Part shown: in pieces, positions 1-38,441 of the stretch | Position numbering within the stretch: the first letter of the stretch is position 1 | Layout of the letters: every line of letters starts with the position of its first letter | DNA from: an uncultured Opitutaceae bacterium | GTDB lineage: Bacteria > Verrucomicrobiota > Verrucomicrobiia > Opitutales > Opitutaceae | DNA length: 38,441 nucleotides | NCBI GenBank assembly: GCA_903916755.1 | Contig: CAIWXW010000098.1 | Coordinates: forward strand, 1 to 38,441 | Reading direction: 5' to 3' | Program-made: the position numbers and the translations under genes | The notes under the pieces: model-generated | The model's database searches: none | The model's input: the letters and a program-made list of their open reading frames with translations, nothing else | Told to the model about the DNA's origin: nothing

Positions 1-74
1 ACGATGCTCTTGCCTCCGTCCACGTCCCGCAGGATGCGGACTTTCTCCTCTGTGCTGTAGCGTTTACCTTTCAT
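1..74 (-). CDS. IS3-type transposase OrfA, N-terminal fragment cut by the window edge
   Basis: Read on the minus strand from the ATG at 74, the first 24 codons give MKGKRYSTEEKVRILRDVDG followed by GKSI. This is the typical start of an IS3-family OrfA (HTH_Tnp_1/IS911-like), the DNA-binding half of the transposase that recognises the terminal repeats. A good ribosome-binding site (AAAGGA) lies about 7 nt before the ATG. The gene runs off the left edge, so the helix-turn-helix and OrfB cannot be seen, and it is unknown whether the element is intact. The call rests on N-terminal similarity only. Confidence 0.7.
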   Translation of the reverse strand, partial: MKGKRYSTEEKVRILRDVDGGKSI

Positions 75-135
75 GGTCTGGGTCCTTTCTATTGGACCAG
101 ACCAACTCTTCAAGTGGCTCGAATCGGCGGGATCA
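1..135 (-). mobile_element. 5' end of an IS3-family insertion sequence (partial)
   Basis: The left edge holds the beginning of an insertion sequence read leftward. It contains the start of an OrfA-type transposase gene and a short non-coding end. IS3-family ends normally begin TG on the transposase strand. Two candidate TG ends are visible on the minus strand: one at 135 (reads TGATCCCGCCGATTCGAGCC) and one at 112 (TGAAGAGTTGGTCTGG). I prefer 135, because a response-regulator reading frame stays convincing up to that point and stops making sense after it. The other end of the element lies outside the window, so neither the inverted repeat nor a target duplication can be checked here. Confidence 0.5.
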
Positions 136-235
136 CGTCAGCGACCGATTCGCGCGGTCCGTATTCGTCATCCACGACGAGTACGAGCGCCTTGGCGGTA
201 TCGGTGACGGGAGATGTGACTTCTTCCATCAGCAT
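136..235 (-). pseudogene. response regulator receiver-domain gene, truncated by the IS
   Basis: Minus-strand translation from the ATG at 235 gives a short leader and then ALVLVVDDEYGPRESVAD. This is the first beta strand and acidic pocket (the DD pair) of a CheY-like receiver domain, with the PRES start of helix 1. After about 33 codons the frame enters the IS and meets a stop near 112. The phosphoacceptor aspartate and any output domain are missing from the window. An alternative start is the ATG at 229. Upstream on the same strand is a TTGACA (320-325) followed by AT-rich sequence that could be its promoter, though no well-spaced -10 stands out. The remainder of the gene may lie on the far side of the IS. 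Confidence 0.6.
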
Positions 236-357
236 GTATGCTTGGACTTGGTTGTCAGGACCCGGGGTAAAGGCCTGATGACGAAAGCATACTATTTATT
301 TGCCGGTACTTATAACCGCTGTCAAGGTCGGTACGGAATTTTGCCGCTGAATTGGGA

Positions 358-1641
358 ATGAATCTGATCGTTACCTCCGCCTTGGCGGCCGCCATCGCGG
401 CCGGGTTCGTATGGCTATGGCTGCGGGGGCAGGTGGCCGCGTTGCGGGAACGGATTCGGGCCAAAGAGGAGGAGAATGCAAAGCAGGCAACCGATATCAC
501 CGCATTGCGGACAGACCGGGACACCCTCGCCGCCCAGGCCGCCGGCCTGGAAACCCGCCTGGCCGCCGAGCATGCGGCCCATGAGCGGCTAGTGACGGAG
601 TTCAAATCACTCTCCGCCGACGCCCTGCGCGCGAACCGCGCCGATTTCCTTGACCAGGCCAAGCAGGCCTTCGCCCAGCTGCAGCAGCAGTCGGTCGGGG
701 ACTTGGATCAGCGCCGGCAGGCGGTCGAGTCCCTGGTCAAGCCGCTGCGCGAGTCCCTCGACAAGGTCGACACCAAGATCGGCGAGATCGAAAAGGCCCG
801 CGCCGCCGCCTATGGCGCTTTGGGCGAACAGCTCAAGTCTCTCAGCTCCGCCCAATTGCAGCTCCAGAACGAGGCGGCCAAGCTGTCCACCGCCATGAGG
901 TCCACCAGCTATGCGGGAAGCTGGGGCGAGCTCCAGCTGCGGCGGGTGGTCGAAATGGCCGACATGCTGCCCTATTGCGATTTTTCCGAGCAGGAGACGG
1001 CGGGCGGCCTGCGCGCAGACTTGGTCGTGCGCCTGCCCGGCGGCCAGCGGATCGTGGTCGACGCCAAGACTCCCCTTGAAGCCTACCGGGCCGCGGTCGA
1101 AGCCACCGACCCGGCGATCCGGGACGCCCACCTCTCCGCGCATGCGGGCAAGGTCCGGGGCCATATCGACGCCCTGGGCGCCAAGAACTACTGGGAGCAG
1201 TTTCAGCCGGCGCCCGAGTTCGTGGTGCTGTTTCTCCCCGGCGACCATTTTCTGACCGCCGCGCTCCAATCCGACAGCAGTCTGATGGATCGCGCCCTCG
1301 CCCGCCGGGTGCTCCTGGCAACGCCCACCACGCTCATCGCCCTGCTGAAGGCGAGCGCCTATGGCTGGAGGCAGGAATCGGTCTCGCGCAACGCCGAGGA
1401 GGTCAGCGCGCTGGGCCGGCAGCTTTACGACCGGGTCGCGACCTTCGCCGACAATTTCGACAAGGTGGGGCGGGGGCTCGACACCGCGGTCAAGGGCTTC
1501 AATGCCGCCGTCGGCTCGTTCGAGCAGACGCTGCTGCCGGGCGCCCGGCGCTTCGCGGAGCTGGGCGCCAAGGGCGCCAAGGAGCTGAATCCGCCCGGCG
1601 TCGTCGAGACCGCGGTGCGCGAAATCGCCAAGAAGGGCTGA
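358..1641 (+). CDS. rmuC: RmuC-family protein (DNA recombination)
   Basis: About 427 aa. Residues 2-22 form one membrane-spanning or anchor segment. A long Ala/Gln/Glu-rich coiled coil follows to about residue 150, and then the RmuC domain (PF02646). Family landmarks are GSWGELQLRRVVE near residues 187-199 and VDAKTPLEAY near 234-243. The VDAKxPL block resembles the PD-(D/E)xK nuclease core proposed for RmuC. In E. coli RmuC limits inversions at short inverted repeats; the biochemical activity is poorly known. I chose the ATG at 358; an in-frame TTG at 352 adds two residues. The gene begins about 120 bp from the truncated regulator and is followed after 8 nt by the MOSC gene, so the two may be co-transcribed. 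Confidence 0.88.
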   Translation: MNLIVTSALAAAIAAGFVWLWLRGQVAALRERIRAKEEENAKQATDITALRTDRDTLAAQAAGLETRLAAEHAAHERLVTEFKSLSADALRANRADFLDQAKQAFAQLQQQSVGDLDQRRQAVESLVKPLRESLDKVDTKIGEIEKARAAAYGALGEQLKSLSSAQLQLQNEAAKLSTAMRSTSYAGSWGELQLRRVVEMADMLPYCDFSEQETAGGLRADLVVRLPGGQRIVVDAKTPLEAYRAAVEATDPAIRDAHLSAHAGKVRGHIDALGAKNYWEQFQPAPEFVVLFLPGDHFLTAALQSDSSLMDRALARRVLLATPTTLIALLKASAYGWRQESVSRNAEEVSALGRQLYDRVATFADNFDKVGRGLDTAVKGFNAAVGSFEQTLLPGARRFAELGAKGAKELNPPGVVETAVREIAKKG

Positions 1642-1649
1642 GCTCGCCC

Positions 1650-2495
1650 ATGCACCTGGCCGGGATCTTCATATATCCGGTGAAATCCCTCCGCGGCGTG
1701 CCCGTCGCATCGGCCGCCGTTGACGATCTCGGGCTGGCCGGCGACCGCCGCTTCATGGTGGTTGATCCGGCCGGGATGTTCCTGACGCAGCGGGGGCTGC
1801 CGCGCATGGCGCTGGTCGAGACCGCGCTCGACGCGGGGACGCTCACCCTGAGCGCGCCGGGGGCGGGCGTGGTGAGCGTTCCCCGCGCGTCCGACCCCCG
1901 GGCTCCCCTGCGCGTCGTGACCGTCTGGAAGTCCGAGAACCTGCCGGCCGAGGACTGCGGCGAGCCGGCCGCCCGCTGGCTGAGCGCCTTCCTCGGCGCG
2001 TCCTGCCGGCTCGTCCGGATCGGGGCGGTGTTCAACCGGCCGATACCGGCGCGGAAGCTGCCCTGGCAGGGTGAGGCGGGCGCGCCCACCCGGCCCCGCT
2101 TTGTTTCCTTTGCCGACGCCGCCCCCTTCCTGGCCCTGGCCGAAGAAAGCCTGGCGGACCTCAACGAGCGGCTGCGGGCGCGGGGGGAGGCGGCGCTGCC
2201 CATGGACCGGTTCCGGCCGAACCTGGTCCTGCGCGGGGTCCGGCCCTATGCCGAGGATGGCTGGACCCGCTTCCGGATCGGCGGCGTGACCTTCCGGAGC
2301 GGAGAACCCTGCGCGCGGTGCATCGTCACGACCACGGATCAGGCCTCGGGTGAGCGCGGCGTCGAACCGCTGCGAACCCTCGCCGGCTACCGGCGGGACA
2401 CCCTAAAACCGAACCAGGTGAACTTCGGGCGCAATGTGTTCCACGAGGATGCGGCCGGCACGCTCCGCGCCGGCGACGCCATCGCCCTCCTCTGA
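1650..2495 (+). CDS. MOSC-domain protein (YcbX-like)
   Basis: 281 aa. The N-terminal MOSC beta-barrel starts at residue 1 with IFIYPVKSLRG, LAGDRRFMVVD and FLTQRGLPRMALV, all typical of the YcbX/mARC type. The C-terminal MOSC domain carries PCARCIVTTTDQ (Cys221 and Cys224) followed by EPLRTLAGYRR. One of these cysteines normally coordinates molybdenum in the cofactor. YcbX and mARC proteins reduce N-hydroxylated compounds using Moco; the natural substrate here cannot be told. No ferredoxin domain is fused at the C terminus, unlike E. coli YcbX, so a separate electron donor would be needed. The gene follows rmuC by 8 nt and converges on the release-factor-like gene with 3 nt between them. Confidence 0.85.
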   Translation: MHLAGIFIYPVKSLRGVPVASAAVDDLGLAGDRRFMVVDPAGMFLTQRGLPRMALVETALDAGTLTLSAPGAGVVSVPRASDPRAPLRVVTVWKSENLPAEDCGEPAARWLSAFLGASCRLVRIGAVFNRPIPARKLPWQGEAGAPTRPRFVSFADAAPFLALAEESLADLNERLRARGEAALPMDRFRPNLVLRGVRPYAEDGWTRFRIGGVTFRSGEPCARCIVTTTDQASGERGVEPLRTLAGYRRDTLKPNQVNFGRNVFHEDAAGTLRAGDAIALL

Positions 2496-2498
2496 GCC

Positions 2499-2894
2499 TC
2501 ACTCCCAGTCGCGGACCTGACCCCGTCGCGACTTCTGGCCGGCGCGGTGGTGCTTGGTCGCAACCATCTTGCGCTTCTGGCCCCAGCTCTTCTGGCGGAC
2601 CCGGCGGCGCTGCGCCTCGCGCTCCTGCTCCTTCTCCGCCGCGGCGGAACGCTGGCGCTCCTCGAACTTTGCCACCAGGGACCACCAGGCCACCTCCCGG
2701 TTGATGGCCTGGGAGCGCTCGCGCTGGGTGCGGACCTCCACGCCCGTCGGCCGGTGCCGCAGCCAGACGGTCGACGAAGTCTTGTTGATCTTCTGGCCGC
2801 CCGGGCCCGTGCCGCGCACGAACTGTTCGTCGATATCCGCGACGCGGACGCCGAGCGCGGCCAGTTTCTCGACGATTTGGGTTGGTAGGCTCAT
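2499..2894 (-). CDS. GGQ-domain peptidyl-tRNA hydrolase / release-factor-like rescue protein
   Basis: 131 aa from the ATG at 2894; an in-frame GTG at 2921 is a less likely start. It consists of little more than the catalytic domain of class I release factors: GTGPGGQKINKTSSTVWLRH with GGQ at residues 32-34, then ERSQAINREVA and a very basic, Gln/Arg/Lys-rich tail. There is no codon-recognition domain. This architecture matches ArfB and the mitochondrial C12orf65/mtRF-R type, which release peptides from stalled ribosomes or peptidyl-tRNA in the large subunit. The wording around GGQ looks closer to the C12orf65 type than to E. coli ArfB; that is a judgement by eye. It is divergent from moxR. 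Confidence 0.8.
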   Translation of the reverse strand: MSLPTQIVEKLAALGVRVADIDEQFVRGTGPGGQKINKTSSTVWLRHRPTGVEVRTQRERSQAINREVAWWSLVAKFEERQRSAAAEKEQEREAQRRRVRQKSWGQKRKMVATKHHRAGQKSRRGQVRDWE

Positions 2895-2912
2895 CCCGGG
2901 GCGTTTTGCTAA

Positions 2913-2941
2913 ATGAAACACTTTCGTCTTCCCCGAGTCAA
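2913..2941 (-). promoter_or_regulatory. possible sigma-70 promoter of the GGQ-domain gene
   Basis: On the minus strand TTGACT (2936-2941) is followed, after 17 nt, by TTTCAT (2913-2918). The -35 is good and the -10 is mediocre. It lies within the 59-bp divergent gap and would start transcription just before the ATG at 2894. Confidence 0.4.
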
Positions 2942-2953
2942 ACCACGCTCCCT

Positions 2954-3919
2954 ATGTCCCACGGTCCCCAATGGTCCCAGAAACTTCGCGACGAAATCGG
3001 CAAGGCCGTCATCGGCCAGGATGCCGTGGTCGAACGCCTCCTGGTCGCGCTGCTGGCCAACGGCCATGTGCTGCTGGAGGGCATGCCCGGCCTCGCCAAG
3101 ACCCTGCTGATCAAGTCGCTCGGCACGGCGCTCGGGGTGCAGTTCGAGCGCATCCAGTTCACGCCCGATCTCCTGCCGAGCGACGTGGTCGGAACCATGA
3201 TCTTCCAGCCGAAGACCGGCGCCTTCACCGCCCATCGCGGCCCGATCTTCGCCAACCTGGTCCTGGCCGATGAAATCAACCGGGCCCCGGCCAAGGTCCA
3301 GAGCGCGCTCCTCGAGGCCATGCAGGAACGCCAGGTGACGATCGGCGGCGAGACCCATCCCCTGCCACCGCCGTTCTTCGTCATGGCGACCCAGAATCCG
3401 ATCGAGCAGGAGGGCACGTACCCGCTGCCCGAGGCCCAGACCGACCGCTTCCTCTTCAAGCTGATCGTCCGCTACCCGAGCGCCGCCGAGGAGTCGGCCA
3501 TGATGCTGCGCTGGGGCCAGGTGACGAAGCAGCCCTCGCTTGTCGCCGCCTCCAGCGGCGAGGAACTGCTCCGGCTGCGGGCCGAGGTGGACCAGATCCA
3601 CGCGGCCCCCGCGCTGCAGGCCTATGTCCTGGCGCTGGTTCGGGCCACGCGCGAGCTCGCGCAGGGCGGACCCGCGGCCAAGCGCTACCTGAATTTCGGG
3701 GCGTCGCCGCGGGCCTCGCTGGCGCTCTATCAGGCCGGCCGGGCCCTGGCGTGGCTGCGCGGCCTCGACTATGTCTCCCCCGCCCTCGTGCAGGAGCTGG
3801 CGCCGGATGTCCTGCGGCACCGCATCGGCCTGACCTACGAGGCGGAGTCCGAGGAAATCACGGCGGACCAGATCGTCGGGCGGGTCCTGGAATCGACGCC
3901 CGTCCCGGCGGAGGCCTGA
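2954..3919 (+). CDS. MoxR-family AAA+ ATPase
   Basis: 321 aa, the usual MoxR length. Walker A is GMPGLAKT (residues 43-50) and Walker B is LADEINRAP, with the acidic pair near 106-107. Also present are MEAMQERQVT-like sequence (sensor region), MATQNPIEQEGTYPLPEAQ (sensor 1) and the AAA lid. MoxR ATPases act as chaperone-like partners of VWA proteins. Being first in this operon, it presumably works on the downstream DUF58, BatA and BatB proteins. The start at 2954 is chosen because homologous sequence begins there; an upstream in-frame start at 2882 would overlap the divergent gene. The next gene begins 2 nt after the stop. Confidence 0.93.
   Translation: MSHGPQWSQKLRDEIGKAVIGQDAVVERLLVALLANGHVLLEGMPGLAKTLLIKSLGTALGVQFERIQFTPDLLPSDVVGTMIFQPKTGAFTAHRGPIFANLVLADEINRAPAKVQSALLEAMQERQVTIGGETHPLPPPFFVMATQNPIEQEGTYPLPEAQTDRFLFKLIVRYPSAAEESAMMLRWGQVTKQPSLVAASSGEELLRLRAEVDQIHAAPALQAYVLALVRATRELAQGGPAAKRYLNFGASPRASLALYQAGRALAWLRGLDYVSPALVQELAPDVLRHRIGLTYEAESEEITADQIVGRVLESTPVPAEA
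3910..3914 (+). promoter_or_regulatory. ribosome-binding site that fixes a TTG start
   Basis: GGAGG lies inside the last codons of moxR, 7 nt before the TTG at 3922. There is no usable ATG or GTG close to the start of homology, so this site supports TTG as the start codon of the DUF58 gene and suggests translational coupling to moxR. Confidence 0.6.
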
Positions 3920-3921
3920 TC

Positions 3922-4821
3922 TTGGCCAGCGCCGCCCATAGCGTTCCCGCCTCGGCGCTGCCCCTCCTGCGCCAGCTCGAGTGGCGTGTGCGGCACGCGG
4001 TCGAAAACGTCCTGAGCGGCGAATATCGCTCGGCCTTTCGCGGCCGCGGCATCGAGTTCGACCAGGTGGTGAAGTACGAGTTCGGCGACGACATCCGCGA
4101 CATCGACTGGAACGTGACGGCGCGGCTGGGCGAGCCCTACCGCAAGAAATTCATGGAGGAGCGCGAGGTCACCGTCCTCCTGGTGTTCGAGGACACACCC
4201 ACCCTAGAATTCGGCTCGGGCGCCCTGTCCAAGCGCGAAGCGCTGCTGGAACTGGCCGGGCTCGTGATGCTGCTCGGCGCCGCCAACCGCGACCGCGTGG
4301 GCTTCGTCTACGCCTCGCCCGACGGCCATCTCTTTCGCGAGCCGGTCCGCGGCCGCGGCCCGATCATGCACGCGGCCGCGACGCTGATGAGCCGCCCCGC
4401 CCCGTCCACGTCGGGCAGCGCGGAGGTCCCGCTGCCCTGGAAGCTGATCGCGCGGGCGGCGCCCAAGCACAGCGTCCTCATCTGGCTGGGCGACTTCGCC
4501 CCGCGACCCGCCCCGGAGGGCTGGCCGGTGCTGCGCCGCCGGTATCAGACGATGGGCTTTCGGATCGACGATCCCTGGGACCGGGCCTGGCCGGCCGAGG
4601 AGCCATTCACGGCCTACGATCCGGCCGCGCAGCGGCTGGTCACGCTCGAGGGCAGCGCGCCCCAGCGGGCGGCCCACGCCGCGTGGCGCGCGGAGCGCGA
4701 GACGGCCTGGCGCGAGTTGCTGCCCGACCCCCTGAGCCGCCTGGTCGCGGGCACGGACGACAACCGCCTCGAGGCGCTGGTGCGTTTTTTCCACGCGCGC
4801 ATGCGCACCCGCAGCCGCTGA
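3922..4821 (+). CDS. DUF58-domain protein of the Bat operon
   Basis: 299 aa from a TTG start. The family signature is strong: GEYRSAFRGRGIEFDQVVKY at about residues 33-52, then FGDDIRDIDWNVTARLGEPY. This is the conserved core that defines DUF58. The C-terminal part resembles a VWA fold, with VTVLLVFEDTPT in place of a full MIDAS. No membrane segment is seen, so it is probably cytoplasmic. DUF58 proteins nearly always sit between moxR and batA, and their exact role is unknown. The gene is 2 nt after moxR and 1 nt before batA, consistent with one transcript. Confidence 0.88.
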   Translation: MASAAHSVPASALPLLRQLEWRVRHAVENVLSGEYRSAFRGRGIEFDQVVKYEFGDDIRDIDWNVTARLGEPYRKKFMEEREVTVLLVFEDTPTLEFGSGALSKREALLELAGLVMLLGAANRDRVGFVYASPDGHLFREPVRGRGPIMHAAATLMSRPAPSTSGSAEVPLPWKLIARAAPKHSVLIWLGDFAPRPAPEGWPVLRRRYQTMGFRIDDPWDRAWPAEEPFTAYDPAAQRLVTLEGSAPQRAAHAAWRAERETAWRELLPDPLSRLVAGTDDNRLEALVRFFHARMRTRSR

Positions 4822-4822
4822 C

Positions 4823-5908
4823 ATGTCACCCCTGCTGCACGCCACCCTGCCCCTCGCCGCCGGAAACCTCCGGCTGGCCAGCCCGCTTTGGCTCCTGGCC
4901 CTCCTGGCGCTGCCGGGAGCGATGTGGCTGCGGAACCGGCGCAGCGTGCCGGTGCTGCTCGTGCCCTTCGCCGCCTCATGGTACCGGCCCAGTCTCGCCA
5001 GCGCGGCCCGCTGGCCGGCGGCCCTGACCACCGTCGGCCTGGCGCTGCTGGTCGGCGGCCTGGCCCGGCCCCAGCGCATCGACGACAAGCGCGAGGTCCG
5101 CTCGCAGGGCTATGACATCGTCCTCGCGATCGACCTTTCGGGTTCGATGCTGAGCGAGGACTACGAGAAGGACGGCCAGCGGCTGAACCGGCTGCAGGCG
5201 ATCAAGCCGGTGATCCAGGCCTTCATCGAGCAGCGACCGGCCGACCGCATAGGCATCGTGCTGTTTTCCGGCCGCGCGTACACGCTGGCTCCCCTCACGA
5301 CCGACCACGCCTGGCTGGCGCGCCAGCTGGAGCGGGTGAAGATCGGCCTGATCGAGGACGGGACCGCGATCGGCGACGCCCTCGGAATCGCCGTCACCCG
5401 CCTCGACCAGGCGGCCCGGGAAGCCAACGGACGGCGCCAGGGGGCGTTCATCGTGCTCCTGACCGACGGCGCCAACAACCGCGGCAGCCTGGCTCCCATG
5501 CAGGCGGCGGCCATCGCCCGCGCGCGCGGGATACCGATCTACACGATCGGCGCGGGCAAGGACGGCATTGTGCCTTTTCCGATCTTTGACGACCAGGGCA
5601 ACAAGATCGGCTACCGCCACATTCTGGCCGATCTCGACGAGAACGCCCTGCGCGACATCGCCCAGGCCACCAACGGGAAGTTCTTCCGGGCGGCGGAGAC
5701 CGGGACGATCGAGTCGGCCTTTCGCGACATTGACCGGACGCAGAAGATCGAATTTCAGGCCAAGAGCTACCTGCTGACGACCGAGCTCTTCCCCTGGCTG
5801 GCGGTCCCCGGGCTCGCGCTGCTCCTCGCCGCCGCCTTCGCCGTCCACCGCCCCCGGCACGCCCCCGCGCCGCCGGTCGCGCCCGCGGGCGCCAAGTCCA
5901 CGCCATGA
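4823..5908 (+). CDS. batA: BatA-like VWA-domain membrane protein
   Basis: 361 aa. Two N-terminal hydrophobic segments (about 20-36 and 66-81) are followed by a von Willebrand A domain with an intact metal-ion-dependent adhesion site: DLSGS at 104-108, a Thr in LTTDHAW and LTDGANNRGS. The domain ends with a C-terminal membrane helix (about 322-342) and a short basic/proline-rich tail. This is the BatA layout, with the VWA domain most likely on the periplasmic side. In Bacteroides the bat genes were named for aerotolerance; the precise function remains open. The stop overlaps the start of the next gene (ATGA at 5905-5908), indicating translational coupling. Confidence 0.88.
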   Translation: MSPLLHATLPLAAGNLRLASPLWLLALLALPGAMWLRNRRSVPVLLVPFAASWYRPSLASAARWPAALTTVGLALLVGGLARPQRIDDKREVRSQGYDIVLAIDLSGSMLSEDYEKDGQRLNRLQAIKPVIQAFIEQRPADRIGIVLFSGRAYTLAPLTTDHAWLARQLERVKIGLIEDGTAIGDALGIAVTRLDQAAREANGRRQGAFIVLLTDGANNRGSLAPMQAAAIARARGIPIYTIGAGKDGIVPFPIFDDQGNKIGYRHILADLDENALRDIAQATNGKFFRAAETGTIESAFRDIDRTQKIEFQAKSYLLTTELFPWLAVPGLALLLAAAFAVHRPRHAPAPPVAPAGAKSTP

Positions 5909-7749
5909 TTTTCGCCTGGCCCCTCCTCCTCCTCCTGCTGGTCGTCCCGGCCGGGCTCGCCGCCTGGGAACTCTCCCGCCGGCGGCGCCAGGAAACCGGC
6001 GCGCATCCCAAGATCCTCCGGGCCGAAGCCGGCCAGCACAGCCTGCGCCTCGTGGCCGCGGAGGCCGCCCCGGCCGCGCGCCGCCCGGCGCGGTGGTGGC
6101 TGATCGCGGGGCTGGCCCTCGCGGTCACCGCCCTCGCGCGCCCGCAGTGGGGCCGGATCGACGAGCCCGTGTTCGACCAGTCGCGCGAGATCCTGCTGGC
6201 GCTCGACCTCTCCAAGTCGATGCTGACCCCCGATGTGAAGCCATCCCGGCTCGAGCGCGGGAAGCTGCTGATTCAGTCGCTGCTCGACCGGCTCGAGGGC
6301 GAGCGCGTCGGCCTGGTGGTCTTTTCCGGGACGGCATTTCTCCAATCCCCGCTGAGCGCGGACTACGAGATCCTGCGGGAATTCCTCCCCGCGCTGAAGC
6401 CCGACTTCATGCCGGAGGGCGGGACCAACTACGGCGACCTGATCGACACGGCCGCCGCGGCGTTCGGCGACAGCGCCGCCGCCGACCGCTTTCTCATCAT
6501 CCTGAGCGATGGGGGCGCCACCGACAGCGACTGGCGCAGCCATGTGGACCTGCTCAAGAAGAAGGGCGTGCGCGTCATCGGCCTCGGCGTCGGCACGGCC
6601 GCTGGAGCGATGATCCCGGACGGCACGGGCGGCCTGGTGAAGGATGATCGCGGGGCCGTGGTCATGTCCCGGCTCGAGAACGAGACCCTCCGGGAGCTGG
6701 CCGAAAAGACCGGGGGCACCTACCGCGACGCCAGCGAATGGATCGATCTCGCCAGCCTGCTCAAGGCGACAGTGGAGGCCGGCCGCAAGGGCCGGTTCGT
6801 CGAGCAGAACAATGTCCGGCATGTGGAGCGCTACCAGTGGGTGCTCGGGCCCGCGCTCCTCTGCCTCCTCCTGAGTTTCTGGCGCGAATTCCCCGTGCGA
6901 CCCCGGCCGCGCGATCTGCAACTCGGAACCGGCCGGTCCCCGCGCGCCCCCCCCGTCCTCAAGGCCGCCGCCCTCTCTTCCGTGGCCCTCCTGCTCGCGG
7001 CGGCCGAACCCGTGCGCGCGCAATCCGCCCCGCCCCCTCCCGACGCGGCGTCCAGCGCCCCGCTGGCCCATATTGTCGGCCGCATCGCCGCCGCGGACAG
7101 CCGCAGCGCGCGCGACTGGGCGGACCTGTCCACCGAAACCGTGGCCTGGGGCGGCCGGATCCAGACCGCCGGCCAGCCCGTCCCGGCCGGCCCGATCGAG
7201 GATGCGCTCGCTTCCGTCGACGCGGGCGCGGCGCTCGATGCCCATGCCGCGGACTGGCCCAAGCTGCGGACGGAGCTGGAAGGCTTCCTGAAGAAGCCGC
7301 CGACGCCCCCGCCGGACCAGCAGCAGCAAAAGCAGCAGCAAAAGCAAAATCAGCAGCAGAGCCAGCAGCAGAAACAGGATCAGTCGAAGCAGGACCAGCA
7401 GCAGGGCCAGCCCAGCTCCTCGCAAAGCCAGACCCAGCAGGAGCAGCAGAAACAGCAGCAGCCAGCGCAGGATGCGCCCGGCCAGCCCCAGGGCCCGGGG
7501 AACCAGTCAAAACCGCCCGCCTTCGGCGGAATGAACCCGCCGCCCCCGCCCGGGGCCGGCGGCACCCAGAAGGTCGGCGGCAAGAGCGAGCACGCGCCGC
7601 CCGACGCCGCGAAGGCGGACCCCTCCCTCGCCGGCTCGCTGGAAAAACTCGACCAGATCCGCGGCGAGGATTCTCCGCCCGAACTCTTTCAGATGATGGA
7701 GAACAATGAACCGCGGCCGAAAAACGCCCATCCCGGCAAGGACTGGTAA
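5905..7749 (+). CDS. batB: BatB-like VWA protein fused to a Gln-rich BatC-like C-terminal region
   Basis: 614 aa, far longer than an ordinary BatB. Membrane segments lie at 3-21 and 64-79. A VWA domain follows with MIDAS DLSKS at 101-105, SGTAFLQSPL and LSDGGATDSD, then a third membrane segment at about 312-327. After a basic linker there is a second signal-peptide-like hydrophobic stretch (about 351-372, ending VRAQSAP). Next come a small Ala-rich helical region and a strongly Gln-rich, proline-ended low-complexity tract (about 471-550). By the positive-inside rule both the VWA domain and the Gln-rich tail would be periplasmic. In other bacteria BatC is a separate gene after batB with TPRs and a charged or Gln-rich tail, so I infer a BatB-BatC fusion in which the TPR part is reduced. 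The start overlaps batA by 4 nt. Confidence 0.82.
   Translation: MIFAWPLLLLLLVVPAGLAAWELSRRRRQETGAHPKILRAEAGQHSLRLVAAEAAPAARRPARWWLIAGLALAVTALARPQWGRIDEPVFDQSREILLALDLSKSMLTPDVKPSRLERGKLLIQSLLDRLEGERVGLVVFSGTAFLQSPLSADYEILREFLPALKPDFMPEGGTNYGDLIDTAAAAFGDSAAADRFLIILSDGGATDSDWRSHVDLLKKKGVRVIGLGVGTAAGAMIPDGTGGLVKDDRGAVVMSRLENETLRELAEKTGGTYRDASEWIDLASLLKATVEAGRKGRFVEQNNVRHVERYQWVLGPALLCLLLSFWREFPVRPRPRDLQLGTGRSPRAPPVLKAAALSSVALLLAAAEPVRAQSAPPPPDAASSAPLAHIVGRIAAADSRSARDWADLSTETVAWGGRIQTAGQPVPAGPIEDALASVDAGAALDAHAADWPKLRTELEGFLKKPPTPPPDQQQQKQQQKQNQQQSQQQKQDQSKQDQQQGQPSSSQSQTQQEQQKQQQPAQDAPGQPQGPGNQSKPPAFGGMNPPPPPGAGGTQKVGGKSEHAPPDAAKADPSLAGSLEKLDQIRGEDSPPELFQMMENNEPRPKNAHPGKDW
7315..7494 (+). repeat. 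CAG/CAA-rich low-complexity tract coding for poly-Gln
   Basis: About 180 bp inside the batB/C gene consists of irregular CAG and CAA triplets with AAG/AAA interruptions. It codes for Q-rich sequence with scattered K, S and D. It is not a clean tandem array, but it could expand or contract by slippage. Confidence 0.7.
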
Positions 7750-7753
7750 TCGC

Positions 7754-10219
7754 ATGCGCCTCCCGACCCTCTTTCCCTGGCTGCTGGCCCTCCTCCTCCC
7801 CGCCGCGCTGCACGCCCAGTCCGCCCGCTGGGATCCGCCGGGCGGCACATTGCCGGTGGGCCAGGTCACCGCCCTGCAGCTGGTCTTCCAGGATTGCGAG
7901 CCAAAGGAAACGCCGGTCCCGCCGAAGGTCGACGGCCTGACCCTGGAATTCACGGGCCAGGCGAGCAACATCTCGTGGATCAACGGCGACTACTCGCGGA
8001 GCATCACCTACACCTTCGCCGCCCTCCTCGCGGCGAAGCAGGGCGTGGACCTGCCGGCCTTCACGGTGCCGACCAACAAGGGCGCGCAGCGCGTCGCCGC
8101 GGCCCACTTCGATCCCACGGACGCCACGGTCGGCAGCACCGGCCAGTCGCTGGAAGCCGCCGCCAATTCCCACCTCGAACTGAACCCGACCTCCGTCTGG
8201 GCGGGGGAAGTCTTCAATCTCTCCTACCGGGTCGACGTCGCGCGCAGCTACTACCCGGATTTCGGACGGGGTGATTTCGCCTGGAACCCCGCGCCCCTGA
8301 TTGCGGAGGACTGGGAGCATCCGGAGCCCTACACGGTCGCCGCGGGCAACGACCCGCGCACCGGGTTCCTCTACCGCACGCGGGCGGTGGCCCGGACGGC
8401 GGGCAGCTTCCGGCTGAATCCCATCAGCCAGCTGGTCAACCTGAGCGTCGGCGTGACGGGCTTCGGCTTTTTCCAGCAGCGGCAGTACCAGCAGTTCTCG
8501 ATCGCGAGCAATGCCGCGACGGTCGAGGTCCGGCCGCTGCCGCCCGCCCCCGCCGGCTTCTCGGGCGCCGTCGGCGACTTCAAGCTGGTGTCCAAGGTCG
8601 TTCCGACGGCGACGACCGTCGGCGAACCCGTCACCTGGACCCTCGAGCTCAGCGGGACGGGCAACTGGTCGGATATTTCGGGCCTGCCCGCGCGTGAGGT
8701 GTCCCGCGACTTCCAGGTGGTCCAGCCCAAGGCCAAGCGCGTGACCGCGCCGGGCAAACTCTTCACCGTGACGCTCTCCGAAGACGTCGTGCTGGTCCCG
8801 ACCGCCGCCGGGAATTACCCTTTGGAGCCGTTTCATTTCACCTATTTCGATCCGCGGACCGGCACCTACCGGACCCTGTCGACCGAGCGGACGACGGTGG
8901 CGGTCGCCGCCCCGGCCGCCAGCACTGTCGCACTGGCGGCCGCGCCGCCGCCAGCGGTCGCCGCCCCCGGCGGATCCCCGCCCGAAGGCCCGGCCGCGCC
9001 GGCGGGCCTGCCCCGCGATCCCCTGCCCGGCCCGGAATCCTCCCCGGCCCTGTGGAATGCGCCGGCCCTCCTCGCCCTGCTGCTCGCCCCCTTTGCCGTC
9101 GGCGCCCTCGCCTGGCTGTGGCTGGCGCTCGGCCGCGCGCGCGCGACCGACGCGCAGCGGGCGCGGCGCGAAGCCCATCACCGGCTTGCGGCCGTCCTGC
9201 GCGAGCTGCGCGCGGCGAAGTCGGCCTCCGCCCTCCTGGCCTGGCAGCGCGACGCAGCCATTTTCGCGGGCATCGCGCACGCCGCGCCAGCCGCCGCGGC
9301 CTTCGGCGATCCCGCCTGGGCGGCGCTCTGGACCGACGCCGATCGCGCGCTCTATGGCCCGGCGGCCGCGCTGCCCGCCGATTGGATCGATCGCGCCGAG
9401 GCCGTCCTCACGGCGCAGCCGGCGCCGTCCTTCCGGCCGCTCAGCCTTTTCCGCCGGCATAACCTGATGCCGTGGTTTCTCATCCTGGCCGTCCTGGTGG
9501 CCGGCAGCCGGTCCACCCGGGCCGCCTCGGCCGCCTCGGCCTACCGGCAGGGCACCTTCGCCGAAGCGGAGCAGGGCTGGCGCGAAGCGGCGGCCCGCGA
9601 TCCGCGGGATTGGACCGCCCGCTACAACCTTTCCCTGGCCCTGGCCCAGCAGAATCGCTGGGACGAGGCGGCCGTCCATGCGGCCGCGGCCTTCGTGCAG
9701 CATCCCGCTGATGCCTCGGTCCGCTGGCAGTTCGCGCTGGCCTGCGACAAGGCGGGCTTCGCCCCGGAGCCGCTCACCGCCTTTCTGGCTCCGGGGCCGC
9801 TGCAGGACCTCGGCCGGCTCGCCTCCCCCGCCGAATGGCAGCGGATCGCCGTCCTCGCCGCCCTGCTCGCCGCCGGCGGCCTGGTCTGGCTCCTCGCCGG
9901 CGGCTATGGGTTCGGGGGCACGCGCAGCCGCCGGGCCGCCGCCGCCTTGGTGGGGGCCGCCCTCCTGCTGGCGGCGTTTTCCGCCGCGGGCTGGCATGCC
10001 TACGGCCTCACGCACGACGCGCGCGCCGTGATCGTCTGGCACAACGGCACCCTGCGCTCGATTCCGACCGAGGCGGACACCGCCCAAAAGACCACGCCCC
10101 TGGGGGCGGGCAGCGTCGCAGTCGTCGACAAGACGTTCCTCGGCTGGGTCCGCCTTGCCTTCGCCAACGGGCAAACCGGCTGGGTCCGCCAAGGCGAGGT
10201 CGTCGGCATCTGGCGCTAA
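7754..10219 (+). CDS. batD: BatD-like protein fused to BatE-like TPR and SH3 modules
   Basis: 821 aa from the ATG at 7754; an earlier in-frame ATG at 7706 lies inside batB and would spoil the signal peptide. Residues 1-22 form a clear signal peptide (ending LHAQS). Residues 25-385 are Ig-like beta domains of the BatD type (oxygen-tolerance family), ending in a membrane helix at 436-460. A cytoplasmic helical segment reaches about 555. A second hydrophobic segment (571-590) then restarts a BatE-like module: TPR-type helices at about 595-665, two membrane helices (697-716 and 728-746) and a bacterial SH3-type domain at about 755-821 (GWVRLAFANGQTGWV). Usually BatD and BatE are separate genes, so this looks like a fusion. 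It is the last gene of the operon. Confidence 0.82.
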   Translation: MRLPTLFPWLLALLLPAALHAQSARWDPPGGTLPVGQVTALQLVFQDCEPKETPVPPKVDGLTLEFTGQASNISWINGDYSRSITYTFAALLAAKQGVDLPAFTVPTNKGAQRVAAAHFDPTDATVGSTGQSLEAAANSHLELNPTSVWAGEVFNLSYRVDVARSYYPDFGRGDFAWNPAPLIAEDWEHPEPYTVAAGNDPRTGFLYRTRAVARTAGSFRLNPISQLVNLSVGVTGFGFFQQRQYQQFSIASNAATVEVRPLPPAPAGFSGAVGDFKLVSKVVPTATTVGEPVTWTLELSGTGNWSDISGLPAREVSRDFQVVQPKAKRVTAPGKLFTVTLSEDVVLVPTAAGNYPLEPFHFTYFDPRTGTYRTLSTERTTVAVAAPAASTVALAAAPPPAVAAPGGSPPEGPAAPAGLPRDPLPGPESSPALWNAPALLALLLAPFAVGALAWLWLALGRARATDAQRARREAHHRLAAVLRELRAAKSASALLAWQRDAAIFAGIAHAAPAAAAFGDPAWAALWTDADRALYGPAAALPADWIDRAEAVLTAQPAPSFRPLSLFRRHNLMPWFLILAVLVAGSRSTRAASAASAYRQGTFAEAEQGWREAAARDPRDWTARYNLSLALAQQNRWDEAAVHAAAAFVQHPADASVRWQFALACDKAGFAPEPLTAFLAPGPLQDLGRLASPAEWQRIAVLAALLAAGGLVWLLAGGYGFGGTRSRRAAAALVGAALLLAAFSAAGWHAYGLTHDARAVIVWHNGTLRSIPTEADTAQKTTPLGAGSVAVVDKTFLGWVRLAFANGQTGWVRQGEVVGIWR

Positions 10220-10239
10220 GCGCCCGCCGGCTCACTCGC

Positions 10240-10833
10240 TCACTCCTCGGCCTTGGTGAGGTCGCGCCAGAGCGGCGCGACTTCGTAGGCCGCGGGCCTT
10301 TCCAGCAGCGGCCAGATCGCCTCGATCGTGGGCGCGACGGCGTAGAGCCCGTGCATCCCCGCCGTGCGAAATCCCTCGCTCGTCATCCGGTCGAAGAAGC
10401 GCAGCAGGTCGTCGTAGTACCCGTTCTGGTTGAAAAAGACCGCGGGCCGGTCCGTCTGGGCCAGGTAGCGCAGGGTCAGCACCTCGGCGATTTCCTCGAG
10501 GGTGCCGATCCCTCCCGGGAGCGCGAGGAATCCATCCGCCCGCGCGATCATCGCCGTCTTGCGTTCGGCCATCGTGCCCACGGTGACCATCTCGTCGGCC
10601 TGCCGGTACTCCAGCTCCCGCGCCTTCATGAACTGGGGGATGATGCCAACCACCCGCCCGCCGGCGGCCTTCACGCTCTTCGCCACGGTGCCCATGAGCC
10701 CCGCCCGGCCGCCGCCGTACACGAGGCCCCAGCCCCGGCTGACCAGGCCCCGGCCCACCGCCTCGGCCGCCTCGTGGTAGGCGGGCGAGAGTTCGCGGCT
10801 GGAGGAGCAATAGATGCAAAGAAGCTTGGTCAT
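10240..10833 (-). CDS. LOG-family protein (nucleoside 5'-monophosphate phosphoribohydrolase)
   Basis: 197 aa, full length for the family. Signature motifs are GLVYGGGRAGLMG (37-49), MAERKTAM (88-95) and PGGIGTLEE (106-114), the Rossmann-type active site of LOG / YvdD proteins. Plant and many bacterial members release the base from cytokinin riboside monophosphates or AMP. The physiological substrate in this bacterium is unknown, and older annotations call these proteins lysine decarboxylase-like, which is incorrect. The gene converges on the Bat operon (20 nt gap) and is divergent from gluQ (32 nt). Confidence 0.9.
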   Translation of the reverse strand: MTKLLCIYCSSSRELSPAYHEAAEAVGRGLVSRGWGLVYGGGRAGLMGTVAKSVKAAGGRVVGIIPQFMKARELEYRQADEMVTVGTMAERKTAMIARADGFLALPGGIGTLEEIAEVLTLRYLAQTDRPAVFFNQNGYYDDLLRFFDRMTSEGFRTAGMHGLYAVAPTIEAIWPLLERPAAYEVAPLWRDLTKAEE

Positions 10834-10865
10834 GGGGCAGCGGCATTTCAGAATCCCCGGCTCGG

Positions 10866-11735
10866 ATGGTCAACCCGTCATCACCTCCCGGCTATCGCGG
10901 GCGCCTCGCGCCCTCCCCGACGGGCTATCTGCATCTTGGACATGCCCGCACCTTCTGGATTGCCCAGGAGCGGGCCCGGGCCGCCGGCGGGACCCTGATC
11001 CTCCGCAGCGAGGACCTAGATGCGGTCCGGTTCCGGCTGGATTACGAGGCCGCGGTGATCGAGGACCTGTCCTGGATGGGCCTGCGCTGGCAGGAAGGAC
11101 CGGACGTCGGCGGCCCGCATGCGCCCTACCGCCAAAGCCAGCGGCGCGCCGTTTACCGCCGCGCGTTGGAGCGGCTCCATGCCGCGGGGCACCTGTTTCC
11201 CTGCCAACGCTCGCGGCGCGACGTGCTCGAGGCGGCCGGCGCCCCGCACGAGGGCGGCGCGGAGGACGAGCCGGTCTATCCGCCGGAATTCAGGCCGGCG
11301 CCCGGCGCCACGCTCCCGCCCCTCGGTGAAACCATCGCGGTCAACTGGCGGTTCCGCGTGCCGGCGGGCGAGCGGCTCGCTTTCACGGACTCGGCCTGCG
11401 GCCCGCAGGCGGCGGTCGCCGGCCGCGATTTCGGCGATTTTCTGGTGTGGCGGAAGGACGACGTGCCCAGCTACCAGCTGGCCTGCGCCGCCGACGACGC
11501 CGCCATGGGGATCACCGAGGTCGTGCGGGGCGCCGACCTGATCCGGAGCACCTTCCGCCAGCTCCTGCTCTACCGGGCGCTCGGGCTGCCCGCCCCGCGG
11601 TTTCATCACTGCGCCCTCCTGCTCGATGCGCAGGGGGTCCGGCTGGCGAAGCGCCATGACGCGCTCAGCTTGCGCGCGCTGCGGGAACAGGGCATCACTC
11701 CAGAACACGTGAGAGAAAGATTTAAGCTCCCATGA
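10866..11735 (+). CDS. gluQ: glutamyl-Q tRNA(Asp) synthetase
   Basis: 289 aa, about the length of E. coli GluQ (YadB), and lacking the anticodon-binding part of a glutamyl-tRNA synthetase. RGRLAPSPTGYLHLGHART (residues 11-29) contains the HIGH-type motif HLGH. RSEDLD and the KMSKS-equivalent RLAKRHDA (259-266) are also visible. The enzyme activates glutamate and attaches it to queuosine at position 34 of tRNA-Asp. E. coli GluQ has a zinc site made from three cysteines and a tyrosine. Here only one cysteine (FPCQRSRRDV) remains in that segment, so the zinc site appears lost. The stop overlaps the next gene's start by 4 nt. Confidence 0.88.
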   Translation: MVNPSSPPGYRGRLAPSPTGYLHLGHARTFWIAQERARAAGGTLILRSEDLDAVRFRLDYEAAVIEDLSWMGLRWQEGPDVGGPHAPYRQSQRRAVYRRALERLHAAGHLFPCQRSRRDVLEAAGAPHEGGAEDEPVYPPEFRPAPGATLPPLGETIAVNWRFRVPAGERLAFTDSACGPQAAVAGRDFGDFLVWRKDDVPSYQLACAADDAAMGITEVVRGADLIRSTFRQLLLYRALGLPAPRFHHCALLLDAQGVRLAKRHDALSLRALREQGITPEHVRERFKLP

Positions 11736-12259
11736 CGGCCAAGATCGGCGTCCTCAACATCTCCGACCGCGCCAGCGCCGGTGTCTACGAGGACACGCCC
11801 GGCCAGGCCTGCGTCGCCCTGCTGCGCGCGTGGCTTGCGACCCCGTTCGACCTCGACTACAAGGTCATTCCCGATGAGCGGGCGACCATCGAGTCCGAGC
11901 TGCTCCGTCAGGCCGACGAGGCGGGGTGCTGCCTGATCGTGACGACGGGCGGAACCGGGCCCGCCCCCCGGGACGTCACGCCCGAGGCCACGGCGTCCGT
12001 CTGCGAAAGGCTCCTGCCGGGTTTCGGCGAACTGATGCGGGCGGCCTCCCTGCGCGTGGTGCCGACCGCCATCCTCTCCCGGCAGACTGCCGGGACGCGG
12101 GGCCGGACGCTGATCGTGAACCTGCCGGGGCGGCCCAAGGCGATCCGCGAGAACCTCGAAGCCGTCTTCCCGGCCATCCCCTATTGCATCGACCTCATCG
12201 GCGGCCCGCGGCTGGAAACGCGTGAGCCCATGAAGGCGTTCCGGCCGGGCCAGGGCTGA
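11732..12259 (+). CDS. mog: molybdopterin adenylyltransferase, MogA/MoaB type
   Basis: 175 aa. NISDRASAGVYEDTPG (9-24) and TTGGTGPAPRDVTPEA (71-86) are the two signature blocks of the MogA/MoaB family, and the latter binds molybdopterin. The later NLPGRPKAIRENLEAV is also typical. MogA activates molybdopterin by adenylylation before metal insertion; length and motifs favour this over the regulatory MoaB type. Its start overlaps the gluQ stop (ATGA at 11732-11735). No other Moco-synthesis gene is in the window, though a Moco-binding MOSC protein is encoded at 1650-2495. It converges on the TPR genes with a 39-nt gap. Confidence 0.9.
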   Translation: MTAKIGVLNISDRASAGVYEDTPGQACVALLRAWLATPFDLDYKVIPDERATIESELLRQADEAGCCLIVTTGGTGPAPRDVTPEATASVCERLLPGFGELMRAASLRVVPTAILSRQTAGTRGRTLIVNLPGRPKAIRENLEAVFPAIPYCIDLIGGPRLETREPMKAFRPGQG

Positions 12260-12298
12260 GGCGGTCCGGGCATTGGCAAATTCGCGGGGTCGGTCCAG

Positions 12299-14149
12299 CT
12301 ACGGCGCGGCCGCATCCCGGGCGGCCTGGACCCGCGCCAGGCTCTCCCGGATCGCCGCGTCGCCGGGACGCAGCCGGACGGCTTCCTGGAGCTGGGCGGC
12401 GGCCTCCCGCAGCCGCCCGGCGTGCGCGAGGGCGATCCCAAAATTATTGCGCGAGGCGGCGTCCGCCGGCTCCAGGGCGACGGCCTGCTGGTAGCTTGTC
12501 GCCGCCGCCGCGGGCTGGCCCAGCTTGAAGAACGCGCTGCCCAGGGTGTTGAGCGCGTCCGGATAGTCCGGCCGCGCGGCGAGGGCCGCCCGCTCGTGCG
12601 CCACGGCCTCGTCCGCCCGGCCGGCGGCCAGCAGGGCCAGCCCGAGATTGTACTGCGCCTCCGCGTAGCGCGGCGCCGTCGCCACCGCCCGGAGGTACTC
12701 GGCGATCGCCTCGTCGGTCCGGCCCGCCCGCAGGAGAAGGGTGCCCAGGCCGTTGTGGGCCTGCGGGTAGCCCGGATCGAGCCGGGCGGCCGTGGCGTAT
12801 TGCTCCCACGCCCCAGCCGCGTCCCCGCTCTTCAGCAGGACGGCACCGAGATAGCCATGCGGCCGCGCCGCCGCCGGCCGTCGGGCCACCGTGTCCCGCC
12901 AGAGCCGCAGGTCACTCCCGTACACCGCATTGCGCCGAAACGTCAGGATGCCGTAGGCCGCGGCCAACGGCAGGCAGACGGCGCAGCAGACCAGGATGAC
13001 CCGCCCGCCCGCCCGCCGGGCTGCTTCCGCCAGCGCCAGGACCAGCAGCGCCCAGACGGCCGCCAGCGGCAGGTACATGCGGTGCTCCACGATCATCTGG
13101 GTCGTGCCGGGAATGACACTCGAGGTCGGGGCCAGGATCAGGAAGAACCAGCAGCCCAGAAACCCCAGCGCCCGGTGGCGCCGGCCGCAGGTGGCGGCGA
13201 CAGTCAGGCCCAGCAGCAGCCCGATCATCACCGCCGCGGGCACAACCTCGCCGGCGCCGCGGATCCAGAGGGTGCCATAGTCAAAGATCAGCGGATGGGG
13301 CCAGACCGACAGCCGGAGGTAGCGGACCAGCGCCGGGAACTGCGTGAGCGCGTAGGCCCACCAGGGCACGCCATTGCCGAAGCCGATCGAGCCCCCGCGA
13401 TTGTGCGTGCCGAGCATCAGGGCGCCGAGCAGGAGCCAGGTGGCCGCGAGCCCCCCGTGGCAGCCGCGTCGCGCGGCCCACGCCCCGCGGAAGGAGCCGG
13501 CGAGGAAGGCGCGGTCGTAGAGCAGGACGAGCAGCGGCGCCGCCACCATCACCTCCTTGGTCGCCATCCCGGCGGCGCAGGCCGCCACCGCGGCGACCGC
13601 CCAGGCCGCCCGGGCCCCGCCCGCGCCCGGCGGCGACTCTGCGTGCCGAATAAACGAATACAAGGTCAGCAGGAAAAACAGGCCCATCAGCGACTCCGCC
13701 CGTTGGATGGTGTAGGTCACCGCCTCGGTCTGCAGCGGGTGCACCGTCCACAGGAGCGCCACCAGGCCGCCCAGGACCGCCGGTGGCAGCGGGCCGCCGT
13801 CGCCGGGGGCCCGCTCCAGCGTCCGGCGCACGATCCCGAAGAGCGCCAGCCCGGCCAGCAGGTGGATCAGGAGGTTGCCGGCGTGGTAGCTCCAGACCGC
13901 CGGGCCGCTGATCGCGTAATTCAGGGCCAGCGACAGGTTCAGGATCGGCCGGCCGCCCACCGTCTGCCCGCCGGCAAAGGGCGGGTGGAGCACCGCCCCC
14001 AGGTCCCCCAGGTGCCGGATCGACCGATTTTCCAGGATGGAGCCCGCATCATCGTAGGTGAAGGGCCCCCTGAAGCTGCCGGCGTACGCCGCCAGGCCGG
14101 CCAGCACCAGGATCACGGCCATCAGCCGGCGGACCGCCGGGGCCTTCAT
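12299..14149 (-). CDS. TMTC-like polytopic membrane protein with C-terminal TPR repeats (short paralogue)
   Basis: 616 aa. The first roughly 410 residues are a polytopic membrane domain resembling GT-C glycosyltransferases. FTYDDAGSILENRSIRHLGDL after the first helix carries an acidic DD pair where GT-C enzymes keep their catalytic acid. LLWTVHPLQTEAVTYTIQRAESL matches the conserved block of TMTC-type proteins. The C-terminal part has about six 34-residue TPR units (for example AHNGLGTLLLRAGRTDEAIAEY), probably periplasmic. By analogy it could transfer a sugar from a lipid carrier to a protein or envelope glycan, but no substrate can be deduced. Its ATG overlaps the stop of the longer upstream paralogue by 4 nt. 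Confidence 0.7.
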   Translation of the reverse strand: MKAPAVRRLMAVILVLAGLAAYAGSFRGPFTYDDAGSILENRSIRHLGDLGAVLHPPFAGGQTVGGRPILNLSLALNYAISGPAVWSYHAGNLLIHLLAGLALFGIVRRTLERAPGDGGPLPPAVLGGLVALLWTVHPLQTEAVTYTIQRAESLMGLFFLLTLYSFIRHAESPPGAGGARAAWAVAAVAACAAGMATKEVMVAAPLLVLLYDRAFLAGSFRGAWAARRGCHGGLAATWLLLGALMLGTHNRGGSIGFGNGVPWWAYALTQFPALVRYLRLSVWPHPLIFDYGTLWIRGAGEVVPAAVMIGLLLGLTVAATCGRRHRALGFLGCWFFLILAPTSSVIPGTTQMIVEHRMYLPLAAVWALLVLALAEAARRAGGRVILVCCAVCLPLAAAYGILTFRRNAVYGSDLRLWRDTVARRPAAARPHGYLGAVLLKSGDAAGAWEQYATAARLDPGYPQAHNGLGTLLLRAGRTDEAIAEYLRAVATAPRYAEAQYNLGLALLAAGRADEAVAHERAALAARPDYPDALNTLGSAFFKLGQPAAAATSYQQAVALEPADAASRNNFGIALAHAGRLREAAAQLQEAVRLRPGDAAIRESLARVQAARDAAAP

Positions 14150-16293
14150 GGTCCCGGAGTGCGCGGCAGCGACCGCAGCCGGGCCAGATTCCGCTGGGCG
14201 TCGGCGTAGTCCGGCCGCAGCCGGACCGCCGCCTCGAATTCATAGCCGGCCTCGCCGAGGCGGCCCAGCTGCGCCAGGGTGCCGCCGAGATTGTTGTGGG
14301 TCGTGGCGTCATCCGGCGCGAGCCGCAGCGCCTGCTGGTACTCGGCCACCGCCTCCGCGAGCCGCTGCATCCCCACCAGGGCGTTGCCCAGGCTCGCATG
14401 CGCCTCTGCGTAGGCCGGCCGGATCCGAATGGCCTGCTGGAGATTGGCGATCGCCTCCGGCAGCTGGTCCGCATCGATCAGGGCGCTGCCCAGGCTGTTG
14501 TACGCCTCGGCGTCCCGCGGATTGAGCCGGAGCGCCGCCTGGTACTGCTGGATCGCCTCCGGCACCCGGTGCAGCTGCACCAGCGCATTGCCGAGATCGT
14601 CATGGGCGTCCCCGTAGTCGGGGCGCCGCCGCAGCACTTCCCGGTAGCGGGCGACCGCCCCGTCCAGCTGCCCCGCCTGCTCAAGGGCGATGCCCAGGTT
14701 GAGTTCGGCATCGGGATAGTCCGGCTGCAGCCGCAGCGCCTCCTGGAACTGCGCGATCGCCTCCGGCACATGGTTGGTCTGGGCCAGGACGTTCCCGAGA
14801 TTGTTGTGCGCCTGCGCAAACCGGGGCCGGAGCCGGATCGCCTCGCGATACTCCGCACCCCCCTCGTCGGTCCGGCCCAGGGCCGTCAGGGCGATCCCGA
14901 GGTTGTTGTGGGCCTCGGCGTAGCTGGGCTGGATCTGCAGCGCCGCCCGATACTGTGCGATCGCCCCCGGCGCGTTTCCCTCAGCGTACAAGACCACCCC
15001 CAGGTTATAGTGGGCGTATTCGTTGGCCGGGTGCTTCGCGACCGTGTCCGTCCAAATAGACTCCTCGGTGCGGTAATCGTAGTTGCGCGCGAGCGTGCCT
15101 CCCACCGCCGCCAGGGCCAGGACCGTCGCCAAGGCGGCCGCCAGCGCCCGCGGGCCGCGCCGCCGCAGGCGGCCGCCCACCCCGACGACCCCCAGCGCGA
15201 TCAGGGCGGCCAGGGGCAGGTACATCCGGTGCTCGGCCGCGGTCTGGCGGATGCCCGGCACGATGCTGCTGGTCGGCGCCAGGATCACGAAGAACCAGGC
15301 CCCCAGGAACCCCAGCACGGGCCGGCGCCGCAGCGCCCAGACCGTCGCGGCCAGAAGAGCCAATACGACGACCGCATAGGGCACGACATCCCAGGCGCCC
15401 TGGGCCCATTCCGTGCCGTAATCGAAGACCAAGGGAGACGGCCAGAACGCCAGTTTCAGGTAGCGGGCCACGGCCCGGAACTGGCTCAGCGCATACTGCC
15501 ACCACGGGATCGCCACCCCGAAGCCGATCGATCCCCCGCGGTTGCCGCCCGTCCCGCCCACCAGCCAGGCCAGGAGGAGCCAGGTGGCCGCCAGCCCAAG
15601 GTGCAGCCGGCGATGGCGCCTCCAGGCGGCCTTGAACGAGCCGCTGACGAACGTCCGGTCGTAGAGGAAGACCAGGACCGGCGCGGTCACCATGGTCTCC
15701 TTGGTCGCCATGCCCGCCAAACACGCCAGCCCCGCCAGCCAGAACCAGGGTCCGGCGGACCGGGCCGGAGCCTCCTCGCCGTCCGCCCCCCGGACGAACC
15801 CGTAAAAGGTCAGCAGAAAGAACAGCGCGGCCAGCGACTCCGCCCGCTGGGCGATATAGGTGACCGACTCGACCTGGAGCGGATGCACCGTCCAGAGCAG
15901 CGCAATGACGCCGGCCAGGCCCGCGGCCGCCTCCACCTTCATCCGGCGCAGGGTGCGATGCGCCAGGCCCAGGAGGGTCAGGCCCGCCAGCAGGTGGAAA
16001 AGCAGGTTGGCCGCGTGATAGCTGCCCACGTGCGTGCCGGTGAGGGCATAGTTGACCGCCAGCGAGAGATTGAGGAGGGGCCTTCCGCTCGTCGTCGCGC
16101 CATTCAGCGCCGGCGGCGACAGGACCGTGCCGAGGTCACCCAGGTGCCGGATGGAGAGGTTCTGAACGATCGACGGCTGGTCATCGAAGAGGAAGGGAAC
16201 CGCCAGGCTATCCGCGTAAGCCACGATGCCCGCGGCCGCGATCAGGGCTCCCAGCAGCAGGAGGGTTCGGCGGGTTTCCCCGGGGCCAGGCAT
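14146..16293 (-). CDS. TMTC-like polytopic membrane protein with nine TPR repeats (long paralogue)
   Basis: 715 aa, clearly homologous to the following gene over the membrane domain (FLFDDQPSIVQNLSIRHLGDL and LLWTVHPLQVESVTYIAQRAESL). The membrane part takes about the first 410 residues with ten or so hydrophobic segments. The rest is about nine TPRs with the regular AHNNLG / AEAHxxLG pattern, three more than the paralogue. It is first in the pair as transcribed. The DD pair near the N terminus is kept, so both copies may be active. A possible alternative is a structural scaffold without transferase activity. No good SD or promoter is obvious in the 60 bp upstream, which is directly followed by the receptor gene's terminator. 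Confidence 0.7.
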   Translation of the reverse strand: MPGPGETRRTLLLLGALIAAAGIVAYADSLAVPFLFDDQPSIVQNLSIRHLGDLGTVLSPPALNGATTSGRPLLNLSLAVNYALTGTHVGSYHAANLLFHLLAGLTLLGLAHRTLRRMKVEAAAGLAGVIALLWTVHPLQVESVTYIAQRAESLAALFFLLTFYGFVRGADGEEAPARSAGPWFWLAGLACLAGMATKETMVTAPVLVFLYDRTFVSGSFKAAWRRHRRLHLGLAATWLLLAWLVGGTGGNRGGSIGFGVAIPWWQYALSQFRAVARYLKLAFWPSPLVFDYGTEWAQGAWDVVPYAVVVLALLAATVWALRRRPVLGFLGAWFFVILAPTSSIVPGIRQTAAEHRMYLPLAALIALGVVGVGGRLRRRGPRALAAALATVLALAAVGGTLARNYDYRTEESIWTDTVAKHPANEYAHYNLGVVLYAEGNAPGAIAQYRAALQIQPSYAEAHNNLGIALTALGRTDEGGAEYREAIRLRPRFAQAHNNLGNVLAQTNHVPEAIAQFQEALRLQPDYPDAELNLGIALEQAGQLDGAVARYREVLRRRPDYGDAHDDLGNALVQLHRVPEAIQQYQAALRLNPRDAEAYNSLGSALIDADQLPEAIANLQQAIRIRPAYAEAHASLGNALVGMQRLAEAVAEYQQALRLAPDDATTHNNLGGTLAQLGRLGEAGYEFEAAVRLRPDYADAQRNLARLRSLPRTPGP

Positions 16294-16354
16294 GGAGAAG
16301 CGGTGTCAATTCCGCGTCGGGGAGTCGAGCCACAACCGGACCGGATTCAGGGAC

Positions 16355-16386
16355 AAAAAAAGGCGGCCGCATTGCTGCGGCCGCCT
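16355..16386 (-). terminator. rho-independent terminator of the TonB-dependent receptor gene
   Basis: On the minus strand a perfect 10-bp GC stem (AGGCGGCCGC / GCGGCCGCCT, 16361-16370 with 16377-16386) with a 6-nt loop is followed by seven T residues. It lies 24 nt beyond the receptor stop codon and separates that gene from the TMTC-like pair. Confidence 0.9.
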
Positions 16387-16409
16387 CGAGATCAAAAAGT
16401 ACCGGCTTC

Positions 16410-19400
16410 TTAGAAGTCCAGCTTGGCGCCGATTTCGGCCTGGTACCGGGAGAGATCGGTAAAGGTCGTGACCGGGTCGAGCGTGTTCGAGTTGAAGTAG
16501 TAGATGTACTGGCCCTGGCCGCCGTTGCCGGCCGCGTTGTAGCTGGCGCCCGCCACGCGACGGTAGTACGGGAAGTCCTCGCCGCTCACGATGCCCCAGC
16601 TGCGATTGAAGAGATTCGCGAAGTTGGTGCAATCGACGTACAGCGAGAGGCGGGCGTGGCCCGTGATCGGGATGCGCTGCTCGAGATGGACGTCGATCGT
16701 GTGCTCCCAGGGGCTGTAGGCCGTGTTGCGGCCGACAATCTTGCCCATCTCGTTGCGCAGGGACGAGGTCGACAGCCAGCTGAAGAAGTTGGCTTCCTCC
16801 GTCGCGCTGTTCCAGCCGACCTTCGGGTCGCTCGGGCCCGAGGGGACGTAGAACAGATCGTTGCTGCTGAATCCGTCGCCGTTGGCGTCACCCGTGAAGG
16901 TCCAGGTGTAGGGATGGCCGCTCTGCACGCGGAAGACCGCGGTCAGGACCGTCTTGGCCTTCGCGTCGTTGAAGAAGTTGAACTGGCGCGAGAGCTGCGC
17001 GACGAACTTCTGCGGGACGTTGTAGTCGGAGGTGGCCGCGACATCCTCGTTCGGATTGGCGTAGGCGCGGCTGGTGAAGTTCGACGAGGCCACCGACGAG
17101 CGCAGGGCGCTCACATCGGTCGCGTGCTCATGCGTCCAGTAGAACGAGAAGGACCAGTCGTGGATCATCGGCCGGGCAATCGCCAGGGTCGTGTCGGCCG
17201 ACATGCCATGGTCGGTGTTCACGAGCTCGTAGGCGTTGTTGAAGTTCGTGTTCTGCACCAGGGTCGCGGACCCGGCCGAGGTCGACGAGGTCGGGACACC
17301 CACGACACCGGTGTTGAAGCCGGGGTAGATGTTGCCGTTGAAGCGCTGGCGGCCGTCCGGCATGAACTGCGAGCCGGAGGTGGCGCGGAGCTGGTTCCAG
17401 ACCTTCCAGCTGGCGGCCTTCTCGACGCGCAGGTAGTCCTGCTCGGCCGTGAAGACCAGGTTCAGCCAGGGCAGCTCATGATCGATCGCGATGTTGGTCT
17501 TCCACGACGCCGGCGGCTTGAAGCCCTTCTGGACGAAGTTGAGGATCGGCACCGGGGGGCTGCCCGCGGGAACCTGCTGGGTGAACGGGTTCGGATTGAA
17601 CGTCAGGGTCGCATCGACCGCCGCCGTCGGGGTGACGCGGCCAAGGGTGCCGTTCATGTCATAGGAGTCCGCCAGCCACACCGCGGGGTTCGTGCCCTGG
17701 AAGAGGCCGGCGCCGCCGCGGACCTGGGTCTTGAGACCATCCATCTTCGGGAGATCGTAGTTGAACGAGAGCCGGGGCTCGACGGTGTAGTTGCCGTTGT
17801 CCGTGTAGGTGTTGTTATAACCGAACGCGTTGACGAACGGGGCATTGTAGAGCGGCTTGTTCGAAACGTACGGGTCGTCCACGCGGACGCCGTAGGTCAG
17901 GGTCAGCTTGTCCGAAGGACGCCACTGGTCCTGGATGCCGGCGCCGAAGATGGTGTACGCGAAGTTGGCGAAGGCCGCCGAGATCGGGTTGCCATTGAGG
18001 CCGGTCGCCAGGGAGTAGGACGTGATGCCGTTGCCCGCGGCGAACGCGGCGGCATTGTTGAACGTGTAGCTGCCGTAGGCGGCCTGGACGAAGTCATCCA
18101 GGGCCCAGCTGCGGTCGGAATCCACGCCGGCGGTGATCTTGTGATTGCCGATCGTGTAGTCGCCGTAGAACTTGCCGACCGTGTCGCTCGTGAAGGTCAG
18201 GTTCAGCTGGCGGGAGAATTCCGTGCCGAGGTGGACGGTGCCCGAGGTGGTGGCGGCGCCGGTCGCGACGATCGTGCCGGGGACGTTCGCGATGAACACC
18301 TCGGGGAACGGCGTGCCGTTGTTGATCGGGGAGGCCACATACTTGGTGTATTCGGCCGTCAGCTCCGTGTGGAGGTCAGGCGTCCAGTTCGAGTCGATCT
18401 GGGCTTCCCAGGCGTTCGTCAGGCGGGGCTGCTGGTACCAGTAGTTGCTGAGGGACGTCGTGCCGGAGGCGTTGAAGCTCGCGAACTGCGGGACGGTCGT
18501 GTCGTTGCGCCGGTAGGTGACCGACAGGCGGTGCTGGTCGGAGATGACCCAGTCGATCTTGCCGACGTAGGTCTTGCCGGTGCTCAGCGCGTTGGCGTTC
18601 AGGTTGCCGGCGGCGTAGTTATACTTGGTCTGCGCGGTGGAGACGATCGAGGCCAGGGTGGTGGCGTCCGGGACGTAGGCCGGGCTCGGCGGCGCCGAGA
18701 CGTTGTGGATGTAGTCGTAGGCGAAGAAGAAGAAGAGATGGTTCTTGATCAACGGGCCGCTGAACGTGGCGGTGTCGCGGTAGTTGCGATAGGTCTCCTG
18801 GGCTCCCGTGACCGGGTTCTTGCCGCGCAGGGCCTGGTCGGAGTAGGAGTAGCGGAAGGAACCGTGGAAGTCATTCGTGCCGGATTTGATGACCGCGTCA
18901 ATCAGGGCGCCGGTGAAGCCGGTGAACTGGATGTCGTAGGGGTCGAGCTGAATCGAAACGGACTGCAGGGCGTCGTACGGAATCGGGCTGAACCAGGAGG
19001 ACGTCCCGTTGCCGTTGAGGCCGAAGGTGTCGTTCACCTGCACGCCGTCGATCAGGTAGGAGTTGTAGCGGTAGTTCTGGCCGGCCGCGCTCAGCTGGTA
19101 CTCACCGGTGGAAGTATTCTCCACCAGGGTGAAGCGCGAGTCGTTCTGGGCCAGATCCTGCAGATCCTGGCGGATGCTGGGGGTCTGGGTGACGGCGTAG
19201 GCGTCAAGAGTGTTGACCGTGCCGGTCTTGTTCACCCCGAAGGTGTCGCCGCGCTCTTCCTGGACGCTCATGGCCTCGAGGGTGATCACCTCGGAGCTGA
19301 CCGTGAAGTTAACGTCGGGCGTGGTGCCGAGCTCGATGTAGGTGCCCGCCTGGGTCGAGGGCGCCATGCCGGGGGCCGAGACCGTGATGGAGTAGGGCCC

Positions 19401-19640
19401 ACCGAGGCGCAGACCGGAGAAGTTGTACTCGCCGTTGCCCTGCGTGACCGCAGTGGAGCGGGAATTGGTCGACGTGTTGGTCGCGACAACCGTCGCGCCG
19501 GCAACTGCCTTGCCACCCTTATCGGTGACGAAGCCGGCAATTGAGCCCGTCGTGGCGCTCTGACCGAAGACGCTATTGGTGAGTACGAAAAGCAGGGCAA
19601 AGAGCCCCGCCAGCAGGTATCGCGGTGATTTGTAATGCAT
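16410..19640 (-). CDS. Oar-like TonB-dependent outer-membrane receptor with N-terminal carboxypeptidase-regulatory-like domain
   Basis: 1076 aa. A signal peptide (about 1-26, ending SVFGQS) is followed by a transthyretin-like domain (about 30-118, GSIAGFVTDKGGKAVAGATV). A plug-like region comes next (RYNSYLIDGVQVNDTFGLNG), then a long beta-barrel rich in alternating aromatic residues that ends in Phe, as required for BAM insertion. The TTR-plus-barrel architecture matches Oar-type receptors, used for export or import of large substrates. The ligand is unknown, and no substrate-binding SusD partner is encoded nearby. It is divergent from an ECF sigma factor, but no anti-sigma gene lies next to either. 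No strong ribosome-binding site is seen before the ATG at 19640. Confidence 0.85.
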   Translation of the reverse strand: MHYKSPRYLLAGLFALLFVLTNSVFGQSATTGSIAGFVTDKGGKAVAGATVVATNTSTNSRSTAVTQGNGEYNFSGLRLGGPYSITVSAPGMAPSTQAGTYIELGTTPDVNFTVSSEVITLEAMSVQEERGDTFGVNKTGTVNTLDAYAVTQTPSIRQDLQDLAQNDSRFTLVENTSTGEYQLSAAGQNYRYNSYLIDGVQVNDTFGLNGNGTSSWFSPIPYDALQSVSIQLDPYDIQFTGFTGALIDAVIKSGTNDFHGSFRYSYSDQALRGKNPVTGAQETYRNYRDTATFSGPLIKNHLFFFFAYDYIHNVSAPPSPAYVPDATTLASIVSTAQTKYNYAAGNLNANALSTGKTYVGKIDWVISDQHRLSVTYRRNDTTVPQFASFNASGTTSLSNYWYQQPRLTNAWEAQIDSNWTPDLHTELTAEYTKYVASPINNGTPFPEVFIANVPGTIVATGAATTSGTVHLGTEFSRQLNLTFTSDTVGKFYGDYTIGNHKITAGVDSDRSWALDDFVQAAYGSYTFNNAAAFAAGNGITSYSLATGLNGNPISAAFANFAYTIFGAGIQDQWRPSDKLTLTYGVRVDDPYVSNKPLYNAPFVNAFGYNNTYTDNGNYTVEPRLSFNYDLPKMDGLKTQVRGGAGLFQGTNPAVWLADSYDMNGTLGRVTPTAAVDATLTFNPNPFTQQVPAGSPPVPILNFVQKGFKPPASWKTNIAIDHELPWLNLVFTAEQDYLRVEKAASWKVWNQLRATSGSQFMPDGRQRFNGNIYPGFNTGVVGVPTSSTSAGSATLVQNTNFNNAYELVNTDHGMSADTTLAIARPMIHDWSFSFYWTHEHATDVSALRSSVASSNFTSRAYANPNEDVAATSDYNVPQKFVAQLSRQFNFFNDAKAKTVLTAVFRVQSGHPYTWTFTGDANGDGFSSNDLFYVPSGPSDPKVGWNSATEEANFFSWLSTSSLRNEMGKIVGRNTAYSPWEHTIDVHLEQRIPITGHARLSLYVDCTNFANLFNRSWGIVSGEDFPYYRRVAGASYNAAGNGGQGQYIYYFNSNTLDPVTTFTDLSRYQAEIGAKLDF

Positions 19641-20074
19641 GGTGTTGGTGTGTACTGACTACTTACGAAACAGAGGGTAAATTGACCACTGGCGCCATAT
19701 GCGCCGAAAGGATGGGGGCAGGGATGAAGGAAATGCCTTCGTCCCAGAGTTTATCAAGCCTCGATCCTGCCCTTCTGCCCCGTGTCACCGTTTCTTAACA
19801 AGTGGACGAACAGTCAAAGGCTAGGTGGAAGCGTGAGGATCAAAATGCAGGAGGGATGCCAAGGGCGAGATTATTTTTGAACGAATGTGAACGATGCGTT
19901 TTGCGAAAAGCCGCGCGTTTACTGTGCATTTTGCACGAAAAAAAGGGCGTTCGGAGCCACCAGCCAAGGGGTTTCAGTTTTTCATATGTTTGATATTCAT
20001 AATGTTGTGTCACAGACACCGGTGGTTGGCACGCATCAAGGTAAAGGGGAAGGCAACTCCAGACCCATCCACTT
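19641..20074. promoter_or_regulatory. 434-bp divergent intergenic region, receptor / ECF sigma factor
   Basis: No convincing gene is present, and base composition is clearly more AT-rich than the flanks, especially at 19870-20010. It must hold the promoters of both divergent genes. On the plus strand CATAAT (19998-20003) is the best -10 for the sigma gene, but its -35 is poor. Short inverted repeats are scattered through it: GGCGC/GCGCC (19691-19705), a 10-bp hairpin (19721-19745), GTGCA-TTT-TGCAC (19924-19936), GTGTC-ACA-GACAC (20007-20019) and the palindrome CACCGGTG (20017-20024). These are candidate operators or leader structures; none matches a site I recognise. Confidence 0.5.
19721..19745 (-). 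promoter_or_regulatory. leader hairpin upstream of the receptor gene
   Basis: GGGATGAAGG pairs with CCTTCGTCCC (one G-T wobble, 10 bp, loop AAATG). It sits 81-105 nt before the receptor ATG. There is no T-run on either side, so it is not a standard terminator. It could be a 5'-UTR element or a protein-binding site. Confidence 0.4.
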
Positions 20075-20818
20075 ATGAATACCACGACCTCCCCCGCCCC
20101 GACCCAGACCGCTCCGTCCGCCGCCCGTACCGAACGCTCGATCGCCGCTCAGGCCGGAGCCGCTCATGACGCCGAGTTGGTCAGCCGCTTCAACAAGGGC
20201 GAGGAGTCCGCCTTTCTGGAGATCATGACCCGGTATCAGGCCAAGATCTTCACCGTGACCCAGGGGCTGCTCCACAACCGGGGCGATGCCGAAGAGATCA
20301 CCCAGGACACCTTCGTCCGCGCCCACCGCAATCTCGGGGGCTTCCGCGGGGATTCCTCGCTCGCCACCTGGCTGCACCGGATCGCGGTCAACCTGGCCCG
20401 CAACCGTTACTGGTACTTCTTCCGCCGCCGCCGGCACGCCACGCTCTCCCTCGACTGCCCGATCAGCGACGAAAGCGACGCCACCCTCTCCGACCTGATC
20501 TGCGCCGACGCGCCCGATCCGGCCCGGATCAGCACCCGCGAGGAGTTCGGTACCCTGGTTTCCGAGTGCATGGACACCCTCGAGTCCCACCACCGCGAGG
20601 TGCTGGTCCTCCGGAATGTCCACAACCATTCCTACGACGAGATCGCCGCCCGCCTGGGGATCAACGTCGGCACGGTCAAGAGCCGGATCGCCCGAGCCCG
20701 GGAAAGCCTTCGCGTGAAGCTGGCGGAAACCTGCCCGGAGTTCGCCCCGGATGCCGACCCCTCCGACTGGTTCGAGCCCGTCCGCAATCCGGGCCGCCTC
20801 GTGCCGGCCTGGGCCTAA
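20075..20818 (+). CDS. ECF-type RNA polymerase sigma factor (RpoE-like)
   Basis: 247 aa, slightly long because of a roughly 30-residue Thr/Pro/Ala-rich N-terminal leader. Sigma region 2 spans about residues 35-110 (AFLEIMTRYQAKIFTV, DAEEITQDTFVRAHRNL, ATWLHRIAVNLARNRYWYF). Region 4 spans about 165-225 (LESHHREVLVLRNV, SYDEIAARLGINVGTVKSRI), the helix-turn-helix that binds the -35 element. The tail of about 25 residues is rich in Asp and Pro. No anti-sigma factor gene follows: a terminator comes next and then a convergent gene. Regulation may therefore be transcriptional, or through an anti-sigma factor elsewhere. The divergent receptor gene is an obvious candidate target, by position only. 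Confidence 0.9.
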   Translation: MNTTTSPAPTQTAPSAARTERSIAAQAGAAHDAELVSRFNKGEESAFLEIMTRYQAKIFTVTQGLLHNRGDAEEITQDTFVRAHRNLGGFRGDSSLATWLHRIAVNLARNRYWYFFRRRRHATLSLDCPISDESDATLSDLICADAPDPARISTREEFGTLVSECMDTLESHHREVLVLRNVHNHSYDEIAARLGINVGTVKSRIARARESLRVKLAETCPEFAPDADPSDWFEPVRNPGRLVPAWA

Positions 20819-20841
20819 CTTAGCCAGGGATCACTTAACCT

Positions 20842-20874
20842 CCCCGGGATCGCTCTGCGGTCCCGGGGTTTTTT
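20842..20874 (+). terminator. rho-independent terminator of the ECF sigma factor gene
   Basis: CCCCGGGA (20842-20849) pairs with TCCCGGGG (20861-20868), followed by six T residues. It lies 23 nt after the sigma-factor stop and between convergent genes. Confidence 0.88.
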
Positions 20875-20913
20875 AATGAGCGGGGCCCTTCGTCGGTCCC
20901 GTGTCGCCCGACC

Positions 20914-22602
20914 CTAATAGGTGGGCGTCGCCAAGGGGCTGTTCACGTCCGCACTGCCCACCCCCACGATCCGCCAGTTATTGACCGGGGTCGAGGGGAT
21001 CACATGGTGCCGTTCCACCCAGTCGATCAACAGATCGCGGATGGGCACGCTGGCCCGCATGACGACGGGTGCGGTCTTGAACATCGCGTACCCGCCGCCA
21101 CCGCTGTAGCGGTAGTTGTTCATCGCCAGTCGGAAGGTCTGGTCGGGCTGCAGCGGCGCCCCGTGATACATAAGATGCTGGATCCGATCACCATAGGGAC
21201 GACTAATGTCCATTTCGTAGGAGACGCCCTCGGCCTTGTCGAAGTTGTAGAGATAGAAGTCAGGGTTCACCAGCTGGCTCAGGGTCTTGCCGGGCGCATA
21301 GGGCAGGAAAAACCGCGCCGAATGCTCCAGGGCCTCCTTCAGCTGCCGGCCGGTGGCCTGCACGACGACCAGGGTATTCTCATACACATAGAGGGCGGCC
21401 AGCTCCCGCACCGTCGTCTGCCCCGCGTGGATCCGCGCCTGGGGGTTGAAGACCGACGCCAGCGAGACGTCCGCCGAGCCCGCCTCCAGCTGCACCCGCT
21501 GGACCAGGTCGAGCATGGCCGAATCCGCGAAATTTGAGCGGGAATCGAGATCACGGTCACAGGTGCCCACGGGTTGGGACAGCCAGCGCTCGGTCTCCTC
21601 ATGATAGGGCTTGGCCAGCCGAAGAACCTCCGGATCGGGGGTGACGCCCTGCATCGAGAGCGAGACGCTGGACTTGGCCGTGACCTGCCAGGCCCCACCG
21701 CCCGCCCGCTCGAAATAGAGGTCGGCCTTGATGAGGTGGTCGCCCCACCGCCCCGCCTGCGCCAGCAGGACACCGTTGACCACCAAATTGGGAACGTCCT
21801 GGTGGGTATGGCCCATCAGGATCAGGTCCACGCCCGGCACCTCGCGGGCGATGGCGATCGCGCGATTCTCATTTGGCACCGCCCCGACGGCGGTGGCACC
21901 CGTGCCCAGGTTCTGCTCGAGACCCATGTGCATGGTGATCACTACCGCGTCGACATGCTCGTCCCGGCGGAGCACGGCGACCCATTTGCGGGCCTCCGCC
22001 ACCGGCTCGCGGAATTCCAAGCCGGGATAGTTTTCCGGACCGTCCCAATAGGGAACACCGGGCGTCGTCAGTCCGAGGATGCCGATCCGCACTCCCTTCA
22101 CCTCCTTGACGATGTAGGGGGTGTAGGCCGATTGGCCGGTGTCCTTGCGGTAGATGTTGGCCGAGATCCACGGAAACCGGGCCTCCGCGTGCGCCTTGTC
22201 CTGCACCGCCAGGCCAAAATTGAAGTCATGGTTGCCCAGCGCCATCGAGTCATAGTGCAGGTAGTTCATCACCAGCATCATGGGGTCGATCGGGGCGTTG
22301 TTACGCCGCGCGTGAAAGTAGACCAGCGGATTGCCCTCCAGCGTGTCGCCGCTGTCCACCAGCAGGAGCCAGGGGTCGTCGGAGCGCAGCCGCTGGAGGA
22401 CACTCGAAATCTTGGCCAGGCCCCCCTCGTACGGAAAATCATTCGAATAATCGACGGGATAGATCCGGCCGTGCAGGTCGGTGGTCGAGGCCAGCGTGAC
22501 GTGGGCGTACGCCGCGCCGTCGGGCGCCGGCGCGGCGCCGAGCGCCGAGGCCAGGCCCAGCAGGGCGACCGGCCAGAGAAGAAGGGCGGCGGGGGTTCTC
22601 AC
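20914..22602 (-). CDS. periplasmic 2',3'-cyclic-nucleotide phosphodiesterase / nucleotidase (CpdB/UshA family)
   Basis: 562 aa from a GTG start with a signal peptide (about 1-23). The metallophosphoesterase core is complete: TTDLHG (Asp42, His44), DSGDT (83-87), GNHDFNFG (123-130), the HMGLE block and GHTHQD. The C-terminal 5'-nucleotidase domain has NNYRYSGGGGYAMF, which clamps the base. TTDLHG and the NNYR-SGGGG loop are more like CpdB (2',3'-cyclic nucleotides and 3'-nucleotides) than UshA, but substrate class cannot be settled by eye. It starts within the stop codon of the upstream nuclease gene (GTGA, 4-nt overlap), so the two proteins are made together. Confidence 0.87.
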   Translation of the reverse strand: MRTPAALLLWPVALLGLASALGAAPAPDGAAYAHVTLASTTDLHGRIYPVDYSNDFPYEGGLAKISSVLQRLRSDDPWLLLVDSGDTLEGNPLVYFHARRNNAPIDPMMLVMNYLHYDSMALGNHDFNFGLAVQDKAHAEARFPWISANIYRKDTGQSAYTPYIVKEVKGVRIGILGLTTPGVPYWDGPENYPGLEFREPVAEARKWVAVLRRDEHVDAVVITMHMGLEQNLGTGATAVGAVPNENRAIAIAREVPGVDLILMGHTHQDVPNLVVNGVLLAQAGRWGDHLIKADLYFERAGGGAWQVTAKSSVSLSMQGVTPDPEVLRLAKPYHEETERWLSQPVGTCDRDLDSRSNFADSAMLDLVQRVQLEAGSADVSLASVFNPQARIHAGQTTVRELAALYVYENTLVVVQATGRQLKEALEHSARFFLPYAPGKTLSQLVNPDFYLYNFDKAEGVSYEMDISRPYGDRIQHLMYHGAPLQPDQTFRLAMNNYRYSGGGGYAMFKTAPVVMRASVPIRDLLIDWVERHHVIPSTPVNNWRIVGVGSADVNSPLATPTY

Positions 22603-23672
22603 GGCGCAGGGGGGGCTTGCTTGGTCGCCTGCCGCTGAACCAGCTCGGACTGCAGGAACACGTCGGGACCGGCTTCGCGCCAGGCCGTGAGCCAGAGGGA
22701 TCCGAGCATCTGCGATCCCTTGAGGATCTGTTCCTCGATGAACGGCTTGCCGTCCAGGCTACCCGGGGTGCCGTCGGCCTTGAGCTTGCCCTCCTTCTCC
22801 AGCCGGTAGAGGGGCTCGACCTCCTTGTTCTGCCCGATGACGAAATTCATGATCGCGACAAAAATGGGGCTCCGTCCGTCGGGCCGCACTGCCGTGTCGA
22901 GGACCTGCGCCGGAACGACGCGCGGCTCGAGGCTCTTTTCGGTGATGCCCGCGCGGCCAATGAACCCGCCGCCGGCGCCGCCGCCGTCGATCCAGTCATG
23001 GATCGACGACCGCCGCGTGTAGCCATTCGGATTGGACACCTTCCAGCCGAATCCGCCCCAGCCATGATGGTGGACCGTGACGTGCAGGGGCTGGGAGCTG
23101 TCGCCCACAAAATGGCCCATCAGGCCCATCAATTCGACGATCAGGCTCTCGGTGTTGGCCACATCGGCCGGCGTGCCGTACTGGCGGTAAGTTTTCCATT
23201 GGGAAAAGAGCTCCTGCAGCTGCCCGTAGTCGTTGGCGACCGCCCAGGGCAGGGTCCCGGGCAGCTGGTAGCGGTGGTTGTAGTCCCGTTCCGGCTCGAG
23301 CGGCGGGAACTGATCGGCGTGCGCGGCCCGGGCGGCGGCGAACTGCACGATGAAGTCGTCCAGGAAGGGCGTGACCGTCGTCGGATCGATGCCGGCGGCG
23401 GTAAGCTGTTCCAGATCGATGTCGTGCTCCTGGTCGACGATCTGGCGGAACGGGCCGCTGTGCGAGCTCCGCCAGCGGTCCGGCTCGGTCCCGAGGAAGA
23501 CGATCCGCTGCGCGTTGACCCCGTCCCGCACAAAGGCCGGAAAATCCGCCGGCAGGGAATTGAGGGCCAGCTGGTTGATGGCTCGGTGGGTCGGGGCGGC
23601 CCAGGCGTGCAGGGCCACCGGCAAGGCCGCCGCGAAGAAGACGGAAAGACAGAGGGGGAGGCGCATTTTCAT
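22599..23672 (-). CDS. secreted S1/P1-type zinc nuclease
   Basis: 357 aa with a signal peptide ending at HA/W. The mature protein begins at Trp24 (WAAPTHRAINQLAL), whose amino group and side chain are zinc ligands in this family. GHFVGDSSQPLHV (186-198) supplies further His/Asp ligands (His187, Asp191, His197), and DYNHRYQ and SIHDWID are also family-like. S1/P1 nucleases cut single-stranded DNA and RNA to 5'-nucleotides in the periplasm or outside. Distantly related zinc phospholipase C enzymes share the fold, but the nuclease is the better match. It is overlapped by the CpdB-like gene and lies 35 nt after the amidase stop. Confidence 0.82.
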   Translation of the reverse strand: MKMRLPLCLSVFFAAALPVALHAWAAPTHRAINQLALNSLPADFPAFVRDGVNAQRIVFLGTEPDRWRSSHSGPFRQIVDQEHDIDLEQLTAAGIDPTTVTPFLDDFIVQFAAARAAHADQFPPLEPERDYNHRYQLPGTLPWAVANDYGQLQELFSQWKTYRQYGTPADVANTESLIVELMGLMGHFVGDSSQPLHVTVHHHGWGGFGWKVSNPNGYTRRSSIHDWIDGGGAGGGFIGRAGITEKSLEPRVVPAQVLDTAVRPDGRSPIFVAIMNFVIGQNKEVEPLYRLEKEGKLKADGTPGSLDGKPFIEEQILKGSQMLGSLWLTAWREAGPDVFLQSELVQRQATKQAPPAP

Positions 23673-23707
23673 GATAGGGGGGGGGATGCCGGTGGGGCGG
23701 AGAAGAG

Positions 23708-24853
23708 TCAGGACGGACGGCGGGGCGGTTGGAAGCCTTTGGGCGGAGCGGATTCCGGAGCCGCGGGAACAGCCGGAAGCAGATGCGCAGCCGCCGGGGC
23801 CATTCCGTGCGCCGCACCCGGACGAAGGCTATCGATGGCCGCGACATAGGCGTGGATCCCCGCCAGCATGGCCTCTGCCATCTCCTGCCGAAACGCGGGC
23901 GTCGCCACGCGCCGGCCCTCCGCGTCATTGGTGAGGAAGGCGGATTCGACCAGGATGCCGGGACAATTGAGCGGCCGGAGCACGCCCAGGTGCCGCAGGC
24001 GCTCGCCCCGGTCCTCCGTGCCGAGGCGGCGGTGCAGTTCCTCGTGCATCGCATGGGCGAAGAGCACGCTCCAGGCGTTGAAGCGAACGACCGAGGCCAG
24101 GCCCAGCTCGCCGTCATCGACTCCGGAACCCCAAGACGCGGTGGCGCGCTGGTGCTCCGGCGGGAAGGTATAGACCTCCGTGCCGTGAGAGCTCACGTCC
24201 GAAGCCGTGCCGCCGGCGTTGAAATGTATGCTGAGGAAGAGATCGGCGTGCTTCGTGTTGGCGAATTCCGCGCGCAGAGGCAGGTCAACCTTGGGATCGT
24301 TCGCGAAGCGGCTGTCGTTGGTGCGGGTCATCACCACCTGGTAGCCCTGCGCCTCGAGCAATTTCCGCAGCCGCAGGCCCACATCGAGGGTGAAGGTTTT
24401 CTCCATCAGATGGAGCCGGGGATTCTGGGTGCCATTGTCCGAGCCGCCATGCCCGGGATCGATCGCGATCACATGCACGGAGGGCGGCGGCGGGGACGCC
24501 GCCGGACGCAGGAGCGGCAGCAACCGGTGCTCGAAATCGATCCGGCTGAAATAGAGCTGGCCGGCGCGCACGACCGTCGGGTCGCCCAGGAAGATCTTCA
24601 GCCCGTCGAGGCTGATTTCCTTGAGGTCGGTGGCGCCCGGGGCCGGCACCTCCAGGTGGTGGGCGCCGTCGCTGAGCAGCAGCCGTTTGGCGCCCTCATA
24701 GCGCACCTTGAGCCCGAGCCGGGCCGCGACGTCGGTCGCGCGCACGTATTCCACCCTGCCAATGCGCACATTGGCGATCGGGGTCGGCCCCGCGGCGCGC
24801 AGGAGGGCCGCGCCAAGCAAAAAGCCCAGCAGACGGAGAGCCGCCCGCGCCAT
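23708..24853 (-). CDS. N-acetylmuramoyl-L-alanine amidase (Amidase_3)
   Basis: 381 aa from the ATG at 24853, which gives a clean signal peptide; further upstream the frame overlaps infC. Residues 25-115 resemble the copper-amine-oxidase-like / AMIN-type N-terminal domain of such enzymes (VEYVRATDVAARLGLKV). A proline linker leads to the catalytic domain: DPGHGG (His135), LMEKTFTLDVGLRL (Glu151), LSIHFNA (His210) and the catalytic Glu303 in ILVESAFLTND. All zinc ligands and the catalytic acid are present. It cleaves the bond between MurNAc and the stem peptide, acting in cell separation or wall turnover. The C terminus is an Ala/Pro-rich tail. It starts 7 nt after the infC stop. Confidence 0.9.
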   Translation of the reverse strand: MARAALRLLGFLLGAALLRAAGPTPIANVRIGRVEYVRATDVAARLGLKVRYEGAKRLLLSDGAHHLEVPAPGATDLKEISLDGLKIFLGDPTVVRAGQLYFSRIDFEHRLLPLLRPAASPPPPSVHVIAIDPGHGGSDNGTQNPRLHLMEKTFTLDVGLRLRKLLEAQGYQVVMTRTNDSRFANDPKVDLPLRAEFANTKHADLFLSIHFNAGGTASDVSSHGTEVYTFPPEHQRATASWGSGVDDGELGLASVVRFNAWSVLFAHAMHEELHRRLGTEDRGERLRHLGVLRPLNCPGILVESAFLTNDAEGRRVATPAFRQEMAEAMLAGIHAYVAAIDSLRPGAAHGMAPAAAHLLPAVPAAPESAPPKGFQPPRRPS

Positions 24854-24860
24854 GGCCCGA

Positions 24861-25562
24861 TCAGGCGCCCGTGGCCGCAGCCGGAGGCTTGGGGGGACGG
24901 GGAGCGCGCGGAGCCTCTTCGGCCGGACCTTCGTCTTCCGCCCCTTCCTCAATCTGCGCGCCGTGATGGAGCTTCGGCTTCCGCTTGTTGACCGGGAGCG
25001 GCGTCAGCATCACGTGAATGTTGCGGCCGAGCAGCTTGGGCTCGGCGTCGGGATGGCCCATGCCGTCCAGCTCCTTCATGCCGCGCTTGATGACCTCGAA
25101 GCCGATCTCCGTATGGGCCATTTCACGGCCGCGGAACTTGAGCCGGAGCTTCACCTTGTTGCCGTGCGCGAGGAACTCCTCGGCGTGCCGCAGCTTGGTC
25201 ATGAAGTCGTTGTCGGCGATCCGCGCCGTGAACTCGATTTCCTTGATCTTGCTGCCGGTCGGCTTCGTGTGGGAATGCTTCTTCTGCTCCTCGTACACGT
25301 ACTTGCCGAAATCCATGATGCGGCAGACGGGCGGCTGCGCGGTGGGGGCCACCTCGACCAGGTCGAGGCCCACCTCGAGCGCGAGGTTGATCGCCTTCGG
25401 CGTGTCCAGGATGCCGAGCTGCTTGCCCTCGGGCGAGATCACCCGGACCTGCGGGACCTTGATGCGGTGGTTGCGGCGAATGCCGGCAAACGGGTCGTTA
25501 TTACGACGCTGAAAATAAGCGGGGCGGCCGCCAGTGCCGGCGGGAGAAAACGGTAAGGCCAT
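24861..25562 (-). CDS. infC: translation initiation factor IF-3 with a C-terminal extension
   Basis: 233 aa from the ATG at 25562, against about 180 for typical IF-3. The N domain has RRNHRIKVPQVRVISPEGKQ and LDLVEVAP, followed by CRIMDFGKYVYEEQKK. The C domain has KEIEFTARIADNDF, KVKLRLKFRGREM and HVMLTPLP. IF-3 binds the 30S subunit and checks the start codon. The extra 45-50 residues are acidic and then Pro/Ala-rich, with no known role. infC genes often use unusual starts, and no good SD precedes this ATG, so a start nearer the RRNHRI block is possible. The usual neighbours rpmI and rplT are absent here; an amidase gene follows instead. Confidence 0.93.
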   Translation of the reverse strand: MALPFSPAGTGGRPAYFQRRNNDPFAGIRRNHRIKVPQVRVISPEGKQLGILDTPKAINLALEVGLDLVEVAPTAQPPVCRIMDFGKYVYEEQKKHSHTKPTGSKIKEIEFTARIADNDFMTKLRHAEEFLAHGNKVKLRLKFRGREMAHTEIGFEVIKRGMKELDGMGHPDAEPKLLGRNIHVMLTPLPVNKRKPKLHHGAQIEEGAEDEGPAEEAPRAPRPPKPPAAATGA

Positions 25563-25593
25563 CAATAGTTCGGTCTGGTGATTAGTGGCGGCA

Positions 25594-25622
25594 AGTATCG
25601 GGCCAAGCCGGCCCCATGACAA
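25594..25622 (-). promoter_or_regulatory. sigma-70 promoter of infC
   Basis: On the minus strand TTGTCA (25617-25622) and GATACT (25594-25599) are separated by exactly 17 nt. This is the best-formed promoter in the window. It would give a leader of roughly 25 nt before the infC ATG and uncouple infC from the upstream lpxA-pdxA-iscA genes. Confidence 0.6.
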
Positions 25623-25649
25623 CTGTAATCAGGCAAAACCGGCCGCTCA

Positions 25650-26033
25650 TCAGACGCTGAAGCTCTCGCCGCAGGAACAGCTGGCCTTGGCATTGGGGTT
25701 CGTGAACTTGAACCCGCCACCGATCAATTTGTCGGAGTAATCGACCAATGTCCCCTTGAGATAGAGGGCGGTCTTGGGATCGACCAGGACGGACGCCCCG
25801 GCCGTCCGGACCAGGATGTCGCCCCGGTTGGGCTCGGGGGTGAACCGGAGCTTGTAGCTCAAGCCGTTGCAACCGCCGCCGCTGATCGCCACCCGCAGGA
25901 AATCGCCCTGGCCCTCGCGGGCGATCAGCGCCCGGACCTTCGCTCCGGCCGGTTCGGTCAGGGCCACCAGGCGCTCATTGCCCTCCCGCACCCCTTCCAG
26001 GGGGGCGGCGGGCGCGGTAGCGGTCGAATTCAT
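25650..26033 (-). CDS. A-type iron-sulfur carrier (IscA/ErpA/HesB family)
   Basis: 127 aa. An N-terminal Ala/Thr-rich extension of about 20 residues precedes the conserved domain: VRALIAREG, LRVAISGGGCNGLSYKL (Cys55), VLVDPKTALYLKGTLVDYSD and the C-terminal CSCGESFSV (Cys119, Cys121). These three cysteines bind the cluster that is handed to target proteins. Whether it is IscA-, ErpA- or SufA-like cannot be decided without phylogeny. Its ATG overlaps the pdxA stop (ATGA), so it is translated with pdxA. Confidence 0.9.
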   Translation of the reverse strand: MNSTATAPAAPLEGVREGNERLVALTEPAGAKVRALIAREGQGDFLRVAISGGGCNGLSYKLRFTPEPNRGDILVRTAGASVLVDPKTALYLKGTLVDYSDKLIGGGFKFTNPNAKASCSCGESFSV

Positions 26034-26956
26034 GCTGACTTCAATGCAACCAGTTTTCGCGCAATTGCGACCGCATTTGCGAAACTTCGGGGGCTGGCCC
26101 GGCCCTGGCCGGCGATGGAAAAGGCAGTTCCGTGGTCCGGGCTGGTTCGGATATGGGGCAGCCCCAGGGTCACGTTCACGGACTCGTCGAAATCCACGGT
26201 CTTAAGCGGCGCCAGGCCCTGGTCGTGATAGAGCGCCAGGACGACGTCGAACTCGCCCCGCAGCTGCCGGGCAAAGACCGTGTCGCCGGCCTGCGTCCGG
26301 GACAGTCCCGGAAACTGGGGCCGGAGCGCATCCAGCAGAGGATCAATGACGTCGCGCTCCTCGGTGCCGATGATGCCCCCCTCCCCCGCATGCGGGTTGA
26401 GGCCGCAGACGCCGATGCGAACGGGTGCGGCCGGCCCCAGATCGGCCCGGGCGAGCTCCGCGGCGGCCCGCACGGTGCGCGCAAAATCAGCCGCGGTGAG
26501 ATGGGCGGGGACCTCGCGGAGCGGAATGTGCCAGGTGAGGAGGGCCACCCGCAGCTTGCCGCCGGAGAAGGCCATGGTGGGCGCGCCGCCCCAGCGCGCC
26601 GCAAAAAACTCGGTCTGGCCGGGAAACTCCCAGCCGATCCGGACCAGTTCCGCCTTGCTGATCGGCCCCGTCACCGTGCCCGCGAACTCCCCGGAGCGGC
26701 AGCCGGCAGCCGCGCGCTCGAGGGCGGCCCAGGCGACCAGGGCGCCCTCCCCGCTCGGCTGGCCGGGTTCGGCCGCGAAGTTCTCGAGACCGACGGGGAT
26801 CCTGGCTCCCGCTGTCGGCAGTGTTTCCAGCCAGCGGGCCGGCCCGATCACCGCGGTCTGACCCGCCTCGTCGGGATGGGCCGCGAGCCAGGCCGCCACG
26901 ACCTCCGGCCCGATGCCGGCCGGGTCGCCGCAGGTGAGGGCCAGAAAGCCGCTCAT
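26030..26956 (-). CDS. pdxA: 4-hydroxythreonine-4-phosphate dehydrogenase
   Basis: 308 aa from the ATG at 26956; the open frame extends upstream over lpxA but homology begins at LALTCGDPAGIGPEV. Other family blocks are TGPISKAELVRIG, FPGQTEFFAARWG, the metal-ligand histidines in LLTWHIPL, GLNPHAGEGG and ALYHDQGLAP, and GLPHIRTSPDHGTAFSIAG near the C terminus. It oxidises 4-phosphohydroxy-L-threonine using NAD in the DXP-dependent route to pyridoxal phosphate. Length is a little short of E. coli PdxA but all active-site blocks are present. It sits 7 nt after lpxA. Confidence 0.93.
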   Translation of the reverse strand: MSGFLALTCGDPAGIGPEVVAAWLAAHPDEAGQTAVIGPARWLETLPTAGARIPVGLENFAAEPGQPSGEGALVAWAALERAAAGCRSGEFAGTVTGPISKAELVRIGWEFPGQTEFFAARWGGAPTMAFSGGKLRVALLTWHIPLREVPAHLTAADFARTVRAAAELARADLGPAAPVRIGVCGLNPHAGEGGIIGTEERDVIDPLLDALRPQFPGLSRTQAGDTVFARQLRGEFDVVLALYHDQGLAPLKTVDFDESVNVTLGLPHIRTSPDHGTAFSIAGQGRASPRSFANAVAIARKLVALKSA

Positions 26957-26963
26957 GGCGCGC

Positions 26964-27719
26964 TCAGGCCTCGGACAAGACCCCGGGCGTCCGCTTCCGG
27001 ACAAAGCCCCGCTTGCCCGCCGCGAAGAATTCCAGGAACTGGCGGCTCTCGGCCACCTCGTAGCGGCCGGTGGCGAGGGCGGCGGCGGCGTGCTCGCGCA
27101 GGTTGCCGACGGGCCCATAGACCGCCCGGAAGGCCTCCTTCAATTCCCGGACGGCCTCCGGCTTGAGCCCGCGGCGCCGGAGGCCGACCAGGTTCAACCC
27201 GGCCAGCTCGTCCCGCTCCGCCACCATCGTGAAGGGCGGAATATCGAGGGTGATGCGCGAGATCCCCCCGACGATGGCGTTCTCGCCGATCCGGACAAAC
27301 TGGTGGAAGGCGGCGCCGCCGCCCAGGATGGCGCGATGGCCGACCTCGACATGGCCGGCCAGGAGGACGGCATTGGCGATCACCACACCGTCGCCGACCA
27401 CACAGTCATGCGCCACGTGGCTGCCGGCCATCAGCAGGCAGTTCTGGCCGACGACGGTGTACGCGCCCTCGCCCGTGGCGCAGTTGATCGTGACGTTCTC
27501 GCGGATCTTGGTGCCCGAGCCGACCTTCACGCCGCAGCGGGTGCCCGGCACGAACTTAAGGTCCTGGGGATCGCCCGCGACCACGGCAAAGGAATGGACC
27601 ACCACCCGGTCGCCCAGGATGGCGCCGCGCTTGACGATCGCATAGGGATGAATCTCGCAGTCGGCGCCCAGCTGGGCGCCCGCTTCGACGATGGCCGTGG
27701 GATGGATCTGGGTCGGCAT
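26964..27719 (-). CDS. lpxA: UDP-N-acetylglucosamine acyltransferase, first step of lipid A synthesis
   Basis: 251 aa. The N-terminal two-thirds is a left-handed beta-helix of hexapeptide repeats starting IHPTAIVEAGAQLGADCEIH. SHVAHDCVVGD holds the catalytic histidine (His104), and GGGAAFHQFVRIG and VGLRRRGLKPEAVRELKEAFR are typical of LpxA rather than LpxD. LpxA transfers the 3-hydroxyacyl chain from ACP to UDP-GlcNAc in the cytoplasm. Its presence indicates a lipopolysaccharide-bearing outer membrane. The gene is not grouped with lpxB, lpxD or fabZ here, but with pdxA downstream and an uncharacterised gene 13 nt upstream. Confidence 0.94.
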   Translation of the reverse strand: MPTQIHPTAIVEAGAQLGADCEIHPYAIVKRGAILGDRVVVHSFAVVAGDPQDLKFVPGTRCGVKVGSGTKIRENVTINCATGEGAYTVVGQNCLLMAGSHVAHDCVVGDGVVIANAVLLAGHVEVGHRAILGGGAAFHQFVRIGENAIVGGISRITLDIPPFTMVAERDELAGLNLVGLRRRGLKPEAVRELKEAFRAVYGPVGNLREHAAAALATGRYEVAESRQFLEFFAAGKRGFVRKRTPGVLSEA

Positions 27720-27732
27720 GGGGGTTGAAGTC

Positions 27733-28344
27733 TCAAGGGCGGGACCGGGGCAGGTCGAGCTGCGCTTCCTTCAGGAGGTCGTAATTCTTGAGGATGCGGA
27801 TGACCTGCAGGGTGTCGCTCTTCTTGTAGCTGCGGTTGATTTCGACCTTCTCGATCAGGTCGAGCAGCATGGCCCGGAAGGAGATGATGGCGTCGACGCC
27901 GTGCGCCTTGAGCAGCTCGACGCTCTGGGAGCGGAAGGGCTCGGCGGTCGGCAGGGCGGGCAGGACCAGCACCTTGGTGACCGCGCGCTCGGCCGTCTCG
28001 GCCGCGCCGGGGGCAAAGAGACGCTTGGCCTGCCGGACGACATTCTCCTCAAGGAAACTGAAGATCTTCTCCGGCGCGTTGCGCAGCATCGCCGGGGTGA
28101 ACACATCCGTGTGCCAGGGCTTCACCGCCACGATGGCGCGCTGGATGAAGGGCAATTCCGAGGCGAAGAGGAAGAAATCCGGGGACCGCGCCCCCTTTTC
28201 CCAGCCCGGGTTGTACACCAGCAGGTCGATCTCCTCCTCGCTCGTCTTCTTGCGGGCCTGGACCTGGTACTTGCGGACCTGGCGGACAAAAAAGCCGTTC
28301 TGTTCGAAGTATTCCCGGACAATGCCTTCGTCGATCGCGGACAT
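27733..28344 (-). CDS. uncharacterised protein, possible degenerate restriction-endonuclease-like fold
   Basis: 203 aa; I do not recognise a named family. The N-terminal half looks like a PD-(D/E)xK-type alpha-beta core: a helix (IVREYFEQNGFFVRQVRKY), a charged turn and strand (TSEEEIDLLVYNP, Asp40) and a second strand (QRAIVAVKPWHTD, Lys75). The canonical acidic residue two before the lysine is alanine, so if the fold is right the active site is altered. The C-terminal half is helical and ends in basic sequence (KVEINRSYKKSDTLQVIRIL). There are no membrane segments or signal peptide. It lies between aroB (7 nt) and lpxA (13 nt) as part of the same operon. Confidence 0.55.
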   Translation of the reverse strand: MSAIDEGIVREYFEQNGFFVRQVRKYQVQARKKTSEEEIDLLVYNPGWEKGARSPDFFLFASELPFIQRAIVAVKPWHTDVFTPAMLRNAPEKIFSFLEENVVRQAKRLFAPGAAETAERAVTKVLVLPALPTAEPFRSQSVELLKAHGVDAIISFRAMLLDLIEKVEINRSYKKSDTLQVIRILKNYDLLKEAQLDLPRSRP

Positions 28345-28351
28345 GCTGCGA

Positions 28352-29434
28352 CTATACCGCGCCCACCGCGCGAAAGCTAGCGTCGACCAGCGCCGGATCC
28401 ACCGCGCCCTGCACGGCGGCCTGGCCGATGCCGCGCAGGACGATGAAGCGCAGGGCGCCCGCCCGCACCTTCTTGTCCCGGGCCATCACCGCGCGCAGGT
28501 CGGCCAGCGGTAGGGGGGCCCGCAGCCGGACCGGCAGCGCGTGCGCCGCCAGGACGGCGTCGATGCGGGCGACCTCGGCGGCCGTCAGGCCGCCCAGCGC
28601 CTGCGAGAGCCGTGCGGCGGCGGCGAGGCCGATGGCCACGGCCTCGCCATGGAGATAAGCGCCATACCCCGCGACCTGCTCGATCGCATGGCCGAAGGTG
28701 TGCCCGAGATTGAGGAGCGCCCGGCCCCCCTGGGGGGCCAGCTCCCGCTCATCCGCCTCGACGACCTTCGCCTTGATCGCGCAGCAGCGGCGCACGATCG
28801 CTGCCAGGTCGGTATGATCCAGGCTCAGCGGGCGGCGCTCCAGCTGGTGAAAAAGATCAGCGTCGCCGAGAAGGCCCGTCTTGATCACTTCAGCCGCGCC
28901 CGCCGCGAATTCGCGCGGCGGCAGCGTGCTCAGGAGACCGGTCGCGATGAACACCCCGCGCGGTTGATGGAAGGCGCCGGCGAGGTTCTTGCCCGCGGCG
29001 AGGTTGACGCCGGTCTTGCCGCCGACGGAGCTATCCACCATCGCGAGGAGGGTGGTCGGCACCTGAAAATAATCGATTCCGCGGAGGTAGCTGGCCGCGG
29101 CGAAACCACCCAGGTCGCCGATGACGCCGCCACCGACGGCAAAGAGCGCGCTCCCCCGATCGAGCCGTTCGTTCGCCAGGAATTCGAGGGCACGGCCCAG
29201 TTCGGCGATCGACTTGGAGCCCTCTCCCGGGGGCACGACGAAACGCGGCGCATCGCCAAACAACCCGCGCAGCACGGCCTCTTGCCGCGTGATGAGATTC
29301 TGATCGGTCACCACCGCGATCTTCCGGCCGGCGTCGGTCAGCGCCCGGACTTGGGCCTGGATCTCGCCCGTCAGCTCAGCCCCGAACAAAATCGGGTAGC
29401 TGCGTTCGCCCAAATTGATCTGAAGCGGCTCCAT
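28352..29434 (-). CDS. aroB: 3-dehydroquinate synthase
   Basis: 360 aa, the normal length. Family blocks include GEGSKSIAELGRALEFLANERLDRG (as parts), the NAD-binding GGGVIGDLGGFAAASYLRGI, QVPTTLLAMVDSSVGGKTGVN, the zinc-ligand region GHTFGHAIE and LHGEAVAIGL, and MARDKKVRAGALRFIVL. It converts DAHP to 3-dehydroquinate, the second step of the shikimate pathway. It is the first gene of the leftward series aroB - unknown - lpxA - pdxA - iscA-like, with gaps of 13 nt or less and one overlap, so it probably heads that operon. Confidence 0.95.
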   Translation of the reverse strand: MEPLQINLGERSYPILFGAELTGEIQAQVRALTDAGRKIAVVTDQNLITRQEAVLRGLFGDAPRFVVPPGEGSKSIAELGRALEFLANERLDRGSALFAVGGGVIGDLGGFAAASYLRGIDYFQVPTTLLAMVDSSVGGKTGVNLAAGKNLAGAFHQPRGVFIATGLLSTLPPREFAAGAAEVIKTGLLGDADLFHQLERRPLSLDHTDLAAIVRRCCAIKAKVVEADERELAPQGGRALLNLGHTFGHAIEQVAGYGAYLHGEAVAIGLAAAARLSQALGGLTAAEVARIDAVLAAHALPVRLRAPLPLADLRAVMARDKKVRAGALRFIVLRGIGQAAVQGAVDPALVDASFRAVGAV

Positions 29435-29441
29435 CTAAACC

Positions 29442-29471
29442 CCATAACATGTTGGCAGGTAATAGGGTCAA
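29442..29471 (-). promoter_or_regulatory. possible promoter of aroB
   Basis: Minus-strand TTGACC (29466-29471) is followed after 18 nt by TTATGG (29442-29447), or after 17 nt by GTTATG. The start of transcription would fall at or very near the aroB ATG (29434), giving a very short or leaderless mRNA. Confidence 0.35.
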
Positions 29472-29474
29472 CGC

Positions 29475-30578
29475 CTAATCCCGCCAGAGCACCGAGCGGT
29501 CGATCTCGGACAGCCGCGCCCGCCCGGTCAGCGCCATGGCTACTTCCAGTTCAGCCCGCAGGATATTGACCACATGCGCGACCCCGACGGGGCCCGCCGC
29601 AGCCAGGCCGTAGATCAGCGGCCGGCCGATGAGGACCGCGCGGGCGCCCAGGGCCAGCGCCTTGAGGATGTCGGTGCCGCGGCGGATCCCGCCGTCGACG
29701 ATCAGGGGCAGCCGGCCGCCGACACGGTCGGCGATCCGCGGCAGGGCGTCGATCGTCGCCGGCTGGGTGTCGAGCGTGCGGCCGCCGTGGTTAGAGACGA
29801 CGATGCCGGCCAGGCCGCGCTCGGCCGCCCGCTCGGCGTCGTCGACGCTCATGATGCCCTTGGCCAGGACCGGCATTTTGGTCAGCGACTGGAGCCACTC
29901 GAGGTCGCGCCAGGTCGGCGCCGTCGCGAGAAGGCCGCCGCAGAGTGAACCCGGCTCGACGCCGCGGCCCCCCATCGGCGAACTTCCGGGCAGATTCACG
30001 GCCTCGATGCCCTCGGGCAGCCGGAAGGCGGCGCGGTGCTCGCGGTTGCGCATGCCGCTGACCGGCGCGTCGACGGTGACGACGAGGGCCTGGTAGCCGG
30101 CGGACTCGGCCCGCTGGACGAGTTCGCGGGTGAGCCCGCGGTCGGGCTTCGGGTAAAGCTGGAACCAGAGGGGCGACTGCGCCGCCCGGGCGATCTCCTC
30201 CAGGGAGACGCTGGCGTGGGTGCTGACGATCATGCCGGCCTTGGCCGCGGCGGCACCCAGGACCGTGGCGAGTTCGCCGTCGGGATGGGCCAGTTTCTGG
30301 TAGGCCACCGGGGCGAGCAGGATCGGGAACTCGTGGGTGTGGCCGAACAGGGTCACCTCCGTGCCGCCCCCGTGCGAAAAATCCTCCAGCACCCGGCCGT
30401 TCAGCTTCAGTCGGTCGAAGGCGGCACGGTTCTCGCGCAGGGTGATTTCGTCGGCGGCGCCGCCGGTCAGGTAGGCCCATGCGGAGGGCTCCACCCGGGC
30501 GGCCGCGAGCGGCTCGTAGTCGGCGACGGCGACCACTTCCGGGGGAATGCGCGTGAGGGGGGGCGGGCGGTCCGGCAT
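29475..30578 (-). CDS. FMN-dependent alpha-hydroxy-acid oxidase/dehydrogenase
   Basis: 367 aa from the ATG at 30578; the frame stays open upstream but homology starts after this point. The TIM-barrel signatures are ILLAPVAYQKLAHPDGE (FMN phosphate side), WFQLYPKPDRGL (Tyr142), VVTVDAPVSGMRNREHR, VLAKGIM (Lys240), VSNHGGRTLD with the catalytic base His264 and Arg267, and DGGIRRGTDILKALALGA. Members oxidise L-lactate, glycolate or mandelate. No membrane insertion loop is seen, so a soluble lactate- or glycolate-oxidase-like enzyme is more likely than a membrane dehydrogenase. It is divergent from xylA and not obviously tied to aroB, whose start lies 40 nt away. Confidence 0.9.
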   Translation of the reverse strand: MPDRPPPLTRIPPEVVAVADYEPLAAARVEPSAWAYLTGGAADEITLRENRAAFDRLKLNGRVLEDFSHGGGTEVTLFGHTHEFPILLAPVAYQKLAHPDGELATVLGAAAAKAGMIVSTHASVSLEEIARAAQSPLWFQLYPKPDRGLTRELVQRAESAGYQALVVTVDAPVSGMRNREHRAAFRLPEGIEAVNLPGSSPMGGRGVEPGSLCGGLLATAPTWRDLEWLQSLTKMPVLAKGIMSVDDAERAAERGLAGIVVSNHGGRTLDTQPATIDALPRIADRVGGRLPLIVDGGIRRGTDILKALALGARAVLIGRPLIYGLAAAGPVGVAHVVNILRAELEVAMALTGRARLSEIDRSVLWRD

Positions 30579-30726
30579 GGCGGGAAAGCGCAGGTTCTGG
30601 CAGAAACCGGGCGGAATGTCCAAGCCTGGGGCGCGGCGCCGGCCGGGGACCCCGCGCTGCTGCAACGTTAGACTCGATTCCGGCTGGTTTTCCGGGCCCT
30701 TCTGGTCCTGAGTGCCCTCCTCCCCG

Positions 30727-32052
30727 ATGAAGAAAAACCCCGCCTACTTTCCCCGAATCCCCCGCATCGAGTATGAGGGCCCGGGCTCCGCCAATCCCCT
30801 GGCGTTTCGCCACTACGATCCCGCGCAGGTCGTCGCTGGCCGGCCGCTGGCCGACCACCTCCGCTTCTCGATCGCCTACTGGCATTCCTTCCGCGGCGTC
30901 GGCAGCGATCCCTTTGGCCCGGGCACAATCGTGCGGCCCTGGGAACGCGGCAAGGACGCGGTCGCGATCGCGCTGGCGCGGCTCGAGGCCGGCTTCGAGT
31001 TTTTTCAGAAGATCCGGGCTCCGTTCTGGTGCTTCCACGACCGCGACATCGCGCCGGAGGGGGCGACCCTCGCGGCCTCGAACCGGAACCTCGACCGCAT
31101 CGTCACCCACGCGAAGGCCCTGCAGAAGCAGACCGGGGTGAAGCTGCTCTGGGGCACGGCCAACCTCTTCTCGAATCCCCGCTACATGTGCGGGGCGGCC
31201 ACCAATCCCGACGCCCACGTCTTCGCCTACGCCGCGGCGCAGGTGAAGAAGGCCCTGGAGGTCACGCAGGAACTCGGCGGCGAAAACTACGTCTTCTGGG
31301 GCGGCCGCGAGGGCTACGAGACGCTTCTCAACACGGATCTCAAGCGGGAGCAGGCGCACCTGGCCGCCTTCCTGCACATGGCCCTCGATCACGCCAAGGC
31401 GATCGGCTTCAAGGGGCAGTTCCTGATCGAGCCGAAGCCGAAGGAGCCGACCAAGCATCAGTACGACTTCGATGTCGCGAGCGGCGTGGCCTTCCTCCGC
31501 ACCCACGGGCTCGAGCGGCACTTCAAGTTCAACCTCGAGACGAACCACGCGACCCTCGCGGGCCACACCTTCCAGCACGAGATCGAGACCGCGGCCGCCC
31601 ACGGGATGCTGGGCTCAATCGACGCCAACAGCGGCGACCTGCTGCTCGGCTGGGACACGGACCAGTTCAACACCGACGTGAAGGAGCTGACGCTCGCCAT
31701 GACGAGCATCCTCCGCGCGGGCGGCCTGGGTTCCGGCGGGTTCAATTTCGACGCCAAGCTGCGCCGGCCTTCGGTCGACCTGGAGGATCTCTTTTACGCC
31801 CATATCGGCGGCTTTGACGCCTACGCCCTCGCCTTCAAGGTGGCCCGCCGGATCCTGGCCGACGGCAAGTTCGACGCGTTCGTGCGGGAGCGCTACGCGA
31901 GCTTCGACACGGGCTTTGGGGCGGACATCGAGCGGCGGAAGATCGGCTTCAAGCAGCTGGAAAAGCTGGTCCTGGGTTCGCTCGGCGAACCGACCCCGCG
32001 GAGCGGCCGGCAGGAGTACCTGGAAAACCTGCTCAATACCTACCTCCACTGA
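30727..32052 (+). CDS. xylA: xylose isomerase
   Basis: 441 aa from the ATG at 30727. Conserved blocks are [22 protein letters not shown] (catalytic His104 with Asp107), [53 protein letters not shown] (metal ligands), [17 protein letters not shown] and [19 protein letters not shown]. Length and motifs place it in the class II (E. coli-like) group. It converts D-xylose to D-xylulose. No xylB or xylR gene is adjacent; the gene stands alone, divergent from the alpha-hydroxy-acid oxidase across a 148-bp gap in which I see no convincing promoter. Confidence 0.96.
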
Positions 32053-32072
32053 CCGGCCCGCGGGCGGCCGGC

Positions 32073-32633
32073 TCAGGCGGGAAACACCGCCGCGCGCCGC
32101 GCCGCCCGGGCCCGCCAGGCGCGCTGCAAGGGATAGCGGACGGCGCCGTGGTAGAGCGTGAGCATGACCGTCATCCCGAGAAGGCAGTAGCACAGGCCCT
32201 CCGCCGTGGTCGGCACCGCCGGCCGAAACGCCGCCAGGGTCGCGTGGGCGATGGTGGGGTCGAAGTGCCGGAAGAAGACAAAGGGCCGGGACCAGGCGGA
32301 GGCCTCGCGCAGCGCCTGCTCGGAAACCGCGAGGGTCCCGACCCGCGCATTCGCGCCGGCCATCACCTGGCCCAGGGGCGCCAGGGACGGATCGGCGGCG
32401 CCCCTGGTCCGGGCAATCAACTGGTCCAGCGTGAGGCCGGACTGGGCGGCGGTCGCCTGGAACTGCGCCACCTGCCGGCGGGCCTCGTCGAGATGGCCCC
32501 CCAGCCGCTGCAGGTACTGCTGGAAGAATTCCGGGAGCTGGGAAAAGAGGATCGCGCCCGCGACGCAGAGCGCGCGGTCGAGGAATTTCTCGATCGCGGC
32601 CCAGACGATCCGCCATGGCTGCGTCCAGCGCAT
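32073..32633 (-). CDS. DUF2937-like small membrane protein
   Basis: 186 aa. An N-terminal hydrophobic segment (about 16-34, DRALCVAGAILFSQLPEFF) leads into FFQQYLQRLGGHLDEARRQV. This block is what I associate with the DUF2937 family of uncharacterised membrane proteins. A charged helical middle follows, with a second hydrophobic segment near the C terminus (about 143-162, GLCYCLLGMTVMLTLYHGAV) and an Arg/Ala-rich end. It would span the membrane twice with a roughly 100-residue soluble domain. The function is unknown. It converges on xylA (20 nt) and is divergent from the GH2 gene (110 nt). Family assignment is from memory of the motif. Confidence 0.6.
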   Translation of the reverse strand: MRWTQPWRIVWAAIEKFLDRALCVAGAILFSQLPEFFQQYLQRLGGHLDEARRQVAQFQATAAQSGLTLDQLIARTRGAADPSLAPLGQVMAGANARVGTLAVSEQALREASAWSRPFVFFRHFDPTIAHATLAAFRPAVPTTAEGLCYCLLGMTVMLTLYHGAVRYPLQRAWRARAARRAAVFPA

Positions 32634-32694
32634 GGGGCCATCGTCGGGATAAAACCCCGCCGGGCAAGCCCCCGCGACACCGGTTGCGCCGGCC

Positions 32695-32700
32695 GATAAT
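32695..32700 (+). promoter_or_regulatory. possible -10 element of the GH2 gene
   Basis: GATAAT, continuing as GATAATAT, stands out in an otherwise GC-rich 110-bp divergent gap, 43 nt before the GH2 ATG. No good -35 is visible 16-18 nt upstream, so it may need an activator. Confidence 0.3.
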
Positions 32701-32743
32701 ATCTGGAAAATCCCTCCCGCGCCGAGCAGTCTGGCCGTCCCCC

Positions 32744-35700
32744 ATGACCCCGCTCCTGCCCGCCTGCCTGCGTCGCCCCTGGGCCCTGGCCCTCGTCCTC
32801 CTCCTGCCCGCGACCGCCCGGACCGACACCGGCACCGTCTCGCTCGCGGGCGAATGGAACTTCGCCCTCGACCGCGCGAACACCGGCGTGGCCGAGCAGT
32901 GGTTCGATCGGGACCTGGAGCAGCACATCAAGCTGCCCGGGCTGGTGGAGGCCCAGGGCTTCGGCGACCCGATCGCGACCGACACCCCGTGGGTCCTGTC
33001 GCTCTACGACCGCTTCTGGTACCTGCGGGCCGATTTTAAGGCGTACGCGGAGCCGGGGAAAGTGAAGGTGCCGTTCCTGAGCCAGCCGCCCCGGCACTAC
33101 GTGGGCGTCTCCTGGTACGAGCGGAAGGTGGCGATCCCCGCCGCCTGGCAGGGCCGCCGGATCGGCCTCCACCTGGAACGCACGCGCTGGGAATCAAGCG
33201 TCTGGCTCGATGGAACCAAGATCGGCTCCGTGCGCAGCTTGGTCGCGCCCCATGATTATGACCTGGGCATCCTGACTCCGGGGACCCACCGCCTCGCCGT
33301 GCGACTCGACACCCACATGCTCCTGCCCTACCGCCCGGACGGGCATGCCGTGTCCGATTCGCTGGACGCGGCCTGGAACGGGATCGTGGGCGCAATCGAG
33401 CTGCACGCGACCAGCCCGGTCTGGATCAGCGACGCCCAGGTCTTCCCCGACGTGGCCACCCATTCGGCCCACATCAAGGTGCTCCTGGGCAACGCGGGCG
33501 GAAGCGCCGGCCGCGGGACCATCTCCGCCGGCGGCGTCTCGCAGCCGATCGAGTGGGACACCCAGGGCGGCGCGGCCGAGCTGGACGTCCCCCTCGGGGA
33601 CCGGACGCCCCTCTGGGACGAATTTCATCCCGTGCTGCAGCATCTCGCGCTCCGGCTGTCGGGCCCGGGGGCGGAGGACCGCCGGGACCTGAGCTTCGGC
33701 CTGCGCGATTTCCGGACCCAGGGGCAGGACTTCGTCATCAACGGCCGGATCGTCAACCTGCGCGGCACGCACAACGGCGGCGACTTTCCCCTGACCGGCT
33801 CGCCGGCGACCGACATCGAATACTGGCGGAAACTGTTCCGGCTCTGCCGTGAATGGGGCCTGAACAGCATGCGGTTTCATTCGTGGTGCCCGCCGGAGGC
33901 GGCCTTCACCGCGGCGGACGAAGTCGGCTTCTATCTCCAGCCCGAAGCCGGCATGTGGAATCCCATCAGCCCCGGCTCGGACATCGAGAAGGAGCTCTAC
34001 GCCGAGACGGACCGGATGCTGCGCGCCTACGGCAACCATCCCTCGTTCGTGATGCTGTCGGCCAGCAACGAGCCGGCGGGCCGCTACAAGGAGGCGCTCC
34101 CCGCCTGGGTGGCGCACTACCACGCGGAGGATCCCCGTCACCTCTACGCTCCCGGCACCGGCTGGAACTGGCTCGATGCCCCCGGCCCGGTGAAGGGCGC
34201 CGACTACCTGGTCAACGTGCGCGAAGGCCGCTTCCCGCTGCGGGGCGCCTCCGCCTGGTTCGGGGGCGACTTCGACGCGGCGCTCCAGGGGGTGGACGTC
34301 CCGATGCTCGCCCACGAGCTCGGCCAGTGGTGCGCGTTCCCGGACTTCAGCGTCATCAAGAAATTCACGGGTTACATGCGGCCCGGCAACTACGAGATCT
34401 TCCGTGATTCCATGGCGGACCACGGGCTGCTCGGTCGCGACCGGGACTTTGCGCAGGCGTCCGGCCGCTACCAGGTGATCTGCTACAAGGAGGACATCGA
34501 GGCCAACCTGCGGACCAAGGGCATGGCGGGCTATCAGCTGCTCGATCTCCACGACTACGTCGGCCAGGGCACCGCCCTCGTGGGCATCCTGGACACGTTC
34601 TGGCAGAACAAGGGCTACATCCAGCCGTCCGAATGGCGCCGCTTCGGCGGCGCGACGGTGCCGCTGGCCCGGCTGCGCCAGCGCGTCTACACCACCGCCG
34701 ACACCCTGGCGGCGGACGTCGAGATGGCGCACTATGGCCTGGAGCCCCTCACGAACGTGACCGCCGGCTGGCGGGTGGTGAACACGGCGGGCAAGACCGT
34801 CGCGGCGGGGGCATGGCCGGCGACCACGATCCCGATCGGGAAGAACTTCCCGCTCGGCCGCGTCACGGTCGACCTGGCCAAGCTGGCGGCGCCGCAGGCC
34901 TACAAGCTGGTGGCGGGGATCGAGGGCACGGCCTACGAGAATGACTGGAATTTCTGGGTTTATCCGGCGGCGGCCCCGGCCCCGGCGCCCGCGGATGTCC
35001 TGGTCACGACGTCGTGGGACCAGGCCGCCGCCAGGCTCGCGGCCGGCGGGAAAGTGCTCCTCTTGCCCCGGGCGGCCGACCTCGGCTGGACCTCCCCGCC
35101 CCTCGACACGCAGCCGGTCTTCTGGAACCGCCTGATGAGCCCAAATTGGAGCCGGATGCTCGGGCTGTGGAACGACATCCACCATCCCGCCCTCGCCGAA
35201 TTTCCGACGGAGGCGAACTGCGACTGGCAGTGGAGCGAACTCCTGCAGCACGTGCGCGCGATCAACCTGGGCGAGCTCCCCCGCGCCCTCCAGCCGATCG
35301 TGCAGCCGATCGACGACTGGAACCGCAACTGGAAGCTGGCCCTGGTCTTCGAATGCCGCGTCGGGGCCGGCCGCCTGCTGGTGTGCTCGGCCGACATCGC
35401 GACCGACCTGGCGGCCCGCCCGGTGGCGCGCCAGCTCCGCCAGTCGCTGCTCGACTACATGCGCGGCCCGAAGTTCGCGCCCAAGACGGCGGTCGCGGCG
35501 GAGGCGCTGGGCAACCTCTGGTACGACTCACGGATCATGAGGCACCTGGGCGCCACGGTGCACGCGGACGGCGCGAACGCCGACGCCCTGATCGATGGTG
35601 ACCCCAACACGTTCTGGGCCGTCGGGCTTCCCGCGCCCCGCGCGCCCACGGCGCCGGCGCTCACGGCGGTGCCGCCGCGCGAGCCCCGCACCATCATCGT

Positions 35701-36094
35701 CAGCTTCCCCGCCCCCGTCTCGATCAACGGCCTCGAGCTGATGACCCGGCAGAACGATCGCAACCACACCGGCGACATTCGCGGCTTCACCATCGACGTC
35801 AGCCAGGACGGCGTCGAATGGCGCCGCGTCGCCGATGGGGAGCTGGCCTCGACGTTTGAGCCCCAGGCCGTGCGCTTCGGCCGCTCGGTCACCGTCCGTT
35901 ACGTCAAGCTGACGGCGCTCTCGGGCTTCGGCACGGATCCGGCCACCGCCCTCTCCGAGCTGGCCGTGCTCTACACCGGGCCCAAGCTCGCGGCCGACGA
36001 CAGCGGGACCGTGAACTACAAGCGCGTCCGCAGCACGAGCGGCGACGTGATCGAGGGGGCGCCCGCGGCCCTGCCGCCGGCCCGCAAAGACTGA
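32744..36094 (+). CDS. secreted glycoside hydrolase family 2 enzyme with C-terminal discoidin-like domain
   Basis: 1116 aa from the ATG at 32744. A signal peptide (about 1-26) precedes the GH2 sugar-binding domain (VSLAGEWNFALDRANTG; HYVGVSWYERKVAIP), an Ig-like domain and a TIM barrel starting near LRGTHNGGDFPLTG. The acid/base is Glu443 in LSASNEPAG, and a good nucleophile candidate is Glu525 in LAHELGQW; the 82-residue spacing fits GH2. Residues about 925-1090 resemble an F5/8 type C (discoidin) carbohydrate-binding domain (DALIDGDPNTFWAVG, FTIDVSQDGVEWRRVADG). Substrate is likely a beta-galactoside, beta-glucuronide or beta-mannoside in plant polysaccharides; motifs alone do not decide. 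It is probably periplasmic or surface-exposed. Confidence 0.85.
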   Translation: MTPLLPACLRRPWALALVLLLPATARTDTGTVSLAGEWNFALDRANTGVAEQWFDRDLEQHIKLPGLVEAQGFGDPIATDTPWVLSLYDRFWYLRADFKAYAEPGKVKVPFLSQPPRHYVGVSWYERKVAIPAAWQGRRIGLHLERTRWESSVWLDGTKIGSVRSLVAPHDYDLGILTPGTHRLAVRLDTHMLLPYRPDGHAVSDSLDAAWNGIVGAIELHATSPVWISDAQVFPDVATHSAHIKVLLGNAGGSAGRGTISAGGVSQPIEWDTQGGAAELDVPLGDRTPLWDEFHPVLQHLALRLSGPGAEDRRDLSFGLRDFRTQGQDFVINGRIVNLRGTHNGGDFPLTGSPATDIEYWRKLFRLCREWGLNSMRFHSWCPPEAAFTAADEVGFYLQPEAGMWNPISPGSDIEKELYAETDRMLRAYGNHPSFVMLSASNEPAGRYKEALPAWVAHYHAEDPRHLYAPGTGWNWLDAPGPVKGADYLVNVREGRFPLRGASAWFGGDFDAALQGVDVPMLAHELGQWCAFPDFSVIKKFTGYMRPGNYEIFRDSMADHGLLGRDRDFAQASGRYQVICYKEDIEANLRTKGMAGYQLLDLHDYVGQGTALVGILDTFWQNKGYIQPSEWRRFGGATVPLARLRQRVYTTADTLAADVEMAHYGLEPLTNVTAGWRVVNTAGKTVAAGAWPATTIPIGKNFPLGRVTVDLAKLAAPQAYKLVAGIEGTAYENDWNFWVYPAAAPAPAPADVLVTTSWDQAAARLAAGGKVLLLPRAADLGWTSPPLDTQPVFWNRLMSPNWSRMLGLWNDIHHPALAEFPTEANCDWQWSELLQHVRAINLGELPRALQPIVQPIDDWNRNWKLALVFECRVGAGRLLVCSADIATDLAARPVARQLRQSLLDYMRGPKFAPKTAVAAEALGNLWYDSRIMRHLGATVHADGANADALIDGDPNTFWAVGLPAPRAPTAPALTAVPPREPRTIIVSFPAPVSINGLELMTRQNDRNHTGDIRGFTIDVSQDGVEWRRVADGELASTFEPQAVRFGRSVTVRYVKLTALSGFGTDPATALSELAVLYTGPKLAADDSGTVNYKRVRSTSGDVIEGAPAALPPARKD

Positions 36095-36115
36095 GCACCC
36101 GGGCCGGCTGGCGCC

Positions 36116-36143
36116 TTGCAATCGCCGGCCGGGCCGGTAGCTT
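36116..36143 (+). promoter_or_regulatory. possible tmRNA promoter
   Basis: TTGCAA (36116-36121) and TAGCTT (36138-36143) are 16 nt apart. This would start a precursor about 55-60 nt upstream of the mature tmRNA 5' end, which RNase P would then trim. Confidence 0.35.
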
Positions 36144-36205
36144 GGTCCCTCACGTTCTTTGATCGCGCGCTTCGCCGATCGATTCTTACCACAATTTCCC
36201 TTTAT

Positions 36206-36560
36206 GGGGGTGTTCCGGATTCGACCCTTGGTCCAAGTGCGCCGCTGCCTGTCGAGAGTGAGGGTCTCTCGTTAAATCCCCTTCAAAACAAATAAACGGC
36301 ACATACGAAGAAATGCCCCTGGCAGCCTAAAACGGCAGCCACGTAAGCCCGGTGACGCCTGCTAGCAGGTGCTTACGTCGACAGCAGGTATAGCGCGCGG
36401 AGTTACTCACGGTTTGCGCGTCGTATCTTCATCCGGGAGTTGGTTGGGGACTAAGCGCGTGTTCTCGCGTAGCCCCGACGAGATTAAACGGACACTAAAC
36501 AGGTAGACGCGGTGCGCGACGGTCAGGGGCACGCGGGTTCAACTCCCGCCACCTCCACCA
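36206..36560 (+). ncRNA. ssrA: transfer-messenger RNA (tmRNA)
   Basis: 355 nt, one-piece tmRNA. The 5' end GGGGGTGTTCCGGATTCGAC and the 3' end GGTTCAACTCCCGCCACCTC followed by CACCA form the tRNA-like half. GGGGGUG pairs with CACCUCC (one G-U), the T arm is intact, and CCA is encoded. The tag reading frame ends at the TAA at 36328-36330 and reads NGTYEEMPLAA if it starts at 36295; codons ATA and CAA precede it in frame, so the exact resume codon is uncertain. The LAA end is the ClpXP-type degron. tmRNA with SmpB rescues stalled ribosomes and tags the unfinished protein. It lies 111 nt after the GH2 gene. Confidence 0.97.
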
Positions 36561-36564
36561 TTTA

Positions 36565-36589
36565 AGCCCCCTCTGGAGGGGGCTTTTTT
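36565..36589 (+). terminator. rho-independent terminator of tmRNA
   Basis: AGCCCCCTC (36565-36573) pairs with GAGGGGGCT (36576-36584) and is followed by a run of six T (36584-36589), starting 4 nt after the encoded CCA. The outermost pairs suggest an 8-bp stem with a CTGG loop. Confidence 0.92.
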
Positions 36590-36626
36590 GTTGGCACTCA
36601 CCTGCTGATCCAGGGAGGCGTGGATC

Positions 36627-36998
36627 CTACTTCAGCGTCGCCAGGTATGAAATCAGGTCCTTCCGCGCCGCGGCATCGGGAACTCCCGAAAATGGCATCA
36701 CATTTCCCGGGACGACCTTTTGCGGCGCCGCCATATAAGCGTCGAGGGTGGTTTCATTCCAAATGATCTCGGACGCTTTCATCGCCCGGCTATAGCGAAA
36801 GCCCGGCGCCGTCCCGGCTTTCCGGCCGAGTAGTCCACCCAGGCCGGGTCCGGTCCCATTGCGCCCGTCGGTCGCGTGGCACACGCTGCATTGAACGAAG
36901 ATTTTTTTCCCGCTTTCGGCATCCGCGGCCAAGGCCGCCGCGCTCAACGATAATCCCAGGACAACGGCGGCGAATTTGCCCGCGGCAAGGTTGCGCAT
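36627..36998 (-). CDS. small class I c-type cytochrome
   Basis: 123 aa with a signal peptide (about 1-25, ending ALAADAES). The single haem site is CSVCH (Cys37, Cys40, His41), and the likely sixth ligand is Met101 in GNVMPFSGVPDA. GTGPGLGGLLGRKAGTAPGFRYS and KDLISYLATLK are as in mitochondrial-type cytochrome c (c550/c2). It carries electrons in the periplasm. It begins 12 nt after the dehydrogenase gene's stop and has a GAAAGG ribosome-binding site, so it is probably the electron acceptor made with that enzyme. Confidence 0.93.
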   Translation of the reverse strand: MRNLAAGKFAAVVLGLSLSAAALAADAESGKKIFVQCSVCHATDGRNGTGPGLGGLLGRKAGTAPGFRYSRAMKASEIIWNETTLDAYMAAPQKVVPGNVMPFSGVPDAAARKDLISYLATLK

Positions 36999-37010
36999 GG
37001 CGGCCTTTCG

Positions 37011-38441
37011 CTAGGAAAGCATTCCCGGCCGACGCACGTAGCGGATGAGATCGTCGCCCAAGCGCAGCGCCAGAGCGGCGAGCGGACCGGTCGGGTTGTG
37101 GCCGGAATTGTGCGGAAAGACGGAGGCGCCGACGACAAATAGGTTCTGGGCGTCCCAATGCTGCAGGCGCGGCGAGACCACGCTCGTGGCCGGATCGGCG
37201 CCCATCGGGGTGCCCCCGGTGATGTGGGTCGATTGGTAGGCCCGCGTGTCGAACGGACTGCGGTAAATGACCGGTTCGCCGACAATGGATGCGCCGCTCG
37301 CCCGGGCAATTCCAGTCATCTTTCCCGTCACGTACTCCAACATGCGGGTGTCATTCGCTCGCCAATCAAATGTCATGCGGACAAGCGGCTGGCCGTAGGC
37401 ATCGCGGTAAACGGGGTCGAGATCCAGAAAATTTTCGCGGTGGGGATAACAGCTGCCGTTGATGGACAGCCGGAATCCATGCGCATACCAGTCTGCGTTC
37501 GCCTGTTTCCACCGCGTGCCCCAGCGCGGCGTGCCCGCCGGCAGTCGGCGCGCCCGGATCGGACGTCCGCTCTGAATGTTGGCCCAGATCGCGCCGCCGC
37601 CGAAAAATCCCAGACCGGTGTGGTCAAAATTGTCGTTGTTGAATTCGTCGATGACGATTCCCGTCGCCCCGCTGGACATGAACGGGTTCATCCAGCGATC
37701 CTTGAAGAACAGAGGCTGCGAGGCTATCCTTTGATAGCAGAAGTTTTTACCGACGACCCCCTTTCCGGTGGCGGCGTCATAGGGCTGGCCCACGCGGCTG
37801 GTGAGCAGGAGCTTGCTGTTGGTCATCGTGAAGGCGCCCAATACCACCACATCGGCCGGCTGCTCCTGCTCCTCTCCGGAAAGGAGATCGACCAGTCTCA
37901 CTCCCCGGATCCGCTTGGCCGCTTCGTCGTAAATGAGACCGACGACATGGCAGCGCGTTCGGAGTTCGAAACCCGCCCTTTGCCGCAGCATCGGGTAGAG
38001 CAAGACGTCGGGGGTGGCCTTCGCCTTGGCTTCGCAGCTGAATCGCTCGCAGTGACCGCAATATTGGCATTGGCCGAGGGTCATGCCGTCCGGATTGGTA
38101 TAAGCCCCGGGGGACGTCGCGGCTGGAATCGGAAACGGCTTGTAGCCGAGCGCGGTTGCGGTCTGCCGGAAAATGGCGCCCGCCTCCGTAATCTCGAGGG
38201 GGCGCTGCGGGTAATGCCCTCGCCGCGGAGCCTCATGGGGGTTTCCGCCGGCGAGGATCCGTCCGTTGATGTTTCCCGCCTGGCCGGCGATGCCGAAAAG
38301 CCTTTCGAATAAATCGTAATAGGGCTCCAGCTCGGCGTAGGTGACCCCCCAATCCTGGATCGGCATATCCGAGGGAATCGCACTCCGGCCATACCGCCCC
38401 TCGAGCCGCGATTTGAGCGTCGGATCGGATTCGGACCAGCG
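37011..38441 (-). CDS. GMC-type sugar/alcohol dehydrogenase large subunit (5' end beyond the window)
   Basis: 476 residues are visible; the N terminus with the FAD-binding GxGxxG motif lies past the right edge. The frame is open from 38441, so the internal ATG at 38366 is not the true start. The middle has LGQCQYCGHCERFSCEAKAK, a cysteine-rich segment seen in the gluconate/sorbitol/fructose dehydrogenase group, where it may bind an Fe-S cluster. The C-terminal GMC block has STHITGGTPMGADPATSVV and NLFVVGASVFPHNSGHNPTG, with the paired catalytic His and Asn/His. Such enzymes oxidise sugars or polyols in the periplasm and pass electrons to cytochrome c. A small subunit with a Tat signal would be expected just upstream, outside the window. 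Confidence 0.88.
   Translation of the reverse strand, partial: RWSESDPTLKSRLEGRYGRSAIPSDMPIQDWGVTYAELEPYYDLFERLFGIAGQAGNINGRILAGGNPHEAPRRGHYPQRPLEITEAGAIFRQTATALGYKPFPIPAATSPGAYTNPDGMTLGQCQYCGHCERFSCEAKAKATPDVLLYPMLRQRAGFELRTRCHVVGLIYDEAAKRIRGVRLVDLLSGEEQEQPADVVVLGAFTMTNSKLLLTSRVGQPYDAATGKGVVGKNFCYQRIASQPLFFKDRWMNPFMSSGATGIVIDEFNNDNFDHTGLGFFGGGAIWANIQSGRPIRARRLPAGTPRWGTRWKQANADWYAHGFRLSINGSCYPHRENFLDLDPVYRDAYGQPLVRMTFDWRANDTRMLEYVTGKMTGIARASGASIVGEPVIYRSPFDTRAYQSTHITGGTPMGADPATSVVSPRLQHWDAQNLFVVGASVFPHNSGHNPTGPLAALALRLGDDLIRYVRRPGMLS

Follow-up and report, generated by a model that had tools for sequence, protein, structure and literature searches.

What do two overlapping genes encode that each join a polytopic membrane domain of ~408 aa to a tail of TPRs, in the genome of an uncultured Opitutaceae bacterium? 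The genes, here called A and B, lie within the 38,441-nucleotide stretch of DNA that was analysed (the window; Table 1). The original prediction was that they are paralogues with a GT-C-like membrane domain, similar in layout to the animal TMTC O-mannosyltransferases, and that the presence of two copies reflects two acceptors or a heterodimer.

Table 1. Positions of genes A and B, two of their conserved sites and the neighbouring features in the window
Feature	Position	Strand	Remarks
Gene B: class-1 GT-C-like membrane domain and ~6 TPRs	12299..14149	-	616 aa
Gene A: class-1 GT-C-like membrane domain (aa 1-408) and ~9 TPRs	14146..16293	-	715 aa
K198-E199 codons of gene A (TMTC motif M4, KE[T/Q]xxT)	15697..15702	-	motif from PMC7801869
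Acidic-pair codons D37-D38 of gene A	16180..16185	-	counted from the ATG at 16293
Intrinsic terminator between the OMP gene and gene A (12 pairs, then a T-run)	16360..16387	-	
Oar-like TonB-dependent outer-membrane protein (OMP; PF25183, CarboxypepD_reg, Plug)	16410..19640	-	conserved upstream neighbour of A
Sigma-70-family (ECF-type) sigma factor gene	20075..20818	+	divergent from the OMP gene; conserved there in sister genomes

Architecture and predicted fold of A and B

A and B are both minus-strand open reading frames, and the start codon of gene B overlaps the stop codon of gene A by four bases (ATGA). They are indeed paralogues, with 51% identity over 597 columns (BLASTP, E 8e-174). Pfam detects many high-scoring TPRs in both proteins, and the sequence past the membrane part corresponds to 9.0 (A) and 6.0 (B) repeats of 34 aa, in agreement with the predicted nine and six. 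The suggestion that the two differ mainly in TPR length was only partly correct: the membrane domains are 58% identical, the TPR parts 47%, and A and B are not sisters in the tree. The long branches and the lack of a sister grouping also rule out a recent tandem duplication of A and B.

Searching PDB sequences with the alignment gave nothing but TPR proteins, as did a fold search with the full-length model. Hence, the membrane domain was also folded alone. AlphaFold2 models of A with eleven relatives had a pLDDT of 83.7 for the full chain, and a pLDDT of 75.9 and a pTM of 0.82 for the membrane domain; pLDDT falls below 50 in loops at residues 287–294 and 340–355, which include D291 and E354-H355. 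Foldseek placed ArnT, AftB, and archaeal and eukaryotic oligosaccharyltransferases (OSTs) at the top; the best match was ArnT (5ezm, E 1e-3, probability 1.00), the probability was likewise 1.00 for AftB and OST, and Pmt1-Pmt2 ranked lower. In a second look (VIA) with the membrane-domain model, all 50 of the PDB matches listed were GT-C proteins, with Z between 10.1 and 19.2 over 273–348 residues. OST/STT3, Pmt4 and archaeal OST led, followed by Pmt1-Pmt2, PglB and ArnT. Z was 19.2 for yeast OST, 18.5 for Pmt4 and 16.2 for ArnT; for helical proteins the tool's warning level is about 13–14, and the observed values of 16–19 exceed it. The membrane domain of A and B is thus predicted to have a GT-C fold, as had been proposed.

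From the list of helices in the model we count 11 membrane helices in A, together with short interfacial ones. The helices of the TPR part are predicted with pLDDT ~90–98, and its best structural match is the TPR superhelix of OGT (Z 28.1). With the N-terminus inside and an odd number of membrane helices, the TPRs would lie on the outer side of the membrane, in the periplasm.

Comparison with TMTCs and other GT-C enzymes

How far does the likeness to animal TMTCs extend? TMTC1-4 share with A and B the two-domain layout of GT-C and TPRs, 11 predicted membrane helices (by our count in A), a DD pair in the first outer loop, KExxxT, and ExxxY before TM10 (PMC7801869). The same paper describes seven TMTC motifs, which formed the basis of our comparison with A, and DD, RP, RxE, KETxxT, DY and EHRxY occur in A in the order and register of TMTCs. 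The anticipated N-terminal acidic pair, M1, is present in both proteins (D37-D38 in A, D33-D34 in B). M4, KE(T/Q)xxT, is complete in A (KETMVT); KE is found in every copy of class 1, the active-site class of A and B, and the third and sixth positions vary. A has RxE for the RxD of M3 and, in the TM7-TM8 loop, DY for the DW of M5. M7, ERxxY, reads EHRMY in A, with E and Y in register and R shifted by one. M2, SHKSYRP, reads ATTSGRP, such that SHK is absent and RP alone is conserved. Lastly, the segment between TM7 and TM8 that defines PF08409 (TMTC_DUF1736) has no match in A, B or the rest of the genome at E <= 0.1. The proposed resemblance to TMTCs thus reaches as far as motifs M3–M5 and the predicted helix count, but the Pfam signature of that family is lacking. 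With no PF08409 match anywhere in the genome and no SHK in M2, we regard A and B as TMTC-like proteins and not as TMTCs; on present evidence, A would work like a TMTC, yet we do not file it as one.

Conservation of the acidic pair extends well beyond this genome. In 12 class-1 proteins from Verrucomicrobiota, Lentisphaerae, Acidobacteriota and metagenome-assembled genomes (MAGs) of deltaproteobacteria, D37, D38, R71, P72, R150, K198, E199, E354, R356 and Y358 are invariant. The closest matches come from Opitutia/Opitutae MAGs of Verrucomicrobiota, in keeping with a place in or near Opitutaceae. Among paralogues within the genome, aspartate occurs in 35 of 38 at each position of the pair. Neither A nor B matches any GT family in Pfam, including PMT_2 (PF13231). 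A single paralogue (L024:7600-8859) matches PMT_2, with 29.7 bits against a gathering cut-off of 26.1.

Other known enzymes share parts of this architecture. Pmt1, Pmt2 and Pmt4 have the fold predicted for A (Z 17.6–18.5) and, according to PMC7801869, carry an acidic pair (D77/E78) in their first loop, but A lacks their MIR domain and has a TPR tail instead, and identity in the structural alignment is 9–11%. ArnT (5ezm/5f15) also has the GT-C fold, with an acidic pair at the equivalent position (PMC7801869); unlike A, it has no TPRs and acts on lipid A (14–17% identity). Full-length homologues with GT-C and TPR parts have already been noted in many uncharacterised prokaryotes (PMC7801869). AMJ42_05695 from a deltaproteobacterium, to which we liken A and B by its description only, is one such protein of an uncultured bacterium, with a GT-C domain followed by TPRs (PMC7801869). 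What sets the present genome apart from proteins of that type is a large, lineage-specific expansion.

A lineage-specific expansion with two active-site classes

A profile search located the membrane domain at 42 loci on ~27 contigs of the 3.35-Mb genome, which is 93% complete. Some of the loci stand alone, and others form tandem arrays (C104, C114, C175 and the window). At ~1.9 kb each, ~42 copies amount to about 2.4% of the genome by our arithmetic, and animals have four TMTC copies. In complete copies the TPR tail varies in length from about 4.5 to 10 repeats. The family is encoded in each of the 12 other genomes in the genus, with 6–48 copies; among the matches listed, other genera of the family Opitutaceae have 0 to 29 copies and other families of the order mostly none. 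The GT-C and TPR family has thus undergone a lineage-specific expansion. The type of protein is known in print; in the open-access literature, the only remarks on bacterial TMTC-type proteins were those in PMC7801869, and no paper dealt with the expansion or with the split into classes described below.

The aligned copies fall into two classes. Class 1 (16 of 40, including A and B) has the pattern RP..RxE..KE..[DE]Y..EHRxY, with S for H in one copy. In class 2 (24 of 40), the P is preceded by an aromatic residue or L, N replaces the E of RxE, the residue after K is S, G, T or A, the Y has no acid before it, and the last motif is [DN]HxxY or H. Both classes retain the DD pair and the lysine. 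A modelling study of TMTCs assigned two residues to a metal ion (PMC7801869); class-2 copies lack these metal-ligand residues, and copies like A and B keep them (KE..[DE]Y). D37 is replaced by N in three class-2 copies. Three class-1 copies (L010:9550-11598, L010:7804-9510 and L014:6205-8058) have A, G or S in place of D38, and these three group together with support in the tree. Since these three have lost the second aspartate, some copies may be inactive, and the group is possibly an inactive sub-branch.

Several other observations concern the extent of the family. In the arrays on C104, C114 and C175 (L022, L023, L024 and L010), other large proteins are interleaved with the enzyme genes, including a YfhO-like protein (L022:12010-14334) and a TPR protein (L022:14331-16250); there may therefore be more than 42 GT-C-like genes in all. 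A far more divergent homologue of the membrane domain (G000:C63:14407-15768) scores 172 bits, as compared with >400 for nearly all others. Another genome of the genus, G010, has 48 copies in 3.3 Mb, more than the genome studied here.

Gene neighbourhood and candidate functions

Nine genomes of the genus have a full-length relative of the OMP (the one in the window and others at 37–45% identity), and in eight of them a class-1 gene lies immediately downstream on the same strand, followed by up to seven more copies of either class, with some arrays ending at contig ends. The remaining genome (G001) has two such OMPs, with no enzyme gene behind either. In other genera, 5 of 19 OMP loci have a family gene in the same order, three more have nearby copies in the opposite orientation, and the rest have none. 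Genes for the sigma factor, an amidase and IF-3 are also conserved around the OMP locus. A 5ʹ-nucleotidase/UshA-like gene lies beside the sigma factor gene in the window (20914-22602); it is kept in some sister genomes and absent from this position in others. An operon of the OMP gene with A and B is doubtful given the strong terminator between the OMP gene and A, and a terminator of similar shape separates the OMP and enzyme genes in most sister loci. The link between OMP and enzyme is hence one of conserved gene order, not of an operon, and we read it as an old, inherited order with a possible functional tie. Enzyme genes show no general preference for sites behind terminators (3 of 13 versus 6 of 59, p = 0.35). 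Elsewhere in the genome, copies adjoin genes for GDSL lipases, GH28, GH2, a solute-binding protein, GT4, GT9, SLBB or housekeeping functions, and these neighbours fit a dispersed family better than a single operon-bound pathway. A link to PEP-CTERM and exosortase was considered and rejected, as the neighbourhoods contain just a single clear tail of PEP-CTERM type.

What might A and B do? On balance, though by no great distance from even, we favour the reading that they are periplasmic glycosyltransferases that depend on polyprenyl-phosphate sugars and use their TPRs to select acceptors that are secreted or belong to the envelope. The architecture, the predicted fold, the conserved residues, the copy number and the gene order are observations; the activity, the donor, the sugar, a protein acceptor and its selection by the TPRs are inferred. 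A and B would be integral inner-membrane enzymes of GT-C fold, with eleven membrane helices, so that both the catalytic loops and the TPR superhelix would lie on the periplasmic side. A monosaccharide would be donated by a polyprenyl-phosphate carrier; a search for donor synthases identified none and gave only two GtrA-like domains. The DD pair may activate or bind the acceptor, K198, E199, D291 and R356 may handle the carrier phosphate and the metal, and the TPRs would hold the acceptor to which the sugar is moved, most probably a protein that is secreted or part of the envelope.

The main rival to a protein acceptor is that the sugar goes to a polysaccharide or lipid of the surface, such as LPS or exopolysaccharide, and that the TPRs assemble the enzymes with polysaccharide machinery. 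Bacteria have many GT-C enzymes whose targets are glycans or lipids, the best Foldseek match, ArnT, is a modifier of lipid A, and some paralogues adjoin GT9, GT4, YfhO-like or SLBB-domain genes. However, the highest Z values in the second look belong to protein glycosyltransferases, albeit by a small margin over ArnT, there are no polysaccharide genes beside the array in the window, and most copies lie scattered through the genome with unrelated neighbours. We consider this reading rather unlikely. A narrower proposal is that the OMP and the class-1 enzyme are a dedicated pair, the enzyme glycosylating the Oar-like OMP or a protein exported by it. The adjacency described above is retained even though the OMP relatives are only about 37–47% identical to the OMP in the window. 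Moreover, within the genome an enzyme gene lies directly downstream of three of ~16 Plug proteins (in the window, on C37 and on C104), as compared with about 0.2 expected from random placement (P about 0.0015, assuming 3000 genes), and Oar of Myxococcus is needed for protein secretion (PMC6434023). Against this, the terminator parts the two genes in most loci, the conserved IF-3 and amidase neighbours suggest that the order may be merely inherited, and the OMP occurs with no enzyme gene in most other genera and in G001. The Ser/Thr content shows no difference between OMPs that adjoin an enzyme gene and those that do not (p = 0.72), which speaks against the OMP as an acceptor enriched in Ser/Thr when linked; Thr alone gave 0.016, uncorrected, with Ser in the opposite direction, and was not used. 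We judge a dedicated pair to be unlikely.

The least probable alternative, in our judgement, is that A and B form an obligate heterodimer, like yeast Pmt1-Pmt2. The overlap of start and stop codons favours coupled translation, and PMTs function as obligate dimers (PMC12705809). Nonetheless, A and B are not a conserved pair of orthologs, most copies in the genome stand alone, and the syntenic array in sister genomes contains 2 to 8 genes of mixed classes. That array size, and the fact that A and B are just two of about 42 copies, weaken the idea that the pair reflects either two acceptors or a heterodimer.

Returning to periplasmic transfer to proteins, the ~42 paralogues would represent a diversified set, with differing TPR tails and two active-site classes. 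A further extension, speculative and in our view improbable, is a modular repertoire for protein glycosylation: ~42 GT-C enzymes of two catalytic classes, with TPR tails of ~4.5–10 repeats, each tail choosing a single envelope client or a small number of them. Bacteria would then have evolved client-specific glycosyltransferases in greater number than animals, with their four TMTCs. More broadly, the ~42 genes suggest an unusually elaborate and so far unstudied apparatus for attaching sugars to the cell surface. If this is true, they would offer a simple bacterial setting for acceptor choice by TPR-bearing GT-C enzymes, still an open point for the human TMTCs, and would show that such enzymes can proliferate within one bacterial genus, up to dozens of copies that make up about 2% of a genome.

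Follow-up and report, generated by a model that had tools for sequence, protein, structure and literature searches.

A pair of probable exported phosphoesterase genes behind an infC-amidase gene string in an uncultured Opitutaceae bacterium

Do overlapping genes for a putative periplasmic nuclease and a putative nucleotidase constitute a dedicated scavenging unit? The question is raised by a 38,441-nucleotide stretch of DNA from an uncultured Opitutaceae bacterium (hereafter the window), in which an earlier note had recognized an S1/P1 nuclease gene coupled to a CpdB-like nucleotidase gene. The S1/P1-like gene (22599..23672, minus strand) belongs to the PLC/P1-nuclease superfamily and encodes a putative exported Zn3 phosphodiesterase of 357 residues with a predicted mature N-terminus at W24. 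The CpdB/UshA-type nucleotidase gene (20914..22602, minus strand) has a GTG start and encodes a 562-residue protein composed of Metallophos and 5_nucleotid_C domains. Both open reading frames are present, as is the GTGA sequence at 22599-22602, in which the GTG start of the nucleotidase gene overlaps the stop codon of the S1/P1-like gene by four bases, and both proteins begin with signal-peptide-like sequences as judged by eye. Four-base overlaps are ordinary for co-directional neighboring genes, and one seen in a single genome is weak evidence of a functional pair. We found the pair to be real and mostly ordinary, two genes for probable exported phosphoesterases.

Directly upstream of the S1/P1-like gene, where the earlier note had placed an amidase, lies a gene encoding an N-acetylmuramoyl-L-alanine amidase (Amidase_3; 23708..24853), which is preceded by infC, the gene of translation initiation factor IF-3 (24861..25622), an Fe-S_biosyn gene of the IscA/ErpA type (25650..26033) and a PdxA gene (26030..27118), all four on the minus strand and assigned by Pfam. 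The amidase open reading frame as listed opens with a TTG codon at 24952; judged from the sequence, its true start is probably the ATG codon at 24853, which closely follows the stop codon of infC (24861). At the other end of the pair an intrinsic-terminator-like hairpin (20842..20868, plus strand; 12 pairs followed by T6, a pattern match only) separates an ECF sigma gene from the end of the nucleotidase gene.

The 562-residue protein matched PF02872 (110.5 bits) and PF00149 (45.8 bits), both over the cut-offs, and contains the metallophosphoesterase motifs TDLHG (41), DSGD (83), GNHD (123), TMHMG (223) and GHTHQ (264). The CpdB-type models of NCBIfam were the closest, yet the scores were far under the equivalog cut-offs (NF006938, 267.4 versus 486; TIGR01390, 240.1 versus 883), and the UshA model gave 174 versus a cut-off of 600. 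The N-terminal domain aligned to CpdB (3jyf) and YfkN (3gve), and the best full-length PDB match was 3qfk/4q7f, a 5'-nucleotidase family protein. Assignment of this protein as a predicted exported nucleotidase of the CpdB/UshA type is broadly right.

The 357-residue protein gave a PF02265 score of 20.3 bits, below the gathering cut-off of 29.5, and had no match among NCBIfam models or PHROGs at E 0.001. PF02265 was matched by all 18 members of its family alignment with E values no higher than 0.1, the lowest being 3.3e-8. A single member also matched PF00882 (phospholipase C), weakly (0.016), and the window protein had no PF00882 match at E 0.1. Sequence searches of the PDB with the window protein alone gave a best E value of 0.12; the family profile retrieved plant and bacterial S1/P1 nucleases with E values between 2.3e-5 and 9e-4 and reached P1 nuclease only at 0.15. 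Relatives in other contigs were recovered by profile search, none by the single-protein search. The bacterium's own genome contains two S1/P1-like copies by either protein or profile search, to which the profile adds a third, weak match (6.3e-5), and a search of that genome with the PF02265 model gave no match at E 0.001. Confirmed relatives numbered at least 512 stretches, and the names on the best 80 of these loci are Opitutaceae and other Verrucomicrobiota. One of the 80 is a contig of G010, which is of the same genus as the window, in keeping with an origin of the window in Opitutaceae.

The positions expected to bind zinc are W24, H29, D65, H83, H187, D191, H197, H225 and D229, and all nine are invariant both in the 18 aligned family sequences and in the 66 rows of a larger alignment composed of the window protein plus 65 proteins from the best 80 of the at least 512 loci. 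Of the 15 loci omitted from the larger alignment, L049 and L069 have one extra residue between the first Trp and the His, L075 has an in-frame stop and L095 a wrongly chosen start (ligands being present in both), and 11 were judged by eye to be near-duplicates. The nine residues have the same order as the zinc ligands W27, H32, D71, H88, H141, D145, H151, H175 and D179 of SmNuc1 (PMC11705217), with closely similar spacing. The counterpart of SmNuc1 R74, R68, is Arg or Lys in 65 of the 66 rows, and D86, the counterpart of S1 nuclease D83 (PMC5201275), is Asp in all 66. Ala precedes W24 in 65 of the 66 rows, which fits the requirement for an N-terminal Trp after export. Designation of the 357-residue protein as a putative Zn3-type member of the PLC/P1-nuclease superfamily is broadly right.

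That structure, an AlphaFold2 model calculated from the window protein and 65 related sequences (mean pLDDT 93.9, pTM 0.91), has the PLC/P1-nuclease fold. Foldseek placed SmNuc1 first, at a weak E value of 3.5e-3, and gave no match as low as 0.001. VIA-align gave a Z of 17.7 for a plant bifunctional nuclease (rmsd 3.6 over 215 aligned residues) and 16.9 for Listeria phospholipase C, the ranges being 17.7-16.5 for nucleases and 16.9-14.5 for phospholipases C. As the gap between nucleases and phospholipases C is less than 1, the fold cannot choose between the two. A phospholipase C-like enzyme that cuts lipid phosphodiesters of the envelope would be in keeping with this tie, with the one weak PF00882 match among the 18 members, with the usual neighbor of the gene being an envelope enzyme (the amidase) and with loss of the base-stacking aromatic residue from the window protein, but every one of the 18 members matches PF02265, Tyr or Phe is kept at the stacking position in 64 of the 66 rows from the best 80 loci, those rows never vary at the Asp that corresponds to S1 D83, and the Trp-His spacing (one residue longer in L049 and L069) and the last Asp ligand are as in SmNuc1. 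We consider a phospholipase C unlikely.

The nucleoside pocket of the family appears altered. In S1 nuclease and SmNuc1 a base-stacking Phe or Tyr follows the ligand equivalent to H83 (PMC5201275; PMC11705217). This position is Tyr in 44, Phe in 20 and Asp in 2 of the 66 rows, the Asp residues being D84 of the window protein and that of L076, the protein of which is identical to that of L020 from G010, which belongs to the window's genus. The window protein and this relative form a clade (support 100/83) on long branches, with end branches of 0.92 and 0.82 versus a median of 0.34. Where the offset in S1 would place the nucleoside-site (NBS1) Asn, the 66 rows from the best 80 loci have Val (48), Thr (6), Ala (5), Ser (3), Phe (2), Gly (1) and Glu (1) and in no case Asn, a result that depends on the alignment, as does retention of D86, at the NBS1 Asp/Asn position, in all 66 rows and of G204, at the position of the NBS1 backbone Gly, in 65. 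W205 and N214 are invariant, and N214 may stand in for the missing NBS1 Asn.

The description of both metal sites as complete stands insofar as the motifs are intact at the sequence level, and both enzyme classes were named broadly correctly, but the nucleobase site of the 357-residue protein is non-canonical. Its metal chemistry is probably kept. Given the absence of the NBS1 Asn and the loss of the stacking Tyr or Phe, there is less certainty about the substrate than the earlier note had assumed, chiefly in the window's genus. With its zinc ligands invariant, yet D84 in place of the aromatic residue, a putative nuclease activity of the protein is plausible and unproven.

The distribution of the two genes bears directly on whether they constitute a unit. 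Among 250 genomes of the family Opitutaceae the S1/P1-like gene is present in 133, a count in which fragments and a copy containing several stops are included. A nucleotidase ortholog (E value of 1e-90 or lower) is present in 39, with 35 further genomes having weaker matches excluded. Both genes are found in 10 genomes, where 20.7 would be expected (Fisher test, p=2e-4 at an odds ratio of 0.25, relatedness ignored), and admission of all nucleotidase-like matches at E 0.001 gave both in 26 of 74, where 39.4 would be expected (p=3e-4 at an odds ratio of 0.35, relatedness likewise ignored). Thus, the survey of other genomes that the earlier note had proposed gave co-occurrence below expectation.

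Of the ten genomes with both genes only that of the window has them in tandem. In G010 the genes are convergent with adjoining stops (the S1/P1 stop ends at 3559 and the nucleotidase stop begins at 3560 of L020), and in G132, from another genus of the family, they are convergent and about 1.3 kb apart. In G015 and G080 the genes are far apart on one contig, and in the remaining five genomes they are on separate contigs. Occurrence within 1.5 kb in three of the ten genomes exceeds random placement and we counted it toward some link, two of the three cases being from one genus. The earlier note had held that finding the pair together only in close relatives would speak against it; this was the case for the tandem order, but convergent neighbors occur also in the other genus. 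Across 288 genomes of the phylum the S1/P1-like family was present in 18 (E 1e-20) and nucleotidase-like proteins in 47 (E 1e-30). Six contained both (G000, G015, G018 and G080 with a close ortholog, and G069 and G123 with weak matches), and adjacency was restricted to the window genome.

Examination from the side of the S1/P1-like gene gave the same picture, in that a nucleotidase gene was present within the available sequence at only one of the best 80 of at least 512 loci (L076, convergent). These loci end at contig ends, with 1.7 kb or more of downstream sequence present in 73 of the 80, and the set shares some contigs with the surveyed family genomes. In G012, of the window's genus, the nucleotidase gene lies behind the amidase gene on the same strand with no S1/P1 gene between them, and tblastn detected no S1/P1 relic there (best E 6). 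In all, the nucleotidase gene is found at the end of the amidase string in 3 of 13 genomes of the genus. As its orientation there varies and the S1/P1 gene may be present or absent, this is local clustering rather than a conserved operon pair. The nucleotidase gene is a lineage-specific, local addition behind the S1/P1-like gene, and the pairing of nuclease-like and nucleotidase genes is of no conserved design.

We also looked for phosphate control. The Pho-box consensus used was of the E. coli type. With this consensus, which may not apply in this organism, no Pho box having three or fewer mismatches was found in the whole window, where 0.97 would be expected by chance. The promoter scan gave one match versus 1.1 expected. 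The genome encodes PhoU-family proteins. The only transporter family searched for was the CNT nucleoside transporters (PF07662), of which this assembly, 93% complete, contained no match. Nothing in the analysis points to phosphate control.

The proposal of a dedicated scavenging unit, in which the nuclease yields nucleotides and the nucleotidase strips the phosphate such that the coupled pair supplies phosphate or nucleosides, is not supported. It has in its favor the four-base overlap, the exported appearance of both proteins, the three nearby cases, the PhoU-family proteins and the precedent of a nuclease plus UshA/CpdB/PhoX route in V. cholerae (PMC4723616), but these are set against co-occurrence in 10 rather than 20.7 genomes, a tandem confined to the window genome, different gene orientations in G010 and G132, a single convergent case among the best 80 loci and the lack of both an E. 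coli-type Pho box in the window and a PF07662 match in the genome. We regard such a unit as doubtful.

The conserved partner of the S1/P1-like gene is the upstream amidase gene, not the nucleotidase gene. At 58 of the 79 loci having enough sequence (best 80 of at least 512) the S1/P1-like gene is immediately preceded, within 1.5 kb and in the same orientation, by an amidase gene, and hence the amidase link that the earlier note had mentioned is the conserved feature. Amidase and infC genes together precede the S1/P1-like gene at 55 of 75 loci from the same set, and of the 58 amidase loci 47 have an iscA-type gene and 43 pdxA within the available sequence. This order of upstream genes is likewise present in 11 of 16 other genomes carrying the S1/P1-like gene. 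In G016 and G036 the amidase gene is nearby in the opposite orientation, and in the available stretches of G014, G017 and G023 (the last a 4 kb contig) there is none.

With start codons chosen by script, upon which these distances depend, the amidase and S1/P1-like genes of the best 80 loci are separated by exactly -4 bases at 15 of 56 junctions, by a negative distance at 20 and by 12 bases or fewer at 29. The four-base overlap is thus recurrent at this junction, whereas that between the S1/P1-like and nucleotidase genes was seen once. The relatives at these amidase junctions are mostly less than 50% identical to the window protein.

Neighbors were called with a simple longest-open-reading-frame caller, which makes false frames at this G+C content, and none were called at 21 of the best 80 loci, including 5 of the 20 loci lacking a nearby amidase gene. 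Of 10 neighbors at the latter loci, Pfam gave diverse names, 3 of the 10 being without a match, and this crude calling identified no common neighbor there. One cluster of frames was common to 22 loci (3 without an amidase gene) and another to 10 (2 without), both of which may be false. The S1/P1-like gene could be a passenger retained behind infC and the amidase gene by vertical synteny with no functional tie to either neighbor. We give this possibility appreciable weight, although less than even: the diverse neighbors where the amidase gene is not nearby and the lack of a match to the S1/P1-like gene in 117 of the 250 family genomes are as it predicts, but the overlapping junctions (20 of 56) and those of 12 bases or fewer (29 of 56), subject to the chosen starts, are not, and the tight junctions persist in proteins mostly less than 50% identical to that of the window.

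The reading we favor, and consider reasonably probable, is that of an exported Zn3 phosphodiesterase encoded in an infC-amidase-S1/P1 string to which a lineage-specific CpdB-like gene has been attached. Signal peptidase would cut the 357-residue protein after A23 to free W24, the amino end of which, as its conservation and the predicted fold suggest, would help hold the three-zinc cluster. The likeliest substrates of the enzyme would be nucleic acids or nucleotides, cut either in the periplasm or extracellularly. Its gene is the usual last member of a string in the order pdxA, iscA-type gene, infC, amidase gene, S1/P1-like gene, and the last two, which often overlap, may be co-translated. In a few genomes of the window's genus the CpdB-like nucleotidase gene is found at the end of the string, and in the window genome the nucleotidase could act second to dephosphorylate the nuclease products to nucleosides plus phosphate. 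Several observations point the other way: the 20.3 bits versus the 29.5 cut-off, the Foldseek E value of 3.5e-3, D84, the lack of Asn at the S1 offset in all 66 rows and the phospholipase C Z of 16.9.

A bolder scheme would join the amidase with the S1/P1-like enzyme in a conserved module of the envelope, coupled in translation. In addition to the cleavage of peptidoglycan, a Zn3 phosphodiesterase whose pocket has been remodeled would act there on a phosphodiester of the envelope or of envelope debris rather than on bulk nucleic acid, the pocket having changed again (Tyr/Phe to Asp, on long branches) in the window's genus where the nucleotidase gene joined. We think this very unlikely. The parts worth keeping are the infC-amidase-S1/P1 string and the altered nucleoside pocket of the family, and the conserved string provides a defined context for the question of whether enzymes of this kind serve nutrition or envelope turnover. 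To our knowledge few bacterial S1/P1-like enzymes have been characterized, and our literature searches found no paper on P1 nuclease for Opitutaceae and, by title, none on such an enzyme for Verrucomicrobia.

How does the locus compare with known systems? The Dns and Xds nucleases of V. cholerae belong to families other than S1/P1. The extracellular DNA route in which they act together with UshA, CpdB and PhoX is alike in its logic of nuclease plus periplasmic nucleotidase, and its nucleases are induced by low phosphate (PMC4723616), a form of control of which our scan with the E. coli-type Pho-box consensus found no sign here. The 562-residue protein has in common with CpdB, YfkN and UshA the Metallophos and 5_nucleotid_C domains, a signal-peptide-like start and the five motifs, and differs from CpdB and UshA in score (267 bits versus 486 for the CpdB model and 174 versus 600 for UshA). 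With the zinc-dependent phospholipases C (B. cereus PC-PLC, PF00882) the 357-residue protein has the superfamily fold in common, tied by Z, and differs in lacking a PF00882 match at E 0.1, in Trp-His spacing and in the last ligand. The B. cereus enzyme has a longer Trp-His spacing and Glu as last ligand. Relative to S1/P1 nucleases, Asp replaces the base-stacking Tyr or Phe and the score is under the PF02265 cut-off; behind the QPLH ligand the window protein has a GW...N-P stretch without the Asn at the S1 offset. The top Foldseek match was SmNuc1 of Stenotrophomonas maltophilia (PDB 8QJL; PMC11705217), of which the mature form has 246 residues versus about 340 for the window protein and which has in common with the window protein the helical fold, all nine zinc-ligand positions including the N-terminal Trp and an Arg after the first Asp ligand (R74 in SmNuc1, R68 here).

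The order infC, amidase gene, S1/P1-like gene, found in the window with the amidase gene at 23708-24853 and the S1/P1-like gene at 22599-23672, both on the reverse strand, is kept across many related genomes, as seen in the best 80 of at least 512 loci carrying S1/P1-like relatives (L036-L115). At the junction of the amidase and S1/P1 genes, measured from script-chosen start codons, the overlap was 4 bases in 15 of 56 related loci among these best 80. In L023, L027, L031, L039, L048, L057, L060, L064 and L072, infC is separated from the S1/P1-like gene by two amidase genes in tandem; L064 and L072 repeat the contigs of L023 and L027, and the S1/P1 gene of L031 has a convergent orientation. Another locus, L075, has an S1/P1-like copy (8001-9029) with one in-frame stop, the zinc ligands being otherwise present.

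On the opposite strand from the nucleotidase gene, and convergent with it, is a gene encoding a sigma-70-family (ECF-like) factor (20075-20818), the counterpart of which occupies the same place in a genome of the window's genus, G012 (L117 8633-9214, 63% identical). The window also encodes a large outer-membrane beta-barrel protein (16410-19640) in which a carboxypeptidase-regulatory domain is accompanied by a plug domain scoring below threshold; homologs of this protein also adjoin the cluster in G010, G012 and G001. Two neighbouring TPR-repeat proteins are encoded at 12299-16293, with a 4-base ORF overlap at 14146-14149.

A second S1/P1-like copy is present in the window genome on contig C162 (L035 3038-4078), next to ORFs that by eye resemble glycolate-oxidase-type genes. 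This copy is 49% identical to the window S1/P1-like protein, retains the base-stacking Phe and has Asn at the position matching N91 of SmNuc1, the S1/P1 nuclease of Stenotrophomonas maltophilia.
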